Source: Lachnospiraceae bacterium
GTDB taxonomy: Bacteria > Bacillota > Clostridia > Lachnospirales > Lachnospiraceae
Length of the DNA stretch: 64,000 nucleotides
Reading direction: 5' to 3'
Assembly (NCBI GenBank): GCA_017621815.1
Contig: JAGASK010000050.1
Location: 1 to 64,000 of the forward strand
A program made the translations under genes and the position numbers. Positions 1-64,000 of the stretch are shown here, piece by piece (the first letter of the stretch is position 1; every line of letters starts with the position of its first letter). The notes below the pieces were generated by a model, which was not told the origin of the DNA, made no database searches, and was given only the letters and a program-made list of their open reading frames with translations.

Positions 1-1
1 C

Positions 2-430
2 ACAGCCAGGACAAAGGCAGAAGCCGCACAGACAGCAGCAGAGAACGCCCAGGCAGCAGCGGAAGCAGCGAAGGCGGCAGCGGTAACAGCCCAGGGGAAA
101 GCGGAAACCGCCCAGGCAGCAGCGGAAGCAGCGAAGGCGGCAGCAGTCACAGCCCAGGGGAAAGCGGAAACCGCCAAAGCGGCAGCAGAAGCGGCAAAGG
201 CAGCGGCTTTAACCGCCCAGGAAAAAGCAGAAGCAGCAGCCGGGACAGCGACGACCAAAGCAAGCGAAGCCCGGGCAGCAGCCGAAAGCGCAGCAGCCAG
301 CAACGAAAGCGCGCAACACTATTACGAATTGACTAAGGAACTGTACGACAACGCAAGTATACAGGCGGGACAGAGTAGCGAAGCCTGGTTAGACTTGTCC
401 TATTTTAATAATTGCTATTTGAGTGAGTAA
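2..430 (+). CDS. Ala-rich repeat tail-fibre/baseplate protein, C-terminal part
   Basis: The reading frame is open from the window edge to TAA at 428-430 (about 142 residues, 5' end missing). It is almost entirely Ala, Glu, Lys, Gln and Thr in heptad-like order, predicting a long helical coiled coil as in trimeric phage fibres. It contains three 21-residue tandem repeats. The C-terminus has the motif EAWLD.SY....YLSE, which recurs at the end of the next gene. It is probably a side-fibre or baseplate appendage protein; the N-terminal domain that would name it is not visible. Confidence 0.7.
   Translation, partial: TARTKAEAAQTAAENAQAAAEAAKAAAVTAQGKAETAQAAAEAAKAAAVTAQGKAETAKAAAEAAKAAALTAQEKAEAAAGTATTKASEARAAAESAAASNESAQHYYELTKELYDNASIQAGQSSEAWLDLSYFNNCYLSE
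47..235 (+). repeat. Three 63-bp in-frame tandem repeats
   Basis: Units lie at 47-109, 110-172 and 173-235, each 21 codons. Units 1 and 2 differ at only a few bases; unit 3 is more diverged. Each encodes an Ala/Glu/Lys/Gln coiled-coil segment. Such arrays can gain or lose units by slippage and so change fibre length. Confidence 0.9.
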
Positions 431-442
431 GGACGGTGCAAA

Positions 443-1144
443 GTGGTAGTAGGTAGATTAGTATTTGACTTCGCCCGTCACAGCGTAGAAAAGACTATAA
501 GGGTTAAACAGTTCGACAGCGAAACGCGCAACCTGTTAGTAGTGCTGCTGAATGACGGCGAACCTTACGAAATGCCCGAAGGGGCAATAGTAAGAATCGA
601 ATGTAGAAAGTCGGACGGGGAAGAAATCTTAAACGACTGTACTTATGTCGAAAACCTGGTTACGGCAGAAATTACCGAACAAATGACAGCCGCCGCCGGA
701 TATGCTGAATGTGCTATAAGTGTGTACGAAAAGGAAAGTTATATAGCTTCCTGGACGTTCAACCTTAAGATAGATACGGCGGTAATTGTGGGCGATAAGA
801 TAGCCAGTACAATAGAGTACAAGGCGATTATTAACGCCTTACAGGAAGTGGAAAAATCCAAAGACACAGTAGAAGAAGCGACTATATTAGCTGCTACGGC
901 TATGAGAACGGCGAACGATACTATAGGTATTGCGAACCAGGTAAAGGAAGAAGCCGAAGCGGCAGCGGCAGCCAGCAAGGAAGCCGTAGAGGTAGCGACA
1001 CAGGCAGCGCAGACAGCGGAAAACTACAAGGAACTTATAGAAGACATTTATAACAATATGGATAAGCTTAACGACTTCGCGGAAGAAGCCTGGTTAGACA
1101 AATCATACTTAGGAAGCGGATATTTAAGCGAAGTAACGGAATAA
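443..1144 (+). CDS. BppU-like phage baseplate upper protein
   Basis: 233 residues from a GTG start at 443, 12 bases after the previous stop. Residues 1-130 (FDFARHSVEKTIRVKQFDSE onward) resemble the N-terminal BppU/DUF2479 beta-sandwich that fixes receptor-binding proteins to the baseplate of siphophages of Gram-positives. Residues about 130-205 are an Ala/Glu coiled coil. The last 20 residues (EEAWLDKSYLGSGYLSE) copy the C-terminal motif of the preceding gene, suggesting that both use the same docking tail. The family assignment is from recognition of the sequence pattern, not a search. Confidence 0.75.
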   Translation: MVVGRLVFDFARHSVEKTIRVKQFDSETRNLLVVLLNDGEPYEMPEGAIVRIECRKSDGEEILNDCTYVENLVTAEITEQMTAAAGYAECAISVYEKESYIASWTFNLKIDTAVIVGDKIASTIEYKAIINALQEVEKSKDTVEEATILAATAMRTANDTIGIANQVKEEAEAAAAASKEAVEVATQAAQTAENYKELIEDIYNNMDKLNDFAEEAWLDKSYLGSGYLSEVTE

Positions 1145-1162
1145 GAAAGGCGGTTTTAGATT

Positions 1163-1630
1163 ATGCGTAATATGCCTAAAGTAATCGGTACAGGAAAGGA
1201 CATTTACAACCTTTTAGGAATGGTACAGGCGGGAAAGCTGGACGCGGCAGAGTTAAAAGAAGCAATTAGCGGAATCGAAGAAGTAAAATATATCTTTGTC
1301 CCGGTTATTGCTATTTCAGAAGACAAAAGATACATTACTACAAATTACCTGGCGGAAGCAGCAAAAGGCGCTAAGGTGCTTTGCGAAGGGGTGGAATACA
1401 CTATTAAGAGCGTGGAACACGTTGTAGTAGAGCCAGCGGCAGCAGCCGAAACCGAAGAAGAAAACACAGAAACGAAAGAGGAAAAGCAGACGGTAATAGG
1501 CGTTGACGCTGATTTAGAAGCAACAGCAGAAAAAGTAGGGGTAGAAAATCCGGTAAATATCTTAGATACTATCGGAATTACCCAGGGAGAGTTAGACAGC
1601 ATTAAAGGAGTGTTAGCGAAGTATGAGTAG
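1163..1630 (+). CDS. Phage protein of unknown function upstream of the DGR target
   Basis: 155 residues, acidic, with a low-complexity Glu/Thr/Ala linker around residues 90-112. The N-terminal 90 residues look like a small globular domain; the C-terminal 35 form a second helical segment. No family is recognised. Its last 8 bases overlap the start of the DGR target gene (ATG at 1623), so the two are probably translationally coupled. That position suggests a chaperone, adaptor or attachment protein for the variable tip protein, but this is inference. Confidence 0.65.
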   Translation: MRNMPKVIGTGKDIYNLLGMVQAGKLDAAELKEAISGIEEVKYIFVPVIAISEDKRYITTNYLAEAAKGAKVLCEGVEYTIKSVEHVVVEPAAAAETEEENTETKEEKQTVIGVDADLEATAEKVGVENPVNILDTIGITQGELDSIKGVLAKYE

Positions 1631-2729
1631 ATTTTTAAGCAACGACTTTATTAACAAAGACCCCCGCGCGAAGCTTACAGTAGCGAAAATGGCGAATATT
1701 GGCGACCTGGTAGCACCTTCGGCGGAGTACTTGGCAGCTACGGGACTTACAGAACTTACGGTAACTGCCGGGTGCGTGATTACTGTAGGCAGCGCCGGAG
1801 TATTCAAGACAGACGCTACAGTACTTAGTACAGGTAATTTAGACGCGGGAAGCGCCTTTACAGTAGGTAAGGACTATTATGTATATATTTGCGACCCTGG
1901 AAGCGAAGACCTGGACGAAGTATATAAAATCAGTCTTAACAGTACATACCCGGACGGCTACGACGCGGAAACAAGCCGTAAAATCGGCGGCTTCCATTAT
2001 GGAAGGGTAAGACAGGTAAGCAGTAAGCTTATTCCTATCAATACAGCCGGGGCAGAAAAAGGCAGCGGCTGGGAATCTAACGTAGCTTCCGGCATTGTTC
2101 CCCGTTCTGTATGGACGTTAAAACACCGCCCGAAATGCAGCCCCGAAGGTATGGTATACGCTGGCGGCGGATTGTGGGTAGATATTTACTTAGCTTCCAG
2201 CAACGGCGTAGGCGGCGTTAAATCTGCTTACAACGCTACACCGCTTACGGGTACAGAAGGACATAACAGCTATGACTTTATCGACCTGGGCTTAAAATCC
2301 GGGAAGCGTTTGTTATCTTATTCAGAATGGCAGCAAGCGGCTTACGGAAGTCCCCAGGGCGCAGACGGTAATAATACGAACGCCTGGGCTGCTACCACAA
2401 ATACAGCACGTACAACAACAGGAAAGGTAGTTAACGCGGTGTCTGCTATCGGTTGTGTGGATTGTGTAGGTAACGTGTGGGAATGGCTGGACGAATTAAG
2501 CTACAGATACGACGCTACCAGCGGTTCGGTTGCTTGGAGTTGGAAGGACGTATTAGGCGAAGGAAACGGACAGGCGTACACCCAGGGAACTTACGGGCTT
2601 GTTCGCCTTATCGCGGGCGGCAACTGGTACAACGGCGTTGACGCTGGCTGCCGCGCTGTCAGCTGTGGCCACTATCCGTGGTTCGTCCACACGTACATTG
2701 GCGCGCGCTTCGGCTGTGACAGTCTGTAA
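1623..2729 (+). CDS. DGR target: variable tail-tip protein with FGE/C-type-lectin-like domain
   Basis: 368 residues. Residues 1-110 look like a beta-rich structural/attachment region. From about residue 190 to the end the protein has the formylglycine-generating-enzyme/sulfatase-modifying fold used as a C-type-lectin display scaffold in many DGR proteins: YDFIDLGLKSGKRLLSYSEW, GNVWEW, RLIAGGNW and a terminal GARFGC. The last 40 residues are encoded by the variable repeat. By analogy with Mtd of Bordetella phage BPP-1 it should display a diversified surface that binds host-cell receptors. Residues encoded at mutable positions here are Tyr, Asp, Ser, Gly, His, Phe, His and Tyr in place of template Asn. 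It overlaps the upstream gene by 8 bp. Confidence 0.9.
   Translation: MSRFLSNDFINKDPRAKLTVAKMANIGDLVAPSAEYLAATGLTELTVTAGCVITVGSAGVFKTDATVLSTGNLDAGSAFTVGKDYYVYICDPGSEDLDEVYKISLNSTYPDGYDAETSRKIGGFHYGRVRQVSSKLIPINTAGAEKGSGWESNVASGIVPRSVWTLKHRPKCSPEGMVYAGGGLWVDIYLASSNGVGGVKSAYNATPLTGTEGHNSYDFIDLGLKSGKRLLSYSEWQQAAYGSPQGADGNNTNAWAATTNTARTTTGKVVNAVSAIGCVDCVGNVWEWLDELSYRYDATSGSVAWSWKDVLGEGNGQAYTQGTYGLVRLIAGGNWYNGVDAGCRAVSCGHYPWFVHTYIGARFGCDSL
2602..2720 (+). repeat. DGR variable repeat (VR)
   Basis: 119 bp at the 3' end of the target gene, matching the template repeat at 3226-3344 without gaps. By hand alignment there are 10 differences: 4 A-to-T, 4 A-to-G and 2 A-to-C, every one at an A of the template. 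The other 94 non-A positions are identical. The 3' end, including the G/C run GGCGCGCGC and the following TTCGGCTGTGAC, is identical and fits the initiation-of-mutagenic-homing region. Identity stops exactly at 2720. Confidence 0.97.
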
Positions 2730-2738
2730 TCTGTTTTA

Positions 2739-2758
2739 GTGCGGGCGGAAGCCCGCAC
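2739..2758 (+). promoter_or_regulatory. Post-VR hairpin/cruciform of the DGR
   Basis: GTGCGGGC, loop GGAA, GCCCGCAC: a perfect 8-bp GC-rich stem with a 4-base loop, 18 bp after the VR and 10 bp after the target stop codon. BPP-1 and related DGRs carry an 8-bp stem with a 4-base loop at this place, where it helps target-site recognition in retrohoming. The geometry matches, so I read it as the homing hairpin and not only a terminator; no T-run follows. Confidence 0.85.
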
Positions 2759-2832
2759 ACGCGATAAATTTTAAGGTAAATTTCCAGGATATAGGAAACA
2801 ATGAGGGAAAACGACACAAATAAAAAGGACTG

Positions 2833-2841
2833 TGATATAAT
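2833..2841 (+). promoter_or_regulatory. Candidate extended -10 promoter for avd-TR-RT
   Basis: TGATATAAT is an extended -10 element (TGn plus TATAAT) 25 bp before the avd start codon. No good -35 box is visible (CGACAC around 2812 is weak), as is common for extended -10 promoters. It would transcribe avd, TR and RT separately from the late tail genes. Confidence 0.5.
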
Positions 2842-2866
2842 CGCAAATCAAAGGAAGGGCGATTAT

Positions 2867-3205
2867 ATGAAAAGCAATTTAGAAATACAAGAAAAATTGT
2901 ACGATTTTATAAAGTACATATACCCGGTGCTAAGACAGTACCCGAAAAGTGAAAAGTTTTCACTTCAAAAAGATACTAAAAACTGTATCATGGATATTTT
3001 ACGGTACATCATCAGAGCCGGGAAAAGCACTACGAAGAAAAAGCTTTTATACGACGCGGACGTAGAATTAGTAATATTGCGGTACTATATCAGAATCGCA
3101 TACGACCAGCAGTATATAAGCGGGCATACATACGGAGTAGCCGCAAAGAAGATAACCGAAATAGGTAAAATGCTGGGCGGCTTCATCAAATCAGTACAAA
3201 GTTAA
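2867..3205 (+). CDS. avd: DGR accessory variability determinant (Avd)
   Basis: 112 residues from ATG 2867, preceded by AAGGAAGG. An in-frame ATG at 2801 lies upstream of the likely promoter, so the shorter form is chosen. The sequence is basic and helical (EIQEKLYDFIKYIYPVLRQY...), matching the four-helix-bundle Avd family. Avd forms a pentamer that binds the reverse transcriptase and the TR-spacer RNA and is needed for mutagenic cDNA synthesis. The length is typical and the position between target and TR is canonical. Confidence 0.9.
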   Translation: MKSNLEIQEKLYDFIKYIYPVLRQYPKSEKFSLQKDTKNCIMDILRYIIRAGKSTTKKKLLYDADVELVILRYYIRIAYDQQYISGHTYGVAAKKITEIGKMLGGFIKSVQS

Positions 3206-3501
3206 TATTATGGGCTATGCGTTGCTTCGCCTTATCGCGGGCGGCAACTGGAACAACGGCGTTAACGCTGGCTGCCGCGCTGTCAACTGTAACAACTATC
3301 CGTGGAACGTCAACACGAACATTGGCGCGCGCTTCGGCTGTGACTTATGGACTTTACAGACTTAGCAAGCTACGGCTTACTAGCAAGGACTATTACATAT
3401 AGTCAGAACGTGTAGCCCGTCCGGGGAGAATCCGGCAAACATAAAAAAGGACGCTTCCACTTAGTAGCGAAGGCGAAGGGTGGAAGCGGGAACGGCAGAA
3501 G
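3206..3501 (+). ncRNA. DGR template RNA: TR plus structured spacer
   Basis: The 296-bp gap between avd and RT holds the TR (3226-3344) and a 157-nt spacer. In BPP-1 the spacer RNA is essential for primed cDNA synthesis by the RT-Avd complex. Here the spacer can form GCTTCCAC/GTGGAAGC (3453-3460 with 3480-3487, 8 bp) and a CCGG...CCGG pairing near 3421-3435. RNA boundaries are inferred. Confidence 0.7.
3226..3344 (+). repeat. DGR template repeat (TR)
   Basis: 119 bp, 25 adenines by hand count, 20 of them in ten AAC codons (in register with the target frame). AAC is the favoured DGR template codon: random replacement of its two A's gives NNC codons, which reach 15 amino acids and never a stop. 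Eight of these ten codons are changed in the VR; the first and third are unchanged. Confidence 0.97.
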
Positions 3502-4554
3502 ATGAAAAGAAGTAACATAGGAATACAGGATATAGCGACTTTTGAAAATGCGGAAAGCGCATACAGAAAGGCGCGTAAGTGTAAAAGATACCGGGAAGAA
3601 GTCTTAAGATTTACGGACAACCTGGAAGAAGAATTATACGACCTGGTAGCAGACCTTTTAGCCGGGACGTATCAGCAAGGCGAAGCCCGGCGCTTCGTGG
3701 TATATGAGCCGAAGAAGCGCGATATATACGCGCTACCTTTCCGAGACAGAGTAGCGCAGCACATGATTAACACAAAAATAGAACCGATTATAGAAAAACG
3801 GTTTTATTATCATAGTTACGCTTGCAGAAAAGATAAGGGTATGCACCGGGCGGCAGATTACGCCCAGGAGTGCATAAGAAACCTATCTTATGAAGGAAAA
3901 CAGGTTTACGCATTAAAGGCAGATATAAGTAAGTATTTTAACAGCGTAGACCATGAAGTACTAAAAGAGATACTAAGCCGGATTTTCAAAGATGAAGACC
4001 TATTAAGGCTGCTTTATTATATTATCGACAGCTACGGCGAAGACGGGCGCGGGCTGCCAGTCGGAAACCTGTTAAGCCAGCTTTTCGCGAACCTGGTATT
4101 AAATGAGTTAGACAGCTATGTAAAAAATGAATTACAGGTAAAATACTACATTAGGTATATGGACGATTTTGTAATTATCCATAATGACCGGGAGTATTTA
4201 AAAGACATATTGCAAAAGATAGAAGCATTTTTAGGCGAACGGCTTAAGCTTACCTTAAATCCGAAAACGCAGATAATTAACACGAAGAACGGGTTAGACT
4301 TTTGTGGGTATCGTATCTATAAGGACTATAGGAAAATAAGGAAGCGCAGCCCGAAGCATATTAGGGCAGCTATCAAAGCCTACAGAAGCGGAAAAATAAC
4401 AAAAGATAAATTGCTAATGATTTATGCAAGCTGGGAAGGACACGCACAACACGCGGACACCTACAAGCTTCGCACAAAGATAAAAGGGCAGATAGAAGCA
4501 GAGATTAAGAAGAAGGAGTTAATAGCAAATGGCACTAATACGCCGCATAATTAA
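3502..4554 (+). CDS. DGR-type reverse transcriptase
   Basis: 350 residues. RT motifs are all present: ALPFRDRVAQHMI (motif 1), KADISKYFNSVDH with catalytic D141, GLPVGNLLSQLFANLVL (the GxxxSQ form typical of DGR RTs instead of SP), YMDD at residues 219-222, LTLNPKT, and GLDFCGYRI. No maturase or endonuclease domain follows, as expected. It makes the error-prone, adenine-mutagenised cDNA of the TR together with Avd. The start ATG lies in AGAAGATG, and the gene overlaps the next one by 26 bp. Confidence 0.95.
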   Translation: MKRSNIGIQDIATFENAESAYRKARKCKRYREEVLRFTDNLEEELYDLVADLLAGTYQQGEARRFVVYEPKKRDIYALPFRDRVAQHMINTKIEPIIEKRFYYHSYACRKDKGMHRAADYAQECIRNLSYEGKQVYALKADISKYFNSVDHEVLKEILSRIFKDEDLLRLLYYIIDSYGEDGRGLPVGNLLSQLFANLVLNELDSYVKNELQVKYYIRYMDDFVIIHNDREYLKDILQKIEAFLGERLKLTLNPKTQIINTKNGLDFCGYRIYKDYRKIRKRSPKHIRAAIKAYRSGKITKDKLLMIYASWEGHAQHADTYKLRTKIKGQIEAEIKKKELIANGTNTPHN

Positions 4555-4792
4555 CAGAATCAAGCACAGAAAGGAAGAAAGCAGCCCCAGGGCGACAAAC
4601 GTAGCACGTTACGACCTGGATATAGTAGAAGTACAGAATAGTGTTATAGCAGACCTGGCGGAAGTTAATAGGCTGCTGCTGGAAGAACTGGAAAACTATA
4701 GGGCTATCGAAGACGAAGACAAGCACTTACTAATGATGTTAGAGGACATAGAAGAAGGACAAAAGGACTTATTACGGTTAAGTGAGCCGTAA
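4529..4792 (+). CDS. Small charged phage protein overlapping the RT gene
   Basis: 87 residues, ATG 4529 with AAGGAG 9 bases upstream, inside the 3' end of the RT gene in another frame. It has a basic N-terminus (residues 1-16, Arg/Lys-rich) and an acidic, coiled-coil-like C-terminal half (about 35-80) rich in Leu and Glu. No transmembrane segment. Family not recognised. Its location between the DGR and the lysis genes gives no clear role; an accessory role in DGR or tail assembly is possible but unsupported. Confidence 0.6.
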   Translation: MALIRRIINRIKHRKEESSPRATNVARYDLDIVEVQNSVIADLAEVNRLLLEELENYRAIEDEDKHLLMMLEDIEEGQKDLLRLSEP

Positions 4793-4809
4793 GGAAGGAG
4801 TTAGTAGGC

Positions 4810-5043
4810 TTGAGTAATGAATTTTGGATAGGCTTACTTATTCAGTTAGTTGTGTACGGGGTGTCTATCGGTGTAATTTACGGTACGGTTAAGACCCGCC
4901 TTAATTACATTGAAAAGAAATTAGACAAGCACAACAACGTAGTAGAACGGGTATACAAATTAGAGCAAGACCAGGCGGTAATAATGGAAAAGCAGAGCGT
5001 AGCAAACCATAGAATACATGACCTGGAAGAAGAAACGAAATGA
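4810..5043 (+). CDS. Small membrane protein with coiled coil, lysis-cassette type (XhlA-like topology)
   Basis: 77 residues from a TTG start with AAGGAAGGAG just upstream. One transmembrane helix at about residues 5-26, then a Lys/Glu coiled coil to the end. The topology and position just before holin genes resemble XhlA-type lysis accessory proteins, although in XhlA the membrane helix is usually C-terminal. The stop overlaps the next start (ATGA at 5040-5043). Function is inferred from context. Confidence 0.55.
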   Translation: MSNEFWIGLLIQLVVYGVSIGVIYGTVKTRLNYIEKKLDKHNNVVERVYKLEQDQAVIMEKQSVANHRIHDLEEETK

Positions 5044-5387
5044 AGCACGAATTTAAAAAGAAAGTAGTGTTTAATACTGGCTTGATATTTTGTATTACCT
5101 GTTTAGTAGCCTTAATATTTTCATGGAACGAAAAGCCAACAGACGTATTTACTTACATTATTCCTACAGCCGGGGGAATCTTCGGCGCTGCTGTAATTTG
5201 GTATCTGAAAGTGGTACAGCTTGAAAATGGTATAAAGATACAATTAGGCATGATTAGGGAACTTGTAGACCTGGGAGAAGAAAACCCGGCGGAAGAAATC
5301 AAGGAAAGAACCATACAAAAGATGAAAGATAAAACAGAAGCACTTATAGACGAAGCGTTAGAACCGACAGACATACAAAACTATTAG
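5040..5387 (+). CDS. Small two-helix membrane protein, possible holin
   Basis: 115 residues with a basic N-terminus and two membrane helices (about 10-28 and 38-56), followed by a charged cytoplasmic helical tail. The size, topology, ATGA coupling to the previous gene and placement ahead of the endolysins fit a holin or antiholin. The family is not recognised from sequence alone. Confidence 0.5.
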   Translation: MKHEFKKKVVFNTGLIFCITCLVALIFSWNEKPTDVFTYIIPTAGGIFGAAVIWYLKVVQLENGIKIQLGMIRELVDLGEENPAEEIKERTIQKMKDKTEALIDEALEPTDIQNY

Positions 5388-5399
5388 AGGTGCGAAAGT

Positions 5400-5816
5400 A
5401 TGGAAATCTTGAAAATGATTATTGAAAACTGGCTTATTTTTGTAATCGTCCTTATCCTGGTATTATTTGCAGTATACGCGGTATTACGCTTTTTGAAGCT
5501 TACACCGCAGCAGCAGTTAGGGAAGGTAAAAACAGCCTTACTTTACATGGTTACGGAAGCCGAAAAGGAATTAAAAAGCAAGACCGGGCGCGTTAAGCGT
5601 TCTATGGTGTGGGAATGGCTTGTAGAAAGATTCCCGATTATTTCCTTATTTATTACAGAAGAAAAATACGACGAACTGTTAGACCAGGCATTAGAAGAAT
5701 TTAGAAAAATGCTGGAAGGCAACGACAGCTTATACGATTATGTATATAACACGCTTACAGTTACGGAAGAAGACACAGAAGAAGACATTTTAAGAAAAAC
5801 CGTAGAAGGAGCGTAA
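5400..5816 (+). CDS. LLH-family phage holin
   Basis: 138 residues: a strongly hydrophobic N-terminal helix (about 8-30), then a soluble helical part containing ALLYMVTEAEKELKSKTGRV and VWEWLVERFP, features typical of the Holin_LLH family (one N-terminal TM and a conserved AEKEL..GTGK-like stretch). It would form the membrane lesion that releases or triggers the endolysins encoded right behind it, 5 bp after its stop. Confidence 0.75.
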   Translation: MEILKMIIENWLIFVIVLILVLFAVYAVLRFLKLTPQQQLGKVKTALLYMVTEAEKELKSKTGRVKRSMVWEWLVERFPIISLFITEEKYDELLDQALEEFRKMLEGNDSLYDYVYNTLTVTEEDTEEDILRKTVEGA

Positions 5817-5821
5817 GAAAC

Positions 5822-6598
5822 ATGAAGATTTTACTTATTAGCGGGCATGGTGCGGGCGACCCTGGCGCTACGTCACAGTTTGGAAAGGAAGCAGACGAAA
5901 CTATTTACATGGTAGAGGAAATTAAGAAGACCTTAAGCAAATATGCACAGGTTGACTTATACCCTACAAACCGTAACGCCTACAGCGATATTAAGAAGGG
6001 TAAGCTTGCGGTTAACCTTGCCAACTACGGCTATGTGTTTGAAGTGCATTTTAACGCTTGTGTAAACGATACAAAGGGCAACGGCGTAACTACAGGTACG
6101 GAAATCTTTGTAACTACAGCAGAAAAGACCGTAGGCGTAGAAAACAGAGTACTTAAAGCTATTGCAGCCTTCGGCTTGAAGAATCGCGGCGTAAAGCGTA
6201 AGAATTATACCGTAATTGCCAGGGCAAAGGCGGCGGGCGTATCTTCCGCGCTGCTGGAAACGTGCTTTATTGATGATAAAGACGATATGCAGATTTACGC
6301 TAACAAAAAAGCGCAGATTGCGGAAGCTATCGCTATTGCAATCGCTGAACAGTTCGGGCTTAAGAAGAAGGCTACGGCAGCAGCAGTAAAGGAAATTAAA
6401 GCCGGAAGCGTGGTAACAATCCAGGACGGCGCAGTATACGGCGGCTTATCCGCTACAAGAGGTAAAGAAGTACCAGCAGCCCAGCGCGGCGGCAAAAAGC
6501 ATACAGTAGATAAAGTACAGACCAACAAGGGAGTAAAAGAAGCAAGACTTAAAGAAATTAACAGTTGGGTAGCTGTAGCAAGCTTAAAAGCTGTGTAA
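5822..6598 (+). CDS. N-acetylmuramoyl-L-alanine amidase (Amidase_3) endolysin
   Basis: 258 residues, no signal peptide, as for a holin-dependent endolysin. Residues 1-180 are the zinc amidase fold with probable Zn ligands/catalytic residues H9 (SGHGAGDPGA), E23, H76 (EVHFNA) and E146 (LLETCF). Residues about 195-258 form a small SH3-like wall-binding module (KAGSVVTIQDGAVYGG...WVAVASLK). It cleaves the bond between N-acetylmuramic acid and L-alanine. A second lytic enzyme follows 12 bp downstream. Confidence 0.9.
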   Translation: MKILLISGHGAGDPGATSQFGKEADETIYMVEEIKKTLSKYAQVDLYPTNRNAYSDIKKGKLAVNLANYGYVFEVHFNACVNDTKGNGVTTGTEIFVTTAEKTVGVENRVLKAIAAFGLKNRGVKRKNYTVIARAKAAGVSSALLETCFIDDKDDMQIYANKKAQIAEAIAIAIAEQFGLKKKATAAAVKEIKAGSVVTIQDGAVYGGLSATRGKEVPAAQRGGKKHTVDKVQTNKGVKEARLKEINSWVAVASLKAV

Positions 6599-6610
6599 GG
6601 GGGCTTCTAT

Positions 6611-7336
6611 ATGAATACAGAACAGAAGAACTTTATTAAGAAGGTGGGCGCGCTTGCGTCCGCCGATATGAAGAAATCGGGAGTACTGGCAAGCTTGACA
6701 GTAGCCCAGGCTATTTTAGAATCTGCATGGGGAAAGTCTGAACTTGCTACAGTCGGCAACGCCATTTTTGGTATCAAGGCTACTAAGTCCTGGAAGGGTA
6801 AAGTATATTGTAAAGATACTAAAGAATGTTACGACGGCGTAAACCTGGTAGACGTGAAAAACGCGGCTTTTCGCGCTTATGATAGCTGGGAAGAATCAGT
6901 AGAAGACCATAGCGCTTTTTTAAAGGCAAATAAGCGTTATAAAGAGGTAATCGGGGAAACTGATTATAAGAAGGCTTGCGAAGCTATTAAGGCTGCCGGA
7001 TATGCGACAGACCCGGACTATGTAGAAAAGCTGGTTAAGCTTATCGAAGATTATGAACTTACAGAGTTTGACGGGGCAGCAGTTAACCAGGAAGCGGAAA
7101 AGGAAGCGGCAAATAAGAAGTACTACAGGGTACAGGCTGGGGCGTTCCGAAGAAAAGAAGGCGCTAACCTTATGGCAGAGAAGATTAAGAAGACCGGGCA
7201 TACGGACGTATTCGTAAAGCTGCTTAACGGACTTTACAAAGTCCAGGTAGGCGCGTATAGTCAAAAGAGCAACGCAGAAGCGACGGTTAAGAAGCTTAAG
7301 GCTGCTGGTATTAGCTGCTTCATTACATACGCCTAA
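6611..7336 (+). CDS. GH73 endo-beta-N-acetylglucosaminidase with C-terminal SPOR-like domain
   Basis: 241 residues. Residues 5-155 are a FlgJ/LytD-type glucosaminidase with catalytic E37 in AILESAWGKS, followed by GNAIFGIKA. Residues about 170-241 hold two SPOR-type half repeats (YYRVQAGAFRRK, LYKVQVGAYSQK), a fold that binds denuded glycan. Pairing a SPOR-like domain with an amidase encoded next door makes sense, because amidases create denuded strands. It is the last recognisable phage gene; no signal peptide. Confidence 0.9.
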   Translation: MNTEQKNFIKKVGALASADMKKSGVLASLTVAQAILESAWGKSELATVGNAIFGIKATKSWKGKVYCKDTKECYDGVNLVDVKNAAFRAYDSWEESVEDHSAFLKANKRYKEVIGETDYKKACEAIKAAGYATDPDYVEKLVKLIEDYELTEFDGAAVNQEAEKEAANKKYYRVQAGAFRRKEGANLMAEKIKKTGHTDVFVKLLNGLYKVQVGAYSQKSNAEATVKKLKAAGISCFITYA

Positions 7337-7459
7337 AGAAGTAAAAAGGGGCAGCAGTCACGAAAGGTAATTTGCACGTAACTTACAAATGAGCCTAGAA
7401 AGCCCTATTTTCAAGGCTGGGAGTTATCCAAGAGATAGGAAATACGTATTATTATATGG

Positions 7460-7492
7460 AACCCGCAAACATCAGGTTTGCGGGTTTTTTTT
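7460..7492 (+). terminator. Rho-independent terminator after the prophage lysis genes
   Basis: AACCCGCAAAC, loop ATCAG, GTTTGCGGGTT, followed by a T-run: an 11-bp perfect stem. It closes the late operon at the apparent right edge of the prophage. Between the lysin stop (7336) and this hairpin no gene is seen. Confidence 0.9.
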
Positions 7493-7573
7493 AAGTGATA
7501 ATTGTGGTATACTTATACTGACAAAGATATATTGTAAAGGATATACATTTAAGAAAGTAAGGAGGTATATAGG

Positions 7574-7834
7574 ATGCCTGAGATATCACTATTTTATGGA
7601 ATCAGAGTAACCATGTATTATGATGACCATAATCCGCCGCATTTTCATGCGGAATACAACGGAAATAAGGCAATAATTGAAATAGATAAGGCGAGAGTAA
7701 TAAAAGGCGCTTTGCCTTCGAGGCAATTAAAATTAATTTTAGCATGGTGTGTGTTGCATCAGGATGAATTAATGCAGAATTGGGAACTATCGAAAGATGG
7801 AAAACCTATGAATCGGATTAATCCGTTAGTATAG
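7574..7834 (+). CDS. DUF4160 family protein
   Basis: 86 residues, ATG 7574 after AAGGAGG. The sequence MPEISLFYGIRVTMYYDDHNPPHFHAEY is the hallmark of DUF4160 (HxPPHFHA). It is followed 11 bp later by a DUF2442 gene; the two families are very often adjacent and have been proposed as a toxin-antitoxin-like pair, without a settled function. Located just outside the prophage, so it may be phage cargo or another small mobile module. Confidence 0.85.
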   Translation: MPEISLFYGIRVTMYYDDHNPPHFHAEYNGNKAIIEIDKARVIKGALPSRQLKLILAWCVLHQDELMQNWELSKDGKPMNRINPLV

Positions 7835-7845
7835 GAGGTGGCTGT

Positions 7846-8121
7846 ATGTTTCCAAAGGTTGTACAGGTAATACCAATGAAAGATTATTCAGTATATGTAT
7901 ATTTTGAGGATGGAAAAATTGTATGTTATGATATGTCGCATATGATTGAGAAAGATGTATTCCTCCCATTAAAAAATATGGATATTTTTTTGAATACTTG
8001 TACTGTGCTCAATGATACGCTTGCATGGGATACTAGCTTGAATCGGGATAATACTACCTGTTTGGACATTGATCCGGATACGCTATATGCTTTGCCATTT
8101 GCAGAAGAACAGATAGCTTAA
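7846..8121 (+). CDS. DUF2442 family protein
   Basis: 91 residues, RBS GGAGGTGG. It matches DUF2442 in its order of motifs (VIPMKDYSVYVYFEDGKI, then SLNRDNTTCLDIDPDTLY). It is co-transcribed with the DUF4160 gene (11-bp gap). The partner relationship is established by recurring co-occurrence, the biochemical role is not. Confidence 0.85.
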   Translation: MFPKVVQVIPMKDYSVYVYFEDGKIVCYDMSHMIEKDVFLPLKNMDIFLNTCTVLNDTLAWDTSLNRDNTTCLDIDPDTLYALPFAEEQIA

Positions 8122-8257
8122 TATGGGGTTGGAAAAGGTCAGTGTGTATGAAGGTATGTGGGTAACTAACGCGTAAGTGACAAATAATTTGAGAATCCTT
8201 TATTTTAGGCATTTGCAGTTCTCAAAGAGATAATCGGAAAGCTTATACGAGAATTTT

Positions 8258-8292
8258 AAAACCCTTGAAAACGCAATGCTTTCAAGGGTTTT
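8258..8292 (+). terminator. Terminator of the DUF4160-DUF2442 operon
   Basis: AAAACCCTTGAAA, loop ACGCAATGC, TTTCAAGGGTTTT: a 13-bp stem flanked by A and T runs, so it could work on both strands. Confidence 0.8.
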
Positions 8293-8371
8293 GTTATGGG
8301 TGAGGAAATCTACAAGATTAAAGTTTATAATAATATTGTCGATTTTTTCATGAAAAATATATATAATATAG

Positions 8372-8492
8372 ACAGATAGGAAACTATCTTCGGGAGAGTC
8401 CCTGCCAAATAGTGGAAGATTTTAAACTCGGGAGAGTCCCTGCCAGATAGTGGGAGATTTTAAACTCAGAGGGAGCAGAAATGCTCCCTTAA
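8372..8492 (+). ncRNA. Candidate small structured RNA
   Basis: An AT-rich promoter-like segment (TTGTCG at 8336, TATA-rich -10 region around 8358-8367) leads into AGATAG-GAAA-CTATCT (8374-8389, a GNRA-type tetraloop hairpin), then two 38-bp direct repeats each able to fold GGGA-GAG-TCCC, and ends with GGGAGCA-GAAA-TGCTCCC (8471-8488) and TTAATTTT. Promoter, structured body and terminator without an ORF suggest a ~120-nt non-coding RNA. No known RNA family is recognised. Confidence 0.4.
8391..8466 (+). repeat. 38-bp direct tandem repeat, two copies
   Basis: Copies at 8391-8428 and 8429-8466 start CGGGAGAGTCCCTGCC and end AGATTTTAAACT; they differ at two bases (AAATAGTGGAAG versus AGATAGTGGGAG). 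A third partial match to the ATAGTG core (AAGATAGTGTCTCC) occurs at 8507-8520. Confidence 0.9.
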
Positions 8493-8554
8493 TTTTAAAT
8501 CTTGTGCAAGATAGTGTCTCCGTCTTTTGCCATCGCTCGGCAGATTAGCAGAGA

Positions 8555-9307
8555 TTATTCTTGCATGGTGTAATCTTCTCCAATAGGTTTATTCTTTAGC
8601 ATGAGTGATTGTGCGTCTGTTTCAGATATTTCTTTAATTTCTGAAATTTGATGGCTGCCATCCCTTGAAACAGTAACACATATACCATTTTCTTCATCAG
8701 TGTAAACAACAGCCTGTTCACTGTCCAATAGTATCTTAATTCTCTGATTATTATAATACCAACCACCGCTTTGCTCGTTGTAGGTAATGCCATAGTCTGC
8801 ATAATCTTTAAGCCAAAGTTGAGGAGTAGCTTCTCCCTTTTGTACTGTACTCAATGATGTATCGGCAGGATTGAAGTTATTATACTTTTGTGTATGACGG
8901 TCATAATCTTCTTTGGAACATTCTTTAATTCCGATAAGCTTATTATCTTCGTCCCGCTCTGCCTCAATATCCACCGTTCCAGAAAAGAAATTCGTAAAAC
9001 TCGCTCCAACTACGGGGTCATTAAAAAATCTCACTACATTTTCATTGTAGGTAAAATAATGATTTTTTTGATCATAGCTCAAGCCGTAAGGTTCATATAT
9101 GGAGTAGTCCACATTTCCACCAGGAAGTTCTGCTGTAAAAGAATCGTTCGTCGCATTTTCCGTATAAGAAACGGTTTGTGCCTGATAGGAAACGTTTTTC
9201 GGAGCGTTGTTATCAGAAGTAATATTCGCTGATGAGCTACACCCGGCTAAGCACCCCACAAGCAACGCACTCCCGAGAGCTAATGTAAGTAGTTTTTTTG
9301 TGCTCAT
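8555..9307 (-). CDS. Lipoprotein with two imperfect internal repeats, downstream of a two-component system
   Basis: 250 residues from ATG at 9307, chosen over an upstream ATG because GAAAGGATG lies just before it and it gives a clean signal peptide (KKLLTLALGSALLVGCLAGC, lipobox LAGC). Two similar modules, YGLSYDQKNHYFTYNENVVR and YGITYNEQSGGWYYNNQRIK, each end with a hydrophobic strand and an acidic turn, suggesting an internal duplication of a small beta domain. Family not named with confidence. It lies 130 bp after the sensor kinase and may be the output or a co-sensor of that system. Confidence 0.75.
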   Translation of the reverse strand: MSTKKLLTLALGSALLVGCLAGCSSSANITSDNNAPKNVSYQAQTVSYTENATNDSFTAELPGGNVDYSIYEPYGLSYDQKNHYFTYNENVVRFFNDPVVGASFTNFFSGTVDIEAERDEDNKLIGIKECSKEDYDRHTQKYNNFNPADTSLSTVQKGEATPQLWLKDYADYGITYNEQSGGWYYNNQRIKILLDSEQAVVYTDEENGICVTVSRDGSHQISEIKEISETDAQSLMLKNKPIGEDYTMQE

Positions 9308-9437
9308 AAAATAAACACCATCCTTTCTTTGAATATATATAAAGGATACCACTACCTTTTGTGATACATTTGGGATTAGTTTGTGATTTATGTGTAATCG
9401 AAAAGCGGGTTGATTCCCCGCCGCTTTTCAATGTCTT

Positions 9438-10853
9438 TTAAATTATAAAAGAGAACTTTACCCCAACTTGCGTATTGCAAACAGTACATTGACTTCCATA
9501 CTGGTGTAGTATTTCCTGCATAATATACAGTCCAAGTCCACTTCCGCCAGTCTTACGGCTTCTTGACTGCTCCACACGATAGAACGCATCAAACAATCTG
9601 GGAATACTATTCTCTGGTATATGTACCCCTGCATTTTCAACAGAAAATACTATCTGCTCATGTTTCATAAGAACGGAAATCCAAATATCCGCTCTTTGTG
9701 GGGAATACTTGATTGCGTTTCCGATAAGATTTGAAAAAACTTTTTCTACCAACATCTTATTTCCATTTATAAAAGCAGATGGCAGTATGTCAAGGTGTAT
9801 TTGTAAATCTTTTTCTGCAATCAAATCCGCTGTTTCGTTCAAATAGGCTTTAATAATTTGCACACAATCCAAGTGGTCTTTCTTGAAATCGGCTCCCGCA
9901 GTTTCTATCCGTGAAATTGTCAGTATATCTTGTACCATTGTTTCGAGTGTGTTTGTAATTTCCAGCGATCTTGTCAAGTACTTTTCATGGTCTTTATAGG
10001 GTCCAATACCAAGGAGCATTCCCTCTAATTGCCCTTTGATAATCGTGATAGGTGTTTTCAATTCGTGAGACACCGCTGAAAAGAAATTCGTGCGGGTCTG
10101 CTCTAATGCTTTTTCATGTTCTATATCAAGTTCCAGTTTTCTATTTGCTGCCTGTAAGTCATTCAAAGCTACATTGAGCTTCTGCGATAAATAGTTAAGG
10201 CTCTTTGCCAATGTTCCCAGTTCGTCAGTCCGTTGTTCATCTAGTTGCCATTCAAATTGTAATTCAGACATTTCTTTAGAAATACGGCTTATTTTCAGTA
10301 CGGGTTTAGTAATAAGGTGTGAAAAAATCCAACCAGTAACCAGTGATACGCCAAACACTATAAATGCAAGTAATGGAAACACTTTTTGAAATGCTCTTTG
10401 GAGTTCTGCTATTTGCCCCGCCGCTCCATAAACAACTAAAGTGTAGTTTGTATTTTGACCAAGGAATGAAAACGTATAACTGTTGGATATAATAGGTGCA
10501 TTATAATCTTCATTTCCCCAAGCCTTTGTTTCTGTAACAACATCATTATCAGCACTTCGTTCCGTTGGAAGATTTATTCTATTCCCATTTTCTTCAAAAA
10601 GTTCCATTCTGTCTACATTCTGATAATCAAGAAAGTTATCAAAAATACCCCCTGTTTCTTCCATGGGCATTTGCGATATTTCTGAAATGAATACTTTTGT
10701 TTGTTCATATAATGTTGCATTAAGGGTATTAGAATATGTTTTTGGGGTGTACCAGGCTAAAATTGCGTAAAGCAGAAAGCTCACTCCTGTTAATAGGATA
10801 GCAGTAATGATAAAAACTTTTATAAACAGACTGCCTTTAATTTTCTTTATCAA
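9438..10853 (-). CDS. Sensor histidine kinase
   Basis: 471 residues: TM helix at about 10-33, an extracellular sensor loop (about 35-150), second TM (about 157-180), HAMP, HisKA with phosphoacceptor H263 (FFSAVSHELKTP), and a HATPase with NLIGNAIKYSP and GGSGLGLYI. The architecture is that of VanS/ResE-type envelope sensors. It overlaps the response-regulator gene by 17 bp, so they are translated together. Stimulus unknown; cell-wall or cationic-peptide stress is a common input for this architecture, which here is only an inference. Confidence 0.93.
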   Translation of the reverse strand: MIKKIKGSLFIKVFIITAILLTGVSFLLYAILAWYTPKTYSNTLNATLYEQTKVFISEISQMPMEETGGIFDNFLDYQNVDRMELFEENGNRINLPTERSADNDVVTETKAWGNEDYNAPIISNSYTFSFLGQNTNYTLVVYGAAGQIAELQRAFQKVFPLLAFIVFGVSLVTGWIFSHLITKPVLKISRISKEMSELQFEWQLDEQRTDELGTLAKSLNYLSQKLNVALNDLQAANRKLELDIEHEKALEQTRTNFFSAVSHELKTPITIIKGQLEGMLLGIGPYKDHEKYLTRSLEITNTLETMVQDILTISRIETAGADFKKDHLDCVQIIKAYLNETADLIAEKDLQIHLDILPSAFINGNKMLVEKVFSNLIGNAIKYSPQRADIWISVLMKHEQIVFSVENAGVHIPENSIPRLFDAFYRVEQSRSRKTGGSGLGLYIMQEILHQYGSQCTVCNTQVGVKFSFII

Positions 10854-11508
10854 CTTTATATCCCACCCCTCTGATTGTTTGAATGAAATCTACCCCCAAC
10901 TTCTTGCGTAAGTTTTTGATGTGGGTATCAACAACACGCTCATCCCCATAAAAATCAAATCGCCACAACTTATCTAACAAGTTCTGTCGTGTCAAAATCC
11001 GGCCTTGATGGGTCAGTAGTTCCCGCAATATTTCAAACTCTTTTTGCGTCAGTTCAAAATCAGTTCCATCCACGGCGGCGACATAACTATCACAGTTCAA
11101 AAGTAAATTGCAATAAGTTATGATTTGAGGTTTTTCATCTGTTCCCCGCTTGCTGCGTCGAAGTACAGCCGCAATTTTGCGAAGTAAGATCGGCATAGAA
11201 AAAGGCTTTGTAATATAGTCATCCACCTGCAAATCTAATCCCCTGATTTGATCTTCCTCACCGCTCAATGCAGTCAGCATAATAATGGGAACATCCGATT
11301 GCTTTCGTATCAGCTCACAGACACCATAACCGTCAATTCTGGGGAGCATAATGTCCAATATAATCAAGTCATATTGTTGCTCCGAAAACAAAGATAGTGC
11401 CTCGACGCCATCGTTTGCAATAGCTACTTCATATCCCGCCTCTTGTAAAAAATTCTGCAAAAGTTCTCGAATATCAAAATCGTCCTCGACAACTAAAATT
11501 TTTGGCAT
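10837..11508 (-). CDS. OmpR/PhoB-family response regulator
   Basis: 223 residues: receiver domain with phosphoacceptor D52 (IILDIMLPR) and a winged-helix DNA-binding domain (KEFEILRELLTHQGRILTRQ, VDTHIKNLRKKLG, IRGVGYKV). It is the first gene of the minus-strand operon RR-HK-lipoprotein and starts after GGAGGTGATACC. Confidence 0.95.
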   Translation of the reverse strand: MPKILVVEDDFDIRELLQNFLQEAGYEVAIANDGVEALSLFSEQQYDLIILDIMLPRIDGYGVCELIRKQSDVPIIMLTALSGEEDQIRGLDLQVDDYITKPFSMPILLRKIAAVLRRSKRGTDEKPQIITYCNLLLNCDSYVAAVDGTDFELTQKEFEILRELLTHQGRILTRQNLLDKLWRFDFYGDERVVDTHIKNLRKKLGVDFIQTIRGVGYKVDKEN

Positions 11509-11810
11509 GGTATCACCTCCTCAAAATAACATATCATAGGATTTTGTGATTAGTGTGTAGTTTTTAAATTTCTTGTTTATTGTATCTCCGCCTTATACAT
11601 TCATCACTCTTTCCTTTCGGAATGGAACGGAGTAATAGTAGGGATTATCTCTGTACTTTGGGACAAAGTGTCCCGAAGTTTCAATTATATTCTATCGTTT
11701 GGCTCATACAACATCAACTATGAAAATATGAAATTAAATAGTCAGTATCATGAAAATCAAAGTCGTTCAAATACTAACGCCTGAAATGTAAAATTACATC
11801 AGGTGATGTT
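11509..11810. promoter_or_regulatory. Divergent 302-bp control region
   Basis: It separates the two-component operon (minus) from an XRE gene (plus). It contains GGGACA-AAG-TGTCCC (11659-11673) and an imperfect inverted repeat CCTGAAATGTAA/TTACATCAGG (11780-11803) that runs into the XRE ribosome binding site, so a bound regulator or hairpin there could repress XRE translation or transcription. No ORF. Confidence 0.45.
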
Positions 11811-12077
11811 ATGAAGATCGAGCGAGATGAACGACGATTTGATTTTCACGGTACAGGAGAAGCGATTAAGGATGCCGGGAAAGCCAGCGGGATGACGCAG
11901 GAGCAACTGGCCTTTATTGTTGACCGGGCTCCATGCACCATCATGTACCATGAGAATCACGGCCAGCACCCCAGTCTCAGCACTTTTTATCAGATGGTTA
12001 CAATGTTTGATATATCGGTAGAGCAATACTTTTACCTGTTCCAAAACAGGGGAGAGCGAGTGCAGAAAGCGGATTGA
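11811..12077 (+). CDS. XRE-family helix-turn-helix regulator
   Basis: 88 residues, ATG 11811. Residues about 15-72 are an HTH_3 domain: GEAIKDAGKASGMTQEQLAF, then a recognition helix region (APCTIMYHENHGQHPS) and STFYQMVTMFDISVEQYF. Similar small regulators occur on conjugative elements of gut Firmicutes. The gene may be a remnant of a mobile element, since no partner genes are next to it. Probably autoregulated through the inverted repeat over its RBS. Confidence 0.85.
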   Translation: MKIERDERRFDFHGTGEAIKDAGKASGMTQEQLAFIVDRAPCTIMYHENHGQHPSLSTFYQMVTMFDISVEQYFYLFQNRGERVQKAD

Positions 12078-12127
12078 TTATGGCACATTAACCGCTATAC
12101 CGCTTTTCGGAAGGGTGAAAATTGTGT

Positions 12128-12207
12128 GAACTTTCATAAGATAAGAACTTTCATAAGATGAGTTGACATTGGTGAACTTGAATGCTACAATGGCTAATAT
12201 GATTAGC
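12128..12207 (+). promoter_or_regulatory. TetR gene promoter with operator
   Basis: TTGACA (12163-12168), 17-bp spacer, TGC-TACAAT (12186-12191, extended -10). Directly behind it lies the perfect inverted repeat GCTAAT-ATG-ATTAGC (12193-12207), well placed for autorepression by the TetR product. Upstream is a 15-bp direct repeat GAACTTTCATAAGAT (12128-12142 and 12145-12159), a possible second binding site. Confidence 0.65.
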
Positions 12208-12232
12208 TAAAAGGAAGAAAGGATTAGCAGTT

Positions 12233-12811
12233 ATGAAGGTGGGTTTAGATAAAACAACGATTATAGAAATGGCAGCTAATATGGCAGACGAGAAGGGTAT
12301 TGCTAATGTAACCCTGAAAGTGTTAGCGGCAGAATTGGGAGTAAAACCCTCATCTTTATACAAGCATTTTAATGGTGGACTTGGTGAACTAAATAAAGAA
12401 CTTATGCTGTACGGTTGGCATTCTTTAGAAATCGAAATCACAAAAGCCGCCATAGGTAAGGCAAAAGATGATGCAATAATGGCTATATGTTATGCTTATC
12501 GTAATTTTTCTGCCGGGCATAAGGGATTGTTTGAAGCTATGCAATGGTACAATATGTATCGGTCAGAGGAACATTTGCAAGCGACACAAGGCATGGTGTC
12601 TGTTTTTTTTCAAGTCCTTGATTCCTATGAATTAAGTGAGGAGCAAAAAGTGCATATTGTGCGTATGTTTCGGGGATTTCTGCAAGGTTTTTCTTCCATT
12701 GAAAGTCACGGTGGATATGGAAACCCACTATCCATAAATGACAGCTTTGATTTTGCACTGAAAACAATACTGAATGGTATTCATGATTTGCAGGAAGGAA
12801 TGGAAAAATGA
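12233..12811 (+). CDS. TetR/AcrR-family regulator (WHG-type C-terminal domain)
   Basis: 192 residues. The N-terminal HTH (TIIEMAANMADEKGIANVTLKVLAAELGVKPSSLYKHFNG) is textbook TetR. The C-terminal part with RMFRGFLQGFSSIESHGGYG matches the WHG/TetR_C_33 ligand domain. The stop overlaps the start of the CPBP protease gene (ATGA), so it likely controls that gene and itself. Ligand unknown. Confidence 0.9.
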   Translation: MKVGLDKTTIIEMAANMADEKGIANVTLKVLAAELGVKPSSLYKHFNGGLGELNKELMLYGWHSLEIEITKAAIGKAKDDAIMAICYAYRNFSAGHKGLFEAMQWYNMYRSEEHLQATQGMVSVFFQVLDSYELSEEQKVHIVRMFRGFLQGFSSIESHGGYGNPLSINDSFDFALKTILNGIHDLQEGMEK

Positions 12812-13755
12812 AACAGCTTTTGAAAAAAGTCAGTCCATTTAATAATAGTACGGAGATGCCTGTATTACTATTCATAATCAAGAAAATACTTGCCTTTTGG
12901 GTATGTTACATAGCAGGTTTGTTTATAGCAGAAGGGCTTGTTATTCTCTTGCATTTTGCATTAGGAAAGAACATGCTTGTTGGCGATGTGTTTAATGCAG
13001 GAACTATTACGTTGATTACTTATTACGGCTATATCGTAATAATGGGCGTTGCATTATTCTATTGGAAAGTGATTGAAAAGAAACCTTTGGCTGCAATGGG
13101 ACTATCAAAAAAAATTGGCACTTATTTTATCGGTGTCGCTATAAGTGTTTTTCTGCTTGTCTTGTCTGTCATTATAATCATAGTGACAGGAAGTATAAAA
13201 TATCAGGGGATTTTTGAAAATGCTAACGTTCTCATGATTATCCTCTTAACTGGAGGATTTATGATTCAAGGAGCGGTGGAAGAAATACTTTGCAGGGGGA
13301 TTGTTTTACACGCACTCAAAGAAAAAACTTCATTTTTGACGGCAATGATTGTAAGTACAATTTTATTCATTTTACCGCATTGGTCGTCTTTATTTTCAGG
13401 GGAAATGATTTATGGTGTAATTGGTGTGATAAATCTAATTCTTATTTCTGTTATTTTTTCACTTCTCACAATCTGTTTTAAAAGCATTTGGGCAGCTTGC
13501 GGTCTTCATTCATTTTGGAATGCTATTTTGTATAGTGTTCTTGGAATGAATTTAAGTGGCAATGAGGAAAACGTCACAGCAATATTCAATATGCAATCCG
13601 TAGGCGACAACATTTGGAATGGTGGCATATACGGAATTGAAGCAAGTGCAGCTACGACTATTGTATTGGTTTTTGCGGCTGCATTGCTTTTTGTTATGGG
13701 CGGAAAGAGAGAAAAATGGATAAAGAGGATATCATCCGGGGCGGATGATGCTTAG
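12808..13755 (+). CDS. CPBP-family intramembrane metalloprotease
   Basis: 315 residues, about eight membrane helices. The Abi/CPBP motifs are present: E158-E159 in VEEILCRG, H191 in PHWSS, and H234 with N238 in HSFWNAI. Family members include bacteriocin-immunity proteins and Rce1-like proteases. Co-transcription with the TetR gene suggests inducible defence against a peptide or lipid signal; no bacteriocin gene is visible nearby. Confidence 0.9.
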   Translation: MKQLLKKVSPFNNSTEMPVLLFIIKKILAFWVCYIAGLFIAEGLVILLHFALGKNMLVGDVFNAGTITLITYYGYIVIMGVALFYWKVIEKKPLAAMGLSKKIGTYFIGVAISVFLLVLSVIIIIVTGSIKYQGIFENANVLMIILLTGGFMIQGAVEEILCRGIVLHALKEKTSFLTAMIVSTILFILPHWSSLFSGEMIYGVIGVINLILISVIFSLLTICFKSIWAACGLHSFWNAILYSVLGMNLSGNEENVTAIFNMQSVGDNIWNGGIYGIEASAATTIVLVFAAALLFVMGGKREKWIKRISSGADDA

Positions 13756-13777
13756 AGTTATATGGGAGGTAATGAAC

Positions 13778-14489
13778 ATGAATGAAATCAGAAAAAAACA
13801 GGCTTTTAATCCTTATTTGCCGTCTTGGGAGTATATTCCTGACGGAGAACCCTGTTTTTGTGGCTCCCGGCTGCGAATATTCTAAGGGTACCGGATTTGA
13901 AGAGCATGAATTTTTTGAAGCCCCTTCTATCCGGAAAATCGGAGAAACTTACTATTTTATTTATTCTTCCATTGTTATGCATGAGCTTTGCTATGCAGTC
14001 AGCGATTCACCCACAAAAGGCTTTTCTTACGGAGGTGTGCTGGTCAGCAACTGCGATATGCATATTGATACTTATAAGCCTGCACAGATGCCTGCCGCAT
14101 ACGGCGCAAATAATCATGGAAGTATTGTGAATATTTTAGGAGAATGGTATATTTTTTACCACAGGCATACCAACGGTACATGGTACAGCAGACAGGGCTG
14201 CGCAGAAAAACTGAACGTACAAAAGGACGGAAGCATTTCACAGGCAGAGATGACTTCCTGCGGCTTAAACGGAGGACCTCTCAAAGGAAAAGGGGAATAT
14301 CCTGCTTATATTGCATGCAACCTGTTTACCGATACTCCTTCTGTTTATGTGGGGGATAACCGTTTTCCCAAGGTGATGCAGGAGGTAATAAATACTATCA
14401 ATAGGATTAAGTACATATGTGATAATGAAAAGGACATTAAAGCTGCGTTGGATTCCCGCCTGCCTAAGATTGATATGAGCTCTTATTAG
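13778..14489 (+). pseudogene. Decayed GH43-family glycoside hydrolase with large internal deletion
   Basis: The frame from ATG 13778 encodes FNPYLPSWEYIPDGEP, the start of a GH43 (arabinofuranosidase/xylosidase-like) protein. It then shifts and joins, in another frame from about 13842, to PVFVAPGCEYSKG, the middle of the same family. The catalytic core in between (well over 100 residues in intact homologues) is missing. The downstream part (APSIRKIGETYYFIYSS, NNHGSIVNILGEWYIFYHRH, GLNGGPLKGKGEYPAY) is well preserved, so decay is recent. The junction reads GAGAACCCTGTTTTT in both frames' sense, consistent with deletion between short similar sequences. Confidence 0.8.
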
Positions 14490-14770
14490 AAAATAGTATC
14501 TCTGAAATTCCACAATATGAACTTCCTGCTGGAATGTTCTTTATTGAAAATGCTGCAGGGGAAAAAATTGCCACAGCTACCGCATTTTATGATATTTATG
14601 GATGCGATACATCAAATGATGGCTGGCTCCACTGGGTGGCGTGTAAAGTGTACATGGATTTGGGATTCTCGCCGGTCGAAGAGAATTTGAAACGCAATCA
14701 TGAAGGATGGCAGATAGTCAAGGCATTAACAGGGCATAGAAAGTTATTTGAACATGGCGTTCCGGAGTAA
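14486..14770 (+). pseudogene. Decayed GNAT acetyltransferase with internal deletion
   Basis: Frame from about 14486: LENSISEIPQYELPAGMFFI, ATATAFYDIYG, DGWLHWVA, then directly CKVYMDLGFSPV. In intact relatives the acetyl-CoA loop and following strand (Q/R-x-x-G-x-G/A region, about 35 residues) lie between WLHWVA and ACKVYMDLGF; here they are absent, so the protein cannot bind acetyl-CoA. It has no proper start codon or RBS of its own. The 5' end overlaps the GH43 remnant. Confidence 0.7.
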
Positions 14771-14795
14771 ATGTAATCAGGGAAGGATTGTTAAT

Positions 14796-15329
14796 ATGAA
14801 GGTTCAATACAGGAATTTGAATGCGGATGAAATAAACCGGGAATTATTTAAAAATTTTATACGGCATCAAAATGTTACAAAATGCTGGAGAAGAGAAAAA
14901 GGAACATGGATTATTAAAGATGCCCCTTTTATTGATGACTGGACAGAAGAAGATTATCAGGTATTGGTTACCTGTCTGAGGAATACGGTTCAAACAGGAG
15001 GTTTCGTGTATGCCGCTTTTTATGGCGGCTGTTTGAAAGGCTTTGTTTCAGTGGAGTTTGCTTTGTTTGGCGGTGAACAAAGATATCTTGATTTGTCAAG
15101 TATTCATGTATCGGAAGATATGCGGGGAAAAGGTATTGGAAAAGCCCTCTTTTTTGCGGCAAAAGAGTGGGCTAAGAAGAACGGTGCCGGTAAGCTGTAT
15201 ATATCCTCACATTCAGCTGTTGAAAGTCAGGCATTTTATAAAGCTATGGGATGCGTGGAAGCACAGGTATATAATCAAAAGCATGCTGAAGCCGAACCAT
15301 GCGATTGCCAGCTGGAATGTAAACTGTAG
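14796..15329 (+). CDS. GNAT-family N-acetyltransferase
   Basis: 177 residues from ATG 14796 (GGGAAGGA upstream; an in-frame ATG at 14748 lies inside the previous remnant). The GNAT core is intact: YLDLSSIHVSEDMRGKGIGKALF binds the acetyl-CoA pyrophosphate, followed by LYISSHSAVESQAFYKAMGC. Substrate unknown. The Cys-rich end (CDCQLEC) is unusual but short. Confidence 0.85.
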   Translation: MKVQYRNLNADEINRELFKNFIRHQNVTKCWRREKGTWIIKDAPFIDDWTEEDYQVLVTCLRNTVQTGGFVYAAFYGGCLKGFVSVEFALFGGEQRYLDLSSIHVSEDMRGKGIGKALFFAAKEWAKKNGAGKLYISSHSAVESQAFYKAMGCVEAQVYNQKHAEAEPCDCQLECKL

Positions 15330-15701
15330 AAACAGTTCAGCCATGCAGAAAGGATTGTGCAAAATGACCGTGGGAGCTTGCTCACTAAGGGCAATTTGTA
15401 CAATCCTTTCTATAGGGCGGACGCCTGACATGAAATAAGTTGCCGGAAATAACTAATATTTTTGTAAATGATATACAATCCGGCAACTTATGAATGGCAT
15501 GACTGAACTGATATAAACCGTAAAACTCTGACCAAGAAGATGTAGTAAAAATAAAGTTAATATATTATAATGTAACTTATCGGAAGAAAACCAAGCACGA
15601 GCGAAGCGAGTATTTGGTTTTATCCGATAAGTTAACGATGAACCGAAGGTTCAGAGTCGGAAGAAAACAGGGAACGAGCAAAGCGAAGAGAGGAAAACAA
15701 A
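15330..15701. other. 372-bp intergenic region made of stacked inverted repeats, upstream of metY
   Basis: Four hairpins: GAAAGGATTGT/ACAATCCTTTC (15348-15358 with 15399-15409); ATAAGTTGCCGGA/TCCGGCAACTTAT (15435-15447 with 15479-15491, 13 bp); a long imperfect one, TAACTTATCGGA...TCCGATAAGTTA (15573-15634) whose arms continue through GAAAACCAA/TTGGTTTT around a GAGCGAAGCGAG loop; and TGAACC-GAA-GGTTCA (15639-15653). TATAAT at 15566-15571 may be the metY -10. No S-box or other known riboswitch core was recognised. Confidence 0.6.
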
Positions 15702-16985
15702 ATGAGCGATTACAAGATTAACACAAAATGTGTGCAGGCAGGTTATACACCGGGCAACGGAGAACCACGTCAGATACCGATTATTCAGTCAACTACTTTT
15801 AAATATGCTACCAGTGAGGATATGGGAAAGCTTTTTGATTTGGAAGCAAGCGGATATTTTTATACCAGACTGCAGAATCCTACTAATGATTATGTGGCGG
15901 CTAAAATTGCGGAGCTGGAGGGAGGAACTGCAGCAATGCTTACTTCTTCGGGACAGGCAGCAAACTTCTTTGCACTGTTCAATATCTGTGAATGTGGAAG
16001 CCATATCGTTTCCTCATCTTCTATTTATGGAGGTACTTTCAATCTGATTTCCGTAACAATGGCAAAAATGGGAGTAGAAGTTACTTTTGTTTCCCCGGAT
16101 TGTACGGAAGAAGAATTGAATGCAGCTTTTAAAGATAACACAAGAGCGGTATTTGGAGAAACAATTGCCAATCCGGCACTGACGGTACTGGATATTGAAA
16201 AGTTTGCAAAGGCAGCCCATGAGCATGGTGTGCCGCTTATCGTGGATAATACATTCCCGACTCCGGTAAATTGCAGGCCGATTGAATGGGGTGCAGATAT
16301 TGTTACTCATTCCACCACGAAGTACATGGACGGACACGGTGCTGCCGTTGGCGGAGCAATTGTGGATTCCGGTAAATTTGACTGGATGGCTCATGCTGAT
16401 AAGTTCCCCGGACTTTGTACCCCGGATGAATCCTACCATGGCATTACCTATGCGGAAAAATTCGGAAAAGAGGGTGCATTTATTACTAAATGTACATCCC
16501 AGTTAATGCGTGATTTGGGCTGTATCCAGTCGCCTCAGAATGCTTTTATACTGAATCTTGGTCTGGAATCACTGCATGTCAGAATGCCCCGCCATGTGGA
16601 AAACGGGCAGGCAGTGGCGGAATTTCTTGAGAAACATCCCAAGGTTTCTTATGTAAATTATCCGGGTCTGCCGGGCAATAAATATTATGAAACTGCGAAA
16701 AAATATCTTCCTGACGGCGGCTGCGGAGTAGTATCCTTTGAACTGAAAGGCGGACGCAGCGCAGCGGAAATCTTCATGAAGAATCTGAAGCTGGCAGCGA
16801 TTGAAACCCATGTTGCAGATGCGAGAACCTGCTGTTTAAATCCGGCAACCTCCACCCATCGCCAGATGACGGAAGAGCAGCTGATAGAGGCAGGCGTTCC
16901 GTCAGGCCTGATTCGTATTTCCTGCGGTTTGGAAGATAAAGAGGACTTAATTGCTGATTTGTCCCAGGCGCTGGAAGCTATATAA
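15702..16985 (+). CDS. metY: O-acetylhomoserine sulfhydrylase (aminocarboxypropyltransferase)
   Basis: 427 residues, the usual length. A PLP-dependent Cys/Met-metabolism enzyme with Schiff-base lysine K207 in HSTTKYMDGHG, the PLP-phosphate region YTRLQNPTND, SSGQAAN and VDNTFPTP. It makes homocysteine from O-acetylhomoserine and sulfide, for direct sulfhydrylation in methionine synthesis, in the cytoplasm. Monocistronic, with a long structured leader and its own terminator. A role of the leader in sulfur or methionine control is likely but unproven. Confidence 0.93.
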   Translation: MSDYKINTKCVQAGYTPGNGEPRQIPIIQSTTFKYATSEDMGKLFDLEASGYFYTRLQNPTNDYVAAKIAELEGGTAAMLTSSGQAANFFALFNICECGSHIVSSSSIYGGTFNLISVTMAKMGVEVTFVSPDCTEEELNAAFKDNTRAVFGETIANPALTVLDIEKFAKAAHEHGVPLIVDNTFPTPVNCRPIEWGADIVTHSTTKYMDGHGAAVGGAIVDSGKFDWMAHADKFPGLCTPDESYHGITYAEKFGKEGAFITKCTSQLMRDLGCIQSPQNAFILNLGLESLHVRMPRHVENGQAVAEFLEKHPKVSYVNYPGLPGNKYYETAKKYLPDGGCGVVSFELKGGRSAAEIFMKNLKLAAIETHVADARTCCLNPATSTHRQMTEEQLIEAGVPSGLIRISCGLEDKEDLIADLSQALEAI

Positions 16986-17034
16986 TATCAGTCCGGTATG
17001 GCTGAATATATGGGAATAGAATGATTTTCATATT

Positions 17035-17080
17035 CTCCCATGATTTTCTTTAGAGCAAATCATGGGAGTTACTTTTTTTG
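17035..17080 (+). terminator. metY terminator
   Basis: CTCCCATGATTT, 10-nt loop, AAATCATGGGAG, then TTACTTTTTTT: a 12-bp perfect stem with a T-tract. Confidence 0.9.
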
Positions 17081-17114
17081 CCCAGGAACACATTACTATT
17101 TACGAGAAAAACTT

Positions 17115-17197
17115 ATGGGAAATGCGTTATTTATAGAATACACATGATAAAAATTCATGGGAAAACTTACTATTTGAGATATACACATGATAAAAAT
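17115..17197 (+). repeat. Direct duplication with ~43-bp period
   Basis: ATGGGAAA...ATACACATGATAAAAAT occurs at 17115-17154 and again at 17157-17197. The 3' cores (17138-17154 and 17181-17197) are identical over 17 bp; the middle is diverged. Confidence 0.75.
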
Positions 17198-17264
17198 GAA
17201 ATAATAGTAATGGGATGAGTACAGCTTTATGATTTTCACATTAGACTGGGTGATAAGAGGCGCC

Positions 17265-17374
17265 GCAGGTATCTGATGCGCTGTAAATACAAGATGCACT
17301 GCAAGTATTTGATATAGCATAAATATCTGATGTACTGCAAGTATCTGATACACCATAAATGATACACCATAAAT
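17265..17374 (+). repeat. Degenerate 18-bp tandem repeats
   Basis: Five consecutive 18-bp units (17265, 17283, 17301, 17319, 17337) of the type GCAAGTATCTGATRYRCY, alternating with ATAAATATCTGATGTACT-like forms. They are followed by two shorter ATAAAT-GATACACC units up to 17374. Confidence 0.8.
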
Positions 17375-17377
17375 AGC

Positions 17378-17406
17378 TTGACAAATACAGTAAAATATCT
17401 TATTCT
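17378..17406 (+). promoter_or_regulatory. Promoter of the aldolase-like gene
   Basis: TTGACA (17378-17383), 17-bp spacer, TATTCT (17401-17406). It starts four bases after the tandem repeats, so repeat number could influence upstream contacts. Confidence 0.6.
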
Positions 17407-17486
17407 AGTATAGCAGTTTAACGGTTTAAAGTGCTAAATGATTATGCAGTATCTAAAGGAATAGAAAACGTAGGAGGAATTACAAG

Positions 17487-18470
17487 ATGAGTCGCGGAAG
17501 ACAGGGTTCATTAGTATCTTACCGCCCTGATATTAAGGTGGTGGATTGTACATTAAGAGATGGAGGATTGGTAAATAATTTTGCATTTACGGATGAATTT
17601 GTAAAAGATTTATACCTGGCTAATATCAAGGCAGGTGTTGATTATATGGAATTCGGGTATAAAGCTTCCAGCGAAATTTTTAATCCTGCCAATTTCGGTA
17701 AGTGGAAATTCTGCAATGAGAAGGATATCCGCGCTATCGTAGGTGATAATAAGACCGATATGAAGATATCGGTTATGGCAGATGTGGGAAGAACTGATTA
17801 TAAAAAGGATATTTTAAATAAAAAGGAAAGTGTGATTGATTTAGTTCGTGTGGCGACTTATATCAATACTATTCCGGCAGCCATTGAAATGCTGGAGGAT
17901 GCCAAGAAGAAAGGCTATGAAACAACGGTCAATATTATGGCTGTTTCGAAGGTAAATGATGACGATTTGGACGGAGGCCTTGAGCTTCTTGCGCAGAGCA
18001 GCGTGGATGTTATTTATCTTGTTGACAGTTTTGGCGCATTTTATCCGGAACAGATTGAGCGTTTATGTGATAAATATTTAAATGTGGCAGCCAAGTATAA
18101 TAAGAAAATCGGAATCCATGCCCACAATAACCAGCAGCTGGCTTTTGCCAATACCATAGAAGCGCTTTCCATGGGAGCAAGCTATCTGGATGCTACCGTA
18201 AGCGGTATGGGACGCGGTGCGGGAAACTGCTATATGGAGCTTTTACTGAGCTTTTTAAGAAATCCCAAATACAATAAGATTGCCATTATGAATTTTGTGG
18301 AAAAACATATGCTGAAGCTGAAGGAAGAAGGCGCTGTATGGGGATATGATATTCCCTATCTGCTTACGGGAACACTGAACAGCCATCCTTCATCGGCAAT
18401 TCAGTTCATTAAAGAAAAAAGAACAGATTACGCAATGTTTTATCAGGAATTGATTGATAATGCGCTGTAA
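17487..18470 (+). CDS. DRE-TIM aldolase-like enzyme (4-hydroxy-2-oxovalerate aldolase/HMGL family)
   Basis: 327 residues, RBS GTAGGAGG. A TIM-barrel metallolyase: V-V-D-C-T-L-R-D-G-G with D25 as metal ligand, and H211/H213 in GIHAHNN; GMGRGAGN closes the barrel. This stand-alone 'aldolase catalytic domain' form lacks the C-terminal DmpG communication domain and the partner acylating dehydrogenase. Its substrate is therefore not known; a C-C lyase or condensing activity on a 2-oxo acid is the family expectation. It is followed 20 bp later by a lipoprotein gene. Confidence 0.8.
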   Translation: MSRGRQGSLVSYRPDIKVVDCTLRDGGLVNNFAFTDEFVKDLYLANIKAGVDYMEFGYKASSEIFNPANFGKWKFCNEKDIRAIVGDNKTDMKISVMADVGRTDYKKDILNKKESVIDLVRVATYINTIPAAIEMLEDAKKKGYETTVNIMAVSKVNDDDLDGGLELLAQSSVDVIYLVDSFGAFYPEQIERLCDKYLNVAAKYNKKIGIHAHNNQQLAFANTIEALSMGASYLDATVSGMGRGAGNCYMELLLSFLRNPKYNKIAIMNFVEKHMLKLKEEGAVWGYDIPYLLTGTLNSHPSSAIQFIKEKRTDYAMFYQELIDNAL

Positions 18471-18490
18471 AGAAATTTTGGTGTGACGAA

Positions 18491-19150
18491 ATGAAAAAGA
18501 AAGTTTTAATGATATCCCTGGCATGTATGCTTTTACTGTTAAATGGTACGGGCTGCGGCAGTCCGGCTTCGGATAAAAGCGGCGCAGCACAGGAGGAAAA
18601 AGAAACTCAGGCACAAGAGGAAGAAAATGCCGAACTCCTTACGGGAAAGCATTATGTGAATATTAACATAAAAGACAAAGGCAGCATTAAAGTGGAGCTG
18701 GATGCAGACAATGCTCCCATTACGGTAACAAACTTTGTGAAACTGGTGAAAGAAGGGTTCTATGACGGTGTAACCTTTCACCGGATTATAAATGGGGTAA
18801 TGATGCAGGGCGGCGACCCTACCGGAACGGGTATGGGAGGCTCGGAAGAGAAGATTAAAGGTGAATTTGCTGCTAACGGCATTGAAAATCCGCTGTCCCA
18901 TACGAGAGGAGCCATTTCCATGGCACGCACGGATATACCTGACAGTGCTGATTCACAGTTTTTCATTGTACAGCAGGATTACACTTCCTGGGATGGGAAT
19001 TATGCCGTATTCGGGTATGTAATTGAAGGAATGGATATTGTGGATGATATCTGTGATAATACAACAGGACAGGATTATAACGGATTTGTGCCGGAGGAAA
19101 ACAGACCGGTTATTGAGAGCATGGAATACCTGGGAGAAGAAAAAAATTGA
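18491..19150 (+). CDS. Cyclophilin-type peptidyl-prolyl isomerase lipoprotein
   Basis: 219 residues. Signal peptide with lipobox NGTGC (Cys about 22), a charged linker (about 30-50), then a bacterial-size cyclophilin domain: FYDGVTFHRII, MQGGDPTGTGMGG, SQFFIVQQD, YAVFGYVIEGMDIVD. The domain keeps the catalytic Arg in FHRI. It folds exported proteins on the outer face of the membrane. Its stop overlaps the ogt start. Confidence 0.93.
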   Translation: MKKKVLMISLACMLLLLNGTGCGSPASDKSGAAQEEKETQAQEEENAELLTGKHYVNINIKDKGSIKVELDADNAPITVTNFVKLVKEGFYDGVTFHRIINGVMMQGGDPTGTGMGGSEEKIKGEFAANGIENPLSHTRGAISMARTDIPDSADSQFFIVQQDYTSWDGNYAVFGYVIEGMDIVDDICDNTTGQDYNGFVPEENRPVIESMEYLGEEKN

Positions 19151-19614
19151 TAAACAGATACCATTATGAAACCCCTGTCGGTCTTGTATGTATAGAAGAA
19201 AACGAAGCTGCGATTACGGCCCTGTATTTTGACAGTAAAAAGCAGGAAGAAAGAGATAAAGAAACGGAAACGCCTCTGCTTAAGGAGGCTCACAGGCAGC
19301 TTGCGGAATATTTTGAGAAAAAGCGGACTGAGTTTGATTTACCTCTTAAGCCGGAAGGAACTGATTTTCAGAAAAAAGTATGGGCAGCTCTTTGTACCAT
19401 TCCCTATGGGGAAACACGAAGCTATGGGGAAATTGCAAAACAGACAGGAAATGAAAAGGCCTGCCGGGCAGTGGGCGGCGCCAACAATAAGAACCCGATT
19501 ATGATATTTATTCCCTGTCACAGGGTGATTGGGGCAGACGGTTCACTGGTTGGATTCGGAGGCGGCCTTCAGGCCAAGAGATATATGCTTGATTTGGAGA
19601 AAGGAGAAATTTGA
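19147..19614 (+). CDS. ogt: Methylated-DNA-protein-cysteine methyltransferase
   Basis: 155 residues from TTG 19147, overlapping the cyclophilin stop by 4 bases (TTGA). The acceptor motif is IPCHRVIGADGSLVGFGGG, and the DNA-binding HTH GETRSYGEIAKQTGN is present. A suicide repair protein that removes O6-alkylguanine. Length and motifs are complete. Confidence 0.95.
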   Translation: MINRYHYETPVGLVCIEENEAAITALYFDSKKQEERDKETETPLLKEAHRQLAEYFEKKRTEFDLPLKPEGTDFQKKVWAALCTIPYGETRSYGEIAKQTGNEKACRAVGGANNKNPIMIFIPCHRVIGADGSLVGFGGGLQAKRYMLDLEKGEI

Positions 19615-19621
19615 TTATGAC

Positions 19622-19668
19622 CACACCCTACCACGTTGCATAGCAGAGGCTTTGCAATAAATTGATAT
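19622..19668 (+). repeat. Imperfect direct repeat, copy 1
   Basis: CACACCCTACCACGTTGCATAGCAGAGGCTTTGCAATAA... matches 20360-20405 (ACACCTTATTACATTGCATAGCAGAGGCTGTTGCAATAG...) over about 45 bp, with the core TTGCATAGCAGAGGCT identical. The two copies bracket the small HTH gene and the GNAT remnant, so this segment arose by duplication or insertion. Confidence 0.7.
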
Positions 19669-19733
19669 AAGAATATTGCTATAGCCTTTGCTGCTCCTTA
19701 AACAGATTAACAGCGAAAAAAAGGAGGGCAACA

Positions 19734-20009
19734 ATGAGCTATAGAAGAGCAGATCAGATTCTGCCGGAGGAATTATTACAACTGATACAGCAGTATGTGG
19801 ATGGAGATTATCTATATATTCCCAGAAAAGAATCCAACAGAAAAAAATGGGGAGAAAATACTGCTACCAGAAAAGAGCTTGAAGAAAGAAATTCAGCCGT
19901 TTATACAGATTTTCAGCATGGAGCATCTATGGAACAGCTGGCTTCAAAGTATTTTCTGTCAGAAAAAAGTATTCAGCGTATTGTATATCAGAAACGAAGG
20001 ACTGCCTGA
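19734..20009 (+). CDS. Small HTH protein (CD3324/Mor-like)
   Basis: 91 residues, RBS AAGGAGGG. It matches the CD3324 family: YRRADQILPEELLQLIQQYVDGDYLYIPRK followed by a C-terminal Mor-type HTH (GASMEQLASKYFLSEKSIQRIVYQKR). A probable DNA-binding protein of unknown target, common in Clostridia. Confidence 0.85.
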   Translation: MSYRRADQILPEELLQLIQQYVDGDYLYIPRKESNRKKWGENTATRKELEERNSAVYTDFQHGASMEQLASKYFLSEKSIQRIVYQKRRTA

Positions 20010-20104
20010 AAGCGGCAGATAAATGAGGACATTGCAGGATGCCCTCATTTTTTTGTCCAATAGGACAGGTCGCAAAGCGCACTTTTTATTATAATTGTTT
20101 GTGA

Positions 20105-20400
20105 GGTAGGAGGTCTGGGGATTCTCTGATAAACTTATTAAAAAGACAGGCGTTACATATTTTATAGGAGCGCAATATCGAAACCATGGTTATGCAGCTG
20201 AATCAGTCAAAGCATACACTGAATATTTGTTCAATCATTATAATATGCCGAAGATTATAGCGACGATTAGAGAGGAAAACATATCATCCCGGAAGGTGAT
20301 TGAGAAAGCCGGATTCAGATTAACTGAAAAAGAAAGACGAAGGGAGGAAATACTTTATGTGTACACCTTATTACATTGCATAGCAGAGGCTGTTGCAATA
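20105..20400 (+). pseudogene. Truncated GNAT acetyltransferase
   Basis: The frame reads YFIGAQYRNHGYAAESVKAY, then NMPKIIATIREENISSRKVI and EKAGFRLTEKE: the C-terminal half of a RimJ/RimL-type acetyltransferase. The N-terminal half is missing and there is no suitable start; before about 20130 the frame meets unrelated sequence. Its end runs into the second copy of the 45-bp repeat. Confidence 0.75.
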
Positions 20401-20405
20401 GAAAT
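20360..20405 (+). repeat. Imperfect direct repeat, copy 2
   Basis: Second copy of the 19622-19668 repeat, see that entry. It sits just before the DUF1062 gene start. Confidence 0.7.
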
Positions 20406-20410
20406 GATAC

Positions 20411-21034
20411 ATGGTAATAGTCTCTGCATACCCGGAAATTCAGGTAAAGGGAGATGCAAAAGTGGACTATTTGAATACAACTGAATATAGAATAAAGCCT
20501 ATATCGGCTTTGAAAATTATCCGCAACTGCGCTGGCTGCGGCAAAAAATCAGTTTTTGCAAGCACAGGACAGTTTCGCGTCAATGCAAACGGTAATCTTG
20601 TGGATGTCTGGTTAATCTACCGGTGTGAAAAGTGTAAGCATACATTTAATTTTTCTGTTTATGAGCGGATGAAAGCGGAGAGATTACCTAAGGAGCAGTA
20701 TATGGCATTTCTTCGGAATGAAGAAGATATGGCGTTAAAGATTGGGAATGATTTGAACCTGTTCAGAAAAAATAAGGCTGAAATTGATGCAGACCAATTA
20801 GAATACACATATGAGAAACTGGATTGTGATTATGAAAACGCAGGAGCCGGGCAGGGGAAAATCATTATACATAACCCTTTTAAAATGAAAATCAGAACAG
20901 ATAAGCTGTTACCGGAGCTGCTGGGGATGAGCAGAAGTCAGATGAAAAAATTGCTTAAGGAGGATAAAATCCGTTTTGAGGGGACATATCCGGGAGATAT
21001 GACTGAAATATTTTTGGATTTTCCATTTCCATAA
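20411..21034 (+). CDS. DUF1062 family protein
   Basis: 207 residues at most; no strong RBS fixes the start and a GTG or later start is possible. It has a zinc-ribbon-like CAGCGKKS...CEKCKH (four Cys), IIHNPFKMKIRTDKLLPELL, and a C-terminal S4-like segment SRSQMKKLLKEDKIRFEG, the features of DUF1062. Function unknown; nucleic-acid binding is plausible from the ribbon and S4-like end. Confidence 0.8.
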   Translation: MVIVSAYPEIQVKGDAKVDYLNTTEYRIKPISALKIIRNCAGCGKKSVFASTGQFRVNANGNLVDVWLIYRCEKCKHTFNFSVYERMKAERLPKEQYMAFLRNEEDMALKIGNDLNLFRKNKAEIDADQLEYTYEKLDCDYENAGAGQGKIIIHNPFKMKIRTDKLLPELLGMSRSQMKKLLKEDKIRFEGTYPGDMTEIFLDFPFP

Positions 21035-21085
21035 GATGAATTTTGATGTAGAATAACAAAAAATGGATTATGGACGGAAAAATAC

Positions 21086-21769
21086 ATGGAGCGCGAAATA
21101 GATTTAAAGGAGATATCGGACGGCAGACTTTATACCGTAAATGATATGGTAAAAATAGGCTGCAACGATTGTCAGGGCTGTTCAGAGTGCTGCAGGGCGG
21201 TAGATGATACCATTATCTTAGATCCTTATGATATTTATCAGCTGGAAAGAAGTCTTCAGGCTGATTTTTCTGTATTGATGCAGGATAGAATAGAGCTTTC
21301 TGTGGTTGATGGGATTATTCAGCCCCATTTGAAAATACTTCCGGATGGGAAAGGCTGTACCTTTTTAAAGGAGGATGGCAGATGCAGCATACATAATGAC
21401 AGACCGGGGTTTTGCAGAATGTTTCCCATGGGAAGGCTTTATGAAGAGGGAGACTTCAGATATTTTCTGCAGGTTCATGAATGCAGCTATCCGAATAAAA
21501 CAAAGGTCAAGCTGAAAAAATGGCTGGGAATACCGGAAATAGCGAAATATGAGCAGTTTATCAGGGACTGGCATTTCTTTTTAAAGAAAGTGCAGAATAT
21601 GCTGAAGGAAACAGAAAATGATGAGATTGTAAAAAGCATTAACATGTTTCTGCTGAACCGGTTTTATGTAAAAGCTTATGAAACCGGAGCAAGCGAAGGG
21701 AATGCAAAGGATTTTTATGGACAGTTTTATGAAAGGCTTCATGAAGCAGAGAGTGCGGTAATCAGATAA
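21086..21769 (+). CDS. YkgJ-family cysteine cluster protein
   Basis: 227 residues with a Cys-rich centre: CNDCQGCSECC near residue 28 and CTFL...CSIHNDRPGFCRMFP near residue 90-115, plus a further Cys (HECSYP). This is the YkgJ/FliB-like pattern thought to bind zinc or an Fe-S cluster. Activity unknown. It lies 45 bp before a Crp/Fnr gene. Confidence 0.85.
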   Translation: MEREIDLKEISDGRLYTVNDMVKIGCNDCQGCSECCRAVDDTIILDPYDIYQLERSLQADFSVLMQDRIELSVVDGIIQPHLKILPDGKGCTFLKEDGRCSIHNDRPGFCRMFPMGRLYEEGDFRYFLQVHECSYPNKTKVKLKKWLGIPEIAKYEQFIRDWHFFLKKVQNMLKETENDEIVKSINMFLLNRFYVKAYETGASEGNAKDFYGQFYERLHEAESAVIR

Positions 21770-21814
21770 CAGAAATTACGGCAGGATTATCATGGGAGAA
21801 GGAAGTGTTTGTGT

Positions 21815-22486
21815 ATGGCGGATTTGAAATCATTGAAATTATTTCAGGCGATTACCCAGGAAGAGACGGAAAGAATTTTAAAGTGCTCTAAATCAAGAAT
21901 GAAAACATATCCTGCGGGAACCTATATTTTTGAACAGGGCGGCACACCATCCAGATTGTTTCTTCTGTTGGAAGGTCAGGTTCAGATATGTAAGGACTTT
22001 ACTTCCGGTAAAAGAGATGTGTTGTATCTGGTGGAAGCGGGAAATGTTTTCGGGGAAATCTTTTTATTTGGTGATAAAAAACACTACTGGTACGATGCGG
22101 TGGCGGTTACGGATGTTACGGTGATGGAAATGCCCTGGGATTTCTTTTATCATTTTTGTTCCAATGCATGTAATCATCATAAACAGCTGACCCAGAATAT
22201 GCTGGAAATCCTTTCAGAGAATAATTTTAAGATTACCAGAAAACTACATATTGTAAGCACTTCTTCTTTGAGGGAGCGGATTGCAATCTGGCTGATAGAT
22301 TCCATGGACGAGAAGGGCAATGTAGAGCTTAAGATGAACAGGGAACAGCTGGCGGATTTCCTCGGAGTTGCAAGACCCTCTCTTTCACGTGAACTGATGC
22401 GTATGCAGGCGGACGGTTTGGTAGAGGTATCCAGGAAAAATATTAAAATTAAGGACGTAGAAGCGGTAGAGCTTCTGTATGATTAA
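21815..22486 (+). CDS. Crp/Fnr-family transcriptional regulator
   Basis: 223 residues from ATG 21815 (GAAGGAAG nine bases upstream; a TTG two codons earlier is less well spaced). An N-terminal cyclic-nucleotide-binding-like barrel (PAGTYIFEQGGTPSRLFLLL) and a C-terminal HTH_Crp (NREQLADFLGVARPSLSREL). The N-terminus lacks the Fnr four-Cys cluster, so oxygen is not sensed by an Fnr-type Fe-S centre. The adjacent glycyl-radical and formate-channel genes make it a candidate regulator of anaerobic carbon flow. Confidence 0.9.
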   Translation: MADLKSLKLFQAITQEETERILKCSKSRMKTYPAGTYIFEQGGTPSRLFLLLEGQVQICKDFTSGKRDVLYLVEAGNVFGEIFLFGDKKHYWYDAVAVTDVTVMEMPWDFFYHFCSNACNHHKQLTQNMLEILSENNFKITRKLHIVSTSSLRERIAIWLIDSMDEKGNVELKMNREQLADFLGVARPSLSRELMRMQADGLVEVSRKNIKIKDVEAVELLYD

Positions 22487-22543
22487 TAATATGAGGATTG
22501 CCGGGCGCTCTTGATAAAAATTTACAAAAAAATAAAAAAAGAG

Positions 22544-22580
22544 AAAATTCGTAACCATAGTTACGGATTTTTCCTTTTTT
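22544..22580 (+). terminator. Terminator after the Crp/Fnr gene
   Basis: AAAATTCGTAAC-CATA-GTTACGGATTTTT with one G:U pair, followed by TCCTTTTTT. Confidence 0.8.
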
Positions 22581-22656
22581 ACAGGATATTATAATCTTAA
22601 CAAAGGAACTAAAAATAAAATTAAAAATAAAAGATACAATGAAAGGAGTCTTAATT

Positions 22657-22896
22657 ATGACAAGCGCAGCACAGGTTGATAATTTAGTAAATTTATTGGA
22701 TGGATATGCAACAAAGGGAGGACATCATCTGAACGTCAATGTATTAAACAGAGATACTCTGTTGGATGCTCAGAAGAATCCCGAGAAATATCCTCAGCTG
22801 ACCATTCGTGTATCAGGATATGCAGTAAACTTCATTAAGCTTACTCCTGAACAGCAGGCTGATGTTATTTCCAGAACATTCCACGAAGCAATTTAA
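22657..22896 (+). CDS. grcA: Stand-alone glycyl-radical domain protein (autonomous glycyl radical cofactor-like)
   Basis: 79 residues from ATG 22657; the upstream in-frame ATG overlaps the AAAGGAG RBS and is rejected. The C-terminus [19 protein letters not shown] is the glycyl-radical loop of pyruvate formate-lyase, with the radical Gly in RVSGYAVNF. Such free-standing domains (YfiD/GrcA) replace the damaged C-terminus of PFL after oxygen exposure. No PFL gene lies nearby. A formate/nitrite channel follows. Confidence 0.88.
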
Positions 22897-22920
22897 TTAA
22901 GAAGTACAGGAAAGCGTAAA

Positions 22921-22950
22921 AGGGCATCTGGCAGCAGATGTCCTTTTTTG
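22921..22950 (+). terminator. Terminator after grcA
   Basis: AGGGCATCTG-GCAG-CAGATGTCCT with one G:U, followed by TTTTT. Separates grcA from the channel gene. Confidence 0.88.
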
Positions 22951-22975
22951 TATGCAATTTAGTACATAAATATAT

Positions 22976-23004
22976 ATGACAAAAAGAGACAAATAATATA
23001 TAAT
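22976..23004 (+). promoter_or_regulatory. Promoter of the formate/nitrite channel gene
   Basis: ATGACA (22976-22981), 17-bp spacer, TATAAT (22999-23004). No clear Crp/Fnr palindrome next to it was found. Confidence 0.55.
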
Positions 23005-23055
23005 AACTACGTATGTAATCACTTTAAGAGAAGGGAAAGGTACGGTTTTAAAAAG

Positions 23056-23886
23056 ATGGAGAATTTCTTATCAATTAAGGAAGCGGTGAATAAGTACGTA
23101 GCAGGATGCGATGCCAAGGTAAATTCGACTGTGGGCAAACTGCTGATAAAGGCTATGATGGCAGGAATGATGATTGCCATGGGGGCTGCGGGAAGCAGTG
23201 TGGCAGCTCATGGGGTAGATAATGTGGGTTTGGCACGCTTGACGGCAGGTGTGGTGTTCCCGGTGGGACTTATGATGGTTATTTTAATGGGGGCGGAGCT
23301 TTTTACAGGAGACTGCCTGATGGTTATGGGAACCTTATCGGGGAAGCACAGTGTACTTCAGCTTGTAAAGGTGCTTGTGATTGTGTATGCAGGTAATTTT
23401 ATCGGTGCGGGACTATTGGCATGGGCAATTTCAGGCTGCGGACAGCTGGGATATTCAGGAGGACTTCTTGGGGCTTATACAATTAAGTTAGCTCTCGGAA
23501 AAGCCACAATTAATTTCGGAACGGCAGTTGTATCAGGTATCTTATGCAACATATTAGTTTGTGCGGCAGTTATTATGGCGCTTTGTGCTAAGGATATTTC
23601 AGGAAAGCTGCTGGTATCTTTCTTTGTTATTATGTTGTTTGTAACAGGCGGTTATGAGCACTGTGTAGCCAATATGTATTATATTACCGCAGGGCTTTTC
23701 GCAAAGCTGAATCCTTCTTATGTACAGGTGGCAATGGAGCAGTACGGCTATACGGCGCAGCAGCTGGATGCCTTGAATATTCCTAACTTTTTATTTAAGA
23801 ACCTTTTGCCGGTTACTATCGGAAATATTATCGGCGGCATGGTAACTGTGGGATTGCCGCTGTGGTATGTAAATAAGGAAAAATAA
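23056..23886 (+). CDS. Formate/nitrite transporter (FNT family)
   Basis: 276 residues, six membrane helices with the FNT duplicated half-helices (GMMIAMGAAGSSVAAHG, GAELFTGDCLMV, GNFIGAG, GGYEHCVANMYY). It matches FocA/FdhC-type pentameric channels. With grcA next to it, formate export or import is the likely job. The RBS is weak and distant (GGGAAAGG, 15 bases upstream). Confidence 0.93.
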   Translation: MENFLSIKEAVNKYVAGCDAKVNSTVGKLLIKAMMAGMMIAMGAAGSSVAAHGVDNVGLARLTAGVVFPVGLMMVILMGAELFTGDCLMVMGTLSGKHSVLQLVKVLVIVYAGNFIGAGLLAWAISGCGQLGYSGGLLGAYTIKLALGKATINFGTAVVSGILCNILVCAAVIMALCAKDISGKLLVSFFVIMLFVTGGYEHCVANMYYITAGLFAKLNPSYVQVAMEQYGYTAQQLDALNIPNFLFKNLLPVTIGNIIGGMVTVGLPLWYVNKEK

Positions 23887-23894
23887 AGCAGCAA

Positions 23895-23918
23895 AAAACC
23901 CGCCGTATGGCGGGTTTT
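23895..23918. terminator. Bidirectional terminator
   Basis: AAAACCCGCC-GTAT-GGCGGGTTTT, a 10-bp stem with A and T flanks between convergent genes. Confidence 0.9.
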
Positions 23919-23940
23919 GCTATAAAGAAAAAATTTTACA

Positions 23941-24441
23941 TTACTGATCTATTGTCTGTACAATAAATTCACGTACCTCATCTCTGGACATATCAAGCGC
24001 CACAGAAAGCTCTCCATAAAGAAAATCCTCAGCCAGTTTAAAATAACGGCTGTCCACTGCAGTTACTTTACATCCCTTTAAAATTCGTTTTTCCTTTCTG
24101 AGATAAATAGTTTTAATAAGCTTCAGCCAGCCTTCACAGCTGTTTTGATGCATATACTCTTTATATGTTTTTTCAAGCGTCTTTTCATCAGCAAGGGGAA
24201 TCAAGGGTATGTCGGGAATAGAATGGATAAAGGTAAGAGCCTCATCCTTTGAAACGGCCTTTCTCATTGCCTCGTCAGCTGTGTCCACAGGAATGTACAC
24301 GGTACTGCCGGAAAGAAAAACAGGCTTTAAGAGATAATATTTTCTGTTTTTATCAATACCGGTAATATTTAACGTAGTAATATCCTGCACGCTGCAAATT
24401 CCGTTGTTACCGCAAACTACATAATCACCAACTTTGAACAT
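23941..24441 (-). CDS. CarD-family transcriptional regulator
   Basis: 166 residues from ATG 24441 with AGGAGGTA upstream; a longer frame extends to 24534 but has no RBS. The N-terminal RNA-polymerase-interacting CarD/TRCF domain (MFKVGDYVVCGNNGICSV, YYLLKPVF, VYIPVD) is followed by a helical C-terminal DNA-binding part (LKLIKTIYLRKEKRI, LAEDFLYGELSVALDMSRDE). It binds the RNA polymerase beta subunit and modulates open-complex stability. Confidence 0.92.
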   Translation of the reverse strand: MFKVGDYVVCGNNGICSVQDITTLNITGIDKNRKYYLLKPVFLSGSTVYIPVDTADEAMRKAVSKDEALTFIHSIPDIPLIPLADEKTLEKTYKEYMHQNSCEGWLKLIKTIYLRKEKRILKGCKVTAVDSRYFKLAEDFLYGELSVALDMSRDEVREFIVQTIDQ

Positions 24442-24692
24442 AAAATACCTCCTATGTTTATTAGTATACCACAATTTTCGGAAAAATGTCAGAAGGACGA
24501 TGAAAGAGTGCGTAAATTCGGCGTTTTGTACCATATATAAATACTATAATATTGTGCAATAGTTACAAGGAGGTCAAAAACAGACTTCTGTTAAAAAGGA
24601 ATGGGAAAAAAATGATGATTATGGTAAGATATACTTGTTGAATTATCGTGTCTGATAAAGTATACTTGCAGAATTATGGAAGAAAGGAAATT

Positions 24693-25274
24693 ATGCTTAT
24701 GGCTATTTATCTGGCAAGGCATGGGGAAACGGACTGGAATCTTAAGGGACTGATTCAGGGACATACGGATATTCCTTTAAATGAAACGGGAAAACAGCAG
24801 GCTTATGAACTGGCAGCCGCCATTAAAGATAAAGGCATTTCCATAAACAGAATTTATTCAAGTGATATGAAGCGCGCCCGCGAAACAGCAGAGATCGTGG
24901 CAAAGGAGCTTTTGGTCGAAGCGCAGGCTCTTAAAGGAATACAGGAAGTGAATCTCGGCAGATGGGAAGGGCATACATGGAAGCAGGTTCGGGAACTTTT
25001 TCCTGATGAATACCGGGTATGGTATGAGAACAGGCGCTATGAAGTGCCGCCGGAAGGAGAATCCTATGAGCAGGTGCTTCAGAGGGTGGTGCCTGTATTA
25101 TCCGGTATTGCTTTAAAAGAAGATGAAAATGTGCTGGTCGTTGTTCACAGTGCAGTAATTATGTCATTGCTTTCCTATGTTTATGACAAACCTTTTGAAG
25201 AGATGTCCAGAAATTTCAGGACGAAGAACGGAGAGATTACAGAACTTGAGAAAAGCATGATAAAACCGCTTTAA
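24693..25274 (+). CDS. Histidine phosphatase (phosphoglycerate-mutase-like)
   Basis: 193 residues from ATG 24693 (GAAAGGAA upstream). RHG motif YLARHGETDWN with catalytic His, GHTDIPLNETG, SSDMKRARETAEIV, and second His in VVVHSAVIMSL. This small form is typical of CobC/GpmB-like phosphatases acting on phosphorylated metabolites; substrate not predictable. Confidence 0.9.
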   Translation: MLMAIYLARHGETDWNLKGLIQGHTDIPLNETGKQQAYELAAAIKDKGISINRIYSSDMKRARETAEIVAKELLVEAQALKGIQEVNLGRWEGHTWKQVRELFPDEYRVWYENRRYEVPPEGESYEQVLQRVVPVLSGIALKEDENVLVVVHSAVIMSLLSYVYDKPFEEMSRNFRTKNGEITELEKSMIKPL

Positions 25275-25307
25275 AACAAATATACAGAAGGGAACTGAAA
25301 GTATTAT

Positions 25308-26138
25308 ATGAAAAATAAAGTCAGTTTAAAAATAGCAATGCTTTTTACGGCAGTTTTTCTGTTTATGATTTTTCTTCCCGTGAAGGTATTTGCAGAAAAC
25401 GAATATACCGTAACAGAAATGACAGCTGAAGGAGAAGTAATCAGTGATGTAAATGTGCGTACGGGACCTGCCACCTCTTATGATATTATCGGGACTGTGA
25501 GGGCAAAGGATATTGTTGCCATAAGCGGCAGGAGCAGTGACGGCTGGTACAGAATTGATTTTCAGGGTCAGCCAGGTTTTGTATACGGAGAATATATATC
25601 CGTTATTGAAAAAGCGCCGGAGGAAACTCCCGAAGCTGTGCAGCAGCCGGCCTCCAATACGGCAAAAAAGGACTTCGGACCTTTCAGGCTGGCGGCAATT
25701 TTTGTAATTATTATAGTGATTATCATTATGATTGTTCTTACTATCCGCAGCTTTATCCAGGGGAACCGGGATGAAGATGATGAGGAGGAAGAAGATGATG
25801 ATGGAGAAGACGGGGAAAGTGATGAGGACGGTTTAACAAAGTCAGAAGAGACACCTGAGAAGAAGGAAAGCAAAAAGTCCGGTGGAACTTCAGAAGCGGT
25901 TAAGACGATAGTTATCCGGGAGGAAGATTATCAGCTCCATATAGACCCTAAATATTTTGAGGACGAACCTTTGAGCCAGCCGGAGTATGTGACGGATTAT
26001 CTGAAAAAAATTGAGAGTGAAAATACCCAGCCTACAAAGCCTTTGGCAAAAAAGGAAAATGCGGATGACCTTACCAGAGCCATGAAAAAACTGGAGGAGC
26101 TGCAGGAGGAAATAGAGAGGCTGAAGAGGAAGCAATAA
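25308..26138 (+). CDS. Membrane-anchored bacterial SH3-domain protein
   Basis: 276 residues: signal peptide (about 1-29), SH3_3 domain (about 40-100: VNVRTGPATSYDIIGTV, GWYRIDFQGQPGFVYGEY), Pro-rich spacer, transmembrane helix (about 128-150), then a strikingly acidic Asp/Glu run (about 158-185) and a C-terminal coiled coil (LEELQEEIERLKRK). It probably reads the cell wall outside and links to an intracellular partner through the acidic/coiled-coil tail. It has no catalytic domain. Confidence 0.8.
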   Translation: MKNKVSLKIAMLFTAVFLFMIFLPVKVFAENEYTVTEMTAEGEVISDVNVRTGPATSYDIIGTVRAKDIVAISGRSSDGWYRIDFQGQPGFVYGEYISVIEKAPEETPEAVQQPASNTAKKDFGPFRLAAIFVIIIVIIIMIVLTIRSFIQGNRDEDDEEEEDDDGEDGESDEDGLTKSEETPEKKESKKSGGTSEAVKTIVIREEDYQLHIDPKYFEDEPLSQPEYVTDYLKKIESENTQPTKPLAKKENADDLTRAMKKLEELQEEIERLKRKQ

Positions 26139-26164
26139 TATAATGAAATGAAAGGAGACAGGGT

Positions 26165-27046
26165 ATGGTATTAGGAGCATTGGAAGCAGGCGGTACTAAG
26201 ATGGTCTGTGCCGTTGGAAATGAAAAGGGAGAAATATTTGAGCAGGTGTCGATTCCTACGGAGGCCCCGGCGATAACGGTTCCGAAGATGATTTCTTATT
26301 TTAAGGAAAAGAAAATAGAGGCGTTGGGAATCGGATGTTTCGGTCCCATAGATCCGGATAAAAAGTCGGAAACTTATGGATACATCACGAGTACGCCGAA
26401 GCTGGCATGGGCTGACTATAATATTGTGGGAGCTTTTGAGGAGGCTATTGGCTGTCCTGTGGGCTTTGATACGGACGTAAACGGTTCAGTGCTTGGAGAG
26501 GTTACTTTCGGACAGGCCAGGGGTAAAAGCAGCGTTATTTATATTACCATTGGAACCGGTGTAGGTGCGGGAATTTATATTGAAGGAAAGCTTCTTCACG
26601 GAATGCTGCATCCTGAAGCGGGGCACGTTCTGATTCAAAAGCGGAGTGATGATACTTATGGAGGCAAATGTCCTTACCACAAAACATGTCTGGAGGGCAT
26701 GGCAGCAGGACCTGCCCTTAAGGAAAGATGGGGAAAGGATGCTCGTTTATTAAAAGATAAAAAAGAAGTCTGGGATTTGGAAGCATATTATATTGCCCAG
26801 GCACTTACCAATTATATTTTGACTCTTTCACCGGAGCTGATTATTTTAGGCGGCGGCGTCATGCATCAGGAGCAGTTGTTTCCGCTGATTCGCAGTTACG
26901 TGAAGGATATGCTGAACGGTTATTTGAAAACAGAAGAACTGAAGGATTTGGAGCATTACATTGTACCTGCAAGCCTCAAAGACAATCAGGGAATTATGGG
27001 CTGTCTTGAACTTGGCAGGCGTGCAGTATGTGAAGAGCAGAATTAA
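26165..27046 (+). CDS. ROK-family sugar kinase (fructokinase type)
   Basis: 293 residues. ATP-binding GALEAGGTKMVCAVG at the N-terminus, catalytic Asp in FDTDVNGSVLGE, TIGTGVGAGI, and the ROK zinc site H-x-E...CPYHKTCLEG. The sequence is of the ScrK/YdhR fructokinase branch. The next gene starts one base after the stop. Confidence 0.88.
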   Translation: MVLGALEAGGTKMVCAVGNEKGEIFEQVSIPTEAPAITVPKMISYFKEKKIEALGIGCFGPIDPDKKSETYGYITSTPKLAWADYNIVGAFEEAIGCPVGFDTDVNGSVLGEVTFGQARGKSSVIYITIGTGVGAGIYIEGKLLHGMLHPEAGHVLIQKRSDDTYGGKCPYHKTCLEGMAAGPALKERWGKDARLLKDKKEVWDLEAYYIAQALTNYILTLSPELIILGGGVMHQEQLFPLIRSYVKDMLNGYLKTEELKDLEHYIVPASLKDNQGIMGCLELGRRAVCEEQN

Positions 27047-27047
27047 A

Positions 27048-29786
27048 ATGGAGCGTTTGACATTAGGAATTTTAGCCCACGTAGATGCGGGGAAAACAAC
27101 TTTATCGGAAGCCATACTTTATACAAGCGGTGATATACGCAAAGCGGGAAGAGTGGATAATAAGGATACCTTTCTTGACACCTATGAGCTGGAAAGGGAA
27201 AGGGGAATCACTATTTTTTCCAAGCAGGCCATTGTCAACTATAAAGATATGCGGATAACCCTGCTTGATACTCCCGGACATGTGGATTTTTCGGCGGAAA
27301 TGGAGCGTACCCTGCAGGTGCTGGATGCGGCAGTGCTGGTAATCAGCGGTGCAGACGGCGTACAGGGACATACAAAGACGCTGTGGCGGCTTTTGAAACG
27401 GTATCAGGTGCCTGTATTTTTGTTTATCAACAAAATGGACCAGCCGGGAACGGATAAGGAAGCTTTGCTTAAGGAACTTTCAGAGAAGCTGGATACAGGG
27501 TGTGTGGATTTCTCACAGCCGGATACAGATAGTTTTTATGAAAGTCTGGCTGTATGCGAGGAAGGAATGCTGAACCTCTTTTTGGAGGAAGGAAAAATAG
27601 AAACGGAGGAAATTAAGAGGGCTATAGCTGCCCGAAAGGTTTTTCCCTGTTTTTTCGGCTCTGCTCTGAGAATGTCCGGTGTGGAGGAGCTTTTGGAGGG
27701 AATCAGGAAATTTGCGACTGTTCCTGTGTACTCCGGGGAGTTTGGCGCCAGAGTTTTCAAAATAACAAGAGATGCCCAGGGAAACCGCCTTACGCATATG
27801 AAGATTACAGGCGGAAGTCTCTGTGCAAGGTGTGTGTTAAGTATAAAGAAAGCTTCGGATAAAGAGGAGGTTCTGGAAGAAAAGGTGAATCAGATCCGCA
27901 TTTATTCCGGAGAGAAGTTTGAAGCGGTAAAGGAAGCACCGGCAGGAAGTGTCTGTGCAGTAACCGGACTTACAGGAACTTTGCCCGGGGAAGGTCTGGG
28001 TAAAGAGCAGGAAAGAGAGATTCCTGTGCTGGAGCCTGTTCTGAGCTACTGTGTACAGCTGCCGGAAGGATATGATGCAGCCCTGATGCTTCCAAAACTT
28101 TTACAGCTTCAGGAAGAAGACCCCATGCTGCATATCGTCTGGGATGAGGAACTTAAGGAAATTCATGCCAAGGTCATGGGAGAAGTGCAGACAGAGGTTT
28201 TAAAGCGCATGATTTATGAGCGTTTCGGGGTGGAGGTTTCCTTCGGTACCGGGCGCATTGTTTATAAGGAGACTATTGCCGATAGGGTGGAAGGAGTAGG
28301 GCACTTCGAGCCTCTTAGGCATTATGCGGAGGTGCATCTGCTTCTGGAACCGGGAGAGCCGGGCAGCGGTCTTGCTTTTGCTGCGGATTGCAGTGAGGAC
28401 ATTCTGGGGCGCAACTGGCAGCGGCTTGTTTTAACTCATTTAGAGGAAAGGGAGCACCGTGGTGTGCTTACAGGTTCGCCCATTACAGATATGAAAATTA
28501 CTCTGGTAGCAGGAAAGGCGCATCAGAAGCATACAGAGGGCGGTGATTTCAGACAGGCTACTTACCGTGCCCTGAGACAGGGACTGATGGAGGCACAGTC
28601 AGTGCTGCTGGAGCCCATATATGAGTTCCGGCTGGAGGTGCCGGAGGGTGCTGTCGGACGGGCAATGACGGATATGGAAAAGCTCCATGGAAGCTTCACT
28701 TTAGAGGAACGCAGCGGCGAAACGGCAGTGCTGACAGGAACGGCGCCGGTGGTAACACTTCAGGATTATCAGAAAGAAGTAACGGCTTACACGAAAGGAC
28801 ATGGAAGGCTGTTTTGCAGTTTTAAGGGATATGCACCCTGTCATAATGCTGAGGCGGTAATGGAAAGCAGGAGATATGACCCGGAAGCTGATTTGAGAAA
28901 TCCTTCCGCTTCCGTTTTTTGCGCTCACGGAGCAGGGTTTGTGGTGCCCTGGAATCAGGTAAAAAATTATATGCACCTTCCCGGCTGCATGGAAGGAGAC
29001 CGGGAGACCATACTGGAAAGTGCTTTTGAGGAAGAACTTGCAAAGCGCAGACAGGCAGCCTTAAGCAGACAGGAGCTTCTGAAAGAGCAGGGCGGGGAGG
29101 TTTTTATCGGAACCGAAGAAATAGATGCTATTTTAAGCCGCACTTCAAATGCAAACAGCAGACAGGACGGTAATAAGAAAAAAGAAGGCTGGCAGAGAGA
29201 GCGCAGGAGCGGTGAAAATGCAAGTACCGGCAAATCCTCCGTTACACGTGTTTATAAGGGACAGGAAAAGAGGGAAGAATACCTTCTGGTGGACGGGTAT
29301 AATGTGATTTTTGCATGGGAGGATTTAAAGGAGCTGGCAGCTGTCAATTTAGACGGTGCAAGAGGAAAGCTTCTTGATATTCTGTGCAACTATCAGGGCA
29401 TTAAAAAATGCAGTTTAATAGCTGTGTTTGACGCCTACAGGTTAAAGGGACATCCTACGGAGATTCTTGATTATCACAATATTCATGTGGTATATACAAA
29501 AGAAGCGGAAACTGCAGACAGGTATATTGAGAAGTTTGCACATGATAACGGAAAGAAGTACGATATTACAGTAGCCACCTCCGACGGTCTTGAACAGATC
29601 ATTATCAGGGGAGAAGGCTGCAGGCTTTTGTCTGCCAGGGATTTAAGGGAGGAAATAGACAGGGCACAGGCAGCGCTGAAGGAGGAATTTCTTGACAGGC
29701 CAGGGAAAAGCAAAAACTATCTGCTGGACGGATTGTCAGGGGAAGCACAGGAGCAGCTTATGAAGCTGCAGTCCCCTGTGGATTAA
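27048..29786 (+). CDS. Tet(M)/EF-G-like ribosomal GTPase fused to a YacP/Rae1-type NYN nuclease domain
   Basis: 912 residues from ATG 27048, one base after the ROK stop. Residues 1-640 follow ribosomal protection proteins: P-loop A10-HVDAGKT, switch-II D74-TPGH, N128-KMD, then EF-G-like domains II-V (YCVQLPEGYDAALMLPKL, HYAEVHLLLEPGEPGSGL). A charged linker (about 690-740) leads to a C-terminal NYN/PIN domain: L-V-D749-GYNVIFAW, VFD795AYR, ETAD824RYIE, TSD846GLEQ. These four Asp are the conserved acidic positions of YacP/Rae1, the ribosome-associated A-site mRNA endonuclease of Bacillus. The fused protein could bind stalled ribosomes with its GTPase body and cut mRNA there. GTPase-only annotation as a tetracycline-resistance protein would miss this. 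Confidence 0.88.
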   Translation: MERLTLGILAHVDAGKTTLSEAILYTSGDIRKAGRVDNKDTFLDTYELERERGITIFSKQAIVNYKDMRITLLDTPGHVDFSAEMERTLQVLDAAVLVISGADGVQGHTKTLWRLLKRYQVPVFLFINKMDQPGTDKEALLKELSEKLDTGCVDFSQPDTDSFYESLAVCEEGMLNLFLEEGKIETEEIKRAIAARKVFPCFFGSALRMSGVEELLEGIRKFATVPVYSGEFGARVFKITRDAQGNRLTHMKITGGSLCARCVLSIKKASDKEEVLEEKVNQIRIYSGEKFEAVKEAPAGSVCAVTGLTGTLPGEGLGKEQEREIPVLEPVLSYCVQLPEGYDAALMLPKLLQLQEEDPMLHIVWDEELKEIHAKVMGEVQTEVLKRMIYERFGVEVSFGTGRIVYKETIADRVEGVGHFEPLRHYAEVHLLLEPGEPGSGLAFAADCSEDILGRNWQRLVLTHLEEREHRGVLTGSPITDMKITLVAGKAHQKHTEGGDFRQATYRALRQGLMEAQSVLLEPIYEFRLEVPEGAVGRAMTDMEKLHGSFTLEERSGETAVLTGTAPVVTLQDYQKEVTAYTKGHGRLFCSFKGYAPCHNAEAVMESRRYDPEADLRNPSASVFCAHGAGFVVPWNQVKNYMHLPGCMEGDRETILESAFEEELAKRRQAALSRQELLKEQGGEVFIGTEEIDAILSRTSNANSRQDGNKKKEGWQRERRSGENASTGKSSVTRVYKGQEKREEYLLVDGYNVIFAWEDLKELAAVNLDGARGKLLDILCNYQGIKKCSLIAVFDAYRLKGHPTEILDYHNIHVVYTKEAETADRYIEKFAHDNGKKYDITVATSDGLEQIIIRGEGCRLLSARDLREEIDRAQAALKEEFLDRPGKSKNYLLDGLSGEAQEQLMKLQSPVD

Positions 29787-29800
29787 ACTATAAAAAGTGT

Positions 29801-31390
29801 CTACCAGCGCTCCCAGAAAATGTAAATGACATTGATGAACAGTAAAACAGTAAGCACGCCCCAGTTTATGATATGCATCATAACAGGGGCTGTTTTTGCG
29901 AAAAAGCCCTTTGCGGGGGTATTTGCCTGAGTCAGATAATATTTGTTTCCAAGCCCCAGCGCAATGGCAATATATACAAGGCAGATAGCCACATATCTGA
30001 AGTCACTGCTGCAGGTGTAAGGATAAATAATTACGAAAGCAGCAAAGGAAATCAGCATAACCACATAACCTACCAGTAGGAACACTTTGTCCTCGAGAAG
30101 TGTCTTCTTTTTCAGAAGCACAACTATCAATAAGACTGCAGTGGCAATACTGAAAATGATGGCGAGGACAAAGGTAATCTGGCAGAGAATTAAAAGAATG
30201 TCGGGCAAATCTGTGGGATATTCCTCTGCAAACAAAGAAGTATGGAGCATAATTACCCAGGTATTGCTGCAGGCTCTGGCACTGATGGGGTGAAAGGGAA
30301 ATTCAATTCTCCAGTCTGCTAAAGAGGGAATGCCAAGGCGGCTCCAAAGACTGAAACCAGCTGTATACATGGGTGAGGTCTCGCCCGGTACGGGAACCCC
30401 CGGTTTTTCCCCGAAGCGGATCAGATTGCGGACTATCCAGCTTAAGCCGATGGGAGCTACAACAATGCCGAAGATGCAGTAATTTTTTATCCATTTTATA
30501 ATGTCTGCCTTTTGTCTGCTTCTGATAACGGAAATAAAGTGCATCAGGAAAACAAGGGCAAGAGGAATGGCAAGCACGGCGCTGTTCAGCTTGGTAATCA
30601 TGCCGAAACCGATATAAAGTGCAAGCTTAATCAGGTTTTTTAAATTTTTCTCCCGAATCCATGTAAGGGAGCCCAGTATAATCAGACACATAAAAAGAAT
30701 GGTCAGCATGTCATTGTTAACGCTTCCTGCCATAACTACAGTAGCAGGATGGAAGACCATAAAGGCAAGACCGATGAAAAGCCCGCTGCCTTTAATATCC
30801 AATATTTTTAAAATCTTATAGGTAACCACCATGCACAGACAGGAATAAAGCAGGGTCAGAACCTGCAGATTTTCAAAGGCAAGGTTTTCTGCCACTCCCA
30901 GAGCAATATTCAGCTGAAGCCACAAAAAAGAAAGAATGTGGTGAAAAGGCGGATGGTAGTAAGCAAAAAGTTCGTAAGGATTTAAATCCGGCAGTTTATG
31001 AAATTTGTATATGTACTCAATATATCCGATGTGGCCGGGATTCACGAAGTCTGTGGCAATGCCTGTATAAACGCCTGCATCGTGCTGTCTGTCATAGAGA
31101 CCGGAAAGCAGGACATAACTGCAGCGAATCAGTACGCCAAGAAAAATCATCATGGTTACAGCCGTATCCTCGGAAATCAGTCTCTTTGTCACCTTCAGGT
31201 AGAAGAGAAATGCAAAATAAGCAAGAAAAATACAGGTAAGAACAAGTACCTTCGTATAATGAGAGGTCTCAAAAAAACTGCTTCCCTGGCCGATTGCCAC
31301 AAAAAGGCAGGAAACAAGAATGAGGATAATCTGAATGGTTACAGGCTGTTTTATTTTTGGAATGCCAGTCCCCTTTAACAGCATTTTCAT
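29801..31390 (-). CDS. Multi-pass membrane glycosyltransferase (PMT/ArnT-like, GT-C fold)
   Basis: 529 residues, about 11-12 membrane helices. A first extracytoplasmic loop carries the acidic D-x-x-V-Y (RQHDAGVYTGIATDFV) and YYHPPFHHILSF features of GT-C lipid-linked glycosyltransferases (GT39/GT83-like). It would transfer a sugar from an undecaprenyl carrier to an envelope target. It lies 18 bp downstream of a lipoprotein gene on the same strand. Confidence 0.75.
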   Translation of the reverse strand: MKMLLKGTGIPKIKQPVTIQIILILVSCLFVAIGQGSSFFETSHYTKVLVLTCIFLAYFAFLFYLKVTKRLISEDTAVTMMIFLGVLIRCSYVLLSGLYDRQHDAGVYTGIATDFVNPGHIGYIEYIYKFHKLPDLNPYELFAYYHPPFHHILSFLWLQLNIALGVAENLAFENLQVLTLLYSCLCMVVTYKILKILDIKGSGLFIGLAFMVFHPATVVMAGSVNNDMLTILFMCLIILGSLTWIREKNLKNLIKLALYIGFGMITKLNSAVLAIPLALVFLMHFISVIRSRQKADIIKWIKNYCIFGIVVAPIGLSWIVRNLIRFGEKPGVPVPGETSPMYTAGFSLWSRLGIPSLADWRIEFPFHPISARACSNTWVIMLHTSLFAEEYPTDLPDILLILCQITFVLAIIFSIATAVLLIVVLLKKKTLLEDKVFLLVGYVVMLISFAAFVIIYPYTCSSDFRYVAICLVYIAIALGLGNKYYLTQANTPAKGFFAKTAPVMMHIINWGVLTVLLFINVIYIFWERW

Positions 31391-31408
31391 AAGTAAAAAT
31401 CCTTTCTT

Positions 31409-32464
31409 TTAATAAATTGCGGTAACATCGGTGATAGTATTGTCCGTAACATTAAAACTCCAGATGGAATGTCCCGGAATACGATGCTCCGTCAGATACC
31501 AGGTATCGTCTATTTTGGTGAGATAGTAAGGAGTACCGCCTCCTATAAAGTTTTTGTACACATCCTCGTATTTTCCTTTTTTTAAGTCTTTTAAGTTTTT
31601 CACCCGGATGATAGTTGCATAGTCCTGATTGCCGGTTATGTCGGTGGAAACGGTGATGTAAAAGTAATCTTCAATAGGAGTGAGCTGTATCATGCCGGCA
31701 AGCTCATCCGGTACAGGGTACTCCTTTTTGATTTTAAAGTCAGTAAGGTCTGCTTCTATAATGGAGGAGTTGCCGGATACAAAATAAATGGTATCCTCCA
31801 CAATGGTAAAGGAGCGCACATAGACACCGTTTAAGGAAGGAATTGAGCGGATTTCCGTCAGATACATATGAGGGTCATCCTTCGGATGGCGGAAAAGGAA
31901 CATTTCACCGCTTTCGGAGCTCCAGGCGTAGAAGGTATCCGTCCTTTCATCATAAATAATATAGTGGGGCCTTACGCCGATTTCCGTAAATTCCTGGAAA
32001 GGAATGAAGATGGGTTGTCCGTTCTCGTTGACATCTTCTGTCATAACAAGAATTCTGTTGCTTTCCGTATCATCTATCAGGTAAACGAGACCGTCTCCGG
32101 CAATGGTATGGGCCATGGAGATGTCATTTGTCATAATCTGCCATTCATACAGCGGGTCAGTCAGGTTTGGGTGATAGATGACCTGATTGTTATAGCAGTC
32201 CACAATAAAATAGTTGTCTTTTATTTTCGTAATATAGGTAGGCACACTTAATGAGGGAAAGGAATTATCGGGAATAGAATTTAAAGAAGCCTTGTCAAAC
32301 TCTATGGGACTGCCTTCCCTCAGATAATTTTCGGGAACATAGTCCGAAGGTGCGGTCTGTTTTCCTGCACAGCCCGTAAGCAGGAATAAAAAGAACAGAC
32401 AGAGCAAAAAAATTCTTTTAGAAAGAGTATTCAGTTTTAATTTAGGTAATCTTAATCTTTTCAT
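31409..32464 (-). CDS. Lipoprotein with beta-propeller-like repeats
   Basis: 351 residues with basic N-terminus, hydrophobic helix and lipobox LTGC (Cys about 32). The mature part is a series of short beta-blade-like units (ITKIKDNYFIVDCYNNQVIY, HTIAGDGLVYLIDDTESNRI, YYLTKIDDTWYLTEHR), suggesting a propeller. Function unknown; its operon partner is the GT-C glycosyltransferase, so it may bind or sense the same surface glycan. Confidence 0.7.
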   Translation of the reverse strand: MKRLRLPKLKLNTLSKRIFLLCLFFLFLLTGCAGKQTAPSDYVPENYLREGSPIEFDKASLNSIPDNSFPSLSVPTYITKIKDNYFIVDCYNNQVIYHPNLTDPLYEWQIMTNDISMAHTIAGDGLVYLIDDTESNRILVMTEDVNENGQPIFIPFQEFTEIGVRPHYIIYDERTDTFYAWSSESGEMFLFRHPKDDPHMYLTEIRSIPSLNGVYVRSFTIVEDTIYFVSGNSSIIEADLTDFKIKKEYPVPDELAGMIQLTPIEDYFYITVSTDITGNQDYATIIRVKNLKDLKKGKYEDVYKNFIGGGTPYYLTKIDDTWYLTEHRIPGHSIWSFNVTDNTITDVTAIY

Positions 32465-32551
32465 AAGGCTATTATAATTTTTTTGCTTTCTTTATACAAT
32501 GTTTTTTTGTATACTGATAATGAATTTTTGTATTTGTTAAGAGACATCTTA

Positions 32552-32633
32552 GAACAGGTAATTGAGAAACTCACAAGCTTACAGAATATTGTCTGAATAT
32601 TTCCACAGTTTTGAGTTTCTCGATTACCTGTTC
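32552..32633. repeat. Long 22-bp inverted repeat upstream of the acyltransferase
   Basis: GAACAGGTAATTGAGAAACT... (32552-32573) is the reverse complement of 32612-32633 with a single T/C difference that still pairs as G:U in RNA. The 38-nt loop holds two AATATT boxes. No T-run follows, so it is not a simple terminator; it lies 24 bp before the ATG at 32658. Confidence 0.85.
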
Positions 32634-32657
32634 GAAGAAGCCGGATGGGAGAAAAAA

Positions 32658-33755
32658 ATGGCGGACTATCAGGAAAATCGGGAATTCAGAATTTTATCTG
32701 CAATCGGAATTATTTTGGTTGCGGCAGGGCATTTGGGGTTTAATTTGTTTGATGTGGGCGGTTTGTTTCCTTATTATTCCTTTCATGTTTTTATTTTTCT
32801 GTTTGTGTCGGGTTATTTTTACAAGCCTGAATCAGAGAATAAAATTGGAAGTTATATTAAGGGAAAATGTGTTACGCTGCTGCTTCCCTATTTTATATGG
32901 AATCTTTTATATGGAATTATGACTCTTCTTCTGCATAAAGCAGGTTTTACCATAGGACAGGATATTTCACTGTATACCCTGTTTCTTGCACCCTTTGACG
33001 GCGGACATCAGTTTATGTACAATTTCCCGGCGTGGTTTGTGCCTGCGCTGTTTCTCGTTGAGGTGATTAATGTCTGTGCAAGAAAGGCGCTTTCTTTCCT
33101 GCATCTGAATTATGAATGGCTGATATTTGCGGGCAGCCTTTTTCTTGGCATACTTACTGTGTGGCTTGCTATAGGCGGTCACGTATGGGGATTTTATAAG
33201 ATTCCCGGAAGAATATTGTTTATGCTGCCCGGTTTTGAAATGGGCCGTATTTATAAAGAAAAGCTGGAAGCGCACGACAGGCTTTCAAACGGCTGGTACT
33301 TTCTGATTGTTATGGGAATACAGCTTATTATAACCTTTTTATGCGGCGGGCTTGCTTTCAGTGCGGTATGGGTGACAAGCTTCGGAAACGGTCCTGTGGT
33401 GCCTTATCTGACTGTGATTACGGGAATTGCCTTCTGGCTTCGGATTTCCAGAATTTTAAAGGAAGTTCCTGCAGTTTCAAAAGGACTGGTTACAATCGGA
33501 AGAAATACTTATGCTGTCATGATGCACCATATAATGGCCTTTTTCCTGGTAAAAACAGTTTTTTACGTGATTCACCTGCTGACACCCCTATGCGGGGATT
33601 TTGATACTGCACTGTATTTTTCGGATGTTAATTTTCTGTACCTGCCGAAAGAAGCGGAAGTGGTGAAATGGCTGTATCTTGCAGCGGGAATCGGTATTCC
33701 GCTTGTGGTTGCCTGCTGGCAGGAGAAGCTTAAAAATGAAGTGGGATTAAAATAA
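32658..33755 (+). CDS. Membrane acyltransferase (Acyl_transf_3 family)
   Basis: 365 residues from ATG 32658 with GGGAG upstream; a TTG-started longer frame runs through the inverted repeat and is rejected. About ten membrane helices; FRILSAIGIILVAAGHLGF carries the family's catalytic His, followed by SFHVFIFLFVSGYFY. Such enzymes O-acetylate polysaccharides or other surface glycans. It is divergent from the glycosyltransferase/lipoprotein pair. Confidence 0.85.
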   Translation: MADYQENREFRILSAIGIILVAAGHLGFNLFDVGGLFPYYSFHVFIFLFVSGYFYKPESENKIGSYIKGKCVTLLLPYFIWNLLYGIMTLLLHKAGFTIGQDISLYTLFLAPFDGGHQFMYNFPAWFVPALFLVEVINVCARKALSFLHLNYEWLIFAGSLFLGILTVWLAIGGHVWGFYKIPGRILFMLPGFEMGRIYKEKLEAHDRLSNGWYFLIVMGIQLIITFLCGGLAFSAVWVTSFGNGPVVPYLTVITGIAFWLRISRILKEVPAVSKGLVTIGRNTYAVMMHHIMAFFLVKTVFYVIHLLTPLCGDFDTALYFSDVNFLYLPKEAEVVKWLYLAAGIGIPLVVACWQEKLKNEVGLK

Positions 33756-33816
33756 ATTCGCAGGATGAGATTCATGCTTAAACGATACTCAAAGTTTTGC
33801 CCGTTTAACAGAATTT

Positions 33817-33864
33817 ATAATAACAGCAGACCTTCCCTCGGGAGGGAAGGTCTGCTGTTATTAT
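33817..33864. terminator. Near-perfect palindrome between convergent genes
   Basis: ATAATAACAGCAGACCTTCC... pairs with its mirror over 21-23 bp, leaving only a two-base turn. It includes the stop codon of the minus-strand gene. Probably a bidirectional terminator, although the U-tract is short. Confidence 0.75.
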
Positions 33865-34853
33865 GCCGGTAAAGATTCTTTCTTTCCAATGACAGTGTTT
33901 ACTTCTTCAATGCTGATCTCTACAATTTCTGCAATCAGTTCAGGGGGATAGCCTTTCCTGTGCATGTTCATTATACATTTCATATTCACTTCTTCAGTAG
34001 CCATTTCTTCAATGCCTTCGCCTAAATTGCACATAATGTTTATATCCTTTCTGAAACTATCGTTAACGGGAATATCATATTCTTTTTCCATAATATCGAG
34101 CTTTTCACCGGGCTTAAGTTGGCGGGATAATAAAGCGCCGATTAATCGATGAAGTTCATAACGTTCATCATATTCTGGTAATTCGTTTGAGATACCGATG
34201 AGAATGATATTAAAAAGTGAAATATTGCCTTTCCAACCGCAGGGCTCTAACAGTTCATTTTTGGTAAGGTGAATATGGCTCATGCTGTTAGTATCCATAT
34301 TCATACAAATCCAAATTGAAAAAACACATTTTATATCATCATAATTTGTATTTACAAAGTCTCTTTCCTTTTGGGAAGAGATGAGCCTGCTTACATAAAA
34401 AACTGCCCTGTTCAATATTTTATATGCAGTGGGTTCATTTTTTTGAGCTTCCACATTTACAATAATCTGCGAAAGGCCGTCTTTCATACGAACATAAAAT
34501 ATGATGTCAAATCTTATCACTCCTTCAGCGGCTTCTGAATTTTCTGTATTCAGACCTATAATACGTTGACCGGTTTTATCTTTTTTTTCTTTATTAGTGA
34601 GTCCCGGTTCTGACGGAACCATACTGACATATGGTTCGCCTTCAATGTAGGCAGCCACATCTTTGGGATTCATTCCTTTGAATTCATCAACAGTTTTTAC
34701 TAATATATGAGCAAGAATGATTTTCTGGGACAACAGATGTTTCGCATATTCATCATATTGTGACTTGTCATCGGCTGCAGTTACTGCATTTGTTATTTCA
34801 GTATTCACGGTGGTGTGCCTCCTTGCTTTGTATAAAATTGTATTAACTTCCAC
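33861..34853 (-). CDS. PD-(D/E)XK nuclease family transposase (Rpn-like)
   Basis: 330 residues. The nuclease core is RFDIIFYVRMKDG...IIVNVEAQKNEP (D and E-x-Q of the PD-(D/E)XK fold), followed by YKILNRAVFYVSRLISSQ and a C-terminal helical region. This is the RpnA/PDDEXK_2 family, common and multicopy in Lachnospiraceae. Relatives promote RecA-independent recombination; no terminal repeats flank this copy, so mobility is not shown. Confidence 0.85.
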   Translation of the reverse strand: MEVNTILYKARRHTTVNTEITNAVTAADDKSQYDEYAKHLLSQKIILAHILVKTVDEFKGMNPKDVAAYIEGEPYVSMVPSEPGLTNKEKKDKTGQRIIGLNTENSEAAEGVIRFDIIFYVRMKDGLSQIIVNVEAQKNEPTAYKILNRAVFYVSRLISSQKERDFVNTNYDDIKCVFSIWICMNMDTNSMSHIHLTKNELLEPCGWKGNISLFNIILIGISNELPEYDERYELHRLIGALLSRQLKPGEKLDIMEKEYDIPVNDSFRKDINIMCNLGEGIEEMATEEVNMKCIMNMHRKGYPPELIAEIVEISIEEVNTVIGKKESLPA

Positions 34854-35186
34854 AAAAGGCCCACCAATTCACATATTCATTATATCGTAGCTTTTTATGT
34901 GAAGCAAATGAATTTTTTATAAACACTAATTGAATCAGTTCAGCCGTTATCATTAATTATTAAAAAAGTATAAATTCCCATTTCCGGGATTGACGATGAT
35001 AAAAGCATGTGATATGCTTGGAACACTTACCGCTTAGTGAAAAAGTGAATAGAAAAAGAGTGAAGCCTGTCTGTGGATAACCATGGACAGGTTTTTGTTC
35101 GTGGCAGCAGAAAGTTTGTAAAACCAGCTTTCTGTTGTTGTATAGGTATCTATCATACGTATTCTTCTAAGCGAAAGGAAAAGAAA
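34854..35186. promoter_or_regulatory. 333-bp gap with promoter and leader of the His/Cys repeat gene
   Basis: From 34854 to about 34980 the DNA is AT-rich without recognised features. A promoter follows at 34990-35018: TTGACG, 17-bp spacer, TGA-TATGCT (extended -10). The leader of about 160 nt holds CACTTACCGCTTAGTG (a small hairpin, about 35024-35039) and then a terminator before the gene. Confidence 0.6.
35067..35097 (+). terminator. Leader terminator/attenuator of the His/Cys repeat gene
   Basis: CCTGTC..TGG-ATAA-CCA..GACAGG followed by TTTTT, lying between the promoter (34990-35018) and the ATG at 35187. Transcription must pass it to reach the gene, so expression is probably conditional. 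Confidence 0.7.
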
Positions 35187-37769
35187 ATGAAAAAATTAGT
35201 GATAACTAAAAAGAGAAAAATAAAAGCATTTCAAACAAAGAAAAAGGCATATCGGGCAATGGGAAAGGCGGCGGCAATAGCCCTGGCATTCAGCATGGCA
35301 GCAGGAAATGCGCCCACAGCTCTTGCCATGGAAGGTGATGCCGGAGATTCGGCTTTAAGACAAACCGTTACTTATGTGTATCATCAGCATGCAGGCAATG
35401 AAAACGAAGAGGGCGGATGCTATATGACCCCGGTATTCCATGTGCATGAGGGAGATGAAAAAAGGGGAGGAAGCTGTTATGAAACTCCTGTTTGGCATGA
35501 GCATGAGGGCAGTGCTGAAAGCGGAGGAAGCTGCTATAAAACACCGGTTTACCATGTGCATGAAGGTGATGAAGAAAAGGGAGGAAACTGCTATGAAACT
35601 CCCGTTTATCATGTTCATGCCGGAAACGAAGAAAAGGGAGGCGGCTGCTATGGCAGTCCTGTTTATCATGTTCATGAGGGAAGCAAAGAAAAGGGAGGAA
35701 GCTGTTACGGCACACCGGTTTATCATGCCCATACGGGGAATAAAAACAGCGGAGGCGGCTGTTATCAGGAAATAATTTATCATACCCATACCGGCAATGA
35801 AAACAATGGAGGCGGCTGCTATGGGAAGGCGCTCTATCATGTCCATGCAGGAAGCGAAGCCGGCGGCGGCTGTTTTGGGACACCTGTTTATCATGTGCAC
35901 AGCGGAAACGCTTCTTCGGGAGGCGGCTGTTACGGTACCGCGATCAGACATACTCATTCGGGGGATGAAGTATCGGGCGGAGCATGCTATAGCCCTGTTT
36001 ATCATACGCATACGGCAGATTGTGATATTGAGGTATCCAGTGAGGATTTGGGCTGTGAGACGGTACGGTGGGAAGACACCGGAGACGATGATTATGAAGG
36101 TCACGATTATAAAAACTTTTATATGTCCTGCGGTGTAACGGTACATGGAACTAATTCCTCCCATACTCATATGGTGCATAATTGCGGCAAAGATGAAAAC
36201 ACTCTGGAAGGATATGTTCTTGGCTGCGGAAAAACGGAAGATACGGTGGAAGGTTATGCGTTAAATTGCGGAAAAACAGAATCCACGGTGGAAAAATATT
36301 CCTTAAGCTGCGGTAAAAATGAAGCTACAGTGGAAAAATATGTTTTAAACTGCGGCAAGACAATGACCACAATAGAAGGTTATTCACTTAACTGCGGAAA
36401 AACAGCATCCACAATTGAAAGCTATACTCTTGATTGCGGAAAAACAACAGCATCCATAGACAGTTATAAAAGAAACTGCGGTAAAAATGAAAAGACAGTG
36501 GAAGGGTATGAACTCAGCTGTACCAAGGACGAAAAAACCATTGACAGCTATAAGCAGAGCTGTTTTAAAACAGAAAAAACAGTTGATGCCTATGCGTTAA
36601 GCTGTAAGAAAACAGCTTTAACAGTTGAAGGCTATCAAAGAAGCTGCGGAATGGATGAGACCACTCCCTACGGAAAGATTACGCTGACCAATGAAACAGA
36701 GGGTGAAGGTGAAAAGGTAAAGCTTACTGCCGTTTATGAAAACCTGCCGGGAGGCAATGCGGAACTTTCGGACAATCCCTTCACATGGTATGACAGTCAG
36801 GGAAATGAAATCGGAAAAGGAGAAACTGTTGAGGTTTCAGAAAACGGAAATTATTCTGTTGTAACAGAGGTTAAAAATGAGGACATTGATAAAGACAGTC
36901 TGAAGTCTGAAATCGCAGTTGACAATGTTGTTATACCGGAGAAGGAAGAATCTGATGACAAGGGTGAAGCCGGGGATAAAAACAACGACGGTAAAGATGA
37001 TGCCGGTGATAAGACTGACAATGGCAGTGGAGACGGCAATGGCAGCGGCAGTGAAGACAATGGCAGTGGAGACGGCAGCGACAATGACAACAACGGCGAC
37101 AATGGTGGCAGCGACAACGGCAATGGCAGCGGTGATGGAGATGCAGACACTGACAGCGGCAATGGCGCTCTGACTGATTTAATAAAGAAGCTTCTGCCTG
37201 TTCCGTCAAAAGAACCTGTTAAAGAAAAGGAAACAGGAAAACCTTCTATGGTTTCCAAAGTACAGAAAAACAAGGCAGTCGTAAAACCGTCAGAAACTCC
37301 GGAGCCCACCATAAGTCCTGAGCCGGAATTTTCAATAAATACAGAAACAGTGAAGCTTGAAGAACGTGAAAGTGAAGGAGAAGAAATTGCTGAAATAAAT
37401 ACGGTTGAATCCAGAGAAGGCTTTTTTGATTCACCTGTTGTTCGTCTGATTACCATTACAGCCGGAACCTTTGCGGCTCTGACAGGATTATTTGTGCTGT
37501 TATATCTGCTCAGATGGAGCGTTAAAGTATATAATGATGACGGTAAAGGCGGAAGGCTTTATCTGGGAAGATGTTCCGTAAAAACAGATGAAGACGGATA
37601 TATAATCAGGATTACCGATGAAATGGCTGAAAAGGCTGTTACCAACAGATATGTGATAAAACCGGGATTGTTTAAGGCTTTCAGAAGCGAGGATGAAGAA
37701 TTGATTGTATGCAGGGGGCAGAAGAGAGTTTCCGTATATTTGAGCAAAGAGATGATAGTAGTAGTATAA
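35187..37769 (+). CDS. Secreted membrane-anchored His/Cys tandem-repeat protein
   Basis: 860 residues from ATG 35187 (GCGAAAGGAA upstream). Long basic signal sequence (cleavage near residue 50, after ALAM). Residues 65-271: eleven 18-19-residue units YHVHxGxxxxGGxCYxxPV, each with HxH and one Cys. Then a linker with further His/Cys, and residues 333-486: eleven 14-residue units CGKTxxTVExYxLx, each with one Cys. Next a small Ig-like region (ITLTNETEGEGEKVKLTAVY), an Asp/Asn/Gly/Ser-rich spacer, a membrane helix (about 753-776) and a cytoplasmic beta domain of about 80 residues. More than 20 His and 20 Cys outside the cell suggest metal binding or a disulfide-linked stalk. Related HxHxG...GGGCY repeats occur in predicted Firmicute surface proteins, but I know of no characterised one. 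Confidence 0.8.
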   Translation: MKKLVITKKRKIKAFQTKKKAYRAMGKAAAIALAFSMAAGNAPTALAMEGDAGDSALRQTVTYVYHQHAGNENEEGGCYMTPVFHVHEGDEKRGGSCYETPVWHEHEGSAESGGSCYKTPVYHVHEGDEEKGGNCYETPVYHVHAGNEEKGGGCYGSPVYHVHEGSKEKGGSCYGTPVYHAHTGNKNSGGGCYQEIIYHTHTGNENNGGGCYGKALYHVHAGSEAGGGCFGTPVYHVHSGNASSGGGCYGTAIRHTHSGDEVSGGACYSPVYHTHTADCDIEVSSEDLGCETVRWEDTGDDDYEGHDYKNFYMSCGVTVHGTNSSHTHMVHNCGKDENTLEGYVLGCGKTEDTVEGYALNCGKTESTVEKYSLSCGKNEATVEKYVLNCGKTMTTIEGYSLNCGKTASTIESYTLDCGKTTASIDSYKRNCGKNEKTVEGYELSCTKDEKTIDSYKQSCFKTEKTVDAYALSCKKTALTVEGYQRSCGMDETTPYGKITLTNETEGEGEKVKLTAVYENLPGGNAELSDNPFTWYDSQGNEIGKGETVEVSENGNYSVVTEVKNEDIDKDSLKSEIAVDNVVIPEKEESDDKGEAGDKNNDGKDDAGDKTDNGSGDGNGSGSEDNGSGDGSDNDNNGDNGGSDNGNGSGDGDADTDSGNGALTDLIKKLLPVPSKEPVKEKETGKPSMVSKVQKNKAVVKPSETPEPTISPEPEFSINTETVKLEERESEGEEIAEINTVESREGFFDSPVVRLITITAGTFAALTGLFVLLYLLRWSVKVYNDDGKGGRLYLGRCSVKTDEDGYIIRITDEMAEKAVTNRYVIKPGLFKAFRSEDEELIVCRGQKRVSVYLSKEMIVVV
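35379..35999 (+). repeat. Eleven 54-57-bp tandem repeats (His/Cys units)
   Basis: 207 codons: nine units of 19 residues and two of 18 (units 9 and 11). DNA of neighbouring units is similar but not identical, so the array is old or under selection for sequence. A twelfth, degenerate HTH unit follows. Confidence 0.93.
36183..36644 (+). repeat. Eleven 42-bp tandem repeats (Cys units)
   Basis: 154 codons, exactly 11 units of 14 residues beginning with Cys. Unit count equals that of the first array. A partial twelfth unit (CGMDETTPYG) follows. Confidence 0.93.
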
Positions 37770-37869
37770 AATACTTGATTTTATTACAGGAAAGTGATAG
37801 ACTACGAACTGATATACAGATAAATTGTATATTTATGCATTAGTATGCAAAAATAAGGAGGAAAGTATT

Positions 37870-38772
37870 ATGAAAAAATTTTTAGCAGTTGCATTAACTG
37901 TGGCAATGACCATGACCATGCTTACTGCCTGCGGAAGCAGTGAAACAGCAGCAGACAGCACAGAAGCAACAGCAGCAGACAGTACAGAAGCTGCTGAAAC
38001 AACAGAGACAGCAGATGACACGGCAGAAGAAACCGAAGCAGAAGCTCCTGCAGCAGATGAAACAGCAGAAAACTCAGATGCAGTAAGTGAAGCTCTGGCA
38101 GACGGTGTTTTAACTGTAGGTACCAATGCAGAATTCCCGCCTTTTGAGTATGTGGATGACAATGGAGAGGCTGATGGTTTTGATATGGCGTTGGTAAAAG
38201 CCATCGGTGAAAAGTTAGGTGTTGAAGTTGTTATTGAGAATATGGAATTTGCTTCTCTGGTATCTTCTATCGGAAGCAAAATCGATATTGCGGCAGCAGG
38301 TATGACGGTGACAGATGAAAGAAAAGAAAGCGTAGATTTTACAAATTCTTATTATGAAGCAGTTCAGTATGTCATTCTTCCTGCAGATTCCGAAATTGCC
38401 GCAGCAGCAGATCTGGAAGGCAAAACAATCGGTGTACAGCTTGGTACAACAGGCGATTTTATAGCAGAAGATATTGCAGACAGCACCGTTTCACAGTACA
38501 ATAAAGCAGTAGATGCAGTAAATGACTTAATTAACGGTAGAGTTGACTGTGTAATTATTGATAAGAATCCTGCACTTGTATTTGAAAGCAAGTTTGAAGG
38601 CCAGGTAGTTGCAGTTGACGGCGCGCAGTTTGATTTTGAACCTGAAGAGTATGCGATTGCACTTCCCAAGGGAGATACTGTTTTATTAGACCAGATTAAT
38701 GCAGCATTAGAGGAAATCAAGGCTGACGGTACTTTTGATGAATTAGTAAAAACTTATATTGAAGCTGAATAA
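37870..38772 (+). CDS. Amino-acid ABC transporter substrate-binding lipoprotein
   Basis: 300 residues from ATG 37870 (AAGGAGGAAAG upstream). Lipobox LTAC, a long Thr/Glu/Ala-rich acidic linker (about 25-75), then a type-2 periplasmic-binding fold of the polar amino acid family: LTVGTNAEFPPFEYVDDNG, GFDMALVKAIGEKLG, DIAAAGMTVTDERKESVDF. The exact ligand cannot be told. A stem-loop separates it from the permease, allowing more binding protein than permease. Confidence 0.92.
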   Translation: MKKFLAVALTVAMTMTMLTACGSSETAADSTEATAADSTEAAETTETADDTAEETEAEAPAADETAENSDAVSEALADGVLTVGTNAEFPPFEYVDDNGEADGFDMALVKAIGEKLGVEVVIENMEFASLVSSIGSKIDIAAAGMTVTDERKESVDFTNSYYEAVQYVILPADSEIAAAADLEGKTIGVQLGTTGDFIAEDIADSTVSQYNKAVDAVNDLINGRVDCVIIDKNPALVFESKFEGQVVAVDGAQFDFEPEEYAIALPKGDTVLLDQINAALEEIKADGTFDELVKTYIEAE

Positions 38773-38797
38773 AAAATGAGGTACAATTAAGTTTATC

Positions 38798-38830
38798 AAA
38801 GAGGATAGCACTTATTCTGCTATCCTCTTT
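38798..38830 (+). terminator. Partial terminator between binding protein and permease genes
   Basis: AAAGAGGATAGCA, 7-nt loop, TGCTATCCTCTTT: a 13-bp perfect stem with only a short T-tail. It probably lets some read-through into the permease gene. Confidence 0.8.
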
Positions 38831-38855
38831 CCATAAGGTATGAAAGGGAAAGTTT

Positions 38856-39557
38856 ATGCAGACATGGTTTGAAAATGTGAGCAAGAAGTTCGTAATGGCA
38901 TTCGTGGAAGGAGACAGGTGGAAGCTGTATCTGGATGGCTTGGGCGTTACACTTGAAATTGCTTTTTTTGCGGCAGTTTTAGGTCTGGTTATCGGTACAG
39001 TAGTGGCACTTATGAAGCTTTCCGTGAAAAAGAACGGAAAGAAAAGCATATGGTCCAGAATAGCCGGAGTTTATATTGATATTATCAGAGGAACACCTTC
39101 TGTTTTGCAGTTATTAATTATGTGGTTCATTGTGATGAAGTCATGTAAAAACGGTGTGCTTGTTGCAGTTCTTTCCTTTGGCATTAACAGCGGCGCTTAT
39201 GTGGCGGAAATTGTCAGGGCAGGTATTCTGGCAGTGGATAAGGGACAGACAGAGGCCGGGAGAAGCCTTGGACTTTCAAAAGCACAGACCATGATTTACA
39301 TAGTAATTCCTCAGGCAATTAAAAATGTACTGCCTCCTATAGGAAATGAATTTATTGTTCTGCTGAAGGAAACGGCCATTGTGGGTTATGTAAGCTTAAC
39401 AGATTTGACAAGAGCGGCAAATCAGATAACCTCAAGAACTTATGAAGCATTTATGCCTCTTATCGGAGCAGCTGTTATTTATTTTACGATTATAAAAATA
39501 CTGACAATCTTATTGGATAAATTGGAGAGGAGGCTGCGTAAGAGTGATAATCGTTAA
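38856..39557 (+). CDS. Amino-acid ABC transporter permease
   Basis: 233 residues, HisM/GlnP type: [30 protein letters not shown], and the EAA loop [22 protein letters not shown] that docks on the ATPase. Overlaps the ATPase gene by 14 bp. Confidence 0.94.
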
Positions 39558-40266
39558 GGACTTACATAAAACATTTGAAGACAACCATGTGCTTAGAGGG
39601 GTGAATTATCATGTTCACCAGGGAGAAAAAATTGTTGTAGTAGGGCCTTCCGGCTCCGGTAAAAGTACCTTTTTACGCTGCCTGAATCTTCTTGAAACGC
39701 CCACAAGCGGTGAAATATGGTTTGACGGCCAGCTGATTACGGACCCTAAAGTAAATATTGATAAAGTAAGGCAGCATATGGGCATGGTGTTCCAGAATTT
39801 TAATCTGTTCAATAATCATACCATTATGGAAAATATTACTTTGGCGCCTGTAAAGTTAAAACTGATGAGTAAAGAAGAAGCAAGTGAAAATGCACTCAGC
39901 CTTCTTGACAGAGTGGGGCTCAGGGGAAAGGCTGATTCTTATCCCAGCCAGCTGTCCGGCGGTCAGAAGCAGAGAATAGCCATTGTACGTTCCCTTGCAA
40001 TGAATCCCAGAGTGATGCTGTTTGACGAGCCTACATCTGCCCTTGACCCTGAAATGGTAGGGGAAGTGCTGGATGTTATGAAGGGGCTTGCAGAAAGCGG
40101 TATGACCATGGTGGTTGTTACTCATGAAATGGGATTTGCAAGAGAAGTAGGAACCAGGGTCCTGTTTATGGATGAAGGCAATATTATGGAAGAAAATACA
40201 CCCCGGGAATTTTTCAATAACCCCCAGTGTCCAAGGTTACAGGAATTTTTATCCAAAGTATTATAA
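39544..40266 (+). CDS. Amino-acid ABC transporter ATP-binding protein
   Basis: 240 residues from GTG 39544. Walker [11 protein letters not shown]-loop, signature LSGGQKQR, Walker [16 protein letters not shown]-loop VTHEMGFA: the GlnQ/HisP type. Completes the three-gene importer. Confidence 0.95.
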
Positions 40267-40276
40267 CATGCCGGCT

Positions 40277-42112
40277 TTATTTGCTGATATCCGCAGGAGG
40301 CATCTCAAGCAGGGCGGTAACGAGATAGAACGGCAGGGAAAATACCATAAAATATACATAGCGGAATTCAGTAGCCACGGGAGTGGCAATCAATACGGTA
40401 AGATAAAGGGCAAAGCTGGGAAGATAGTAAATCAGCTTTGCTTTTTCTTTTCTTATAAATGCATTGCCTGCGCAGAAAATGAGAATCCAGAATACAACGC
40501 CCATGCTCCAGAGCAGGCTGTAGCCTGGTACCATACTGCCAAGTTTTATGGAAATTTCTTTTGCTTTTACGACCAACGGACCGCCGATTAAGGGAGTATG
40601 GGATACGCCCAGACTTGTGGCGCTGACGCCTTCGGCTTCTGCCACAAGATAAAAGGAATCGGGATACCAGTAGCCGTAAGTCTGGTTTTTGTAAGCCTCC
40701 AGATAGTCAAGAGGATAACGAAGCCCGAGTTTTATCCAGAGTTTGAGGAATTCACTTTTGTGTGCTGCAAGATATTCCTGATTTCCTGCACGCACCAGTT
40801 CCTTCATATTATCTGCGTAAGTAGGATTATATAAGTCTTTAATATAAGTTAAATCCACAACATTTTCTATTAAGGAAAGCTGCTCGCCTGTCAATTTCCT
40901 GTCGTTGCAGATGACAGCGGCAATCTGCTGAGTAGGAACAGAGAGGGATTCGATTAAATCCGGCTGAATCACATGACAGGCGTTCATAATAGGATATTTG
41001 ATAATTACGGCTGTCAGGAAAATTCCTGCAAGTGCGGGAAAAACAAGCTTTGCCTTTTTCCTGTAAAAATACAAAAGAAAAGGAAGGCACAGCACAAAGC
41101 CGTACCAGCCGTTGGAGCGGAATAAGCACAGCATAATTCCCGATATAATAAAAACAAGCATGGTTTTAGGCGCTGCACCTCTAAGGAGTCTTAACATGGA
41201 ACAGCTAAACAGAAGCACGGCAGCTGCAAAGGGAATGTCTTTCCAGATTGTGACCGAAAATACGGCATTATATGGCACCAGTGCATAAAACAAAGTAATT
41301 ACGAAGAGAAGCAAAGGCCTTACCCGGAACATTTTTGCCGTCTGAATAAAGTAGGCAGCGCCAAAAGCAAGAAAACACATTTGAATAAAAGTATAAAAAG
41401 AAATTGCCACCACCATATTGGAAGTAAACAAGAGACCGATATGATAGAAAAGCTTAATTATCATGGTATGTGCCAGGGGATGGTGATTGCTGTAAGGAAT
41501 CAGGCCAAGCACCTGTTCAAACTGATTGATGCTGTCAGGAGTCATGATGCCGGGGTACTGGTAAAGGAAATAAGGAAGCCAGCAGAGCAGACAGATAAAA
41601 AAGCTGCAGGCGCCGCTTCGGCGTCTGTAAAGTTTCAGCATTCCATTTAGGATATTCGATAATTTTTTAAAACGGAGAGAAAAGGTAAAGCAGTGTTTTC
41701 CGTTTCCGTATAAAAACTGATGCATGGCTTTTTTATCTCTGGTATAGGAGAAAAGCAGTATCAGAAGCTTATAAAAGAGAACGAAAAAGCCAATAAAAAC
41801 AGACAACAGAATAATGGCCTGAAATAAATGATTCGTTAAAGTGGAAATATAGTGTCTGGCATCCACTGCCATGTAAAGCAAAGTAAAGACAGCGGAAATG
41901 ATAAGTGATGTTCTTTTTACTACAGGGCTTCCGGAAAAGGCTTGGCGGCCTATACGGTCGTTGATATGGCGGTACAAAAAGAAGGAAAGCAGAAAGAAAA
42001 CGCCTGTCAGAATATTGCCGGGTTCCATCCTTCCGGCTTTCATCAGCGCCCAGCTGGTAAAAAAGCTTTCCAATATGTTGAGAATAAAAAGGGTTTTTGT
42101 ACCTGTCTTCAT
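40277..42112 (-). CDS. DUF6020-family multi-pass membrane protein
   Basis: 611 residues, about 13-14 membrane helices, RBS AGGAG. GT-C-like features include YQYPGIMTPDSINQFEQVLG and SNHHPLAHTMIIKLFY in the first large loop, then VTIWKDIPFAA. The DUF6020 family is thought to be a lipid-carrier glycosyltransferase family by fold, without a known substrate. Divergent from the GT2 gene at 42222 and likely part of the same envelope-glycan gene set. Confidence 0.75.
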   Translation of the reverse strand: MKTGTKTLFILNILESFFTSWALMKAGRMEPGNILTGVFFLLSFFLYRHINDRIGRQAFSGSPVVKRTSLIISAVFTLLYMAVDARHYISTLTNHLFQAIILLSVFIGFFVLFYKLLILLFSYTRDKKAMHQFLYGNGKHCFTFSLRFKKLSNILNGMLKLYRRRSGACSFFICLLCWLPYFLYQYPGIMTPDSINQFEQVLGLIPYSNHHPLAHTMIIKLFYHIGLLFTSNMVVAISFYTFIQMCFLAFGAAYFIQTAKMFRVRPLLLFVITLFYALVPYNAVFSVTIWKDIPFAAAVLLFSCSMLRLLRGAAPKTMLVFIISGIMLCLFRSNGWYGFVLCLPFLLYFYRKKAKLVFPALAGIFLTAVIIKYPIMNACHVIQPDLIESLSVPTQQIAAVICNDRKLTGEQLSLIENVVDLTYIKDLYNPTYADNMKELVRAGNQEYLAAHKSEFLKLWIKLGLRYPLDYLEAYKNQTYGYWYPDSFYLVAEAEGVSATSLGVSHTPLIGGPLVVKAKEISIKLGSMVPGYSLLWSMGVVFWILIFCAGNAFIRKEKAKLIYYLPSFALYLTVLIATPVATEFRYVYFMVFSLPFYLVTALLEMPPADISK

Positions 42113-42221
42113 GAATAACTCCTGTTCTAATGCCGGATTTTATGGTATACTTTACCTGCTTGTTTTTTATCATATTAAATAGCAGCTGACTTGTCAATGA
42201 ATTACGAAGGAGAAGAAGCTT

Positions 42222-43241
42222 ATGATAACCATCAGTTTGTGCATGATTGTAAAAAATGAAGAAAAGGTTCTGGCAAGATGCCTTGACAGTGTAAGAGGGC
42301 TGATGGATGAAATTATAATAGTAGATACCGGTTCTGACGACAGGACAAAGGAAATTGCAAAGAGGTATACGGACAAGATATATGATTTTGAATGGATTCA
42401 TGATTTTTCGGCGGCGAGAAACTTTGCCTTTTCAAAAGCTTCCTGCGAATATATTTATTCTGCCGATGCGGATGAGGTTCTGAATGAGGAAAACAGGGAA
42501 AAATTCAGAATTTTAAAAGAAAACCTGCTTTCTGAAATAGAAATCGTGCAGATGTATTACGGGAATCAGCTTTCTTTCGGAACCATATACAATTATGACA
42601 GGGAGCTGCGGCCCAAGCTTTTTAAGCGTCTTCGCAGCTTTCAGTGGACGGAAGCTATTCACGAGACGGTACGGCTTTCACCTGTGGTGTTTGACAGCGA
42701 CATAGAGATTACCCATATGCCGGAAAAAAGCCATACGGACAGAGATTTGGCGGCGTTCAGAAGGCTGACGGAAAATGGGGAGGCTTTATCGGAAAGGCTT
42801 TTTAATATTTATGCAAAGGAACTATTTGTTTCAGGTAAAGATGAGGATTTCCTGAAGGCAGAAGAATTTTTTACTCTGGCAGCTGATGACGGCGGGCTTT
42901 CCATGGAGCGGCTTAAGGAAGCGCTTTGTGTGATTGTAAAAGCTGCAAGACTGCGTGGTGACTATCTTAAAATGTATCGCTATGCCATGAAAGATATTGC
43001 CAGTGAAGGAGTCAGTGAAGTCTGCTTTGAACTTGGAGAATATTATCTGACGGCAGGCATTTTTGATGAGGCGGCCATGTGGTTTTATAATGCCGGACAT
43101 GAAGCCTGCAGCATTTTAAATATTCATTGTTCAGGGGACCTGGCGCTTTATAAGCTGGCAGAATGCTATGATAAAATGGGATGTGCCGAAAGCGCAGAGA
43201 AGTACAGAAAAGAAGCCGGGTTATGGAAAGCGGAAGAATAA
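42222..43241 (+). CDS. GT2 glycosyltransferase with C-terminal TPR region
   Basis: 339 residues. The N-terminal GT-A fold has ISLCMIVKNEEKVLARCLDS, IIIVDTGSDDRT, and DXD-like YSADADEVL (residues about 88). The C-terminal 130 residues look like tetratricopeptide repeats (CFELGEYYLTAGIFDEAAMW, YKLAECYDKMGCAESAEKY). This SunT/YceG-like arrangement occurs in protein or peptide glycosyltransferases as well as in glycan synthesis. Acceptor unknown. Confidence 0.85.
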   Translation: MITISLCMIVKNEEKVLARCLDSVRGLMDEIIIVDTGSDDRTKEIAKRYTDKIYDFEWIHDFSAARNFAFSKASCEYIYSADADEVLNEENREKFRILKENLLSEIEIVQMYYGNQLSFGTIYNYDRELRPKLFKRLRSFQWTEAIHETVRLSPVVFDSDIEITHMPEKSHTDRDLAAFRRLTENGEALSERLFNIYAKELFVSGKDEDFLKAEEFFTLAADDGGLSMERLKEALCVIVKAARLRGDYLKMYRYAMKDIASEGVSEVCFELGEYYLTAGIFDEAAMWFYNAGHEACSILNIHCSGDLALYKLAECYDKMGCAESAEKYRKEAGLWKAEE

Positions 43242-43370
43242 AGATGCTGATAAGAAGCTGAAAAAGTCTTGCAGACAGGTCTTTATAATGATAGGATAAA
43301 AAGGATATTTTACGGCGCTGTGCATAAATATAAGTTTTGTGCAAAAGACAGTGCAGGAATGAGGAAAACG

Positions 43371-44435
43371 ATGAGCTGGGAAAACAATGTCAGAAAAGTG
43401 GAACCTTATGTTGCCGGAGAACAGCCGAAAAACCATGACATTATTAAGCTGAATACCAATGAATGTCCTTACCAGCCGGCACCCGGCGTGGCAAGGAAAG
43501 CAAGGGAAATGCAGTGCGATGATTTACGCCTGTACCCTGATATGAATGCGGAAAAGCTGGTAAATGCCCTTTCGGATTATTATCATGTGAAACCTTCACA
43601 GCTTTTTGTGGGTGTGGGCTCTGATGATGTACTCGCGATGGCCTTTATGACCTTTTTTAATTCCGATAAGCCGGTGCTCTTTCCGGATATTACCTATTCC
43701 TTCTATGATGTATGGGCAGAGCTTTACAGAATACCTTATAAAAGATGTCCGCTTAATGAGGACTTCCGCATCAGGAAGGAAGATTATCTTTCGCCCAACG
43801 GGGGAATTATATTCCCGAATCCCAATGCGCCTACAGGAGTGCTGGAATCTGCGGACATGATAGAAGAAATCATAAAAGCAAACCGTGATGTGGTAGTGAT
43901 TATCGACGAAGCTTATATTGATTTCGGCGGGGAAAGTGTGATGCCTCTCATTGAAAAATATGATAACCTGCTTGTTGTACAGACTTTTTCAAAGTCACGT
44001 GCCATGGCGGGCATGCGTATCGGCTTTGCCGCCGGAAGCGAAAAACTGATTGGATACCTGAAGGATGCCAAATTTTCTTTCAATTCCTATACATTAAATA
44101 TGCCTGCCATTGAAATGGGCGTGGAAGCCGTGAAGGATGACGGGTATTTTAAGGAGATTGTGAATAAGATTATTAAGACCAGGGAGAAAACGAAAAAGGA
44201 GTTGAAAGAACTGGGCTTTACTTTTACGGATTCAAAGAGCAACTTTCTATTTGCATCCCACGAATCGGTGCCTGCTTCAGAGCTGTTTCAGGCGCTTAAG
44301 GATAACGGGATTTATGTGCGCTATTGGAATAAACCCAGAATAAATAACCGTCTGCGCATTACCATTGGTACGGATGAGCAGATGGAGAAATTAATATTAT
44401 TTTTAAAAGAATATTTAAAAAAACAGGAGAAGTAA
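43371..44435 (+). CDS. hisC: Histidinol-phosphate aminotransferase-like enzyme
   Basis: 354 residues from ATG 43371 (GAGGAAAACG before it; ATG 43359 is an alternative). PLP fold type I: KLNTNECPYQPAP, FVGVGSDDVLAMAF, FPNPNAPTG, IIDEAYIDF, and PLP lysine in VVQTFSKSRAMAGMRIGF. No other his gene is nearby, so it may serve a related aromatic or other amino acid; HisC is the best family name. Confidence 0.85.
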   Translation: MSWENNVRKVEPYVAGEQPKNHDIIKLNTNECPYQPAPGVARKAREMQCDDLRLYPDMNAEKLVNALSDYYHVKPSQLFVGVGSDDVLAMAFMTFFNSDKPVLFPDITYSFYDVWAELYRIPYKRCPLNEDFRIRKEDYLSPNGGIIFPNPNAPTGVLESADMIEEIIKANRDVVVIIDEAYIDFGGESVMPLIEKYDNLLVVQTFSKSRAMAGMRIGFAAGSEKLIGYLKDAKFSFNSYTLNMPAIEMGVEAVKDDGYFKEIVNKIIKTREKTKKELKELGFTFTDSKSNFLFASHESVPASELFQALKDNGIYVRYWNKPRINNRLRITIGTDEQMEKLILFLKEYLKKQEK

Positions 44436-44438
44436 AAA

Positions 44439-45284
44439 ATGATTAAAAATTTATTAAAGGGAATCGTAATGGGAACCGCCAATATTATCCCGGGGGTCAG
44501 CGGAGGAACCATGGCAGTTTCCATGGGAATCTATGATAAGCTGATTCACTGTCTTACACATTTATTTAAGGAATTTAAGGAAAGCATTAAATTTATCATA
44601 CCCATTGCCATAGGTATGGTGATTGCCCTGGTAGGCCTTGCTTTTGTGATTACACCTGCCTTTGAGCATTTTCCCCTGCAGACAAATGGTTTGTTTATCG
44701 GCCTGATTGTGGGCGGACTTCCCGCAGTCTGGAAAAAAGTAAAAGGAAACAGCATAAAAATCAGTCATATGATTCCGTTTCTTCTTTTCTTTGCCCTGGT
44801 AATCGGTATGGCGGCTATGGGAGAAACAGAAGGCAAAGCAGCTGATTTGTCCCTTAGCCTGTGGTCTGTTATCAAGCTGTTTCTGGTAGGGGTTCTGGCT
44901 TCTGCAACAATGGTAATACCCGGCGTCAGCGGCTCCATGATGCTGCTTGTAATCGGTTATTATAATCCCATTGTTGCTACCATTAAGGAATTTGTGGAGG
45001 CTCTGGTTGCTTTTAATATTTCTGAGATTTTAAGATGCTGCGGTATTCTGATTCCTATGGGAATCGGCATAGTAGTGGGGATTTTTGCTATTGCAAAAAT
45101 AATTGAAATTATATTTGAAAAGTTCCCTCTTCATGCATATTGGGCGATTATCGGTTTAATTGTGGCATCTCCTTTTGCAATTCTTATGGTTTCGGAACTG
45201 GGAGTAATTACGGTAATCAGTGTGCTGACAAGTATTGTAACCTTTGTAATCGGTTTTATTATTGCAATGAAGCTTGGTGACTAG
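44439..45284 (+). CDS. DUF368 membrane protein (PopT-like undecaprenyl-phosphate translocase)
   Basis: 281 residues, about eight helices with an internal duplication: NIIPGVSGGTMAVSMGIYDK near the start and MVIPGVSGSMMLLVIGYYNP in the second half. The PGVSGG/PGVSGS repeats are the DUF368 hallmark. DUF368 proteins recycle the lipid carrier undecaprenyl phosphate across the membrane, which fits the many lipid-carrier glycosyltransferases in this window. Starts 3 bp after hisC. Confidence 0.9.
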   Translation: MIKNLLKGIVMGTANIIPGVSGGTMAVSMGIYDKLIHCLTHLFKEFKESIKFIIPIAIGMVIALVGLAFVITPAFEHFPLQTNGLFIGLIVGGLPAVWKKVKGNSIKISHMIPFLLFFALVIGMAAMGETEGKAADLSLSLWSVIKLFLVGVLASATMVIPGVSGSMMLLVIGYYNPIVATIKEFVEALVAFNISEILRCCGILIPMGIGIVVGIFAIAKIIEIIFEKFPLHAYWAIIGLIVASPFAILMVSELGVITVISVLTSIVTFVIGFIIAMKLGD

Positions 45285-45304
45285 ATTAAAAACGGAGGAT
45301 TGCT

Positions 45305-46150
45305 GTGGAAGCGTATACGGATTTTGCCGGAGTTTATGATACTTTTATGGATGATACACCCTATCGGGAGTGGGCTGATTTTCTGGCAGGACTGATTGAA
45401 AAATACGGAATATCAAAGCCGGCAGAAAGGGAAGCTGCTGTTTTGCAGGATGAGAAAGCTTCGGAGCAGATATCAGAAGAAGAAGCCCTGACCATGGAAA
45501 GAAATCTTGTGCTGGATTTAGGCTGCGGAACAGGAACACTGACAGAGCTTCTTTATCAGAAGGGTTATGATATGATTGGCATTGACAGTTCTGAGGAAAT
45601 GTTGAATATTGCCATGGAAAAGAAGGAAAAAACGGGCAGCGAGATTTTATATCTGTGCCAGGATATGCGTGACCTTGATTTATACAGTACTATAGGAACT
45701 GTCATCAGTGTCTGTGACAGCATCAATTATCTGCTTGAAGACGAAGAGGTTCTGGATACCTTTCAGCTTATCAATAATTATTTGTATCCGGGAGGAATAT
45801 TCATTTTTGATTTTAACACGGTGTATAAATATGAGACGGTAATCGGTGATACAACTATTGCAGAGAACCGTGACAGATGCAGCTTTATATGGGAGAATTA
45901 TTACCATGAAGAAGAGCACATCAATGAATATGATTTGACGGTTTTTGTGAAAGAGGATGAAAACAGGGAGCTTTTCCGCCGTTTTTGTGAAACTCATTAT
46001 CAGAGAGGGTATACGCCGGAAGAAATGTCGGAGTTTGTAAAGCAGGCAGGAATGGAGCTTTTGCTTACGCTGGATGCGGATACTCATAGGGAACCTACGG
46101 AAAAAAGTGAACGAGTATATATGGTGTGCAGGGAAAGAGGAAAGAGATAA
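45305..46150 (+). CDS. Class I SAM-dependent methyltransferase
   Basis: 281 residues from GTG 45305 with CGGAGG upstream. SAM motif I LVLDLGCGTGTLTELL, acidic motif II MIGIDSSEEML, and C-terminal GDSINYLL/FDFNTVYKYE blocks. A ~30-residue acidic insert (about 38-62, AEREAAVLQDEKASEQIS) interrupts the N-terminal part. Substrate unknown. Confidence 0.88.
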   Translation: MEAYTDFAGVYDTFMDDTPYREWADFLAGLIEKYGISKPAEREAAVLQDEKASEQISEEEALTMERNLVLDLGCGTGTLTELLYQKGYDMIGIDSSEEMLNIAMEKKEKTGSEILYLCQDMRDLDLYSTIGTVISVCDSINYLLEDEEVLDTFQLINNYLYPGGIFIFDFNTVYKYETVIGDTTIAENRDRCSFIWENYYHEEEHINEYDLTVFVKEDENRELFRRFCETHYQRGYTPEEMSEFVKQAGMELLLTLDADTHREPTEKSERVYMVCRERGKR

Positions 46151-46152
46151 TT

Positions 46153-47031
46153 ATGTCGGATTATATTGTGAGAGCTACGGCGGCAAATGCACAGATAAGG
46201 GCTTTTGCCGCTTCAACGAAGCAGCTTGTGGAAACTGCAAGAAAAACACATGACACAAGTCCGGTGGCAACGGCGGCTTTAGGCAGGCTCCTTACCGGCG
46301 GCGTTATGATGGGAGCCATGTTAAAGGGTGAAAAGGATTTACTGACGCTTCAGATAAAGGGGGACGGACCTTTAAGGGGAATGACAGTAACTGCTGACAG
46401 CCGGGGAAATGTAAAAGGCTATGTTCTTGAGCCTCAGGTAATGCTGCCTCCAAGCCCCCTTAAGAAGCTGGACGTGGGAGGCGCTGTGGGATGTGGCTCG
46501 TTACGCGTTATTAAGGATATGGGATTAAAAGAACCGTACGTGGGGCAGACTGTTTTGCAGACAGGAGAAATTGCGGAAGATTTGACATATTATTTTGCAG
46601 CCTCTGAACAGGTGCCTTCCAGTGTGGGGCTGGGCGTGTTGATGGAAAAGGACAATACCGTAAAACAGGCGGGAGGATTTATTATTCAGCTGATGCCTTT
46701 TGCCGATGAGGAAGTAATCAGCAGGCTGGAAAGTAATTTATCTGCTTTTTCTACGGTAACAAAGGTGCTGGATGAAGGAAAAACGCCGGAGGAAATGCTG
46801 GAAATGCTTCTTAAAGGGCTGGAGCTTATGATTACGGATACCATGCCCTGCCGGTTCCACTGTGATTGCAATAAAAAGCGTGTGGAAAAGGCAATTATCA
46901 GCATCGGTAAAAAGGATATTGAAGAGATGATTGCTGAGGGAAAAGAGATAGAAGTGAGCTGTCAGTTCTGTAATACCTTCTACCGTTTTTCCGTGGAAGA
47001 GTTAAAGGATATGCTGCTGCGCAGCATATAG
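46153..47031 (+). CDS. hslO: Hsp33 redox-regulated chaperone
   Basis: 292 residues from ATG 46153. N-terminal Hsp33 fold (VATAALGRLLTGGVMMGAML, LQIKGDGPLRG) and the C-terminal zinc switch C237-x-C239 ... C270-x-x-C273. Oxidation releases zinc and activates holdase function. Oxidative protection fits an anaerobe. It follows the methyltransferase gene by 2 bp. Confidence 0.95.
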   Translation: MSDYIVRATAANAQIRAFAASTKQLVETARKTHDTSPVATAALGRLLTGGVMMGAMLKGEKDLLTLQIKGDGPLRGMTVTADSRGNVKGYVLEPQVMLPPSPLKKLDVGGAVGCGSLRVIKDMGLKEPYVGQTVLQTGEIAEDLTYYFAASEQVPSSVGLGVLMEKDNTVKQAGGFIIQLMPFADEEVISRLESNLSAFSTVTKVLDEGKTPEEMLEMLLKGLELMITDTMPCRFHCDCNKKRVEKAIISIGKKDIEEMIAEGKEIEVSCQFCNTFYRFSVEELKDMLLRSI

Positions 47032-47085
47032 AGGAATTCAGGGCCGTGGGATAAGCTGCGGGCTTAAGAAAGGTAAGGGTATCCT

Positions 47086-48996
47086 ATGAAACATGGATTT
47101 ATTAAAGCAGCTGCTGCAACGCCGGATATCAGGGTAGCAGACCCTGTTTATAATGCGGAGAATATTTGCAGCTGTATGGATGAAGCCGTCAGAGAAGGGG
47201 CAAAAATCATTGTTTTTCCTGAGCTGTGCCTTTGCGGCTATACATGCAGTGATCTGTTTTTGCAGGAACAGCTTTTAAATTCCTGCAAAGAGCAGCTTAT
47301 AAAGATTGCAGAATATACGAAGGGCAGGGATGCCCTTGTTTTTGTAGGGCTTCCTCTTGAGTGGGAAGGGAAGCTTTACAATGTGGCGGCGGCTCTGCAG
47401 AATGGAAAAATTCTTGCTTTTATTCCCAAGACATTTATTCCCTCCTATGGGGAATTTTATGAGACAAGGCACTTTGCAGCGGGAAATGAATCTCCGGTCT
47501 TAGTGGATTTTGAAGGCAATGAAATCCCCTTTGGAACCCATATTCTTTTAGAGGCAGAAGGGCTGGACGGGCTTGTTGTGGGATGTGAAATCTGTGAGGA
47601 TATCTGGGTGCCTTTATCACCCGGTATTTCCCATGCCATGGCAGGTGCCATTGTGATTGTCAATCTCTCCGCTTCCAATGAAACCATTGGAAAGGATGCC
47701 TACAGAGAGCTGCTTGTGAAAGCTGCCAGCGCCAGGCAGATAGCAGGATATATTTATGCCAGTGCGGGAGAAGGGGAATCCACACAGGACCTTGTGTTTG
47801 GCGGACATAATATCATTGCGGAAAACGGAGTCATTTTAACCCAGGCCAAACGCTTTGAAAATCAAATAATTTACGGAGATATTGATATTCACAGGCTTCG
47901 CATGGAGCGAAGACGGATGAATACCTTTACTATAGAGAAGAAGGATTATGTTACGGTTCTTTTTTCACTTAAAAAGGAGGAAACAAAGCTCTCAAGATGC
48001 TTTTCGGGAAAGCCCTTTGTTCCGGAGAATCAGAAGGAGCGGGATGAGCGGTGTAATGAGATTTTATCCATTCAGTCCTGCGGGCTGAAAAAAAGATATC
48101 AGCATACAGGCTGTCAGAAAGCGGTTATCGGTGTTTCGGGAGGCCTTGATTCCACACTGGCACTTTTGGTAACAGTCAGGGCTTTTGATATGCTGGGACT
48201 TTCCAGGGGAAATATTATTGCCGTTACCATGCCCTGTTTCGGCACCACGGACAGAACCTATGATAATGCCTGCAGGCTGGCAAAAACGCTGGGAGCCACC
48301 CTGGAAGAAGTAGATATTAAGGAAGCGGTTACTGTCCATTTCAAAGATATTAAGCAGGATATCAATAACCATAATGTCACCTATGAGAACGGTCAGGCGA
48401 GGGAAAGGACACAGATTCTGATGGATATTGCCAACCGGGAAAACGGGCTTGTAATCGGAACGGGAGATATGTCGGAGCTTGCTCTTGGCTGGGCTACCTA
48501 TAACGGCGACCATATGTCCATGTATGGGGTCAACGCCGGAGTGCCTAAGACTCTGGTACGGCATCTGGTACAGTATTATGCGGATACCTGCAATGTAAAG
48601 GAACTTTCAGAGGTGCTTCTCGATGTGCTTGCAACTCCCGTAAGTCCGGAACTTTTACCGCCTGTGGACGGGGTGATTTCCCAGAAAACGGAAGACCTTG
48701 TGGGACCCTATGAACTGCATGACTTTTTCCTGTATTATATGCTGCGGTGCGGCTTTGAACCTTCCAAAATATACAGGCTTGCAAAGCTTTCCTTTGCGGG
48801 ACAGTATGAGGAAGAAGTGATTTTAAAATGGCTGAAGACTTTTTACAGAAGGTTTTTCTCACAACAGTTTAAGCGCTCCTGCCTGCCTGACGGACCGAAG
48901 GTGGGAAGCGTTGCGGTATCTCCAAGGGGAGATTTGCGCATGCCTTCAGATGCCTGCGCACGGATTTGGATGGAAGAGATTGAGAAGCTGAAATAG
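47086..48996 (+). CDS. nadE: Glutamine-hydrolysing NAD+ synthase
   Basis: 636 residues. N-terminal nitrilase-type glutaminase (FPELCLCGYTC, PKTFIPSYGEFYE, and Cys nucleophile in VGCEICEDIW) and a C-terminal NAD synthase with PP-loop GVSGGLDSTLAL. It amidates deamido-NAD using ammonia channelled from glutamine. Full length for the two-domain form. Confidence 0.96.
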   Translation: MKHGFIKAAAATPDIRVADPVYNAENICSCMDEAVREGAKIIVFPELCLCGYTCSDLFLQEQLLNSCKEQLIKIAEYTKGRDALVFVGLPLEWEGKLYNVAAALQNGKILAFIPKTFIPSYGEFYETRHFAAGNESPVLVDFEGNEIPFGTHILLEAEGLDGLVVGCEICEDIWVPLSPGISHAMAGAIVIVNLSASNETIGKDAYRELLVKAASARQIAGYIYASAGEGESTQDLVFGGHNIIAENGVILTQAKRFENQIIYGDIDIHRLRMERRRMNTFTIEKKDYVTVLFSLKKEETKLSRCFSGKPFVPENQKERDERCNEILSIQSCGLKKRYQHTGCQKAVIGVSGGLDSTLALLVTVRAFDMLGLSRGNIIAVTMPCFGTTDRTYDNACRLAKTLGATLEEVDIKEAVTVHFKDIKQDINNHNVTYENGQARERTQILMDIANRENGLVIGTGDMSELALGWATYNGDHMSMYGVNAGVPKTLVRHLVQYYADTCNVKELSEVLLDVLATPVSPELLPPVDGVISQKTEDLVGPYELHDFFLYYMLRCGFEPSKIYRLAKLSFAGQYEEEVILKWLKTFYRRFFSQQFKRSCLPDGPKVGSVAVSPRGDLRMPSDACARIWMEEIEKLK

Positions 48997-49081
48997 AAAG
49001 GGACAGATTGGCGAACCGGATAAAAATACTACTTTTGGATACTTGCCTTTTTGAAAAAGTTAGTATACTATAAAAATACAA

Positions 49082-49093
49082 CTTGTATACAAC
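49082..49093. promoter_or_regulatory. Operator-like palindrome before the ATC-hydrolase gene
   Basis: CTTGTATACAAC contains the 10-bp palindrome TTGTATACAA, 21 bp before the start codon. The same sequence, CTTGTATACAAG, occurs before the DUF6282 operon at 50771. A GntR-family gene lies between the two, the likely binding protein. Confidence 0.6.
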
Positions 49094-49113
49094 GGGATGA
49101 AAGAGGACAGTAT

Positions 49114-49815
49114 ATGGAAGAACAATATACCGTAGAGCAGCATGCGGTTTTAATCGGCCTTGCAGGCAAATATTTGGAGGCCAGTCAGGGCGGATATGGA
49201 ATTGATTTGTTTATTAACAGTATTGTCAAGTATGCCGGCCAGCGGGGACGCAGAATGCGGGGCAGGGCAATCAGGGACGGAAAACCTTTAAATTATGAGA
49301 CCTTTCTGGCTTACGGAGAATTAAAATTGAATACTCTTCCGGGAGATTACAGCATCCAATCGGAGTCTCCCGTATACATAAACTGCTGTCACCGCTGTAT
49401 GTGGGATGAGAGCTGGAAAAAATACAATTTATCAAGGTATGGCGAATGGTATTGCCGATATGTTGACCTCAGTCTGATCCAGGGCTTTTCAGAGGATATG
49501 GTTATGCTTGTAAAAACCATGAAAGGGCTTGGTGATGAATGCTGTACTTTTGTTAATGTGGGTTATGAACAGACAGAAGAGTCAAAACAGAGGATTGCTG
49601 ATTTAAAAGAGGAACTGAACGGGAAATATACCAGGGATTTTCTGTATCATACGGCACATTTTCTGAATGCTCTCCATTCCATTTGCAGTAGGGCGCTTTT
49701 AGAAGATTATGCCTTGGTGGAAGATGCTGTGAAGCAGGAATTTGAGCAGATTTACGGGACAGAAATTGCGGGAAATGTGTGGAAAGCATCCTGCCAGGAT
49801 TTTGATGCATTGTAA
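49114..49815 (+). CDS. L-2-amino-thiazoline-4-carboxylate hydrolase family protein
   Basis: 233 residues from ATG 49114 (GAGGACAG upstream). The family signature CCHRCMWDESW and YCRYVDLSLIQGF (catalytic-site His/Cys/Asp cluster) match ATC hydrolase, which opens the thiazoline ring of 2-amino-thiazoline-4-carboxylate to N-carbamoyl-cysteine. Many homologues in gut Firmicutes have untested substrates. Genomic neighbours (GntR, DUF6282 hydrolase, peptide transporter) suggest a scavenging pathway. Confidence 0.8.
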   Translation: MEEQYTVEQHAVLIGLAGKYLEASQGGYGIDLFINSIVKYAGQRGRRMRGRAIRDGKPLNYETFLAYGELKLNTLPGDYSIQSESPVYINCCHRCMWDESWKKYNLSRYGEWYCRYVDLSLIQGFSEDMVMLVKTMKGLGDECCTFVNVGYEQTEESKQRIADLKEELNGKYTRDFLYHTAHFLNALHSICSRALLEDYALVEDAVKQEFEQIYGTEIAGNVWKASCQDFDAL

Positions 49816-49854
49816 GTTTTAATGCTATTCTGATAGTCCGGGATTATTTAGTCA

Positions 49855-49976
49855 AATACCCTGCAGCAAGCTACGGGGCATCAAAATTGAAACGCAGCAG
49901 AGCTGCGGGGTATTCGACCCTCGCGGCATTCGCCAAATGCGTGTGCACGCCCCCGCGCTTGGCTCATTGCTCGCGG
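49855..49976. repeat. Structured dispersed-type intergenic repeat
   Basis: Two hairpins: AATACCCTGCAGC/GCTGCGGGGTATT (49855-49867 with 49902-49914, one G:U) and CCCTCGCGG.../...CTCGCGGG (about 49918-49978), enclosing GCATTCGCCAAATGC. GC-rich, non-coding, unlike its surroundings; this type of element recurs in Lachnospiraceae intergenic DNA. Confidence 0.6.
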
Positions 49977-50012
49977 GAATAAAATTACGCAGAAACGAAA
50001 TGGGGAAATATC

Positions 50013-50642
50013 ATGGAAAACTTAAGAAGTGTGGCGTACAGCAGTATTAAGGAGAATATTATTAACTGCACCTATGCGCCGGGAACCTTTCTGGATACAG
50101 CGTATATTGTACAGGAGCTTGGAATGAGCCGTACGCCGGTAAGGGAAGCAATTACAAAGCTGGAGCAGGAGGGGCTTGTGCAGATAGTGTCCCAGAAGGG
50201 AGTGCTGATTCAGAATGTCACTTTGAAGAATATCAGGGACGTTTATACTACAAGGGAAATGATAGAGCCTCAGATGATTTTAATGTATGGAAAGGAAATT
50301 CCGAAAGAAGATTTGAAAGACTGCCTGGAAAAGCTGAAAAAGGATATGGAGCCTTTATCGCTTAAAGAGGTGGTGGAACTGGATGATTTGCTTCATAAGG
50401 TGATTATGTATGCTTCCGATAATGCCTTTATTATTTCGCTCTTTCATAATCTCTGCGACCAGAACCGCAGAATTCAGTATATGACAAGAAGTCTTACGGA
50501 CCGCCGGAAAAAGAATCAGGACGGACATATTGCCATTCTTGAGTTGATGCTGCAGGATAAGTTTGAAGAAGCTTCGGAAATGATGAAGGAGCATTTGAAA
50601 ACTTCTATGGAGGACGCATTTAAGTATATGATGAGTCATTGA
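50013..50642 (+). CDS. GntR-family regulator (FadR/FCD type)
   Basis: 209 residues. Winged helix at 5-70 (YSSIKENIINCTYAPGTFLD, MSRTPVREAITKLEQEGLV) and an all-helical FCD ligand domain with metal-binding-type Asp/His positions (ELDDLLHKVIM, FHNLCDQNRR). FCD regulators sense small organic acids and bind TNGTNNNACNA-like palindromes; TTGTATACAA sites on both sides of the gene fit. Probably the repressor of the ATC-hydrolase and DUF6282/peptide-transport genes. Confidence 0.9.
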   Translation: MENLRSVAYSSIKENIINCTYAPGTFLDTAYIVQELGMSRTPVREAITKLEQEGLVQIVSQKGVLIQNVTLKNIRDVYTTREMIEPQMILMYGKEIPKEDLKDCLEKLKKDMEPLSLKEVVELDDLLHKVIMYASDNAFIISLFHNLCDQNRRIQYMTRSLTDRRKKNQDGHIAILELMLQDKFEEASEMMKEHLKTSMEDAFKYMMSH

Positions 50643-50678
50643 CTGGTAAATATTGGAATAAAAAAATAAAATAACAGG

Positions 50679-50761
50679 TTGACAGTCAAAATTGATTGTG
50701 CTATATATTAATACAAGCAAAGGCGCTTATCGAAACAGAAAGTTTCGGTAAGCCTTTTTTT
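50679..50761 (+). promoter_or_regulatory. Promoter plus leader terminator
   Basis: TTGACA (50679-50684), 17-bp spacer, TATATA (50702-50707), then a terminator AGGCGCTTATCGAAAC/GTTTCGGTAAGCCT with T7 (50721-50761). A transcript from this promoter would end within about 50 nt unless the terminator is bypassed. The hairpin may also just end the GntR transcript. Confidence 0.55.
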
Positions 50762-50766
50762 ATGAA

Positions 50767-50817
50767 TTGACTTGTATACAAGTGATATACAATTAAGTAT
50801 ACAAGATAGAATACAAG
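50767..50817 (+). promoter_or_regulatory. Multi-site operator before the DUF6282-dpp operon
   Basis: TTGACT (50767) overlaps CTTGTATACAAG (50771-50782, perfect 12-bp palindrome). Further TACAAG-type boxes follow at 50786 (TATACAAT), 50798 (TATACAAG) and 50811 (ATACAAG), spaced 11-12 bp, about one helix turn. TACAAT at 50788 could be the -10, so bound regulator would block it. Confidence 0.6.
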
Positions 50818-50852
50818 TTAAGAAACAGGCAGAGGAAGAGAGGAATTGTGAA

Positions 50853-51914
50853 ATGAATATTTACCCTGAGAATTTTGATAAAAGCGATTGGAGGTACTCC
50901 CGTTCTTATCAGAGAAGTCTGGATTTATTAAAAGGCTCTATTGACCTTCATGTACATGCAGGCCCACATCTTGTCAGCAGTCCCAGAAGCGTGAATCCGG
51001 TACAGGCAGCCATTGAGGCAAGAGATGCCGGAATGAGAGCCATAGCGTATATGTGTGTGTTTAACTGGTCGGTGGGAACTTCATGGATTGTAAATGAAGC
51101 GGTGCCGGATTTCACTACATATGGCGGTATTATTTTAAATACCGTATTGGGTGGAATGAATCCGAGGGCGGTTAAAACAGCCGTATATTATGGCAATGGG
51201 GCCAGGTATGTTTCCTTTGGAGCTCATTCCACCAAATATCAGGCAGGGGTGGAAGGACGGTACGTCGACGGTCAGTGGAAGAAATTAACGGAACTGTATC
51301 CCGAATTTGTGGAGGAAGAATATAATCGCTGCATTGAAATTCCGCTTGATAAGCCTACAAAGGAATTTGATCAGATTATGAGAGTAATAGCTGATAATCC
51401 GCAGATTTATCTGGTAAGCGGGCATATTTCCAACAAAGAAGCCTTAAGGCTTTGTGATTATGCAGAAGAATACGGAATTAAAAAGGTGCTGATTTCCAAT
51501 GCAGTTACCGAGCATCTTTCCGAAAAGGAGATTGAATATGTGATTAAAAAGGGCGGAAAGTTGGAAAAATGTCTGGCTGAACATACCCACACCGGCTCCA
51601 TTCCCAAGACACATTATTATGTAGAGCCGGAATATAGGGCATATGATGAGGGGCAGTCAGGTGCTCCGGCAGGCGGCGTGTATGCATCTGCTAATCAAAT
51701 GAGGAAATTTGGTGTGGAAAACTTCATTATCGGAACAGATTTCGGTGTATATACACTGCCTCATCCGGTGGAAGGATTCCGTGAATGGATTGCCTGCCTT
51801 ATGGACTGCGGTTTCAGCGATGAAGAAATCCGCATGGTAAGTACCGTAAATCCCGCAAAAATGCTGGATATTGATATTACAAAGCCCATGCCATGGGAGA
51901 AAGAGGAGGAGTAA
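50853..51914 (+). CDS. DUF6282 amidohydrolase-like protein
   Basis: 353 residues from ATG 50853 (GAGAGGAATTG upstream). An amidohydrolase-type TIM barrel with metal motif IDLHVHAGPH (H33, H35), VSGHISNKEAL, LAEHTHTGS and GTDFGVYTLPHP (likely metal Asp). DUF6282 members are uncharacterised. First gene of the peptide-transport operon, 2 bp before the binding protein, so it may process a substrate brought in by that transporter. Confidence 0.8.
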   Translation: MNIYPENFDKSDWRYSRSYQRSLDLLKGSIDLHVHAGPHLVSSPRSVNPVQAAIEARDAGMRAIAYMCVFNWSVGTSWIVNEAVPDFTTYGGIILNTVLGGMNPRAVKTAVYYGNGARYVSFGAHSTKYQAGVEGRYVDGQWKKLTELYPEFVEEEYNRCIEIPLDKPTKEFDQIMRVIADNPQIYLVSGHISNKEALRLCDYAEEYGIKKVLISNAVTEHLSEKEIEYVIKKGGKLEKCLAEHTHTGSIPKTHYYVEPEYRAYDEGQSGAPAGGVYASANQMRKFGVENFIIGTDFGVYTLPHPVEGFREWIACLMDCGFSDEEIRMVSTVNPAKMLDIDITKPMPWEKEEE

Positions 51915-51916
51915 AA

Positions 51917-53569
51917 ATGAAAAAAAGATTATTGAAAATGCTGGCAGCCTTAATGTCTGTGACAATGCTGCTTGCCGGATGCGGAAATTCCGCAGGCACA
52001 GGCTCAGGCAGTAACGCAGGGACAGCGGAAAGCCAGGAAGAAAGTGGAGGAGAAAATGTGCAGGCAGAAGAAACAAAACGGCTGGTAATGGCTGTTGATC
52101 CGGATTATGAAACTTTTGATCCGGGACGCGCTTATGAGGTGTATGCCGATTTGGTTCTGCATTCCTGTTATGATACTCTTTTACAGTTTGAAGGAGGAGA
52201 TGTGCAGAATCTTGTTCCCTGTGCTGCTGAAAGCTATGAGGTTTCTGAGGATAAGCTGACCTATATCTTTCAGATTAAGCCGGGACAGAAGTTTTCAAGC
52301 GGAAATGAAGTAACGGCGGAGGACTTCAAATGGTCCATTGAGAGAGGCATTCATCTGGAAGGAAATCCTTCTTTTTTGGCTGATTCCATTAATTCTATTG
52401 AAACTGATGGAGACTATACGCTGATTTTTCATATGAAACAGGCAGATGCTTCTTTTCTGACAAAGCTGACCTACTGTATGTTTGCGGCTATTGACAGGAA
52501 GGTTGCAGAAGAAAACGGCGCATCAGCAGGTGAAGATGCGGCTTCGGCAGATACGGCAAAGACCTGGTTTGATTACAATTCAGCAGGTTCCGGTCCTTAC
52601 AAAATTTCATCCTATACGCCAGGCAGCGATGTGGTAATGGTACGTAATGAATATTATAGCGGAACAGCGCCTTATTTTGATGAGATTACTATTAAGACTG
52701 TAACTGATACTTCCTCACAGGTAATGACGGTGCAGGGCGGCGATATTGATATTGCCGTAAACGTGGATGTTGACCAGGCTGCGTCTTTGGAAAATGCGGA
52801 AGGAATTACCGTTCATCATGCACAGACAGCGACTTTTTCCTATTTGCTGCTTAACTGCTCGGAGGAGTATGGACCGATTTCTAATGAAAAAGTGCATCAG
52901 GCTATTCGTTATGCTCTGGATTATGAAGGAATTCTCAGTCTGTCGGCAGAAGGAACTACGGTTCCGGTAGGACCTTTCCCGGAAGGCTTTCCCGGCTCAC
53001 TGGCATCAGCTAATCCGGCAGAACTCCGTGACCTTGATAAAGCAAAGGAATTGCTGGCAGAAGCCGGATATGCGGACGGTTTTAGTGTAGAGTTATATAT
53101 TCCTACCATCAATGTACTTGGAGTGGATTTTGTTACGGTAGGAGAAAAGGTACAGAGTGATTTAAAAGAAATCGGAATTGATGTACAGATTGTGGCACAG
53201 GATTCTGCCGTGGCACAGGAAGGTTACAGAACAGGAACACAGAGTATGGGGCTTCGTATGTGGGGACCCGATTATCCTGATAACGGTTCCCAGCTGGCAT
53301 TTTTGCCCGGCAATGTAGTGGGACTTCGTGCAAACTGGGCGGAGGAAGCCAATCCTGAACTGGCAGAGCTTGGAAGAGCGGCAGAGACCACTGTGGATTT
53401 GGAACAGAGAAATAAAATCTTTAATGAGATTGCGGAGAAAATGAATGAAGAGTCTCCTTTTGTAATGTTGATGCAGCATGCTACCCAATATATTACCAGA
53501 AGCAATATTACGGGCGCTGATTACAGCAATCGTTACCTTTTTGACCTGCGTAACATAGCAGCCGAGTAA
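51917..53569 (+). CDS. Peptide/nickel-type ABC transporter substrate-binding lipoprotein (family 5)
   Basis: 550 residues from ATG 51917 (GGAGGAG inside the previous gene's end). Lipobox LLAGC, Ser/Gly/Glu linker, then the SBP_bac_5 fold: FDPGRAYEVYADLVLHSCYD, EDFKWSIERGIHL, GSGPYKISSYTPGSDVVMVR, NEKVHQAIRYALDYE. Dipeptide/oligopeptide ligands are typical. A stem-loop at 53594-53624 separates it from the permeases. Confidence 0.92.
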   Translation: MKKRLLKMLAALMSVTMLLAGCGNSAGTGSGSNAGTAESQEESGGENVQAEETKRLVMAVDPDYETFDPGRAYEVYADLVLHSCYDTLLQFEGGDVQNLVPCAAESYEVSEDKLTYIFQIKPGQKFSSGNEVTAEDFKWSIERGIHLEGNPSFLADSINSIETDGDYTLIFHMKQADASFLTKLTYCMFAAIDRKVAEENGASAGEDAASADTAKTWFDYNSAGSGPYKISSYTPGSDVVMVRNEYYSGTAPYFDEITIKTVTDTSSQVMTVQGGDIDIAVNVDVDQAASLENAEGITVHHAQTATFSYLLLNCSEEYGPISNEKVHQAIRYALDYEGILSLSAEGTTVPVGPFPEGFPGSLASANPAELRDLDKAKELLAEAGYADGFSVELYIPTINVLGVDFVTVGEKVQSDLKEIGIDVQIVAQDSAVAQEGYRTGTQSMGLRMWGPDYPDNGSQLAFLPGNVVGLRANWAEEANPELAELGRAAETTVDLEQRNKIFNEIAEKMNEESPFVMLMQHATQYITRSNITGADYSNRYLFDLRNIAAE

Positions 53570-53593
53570 AAGCAGGCAGATAAGATGAAATGG

Positions 53594-53624
53594 GAAAGGT
53601 GAATCTTTTCAAGGTTCACCTTTC
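53594..53624 (+). terminator. Stem-loop between binding protein and permease genes
   Basis: GAAAGGTGAA, 11-nt loop, TTCACCTTTC: a 10-bp perfect stem, no strong T-tract. Likely mRNA-stabilising or partial terminator favouring the binding protein. Confidence 0.7.
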
Positions 53625-53643
53625 TGCTTAAGGAGGAAACAGT

Positions 53644-54663
53644 ATGAATGTTTTGCGGTATTTGGGAAGAAGACTTGTTTTTACAGTTTTTCTTCTGATT
53701 GGCGTTACCATGATGGTATATATCATTTCGTATATGGTTCCATCCGACCCGGTAGTGGCCAACCTCAGCGCACGAAATCTGAATAATGAAGAGATGGTAC
53801 AGGCTTATCGGGAAAAGTGGGGATTGGATCAACCGGTATATAAACAGTATTTTACTTATCTGAACAATCTGCTCCATGGGGATATGGGGACTTCCCTGAG
53901 AACGGAAAGGGCGGTTATGGAGGATTTGAAGCTTTATTTTCCGGCAACTTTAGAATTATCAATTTTTGGAATTTTGTTTGCGGTTTTCTTTGGAATGCTG
54001 TTTGGAATTATATCCGCGATTAAAAGAAATAAATGGGTAGATCAGATTTTGCGGGGAGTATCCGTTCTGGGAGTATCGGTACCGGTCTTCTGGATGGCAC
54101 TGCTTCTGCTGTTTGTTTTTTATCTGAAACTGGGAATTTTTCCGGGACCGGGCAGATTGTCTGCCAGTTTGACGCCGCCTGTTCATAAGACCGGTCTGTA
54201 CACTGTAGATGCGCTGTTAATGGGAGATATAAAAGTATTTGCCGATGCGTTTAAGCATCTTTGTCTTCCGGGGATCTGTATGGGACTTTTTACTATGGGG
54301 CTGATTTCCCGTACCAGCCGTTCCAGTCTCCTGGAAGTGCTTTCCCTTGACTATATCCGTACAGCCCGGGCAAAAGGATTAAGAGAAAGAGATGTTATTA
54401 TAAAGCATGCATTGGGAAATTCACTTATTTCCGTGCTTACGGTAATTGGTCTGGGATTTGGAAACCTGCTTGGCGGTATGGTTTTGGTGGAATCGGTATT
54501 TGCCTGGCCGGGAATCGGGCAGTATGCATATAAGGCTGCCCAGAATCTTGATTTTCCGGCAATCGTGGGGGTTTCGCTTTTAATAGCCTTAAATTATGTG
54601 GTAATCAATATTGTGGTAGATTTGCTGTATTGTGTTCTGGACCCCAGAGTGAGGTATATGTAG
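53644..54663 (+). CDS. Peptide ABC transporter permease, DppB type
   Basis: 339 residues, six helices, DppB-type N-terminus (RYLGRRLVFTVFLLIGVTMM, DPVVANLSARNLNNEE, KWGLDQPVYKQY) and EAA loop YIRTARAKGLRERDVIIKHA. Its stop is followed immediately by the next ATG (TAGATG). Confidence 0.94.
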   Translation: MNVLRYLGRRLVFTVFLLIGVTMMVYIISYMVPSDPVVANLSARNLNNEEMVQAYREKWGLDQPVYKQYFTYLNNLLHGDMGTSLRTERAVMEDLKLYFPATLELSIFGILFAVFFGMLFGIISAIKRNKWVDQILRGVSVLGVSVPVFWMALLLLFVFYLKLGIFPGPGRLSASLTPPVHKTGLYTVDALLMGDIKVFADAFKHLCLPGICMGLFTMGLISRTSRSSLLEVLSLDYIRTARAKGLRERDVIIKHALGNSLISVLTVIGLGFGNLLGGMVLVESVFAWPGIGQYAYKAAQNLDFPAIVGVSLLIALNYVVINIVVDLLYCVLDPRVRYM

Positions 54664-55527
54664 ATGAAAAATAAAAAAAGCTTTTTAAAAAACAATACAG
54701 TTTTTCAGGCACTGCGTACCAATACGCTTCTGACAATAGGGGTTGTTATATGTGCCATTTGGCTGTTTGTTATTATATTTGCGGACTATCTTGCACCCTA
54801 TGATCCGCTTTTACAGGATTTGTCTTTGCGCCTGCAGCCTCCCTGCAGGGAGCATTTGTTCGGAACAGATTCACTAGGAAGGGACATTTTAAGCAGGGTT
54901 CTTGCAGGAAGCCGGATTTCCATTGGTGCGGGACTTCAATGTGTAATTATTTCAGCTGTTGCCGGAATGCTGATAGGAGGTATTTCAGGTTATATAGGAG
55001 GCATTTTTGATGATGTGGTCATGCGTATCGGAGAATTATTTTCTTCTTTTCCTACCATTATTCTGGCTATGGTAATTGCCTCTGCAATGGGACCAAGTTT
55101 ATTTAATACACTGCTTACTATGTGCATTGTCTGGTGGCCCAATTATGCCCGGGTAATGAGGGCAATGGTAATTCAGGTAAAATCAAATGAATATGTGGAA
55201 GCCAGCCGTTGTCTGGGGGCATCCAGGATGCGGATTTTTATCAGAGAGATCTTGCCTAACAGTATCAGTTCCGTCATCGTATTAACTACGGTGGATTTCG
55301 GTAATGCTATCTTACTTTTTGCTTCACTGAGTTATCTGGGACTGGGTTCTCCTCCGCCTGCTCCTGAATGGGGAGCCATGGTCAGTAACGGCGCAGAACA
55401 ATTTTATTACTGGTGGGTGGCTACCTTTCCGGGACTTGCTATTTTGAGTGTTTCTTTAGGAGCTAATTTTATTGGCGACGGCATACGGGATTATCTGGAT
55501 CCCAAGCTGAGAAAAACCATCAGCTGA
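54664..55527 (+). CDS. Peptide ABC transporter permease, DppC type
   Basis: 287 residues: FADYLAPYDPLLQDL, HLFGTDSLGRDILSRVLAGS, EAA loop YVEASRCLGASRMRIFIREI, and SYLGLGSPPPAPEWG. Standard partner of the preceding permease. Confidence 0.94.
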   Translation: MKNKKSFLKNNTVFQALRTNTLLTIGVVICAIWLFVIIFADYLAPYDPLLQDLSLRLQPPCREHLFGTDSLGRDILSRVLAGSRISIGAGLQCVIISAVAGMLIGGISGYIGGIFDDVVMRIGELFSSFPTIILAMVIASAMGPSLFNTLLTMCIVWWPNYARVMRAMVIQVKSNEYVEASRCLGASRMRIFIREILPNSISSVIVLTTVDFGNAILLFASLSYLGLGSPPPAPEWGAMVSNGAEQFYYWWVATFPGLAILSVSLGANFIGDGIRDYLDPKLRKTIS

Positions 55528-55537
55528 AAACAGAAAG

Positions 55538-56638
55538 ATGAGTGAAATAGGAAAGGAAAAGCCGATGAAAAAAAATGAGAAAACAGCAGAACTTCAGGAA
55601 ACGGCTGATGACCGGAACGGTTCCCTGCTTAGAATTGAGAATCTGGAAGTTGAATTTCATACTGTGGAAGGCATTCATAAGGCGGTACGGAAGGTTTCTT
55701 ACGAAGTGAAGATGGGAGAGACTTTGGGTGTTGTAGGAGAAAGCGGCAGCGGAAAAAGTGTTACGGCGCTTTCTGTTATGCAGTTGATTCAGAGCCCTCC
55801 GGGGAAAATAATGGGAGGGAAAATTCTTTTTGAAGAGAAGGATTTGCTTTCTTTGTCCAAGGAGGAAATGAATCATATCAGAGGTAATGAAATCGCCATG
55901 ATTTTTCAGGAGCCTATGACTTCTTTAAATCCGATACATACCTGTGGAAAGCAGATTATGGAGCCGCTTATACTGCATAAAGGCTATAGTAAATCAGAGG
56001 CTTATGAAAAAGCGCTGCAGATGATGGGACAGGTGGGAATTCCCATTCCCCGGCAGAGAATGAAAGAATATCCCCATCAGCTTTCAGGTGGAATGCGCCA
56101 GAGAGTTATGATTGCTATGGCGCTGGTATGCAAGCCCAAGCTGCTGATTGCAGATGAACCCACGACGGCTTTGGATGTAACCATTCAGGCCCAGATTCTG
56201 GAACTGATGAAGATACTTCGGAAAGAAATGAATTCATCCATTATCATGATTACCCACGATTTGGGAGTGGTTGCGGAAATGTGCGACAGAGTGGTGGTTA
56301 TGTATGACGGACAGATTGTAGAAGTGTGTAAGGTCAGTGATTTATTCAGGCATCCGTATCATCCCTACAGCGAAGGCCTGATTTGTTCCATTCCTTCTAT
56401 TGGCGGTACGAGAAGAAAACTATATGCCATCAAGGGAACGGTTCCCAGTCCCTATGAAGAAAAGACAGGCTGCAGCTTTGCACCCCGCTGTCAATATGCG
56501 AAGGATATTTGCCGCAGACAGTGCCCTGAAATGACGGACTTGGGTAATGGGAGGTTGGTGAGATGCTGGAATTACAGGGAAACAGGAAATTTGATGGAAA
56601 CAGCAAAGGAATCGCCGGAAGGGAGGGGAAAAGCATGA
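55538..56638 (+). CDS. Peptide ABC transporter ATP-binding protein, DppD type
   Basis: 366 residues from ATG 55538; ATG 55565 with GAAAGGAA before it is an equally good start. Walker [10 protein letters not shown], signature LSGGMRQR, Walker [13 protein letters not shown], and the C-terminal oligopeptide-transport cluster [14 protein letters not shown]...CPEM, an Fe-S-type Cys motif. Overlaps the next gene (ATGA). Confidence 0.95.
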
Positions 56639-57642
56639 AGACCATGGAAGAAAAAAATGCGGAAGGCAATGTGATAAAGGATGAGGATTTTATTCAGGTA
56701 AAAAGCTTAAAACAGTATTTCCCTGTATCAGGAAATTCTTTGCTTAACAGGCAGTATGTGAAAGCAGTAGATGATGTCAGTTTCAGTATCCGTAAGGGTG
56801 AAACTCTGGGATTGGTAGGTGAATCGGGATGTGGAAAAAGCACTCTTGGAAGAACGCTGCTGCAGCTGTATGTTCCGACAGGTGGAGAAGTTATTTTTGA
56901 CGGACAAAAGCTGGGGGATTTACGCAAAAAGGAAATGAAAAGCTTTCGTAAGAGAATGCAGCTTATTTTTCAAGACCCAAGCGCCTGCCTGAATCCAAGA
57001 AAAACGGTTCGTGAAATTTTGATGGAGCCGTACAGAATACACAGAGTTGGGACAGAAAAGGAAAGGGAACAAAAGGTTCTTTTTCTGATGGACAGAGTGG
57101 GACTGGAATCCTATTATCTTTCCAGATATCCTCATGAGATGAGCGGCGGCCAGAAACAGAGGGTGGGAATTGCCCGTGCGCTGGCATTAAAGCCCGAGCT
57201 GATTGTCTGTGATGAGGCAGTTTCGGCTCTGGATGTATCTATACAGGCACAGGTAATCAATCTGCTTGAGCAGCTGCAGGAGGAATTTTCCCTGACCTAT
57301 CTTTTTATTTCCCATAATCTCAGTATTGTCCACCATATCAGTGACAGGGTGGCTGTGATGTATCTGGGAAAAATGGTAGAACTTGGTTCTGATACCGCTA
57401 TTTATGAAAATCCTTGTCATCCCTATTCACAGGCTCTGATATCGGCAATACCGAATGCGGACTGTGAAAAGGACAAAAGCAGAATTCTGCTTACGGGCGA
57501 TGTACCCTCTCCGGTAAATCCGCCTTCAGGCTGTCGTTTTCATACCAGATGCCGGCACTGCAGGGAAATCTGCAGACAGGAGGAACCGGGACTGCGGGAA
57601 ATAGAACCGGATCATTATGTGGCGTGTCATCTTTTTGGGTGA
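56635..57642 (+). CDS. Peptide ABC transporter ATP-binding protein, DppF type
   Basis: 335 residues from ATG 56635, overlapping the previous stop. Walker A GESGCGKST, signature MSGGQKQR, Walker B LIVCDEAVSALD (Glu kept, Pro replaced by Ala as in DppF/OppF), and C-terminal CRFHTRCRHCREIC. Completes the five-component importer. Confidence 0.95.
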   Translation: MKTMEEKNAEGNVIKDEDFIQVKSLKQYFPVSGNSLLNRQYVKAVDDVSFSIRKGETLGLVGESGCGKSTLGRTLLQLYVPTGGEVIFDGQKLGDLRKKEMKSFRKRMQLIFQDPSACLNPRKTVREILMEPYRIHRVGTEKEREQKVLFLMDRVGLESYYLSRYPHEMSGGQKQRVGIARALALKPELIVCDEAVSALDVSIQAQVINLLEQLQEEFSLTYLFISHNLSIVHHISDRVAVMYLGKMVELGSDTAIYENPCHPYSQALISAIPNADCEKDKSRILLTGDVPSPVNPPSGCRFHTRCRHCREICRQEEPGLREIEPDHYVACHLFG

Positions 57643-57762
57643 TTAATATATTGGATTTTGGAACAGATGAAATTGATTTCCGCAGGCAACGAGCCAGATG
57701 ATCATGCCTGTATGAGCATTTGGCAGCTGATGCAGGGACATTAAAAGGAAAGAAGGGTTTTT

Positions 57763-58854
57763 ATGAATTACGAACAAAGAATAAGTAATGCACAGAAAAG
57801 GATGAAGGAACAGGGAATCGATTATCTGATTCTGACACCTTCAACAGATTTGCTTTATCTGACAGGCTACAGAGGGATGCTGTCGGAAAGGCTGACTTGT
57901 CTGATTTTAACACAGGATGAGCCGTATTTTGTGCTTCCGCAATTTGAAATGGATACTTTGTATACAAAACTGAGCCTGAAGGTTACCTGCATTCCCTGGG
58001 AGGAAACGGAAAGTCCTTATGAAAAAATTGAAAGAGTCCTGCTGGATGGGAAGAAGACAGCGGCTATCGGGGCTTATGCTCCGGGAATGGTGATGTACAG
58101 GTTCCAGAAGAAATTTTCCGGGTGGGAATGGACTCTGGCAAATGATATTCTGGACGATATGAGAATGATAAAGAGCGTGGAGGAGGAAAGCTGTATTAAG
58201 GAGAGCCATAAAAGATGTGAAAAAGCGCTGTACAGGTTATATGAGCATGGCCTGCAGGGAATGACGGAAGTGGAAGCCATGAATTTGTTGGAAACTTACT
58301 GTAAGCAGGAGGGCTTAAACATATTAAACGGCTTCAATATGGTGGCAACAGGGCCTGACGGTGCGCTTCAGCATTATGATTCACAGGCTGTGGAAATAAA
58401 GAGGGGGGATCCTGTTATTATTGATTTCGGCTATGAATATGCGGGGTATATATCGGATATTACGCGGACTCCCATAGTCGGATATGCATCGGAAGAAGTA
58501 AAGGAAGTGTACAGCATAGTAAGAGAGGCAAATGAAGCGGCTGCAAGGGCAGTAAAAATCGGTGAGACCTGTGAAAATATTGACAGGGCTGCCAGAGAGG
58601 TAATTGAAGGGTCAGGCTACGGACCATATTTCACCCACAGGCTGGGGCATGGTATCGGCTTGGACATGCATGAGGAGCCTTATATGGTGGAAGGGAATAA
58701 AAGAATCCTTCAGGATGGCTATACTTTCTCGGATGAGCCGGGTATTTATCTGCCCGGCAAATTCGGAATCCGCATAGAGGATATTTTGATAGCCAGACCG
58801 GACGGTGCCCATAAATTAAACGATTTGCCCCATGAGATGGTAATTGTTGATTAA
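57763..58854 (+). CDS. Xaa-Pro peptidase family protein (M24B)
   Basis: 363 residues, RBS AAAGGAAAGAAGG. The pita-bread metallopeptidase has all metal ligands: D221, D232, H296, E325, E339. N-terminal creatinase-like domain about 1-130. It would cleave Xaa-Pro dipeptides or N-terminal Xaa-Pro bonds in the cytoplasm, matching a preceding peptide importer. Last gene of the block. Confidence 0.93.
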   Translation: MNYEQRISNAQKRMKEQGIDYLILTPSTDLLYLTGYRGMLSERLTCLILTQDEPYFVLPQFEMDTLYTKLSLKVTCIPWEETESPYEKIERVLLDGKKTAAIGAYAPGMVMYRFQKKFSGWEWTLANDILDDMRMIKSVEEESCIKESHKRCEKALYRLYEHGLQGMTEVEAMNLLETYCKQEGLNILNGFNMVATGPDGALQHYDSQAVEIKRGDPVIIDFGYEYAGYISDITRTPIVGYASEEVKEVYSIVREANEAAARAVKIGETCENIDRAAREVIEGSGYGPYFTHRLGHGIGLDMHEEPYMVEGNKRILQDGYTFSDEPGIYLPGKFGIRIEDILIARPDGAHKLNDLPHEMVIVD

Positions 58855-58919
58855 TTATAAATTTATCTTTTACATATTAGTTATAAGTTTTTTTATATAA
58901 CTCCTGTAAATTTTTTCTA

Positions 58920-59013
58920 TTGGACTTCATACTCCTTTTGTGGTAGGATTTCACTATCATAAATAAGAGATGAAGCGAAGAGGCTTATGAACAGACAGTT
59001 CATAGGTCTTTTT
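58920..59013 (+). promoter_or_regulatory. Promoter and leader terminator of the second amino-acid transporter
   Basis: TTGGAC (58920-58925), 18-bp spacer, TAGGAT (58944-58949). Then GGCTTATGAAC-AGACA-GTTCATAGGTC with TTTTTT (58982-59013), an intrinsic terminator 24 bp before the start codon. Layout is promoter, short leader, terminator, gene. Confidence 0.6.
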
Positions 59014-59036
59014 GACTTTAAGAGAGGAGAACAATT

Positions 59037-59888
59037 ATGAAAAGAAAAATCGCATTAGCATTAGCAGCAATTATGGCAATTGGCATGGTGGGCTGCGGCA
59101 GCAGTTCGGCTGCAGGAACAGAAGAAAAACAGACAGAGGAAACGAAAACTTCCGAAACAGCAGAAGCAGATACTGCATCTTCAGAAGCTGCTGAAGGAAC
59201 CGAAGGCGGAGAAAAAACTTATATTATTTCCTGCGACCAGGCATTTGCTCCTTTTGCCATCCAGCAGGATGACGGAAGTTATACAGGTATTGATGTGGAG
59301 CTTTTGGATGCCATTGCAAAAGCAGGCGGCTTTGAATATGAATTACAGCCTATGGATTTCAGTGGCATTATACCTGCCCTTGTTTCCGGAACCATTGACG
59401 GCGGTATGGCATGCATGAACATTACAGAGGAAAGAAAAGAAAGTGTTGACTTTTCAGACCCTTATTATGAATCAGGTGTCGCTTTAGTCTGCCGGGCAGA
59501 TGATGATACCATTAATGCCAAAGAAGATTTAAGCGGTAAAATAGCAGCCTGCAAAGAAGGCTCCATCGGACAAATCTGGTGTGAGGACAATGCGGAAACC
59601 TATGGCTATTCTGTAACAGTATATCCTGATTCCGCTTCTATGATGATGGCAGTTACCAACGGACAGGCAGACTTTTTGTTTGAAGACTATCCTACAGTAA
59701 GCTATCAGATTAAGATTGGCGAGCAGGGAGATTTACGTGTGGCCATTGATGCAGTGGATGAAGTCGGCGAAGTGGGATTTGCTGTAAAGAAGGGCACTAA
59801 TGGTGAACTGCTTGAAAAGTTTAATGCAGGCCTTGCAGCCATCAAGGCAGACGGTACTTATGATGAAATTATTGCTAACTATGAATAA
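59037..59888 (+). CDS. Amino-acid ABC transporter substrate-binding lipoprotein (second system)
   Basis: 283 residues, RBS AGAGAGGAG. Lipobox MVGC, Thr/Glu/Ala linker, then the polar amino-acid fold: ISCDQAFAPFAIQQDDGSYT, DVELLDAIAKAGGFE, GGMACMNITEERKESVDFSD. It is a distant paralogue of the 37870 protein; the pocket sequence differs, so a different amino acid is likely. Confidence 0.92.
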   Translation: MKRKIALALAAIMAIGMVGCGSSSAAGTEEKQTEETKTSETAEADTASSEAAEGTEGGEKTYIISCDQAFAPFAIQQDDGSYTGIDVELLDAIAKAGGFEYELQPMDFSGIIPALVSGTIDGGMACMNITEERKESVDFSDPYYESGVALVCRADDDTINAKEDLSGKIAACKEGSIGQIWCEDNAETYGYSVTVYPDSASMMMAVTNGQADFLFEDYPTVSYQIKIGEQGDLRVAIDAVDEVGEVGFAVKKGTNGELLEKFNAGLAAIKADGTYDEIIANYE

Positions 59889-60010
59889 AGGACGGGCTGT
59901 GTTTCAAAGAACTTAAGCTGGGAACTGCCGCGCTGGCTGAAACCTTCGGTCAGTGCGTCAGTCCGTTTATACAACTAAGGAATAGATAACGTAACAAAGG
60001 AGAGAAGTAT

Positions 60011-60664
60011 ATGGCTGATTATTTTAGTTTATTTGCAAAATATCTGCCGCTTTTGCTTAAGGGGCTGCAGAATACGATAATTATAGCAATCGGCGGAGTA
60101 ATATTAGGTACGATACTGGGAATCGTGCTTTGCATTTTATCTATCAGCAAAAATGTTATTTTACAGAAAATTGCAAACTTTTATGTAACAATTGTGCGGG
60201 GCATACCACTTATGATACTTGCCTTGTTTTTGTATTTCGGTGTAATTAAGAATGCTCTGCCGGTTCTGACTTCTGCAATTATTATATTGGGAATCAACGC
60301 TTCGGCATTCATAGCTGAAATTTTCAGGGCGGGGATTCTGGCAATTGACCCGGGACAAATGGAGGCTGCCCGCAGTCTTGGTATGAGCTATTTTCAGGCT
60401 ATGGGGAAAATAATATTGCCCCAGGCTTTTAAAATCATGATTCCCTCCCTGATGAATCAGTTTATTGCCGCTTTGAAAGATACCTCTATTTTATCGGCAA
60501 TCAGTGTGACCGAGCTGACCATGTCGGCAAAAACGATTATTGCAAGAACCTATAAGGCTTTTGAACTCTATTCATTTGCGCTCATTATTTATGTGGTTGT
60601 AATTACGACTCTGACGTTTATCTCAAAGAAAATAGAGCAGAAGCTTAGTTATGATAAGCGATAG
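60011..60664 (+). CDS. Amino-acid ABC transporter permease (second system)
   Basis: 217 residues, HisM type: LPLLLKGLQNTIIIAIGGVI, RGIPLMILALFLYFG, EAA loop EAARSLGMSYFQAMGKIILPQA. Six base pairs before the ATPase. Confidence 0.94.
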   Translation: MADYFSLFAKYLPLLLKGLQNTIIIAIGGVILGTILGIVLCILSISKNVILQKIANFYVTIVRGIPLMILALFLYFGVIKNALPVLTSAIIILGINASAFIAEIFRAGILAIDPGQMEAARSLGMSYFQAMGKIILPQAFKIMIPSLMNQFIAALKDTSILSAISVTELTMSAKTIIARTYKAFELYSFALIIYVVVITTLTFISKKIEQKLSYDKR

Positions 60665-60676
60665 GAGGTTTTGGTT

Positions 60677-61405
60677 ATGGGAAAAATTGTAGAAGTAAGT
60701 CATCTAAAAAAGAGCTTCGGAGATTTAGAGGTATTAAAGGACATTACATTTGATGTGGAGGAAGGAGAGGTAGTCTGCCTGATAGGACCTTCCGGCTCCG
60801 GGAAATCCACACTGCTTCGCTGCTTAAACCGTTTGGAGGAAAAGCAGGGCGGAACGATAAATATTTTAGGGGAAAATCTGGACTGCGTAAAAAACCTTAA
60901 TGCTTTCAGGCAGAGCATCGGAATGGTTTTTCAGCATTTTAATCTGTTTCCCAATTATACGGTTTTAGAAAATATGACAATTGCGCCCACCATGTTAAAG
61001 GGTATTAAAAAAGAAGATGCCAGACAGATGGCTGAAAAGCTTCTTGACAGGGTTGGGCTTCTTGATAAGAAAAATGTTTATCCGGTAACACTTTCAGGAG
61101 GTCAAAAACAGCGTGTGGCTATTGCAAGGGCTCTCTGCATGCAGCCCAAGGTCATGCTTTTTGATGAACCCACATCAGCCCTTGACCCTGAAATGGTAGG
61201 AGAAGTACTGGATGTTATGAAGCAGCTGGCAAAAGAAGGCATGACCATGATAGTGGTAACACATGAAATGGGATTTGCGAGGGATGTGGCAAACAGAATT
61301 ATTTTTATGGATGACGGATTGATTGTGGAAGAGGCGCCGCCTCAGGAAATGTTCAAAAATCCCAAAACAGAACGTTGTAAGAACTTTTTGGAAAGCGTGC
61401 TGTAA
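60677..61405 (+). CDS. Amino-acid ABC transporter ATP-binding protein (second system)
   Basis: 242 residues from ATG 60677, eight bases after AGGAGG (TTG 60671 is too close). Walker [18 protein letters not shown], Walker [15 protein letters not shown]. GlnQ type, close in sequence to the 39544 ATPase. Confidence 0.95.
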
Positions 61406-61486
61406 TTACAATGGATAACTGCCTGCAGGGGCAAAAAATTCGGAAGATAGTTAAGGGAATAGAAAACGAAAAGGAGGGGTAAGGAG

Positions 61487-61909
61487 ATGGCATTGGAAAA
61501 CAGTGTTGTTTTTTTACCGGTAAAGGATATAGAGGAAACAACATCATTTTACCGTGACATAGTGGGGATTCCCGTGGTACAGGAACAATCCGGCGGAATC
61601 TGCCGCATTTTTGATACGGGTTACGGCTATCTGGGATTCTGCCAGTATCCGGATGGAAGACCTATACCGGGTGGCCCCGTAGGAGTCTGTCTTTCTTTAA
61701 ATTGTCATGATGAAGCTGATGTTAACAGTCAGTATGACAGAATAACGAAAACCGGCTGGAAGACGGAATGCGCACCGAAATACATGGAAAATTTTCCGGT
61801 GTATGGTTTCTTTATGCGGGATCCCAATGATTATAAAGTGGAGTTTCAGTTTATTTTGCTGCCGGATCAGCAGTTGATGGGCGGCAGGAGAGGAGATTGT
61901 TATGTCTGA
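61487..61909 (+). CDS. VOC-family (glyoxalase/bleomycin-resistance fold) protein
   Basis: 140 residues, AAGGAGGGG upstream. Two beta-alpha-beta-beta-beta modules (NSVVFLPVKDIEETTSFYRD; PVYGFFMRDPNDYKVEFQF). Probable metal-binding fold; substrate unknown. Overlaps the next gene by 8 bp. Confidence 0.88.
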   Translation: MALENSVVFLPVKDIEETTSFYRDIVGIPVVQEQSGGICRIFDTGYGYLGFCQYPDGRPIPGGPVGVCLSLNCHDEADVNSQYDRITKTGWKTECAPKYMENFPVYGFFMRDPNDYKVEFQFILLPDQQLMGGRRGDCYV

Positions 61910-62501
61910 AAAGTATGTAATTACAATTTCAAGGGAATTTGGAAGTATGGGCCGTACCATTGCAAGAAAAATGGCGCAGGAACTGAATATTGAATTTTAT
62001 GACAGGGATATTGTGGAAGAGGTTTCAAAACGTTTGGGACTTCCGGTGCCCACTGTTTCTGATGTGGAGGAAAAGGCAAGTAATTATTTTGCCAGAAGCT
62101 TTCCGCTTGGAAACATGACCACGGAGCTTCAGGATCAGATTTTTAAGGTTCAGCAGGACATTATTCAGAATCTGGCTTCCAAGGAAAGCTGTATTATTGT
62201 GGGACGCTGTGCGGATTATGTGCTGAGGGAGCACAAAAATCATATGCGGGTTTATATTTATACTTCTTATGAAAATAAATATAACAACTGCGTGAATAAT
62301 CTGCTGCTTAATCCAAAAGAAGCGGCTAAAATGATTAAATCGGTGGATAAGGCAAGAAAGGCTTATCATTTGCGGTATGCCAAATATGCGCCTAATGACC
62401 CGGAGTATAAGGATGTGCTTGTGGATTCTTCCTTCCTGGGAGTGGAGGGAACTGCAGAGCTTTTAGTGGATATGGCAAAGAGGAAGTTTGACATTAAATA
62501 A
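61902..62501 (+). CDS. Cytidylate-kinase-like protein
   Basis: 199 residues. ITISREFGSMGRTIARKMAQ replaces the usual P-loop with the SREFGSxG form of the cytidylate kinase-like family (AAA-type), followed by FYDRDIVEEVS and CIIVGRCADYVL. Not the housekeeping Cmk; substrate unknown. Confidence 0.88.
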   Translation: MSEKYVITISREFGSMGRTIARKMAQELNIEFYDRDIVEEVSKRLGLPVPTVSDVEEKASNYFARSFPLGNMTTELQDQIFKVQQDIIQNLASKESCIIVGRCADYVLREHKNHMRVYIYTSYENKYNNCVNNLLLNPKEAAKMIKSVDKARKAYHLRYAKYAPNDPEYKDVLVDSSFLGVEGTAELLVDMAKRKFDIK

Positions 62502-62532
62502 TGCCTGCAAGGTGTATAGTATATTGTGCATG

Positions 62533-62567
62533 ATAATAGAAAGCCCGCCATGTGGGCTTTCTATTAT
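62533..62567. terminator. Bidirectional terminator
   Basis: ATAATAGAAAGCCC-GCCATGT-GGGCTTTCTATTAT: a 14-bp stem between convergent genes. Confidence 0.88.
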
Positions 62568-62662
62568 TGATGAAAATAAAAGGTGTTTTCTATAAATATT
62601 AGTTATAACATGTATACAAATATATGTATTTGATTATAAGTATGGCATGAGTATAATTCAAT

Positions 62663-63610
62663 TTAGGGATAGATTTCCTTTGCCAGCTGGATAAAACAAT
62701 CCATGGCTTTGGTTTTCCTGATTCCTTTCTGATAGGCAATGAACATATCGCGGTGTGCAACTTTGTCATTAAGGGTATAAAACACAAGGGAGTCTCTTTT
62801 TAAGGGTATGTTTTTGATTAAGGTGTCTGTCAGAAAACAGCAGCCAAGTCCCTGGGCGCCCATGTTGGCGGCAGTGGACAGCTGATTTAAGTACATGGCA
62901 TTCTGGGGCTTGAAGCCGGCATGTTCGCAAATGGCAATACTCCGTGTATGCATGTCGTGTCCTTTTTTCAGCAGAATCAGGCGTTCCTCCCGGAAAGTCT
63001 TCATGCTGACCGGTTTGTGAGCAGAATCCAGGTGGCGGTTATTTAAAATGTCGTCATAGGACAGAGCAACGTCGAGATGCTTTTGGTTGATGGGGTTGGA
63101 TTTGGGGACAGCGAATAAAATCTGCTCCGTAAACAGAAATTCGGAGGAAAAAAGATTATTGTCGCAGGTTCCGGCATCCAGAATCAAGTCAATGTTATCC
63201 TGCAGGGCTTCCGTATACAGGGTATTGGAATCGGATTCCATCAGTTCAATGTCAATGCCGGGATAGTTCTGGATAAAGGCATGGATAATGGGCGGCAGCA
63301 TATAAGCGGAAAAGAAATTGGCGCCGGCAATAATTAAATGACCGCGTTCCAGATTGGAAAGCTCATTCAGCTGCTGTTTTAATTCTTTTTCGGCAGACAT
63401 GATTTTCTGGATTGCCTGAATGTAAAGTTCTCCGGCTTCCGTTAACCGGATGGGAAGGCTGTTGCGGTCAAAAATCTGCAGACCGATTTCGGTTTCTGTT
63501 TTTTTGATACAGGCGCTGAGGGCAGGCTGGGAAACAAAGAGATTTTTGGCAGCCTGGGAAAAGCTTTTTTCCTTATATACTTCATAAATGTAAGTCATGG
63601 AATGATTCAT
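62663..63610 (-). CDS. LysR-family transcriptional regulator
   Basis: 315 residues. N-terminal winged helix (YEVYKEKSFSQAAKNLFVSQ, PALSACIKKTETEIGLQIF) and a C-terminal periplasmic-binding-like sensor domain. Divergent from the TPP-enzyme gene at 63737, which it probably controls in the usual LysR manner. Confidence 0.93.
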   Translation of the reverse strand: MNHSMTYIYEVYKEKSFSQAAKNLFVSQPALSACIKKTETEIGLQIFDRNSLPIRLTEAGELYIQAIQKIMSAEKELKQQLNELSNLERGHLIIAGANFFSAYMLPPIIHAFIQNYPGIDIELMESDSNTLYTEALQDNIDLILDAGTCDNNLFSSEFLFTEQILFAVPKSNPINQKHLDVALSYDDILNNRHLDSAHKPVSMKTFREERLILLKKGHDMHTRSIAICEHAGFKPQNAMYLNQLSTAANMGAQGLGCCFLTDTLIKNIPLKRDSLVFYTLNDKVAHRDMFIAYQKGIRKTKAMDCFIQLAKEIYP

Positions 63611-63646
63611 TGTAGATACCTCGCTTGCAGTTATAAAAAATATATT

Positions 63647-63663
63647 ATAATTTTTAAAATTAT
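63647..63663. promoter_or_regulatory. Candidate operator palindrome
   Basis: ATAATTTT-T-AAAATTAT, a perfect 8-bp inverted repeat in the 126-bp LysR/TPP-enzyme divergent region. An AT-rich palindrome could occur by chance; it is not a classic T-N11-A match. Confidence 0.35.
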
Positions 63664-63736
63664 ATCATTTTTATTAATAAGTAACAAGAAAAAGCAGAAA
63701 TAAAAATTACTATTATTAATACTGAGGAGAATGAAA

Positions 63737-64000
63737 ATGAATGCGGCGGAAGCATTAATAAAAAGTCTGGAGAATGAAGGAGTAAAATACATTTTCGGCA
63801 TACCGGGAGAGGAGAATCTTGCAGTAATGCAGGCTTTGAAAAATTCATCTATCCGTTTTATCACGGTGCGTCATGAGCAGGGGGCTGCTTTTATGGCGGA
63901 CATGTACGGCAGGTTGACAGGAAAAGCAGGAGTGTGTCTGTCAACCCTTGGACCGGGGGCCACGAATCTTGTGACAGGAGTGGCGGATGCCAATTCTGAC
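63737..64000 (+). CDS. Acetolactate synthase-like TPP-dependent enzyme, N-terminal part
   Basis: The gene runs off the window; 88 codons are visible. ATG 63737 follows GAGGAG by 7 bases (ATG 63731 is too close). NAAEALIKSLENEGVKYIFG, GIPGEENLAVM, and VRHEQGAAFMADMYGRLTGK with the TPP-activating Glu of RHEQGAA, then STLGPGATNLVTG: the N-terminal TPP-binding domain of AlsS/IlvB-type enzymes. Whether it is anabolic, catabolic or another member (for example oxalyl-CoA or sulfopyruvate type) cannot be told from this part. Confidence 0.88.
   Translation, partial: MNAAEALIKSLENEGVKYIFGIPGEENLAVMQALKNSSIRFITVRHEQGAAFMADMYGRLTGKAGVCLSTLGPGATNLVTGVADANSD

Follow-up and report, generated by a model that had tools for sequence, protein, structure and literature searches.

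The window, by which we mean the whole stretch of 64,000 nucleotides analysed here (positions 1 to 64,000 of contig JAGASK010000050.1, assembly GCA_017621815.1, from a Lachnospiraceae bacterium), carries a cassette in which an mtd-like tail gene is followed by avd, a template repeat and a reverse transcriptase (RT) gene. The features of this diversity-generating retroelement (DGR) are collected in Table 1.

Table 1. Features of the DGR cassette, in window coordinates.
Feature	Position	Strand	Basis or remark
mtd-like target gene, 368 aa tail protein, VR at 3' end	1623..2729	+	Pfam, PHROG and PDB matches
Variable repeat (VR)	2602..2720	+	119 bp; differs from TR at 10 sites, each a template A
GC-rich, IMH-like VR 3' end (putative), identical in TR	2697..2720	+	Window free of substitutions beyond 2694
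Hairpin GTGCGGGC-GGAA-GCCCGCAC	2739..2758	+	Sequence and DNA fold; 18 bp 3' of VR
avd (accessory variability determinant)	2867..3205	+	Pfam, PHROG and PDB matches; longest ORF from 2801
Template repeat (TR)	3226..3344	+	119-bp match to VR; similar to the annotated BPP-1 TR
Spacer (Sp) RNA 3' of TR, Rfam RT-14 (RF02921)	3344..3488	+	65.5 bits; gathering score 48.1
DGR reverse transcriptase, 350 aa, YMDD and VGNLLSQ	3502..4554	+	phrog_1423, 7.1e-128

The target protein matched the Pfam families mtd_2nd (1.2e-43) and FGE-sulfatase (3.1e-7), the PHROG tail family phrog_11262 (8.2e-83) and, by sequence, the PDB entry 1yu4, Mtd-U1 (1.2e-17), with homology to Mtd spanning residues 33-368. Judged from these matches, the protein is a homologue of the major tropism determinant of phage BPP-1. 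Its ORF ends 9 bp past the end of the VR, stop codon included, so that the VR is 3'-terminal in a gene with mtd_2nd and FGE domains, for which a C-type-lectin fold is predicted. Modelling of the target structure reached a mean pLDDT of only 46.8, with values below 50 in the VR domain, too low to lend the fold any backing. Avd was recognized by Pfam (bAvd, 1.5e-33), PHROG (phrog_3206 Avd, 1.8e-37) and PDB (4dwl Bbp7, 3.8e-8). The best PDB match of the RT was 8ub7 (2.9e-56), an entry that also contains Avd, and among solved structures the RT was nearest to that of BPP-1. RTs of the DGR clade have SQ instead of SP in the GxxxS motif, as does the RT encoded here. The ORFs of RT, avd and target are all intact. 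Two further RTs with RVT_1 matches were found elsewhere in the genome (contigs C8 and C52) and were not counted in the system; this TR has no match in their vicinity.

VR and TR form an ungapped 119-bp repeat with an offset of 624. Recounting reproduced exactly the coordinates, length and difference counts given in an earlier note on this DNA: 10 of 119 sites differ, all of them at TR adenines (A>T 4, A>G 4, A>C 2). The TR comprises 25 A and 94 non-A bases, and the claim of zero differences at the latter was likewise borne out (0/94). The chance that 10 random differences over 119 sites would all strike the 25 adenines is 3.1e-8. The ten in-frame AAC codons that the note had counted in the TR are present; all 10 VR changes fall at base 1 or 2 of such codons, eight of which are changed in the VR, each time non-synonymously. 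When the draft genome (91.55% complete) was searched with the TR at a threshold of E 0.001, the TR itself and this VR were the sole matches.

The GC-rich 24-bp end is common to VR and TR without a mismatch, and the two sequences diverge directly after 2720. We labelled this end IMH-like by analogy with BPP-1, and its function is putative. BPP-1 carries within its repeat the IMH/IMH* mismatches that give copying its direction from TR to VR, whereas here none lie within the repeat. The hairpin behind the VR has an 8-bp stem and a GGAA loop, both of which also occur in four related cassettes (L003, L004, L083 and L084). In PMC3240598, phage DGR hairpins behind the VR are described as having a 7-10 bp GC-rich stem and a 5'GRNA loop and lying 4-34 bp from the VR; the hairpin of the window agrees with that description in stem, loop and distance. 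A strict scan for perfect stems of 7-10 bp with a GRNA loop detected hairpins in 17 of 118 VR/TR pairs, two of the 17 being copies of the window's own locus, and this proportion is not a frequency estimate.

The spacer matched the full length of the RT-14 model. In 13 of 23 scanned sources RT-14 begins at the TR 3' end, and it therefore looks like a DGR spacer RNA. The spacer of BPP-1 falls under a different Rfam family, Phage_DGR (RF03022); RT-14 bears a generic name, and Rfam puts the two in no common clan. We consider it quite probable that RT-14 is the structured spacer of the TR RNA in a broad group of BPP-1-like DGRs and the counterpart of Phage_DGR, and therefore that the RNA used by DGR RTs comprises at least two Rfam families. 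A literature search by the RT-14 name, covering papers other than the family's original description, found none that links RT-14 to DGRs. This tie would be a modest addition, allowing such elements to be annotated via their RNA.

The target gene sits among tail and baseplate-like genes, with a BppU_N match (Pfam) at 443-1144; Amidase_3 and Glucosaminidase (Pfam) are found at 5822-7336. The Phage_integrase and terminase (Pfam) of the L003 record match another contig of the same genome, at C36:20190-21269 (95%) and C36:33414-35030 (99%) respectively, and the ribosomal S9 gene (rpsI) lies to the left of the integrase. The description of the element as prophage-borne is upheld by this integrase and terminase, with the qualification that the prophage is divided over two contigs, which are unjoined and, by comparison with L003, lack an estimated 3.2 kb between them. 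The sequence that follows rpsI aligns with the window from 7429 onwards in genome G421 but from about 8215 in genome G427, and the disagreement leaves two candidates for the right end of the prophage, one near 7430 and the other near 8216-8236. A 15-bp repeat (C36:19668 and window 7375) was considered as the attachment core and rejected, since the same comparison points to the rpsI 3' end; the repeat belongs to a cluster close to the integrase and more probably represents an arm site for that enzyme. The host is probably a gut Lachnospiraceae, given relatives in MAGs titled Roseburia and Lachnospiraceae.

We compared the cassette with its close relatives, two from IMG/VR (L003 and L004) and two from genome contigs (L083 and L084), a comparison that stands in for a test on sequencing reads. 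These are orthologous cassettes, with RT identities to the window of 94% (L003), 87% (L004), 82% (L083) and 81% (L084) and with TRs that differ from that of the window at 2, 9, 11 and 8 bases, respectively. Their VR substitutions differ from those of the window. In the five cassettes taken together, 60 of 61 TR/VR differences are at A, the sole exception being a C>T at TR base 3 of L083, near the 5' edge. Counted by cell, differences occupy 60/118 A cells against 1/477 non-A cells, the cells not being independent by descent. Changes fall in 46 codons, and every one is non-synonymous. The TR varies between relatives at 11 non-A columns, and at all of these each of the five VRs carries the base of its own TR, as expected from repeated copying from TR to VR. 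Among seven parts of the cassette, the VR shows the lowest identity against L003 (87%), L004 (81%) and L083 (78%), with TR and avd at 91-99% identity in the same comparisons; against L084 the VR is 82% identical and the RT is lower, at 80%. Relative to L003, the closest relative, there are 15 VR differences altogether, and both non-A changes of the TR are also found in the VR, which suggests homing after the window and L003 split. The dN/dS of the RT was 0.12 against L003 and 0.10 against L004, which shows purifying selection in these two pairs.

A wider set of VR/TR pairs was also available (148 found, 10 duplicate loci removed by name, some of the remaining pairs near-identical). The finder demanded that at least 80% of differences be at A, and these other pairs therefore cannot test A-specificity. 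A clade-specific mutation signature, suggested by the lack of changes to C at the second adenine of AAC codons in the five related cassettes (0/20), was dropped, as C is scarce at that position in 133 other pairs too (55/393).

These findings lead us to read the locus, with a probability of about 0.95, as a complete and probably working BPP-1-type DGR in a temperate phage integrated beside rpsI. The earlier note had called the element complete, and the protein families, gene order, hairpin and spacer RNA are indeed all present; Avd, TR-spacer and a DGR-type RT were found intact as it had said, with YMDD and VGNLLSQ in the RT translation. Its view that the element appears functional is favoured, at the level of sequence, by the concerted evolution of TR and VR in the relatives and by the selection on the RT. 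The FGE/C-type-lectin-like tail-tip protein it had proposed can now be named more sharply, from the mtd_2nd and 1yu4 matches, as an Mtd homologue. By homology with known DGRs, the RT, together with Avd, would reverse transcribe the TR-spacer RNA and make errors where the template has an adenine. The cDNA would then enter the mtd-like gene in place of its 3'-terminal VR, a step in which the GC-rich VR end and the hairpin behind it would act as guides. Through the ten AAC codons, as many as ten C-terminal residues of the tail protein, which has Mtd and FGE domains, could change without creating a stop codon, and virions with differing binding faces would be produced. Switching of host receptors through changes in the VR may follow, by analogy with BPP-1.

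It is conceivable that the retroelement works and that the variable protein serves a role other than receptor binding, for example in binding mucus or particles, and PMC11792537 mentions proposals that the targets of phage DGRs attach to environmental material besides host cells. We regard this as unlikely, given the extent of the Mtd homology, the setting among tail and baseplate-like genes and the precedent of BPP-1. Slightly less probable still is a DGR that was once active and now leaves a frozen VR, for instance because the prophage is defective. The split of the prophage over two contigs with its estimated gap would fit such a history, and a single genome cannot reveal current activity; however, the three ORFs are intact, purifying selection acts on the RT in two pairs, the non-A TR changes shared with the VR suggest homing since the split from L003, and the L003 record runs from a phage integrase at one end to an ORF in the glucosaminidase position at the other. 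A plain duplication of the mtd 3' end, kept similar by gene conversion without reverse transcription, would fit the concerted TR/VR evolution by itself, but it is hardly credible when 60 of 61 differences are at template adenines, a base preference we do not know of in gene conversion, and when the repeats accompany Avd and an RT nearest to that of BPP-1 among solved structures.

The working DGR that we propose most resembles that of BPP-1 (AY029185), in which the same VR/TR scan recovered one pair. Both have the gene order mtd-avd(bbp7)-TR-RT, with Mtd 33% and RT 37% identical and TR DNA 76% identical over 103 bp, and in both the VR is followed by a GC-rich hairpin with a stem of 8 bp and a GRNA loop of 4 nt, for BPP-1 according to PMC3240598. 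They differ in the spacer family (RT-14 here, Phage_DGR in BPP-1), in the N-terminal region of Mtd, which is shorter here, and in the host, here probably a gut Lachnospiraceae. Faecalibacterium phage Lagaffe and related prophages, as presented in PMC11792537, also have Mtd-like DGR targets with A-specific variation between cognate genomes, and share with our system a gut bacterial prophage and a target like BPP-1 Mtd; Lagaffe_CP has two variable regions there, whereas the system of the window has one. RT identity to FP_Lagaffe is 39.5%. Eubacterium rectale presumably belongs to the same broad bacterial group as the host of the window. The phage-related DGR of this gut bacterium (strain DSM 17629) is named in the Figure 5 legend of PMC3240598 among those with a post-VR hairpin of the same class. 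The cassette type is already well known, common and well studied, and what is known of the mechanism is unchanged. What the locus adds is an Mtd-type DGR that is clean, intact and not from Bordetella. It has four orthologues at a range of distances, and TR/VR co-evolution can therefore be read straight from the sequence.

The template repeat (TR) and variable repeat (VR) aligned without gaps over 119 bp at an offset of 624, where the earlier note had placed them, and recomputing their differences returned the counts that it gave: ten differing sites, all of them TR adenines, with 4 changed to T, 4 to G and 2 to C. The TR has 25 A and 94 non-A positions, and the probability of ten random differences all landing on the A's is 3.1e-8. 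All ten lay within the first two bases of in-frame AAC codons, of which the TR does contain the ten claimed; NNC codons are never stops. Eight of these codons were altered in the VR, with no silent changes.

The mtd-like target gene was assigned to PHROG tail family 11262, and residues 33-368 matched the BPP-1 major tropism determinant (PDB 1yu4, 1.2e-17). The VR stops 9 bp before the end of this ORF, stop codon included, and is followed by a hairpin sequence. According to Guo et al. 2011 (PMC3240598), phage DGR VRs are trailed at 4-34 bp by hairpins with GC-rich stems of 7-10 bp and 4-nt 5'GRNA loops, and efficient homing in BPP-1 requires them.

Features of the window
Feature	Position	Size or placement	Matches and description
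mtd-like target ORF	1623-2729	368 aa	Pfam mtd_2nd 1.2e-43, FGE-sulfatase 3.1e-7
VR	2602-2720	119 bp	
Hairpin sequence	2739-2758	18 bp past VR	GTGCGGGC-GGAA-GCCCGCAC
Avd	2867-3205		BPP-1 Avd (PDB 4dwl)
TR	3226-3344	119 bp	
Rfam RT-14	3344-3488	between TR and RT	full-length, 65.5 bits (gathering 48.1)
RT	3502-4554		RT of PDB 8ub7, an entry also containing Avd
EF-G-like ORF	26961-29786	941 aa	Pfam: EF-G-like GTPase and C-terminal YacP-like NYN domain
His- and Cys-rich protein	35073-37769	898 aa	many HVHEGDExxGGxCYxTPVY-type repeats

We then compared the window with four close orthologous cassettes, L003 and L004 from IMG/VR and L083 and L084 from genome contigs (RT identities of 94%, 87%, 82% and 81%). 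Each VR differed from its own TR at 12, 13, 12 and 14 sites, respectively, giving 61 with the window's 10, and 60 of the 61 were at A; the exception, in L083, was C>T at the third TR base. Counted as cells, which are not independent by descent, 60/118 A and 1/477 non-A positions were changed. All 46 altered codons, including the one with this C>T, were non-synonymous. Eleven non-A columns varied among the relatives' TRs, and in all five cassettes each VR carried the base of its own TR, as would be expected from repeated TR-to-VR overwriting. Among seven parts of the cassette, the VR showed the lowest conservation between the window and L003, L004 or L083; against L084, the RT (80%) was below the VR (82%). 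The RT dN/dS was 0.12 for window-L003 and 0.10 for window-L004, L083 and L084 being left out for their length difference. TR columns 21, 38, 89, 92, 93 and 95 were A in some relatives and non-A in others (L004:5714-5832, L083:5724-5842, L084:5724-5842), and the set of variable residues therefore differs between phages.

The window begins, with its contig, within alanine-rich repeats spaced 21 bp apart (1-240), which likely caused an assembly break inside the prophage. In the L003 record, Pfam identified a phage integrase, a terminase, a portal and a capsid protein; the integrase and terminase matched another contig of the window's genome, C36, at 20190-21269 (95%) and 33414-35030 (99%). With L003 as a guide, the gap between the end of C36 and the window start is estimated at about 3.2 kb. 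The ribosomal S9 gene sits left of the integrase on C36. In the comparison DNA G421, sequence immediately past rpsI matched the window from 7429 onward. In G427 the match begins at about 8215, at which point the window carries another sequence resembling the rpsI end. Together, these junctions indicate that integration adjoins the rpsI 3' end, and would put the right end of the prophage either near 7430 or near 8216-8236. The rpsI-3'-end-like sequences, at about 7420-7440 and 8216-8236, flank a DUF4160/DUF2442 gene pair (7574-8121), and G421 has DUF4160-like DNA directly after rpsI. These two genes may be cargo of the prophage, or else mark an older insertion at that site.

Elsewhere in the window, the 898-aa repeat protein had no Pfam match at 0.001; our guess is that it is possibly a metal-binding surface protein. 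The elongation-factor-G-like part of the 941-aa ORF comprises GTP_EFTU and EFG III, IV and C domains (Pfam).

The RT-14 match occupies most of the TR-RT spacer, whereas the BPP-1 spacer matches Phage_DGR (RF03022), a model that aligned weakly to the window (3362-3488, 17.9 bits, E 0.88). The Rfam scan covered 23 sources, namely the window, the loci L163 and L164 and 20 related loci. RT-14 reached its gathering score in 13 of the 23, starting 0-4 bases before the TR end in all 13. Since every scanned locus was found through its DGR RT, these counts show the place of RT-14 in DGRs, not that each RT-14 is part of a DGR. L163 matched Phage_DGR, and nine sources (L164, L086, L088, L010, L016, L023, L024, L034 and L037) matched neither family. 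Yet several of these nine encode the targets closest to the window's beyond the five close cassettes (46-58% identical for L086, L088, L010, L023, L024 and L037); thus the RNA is either independent of target kinship or diverged below the Rfam threshold. RNAalifold predicted 42 pairs in the five close spacers, with two-sided changes in only 2, so covariation is weak among them.

The protein families, a gene order identical to that of BPP-1 and the TR/VR pattern in relatives uphold the earlier note's core reading of a DGR. The annotated BPP-1 TR is 76% identical to the window TR across 103 bp. A context study of the BPP-1 RT (PMC12875486) reports that errors at AAC follow a distinct profile, Tyr, Ser and Asp dominating the mutations, and that G misincorporation (A>C on the sense strand) is raised in NAC contexts. 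At the 45 AAC codons of the five cassettes the residues were N 9, Y 8, G 8, S 6, D 4, H 4, F 2, L 2, R 1 and V 1, roughly like the amino acid outcome described there, but the raised A>C was not mirrored, none of the second A's having become C in the five cassettes; both the residue spectrum and the second-A outcome are selection-filtered. We infer that the phage may switch host receptors and that its origin may lie in the gut. The element belongs to an already known kind of system. Roux et al. 2021 (PMC8144416) report broad DGR activity and virus-borne DGR clades whose phages have gut Firmicutes, Bacteroidetes or Proteobacteria as their predicted hosts; Faecalibacterium prophages are described as carrying Mtd-like DGR targets with A-site variation (PMC11792537).
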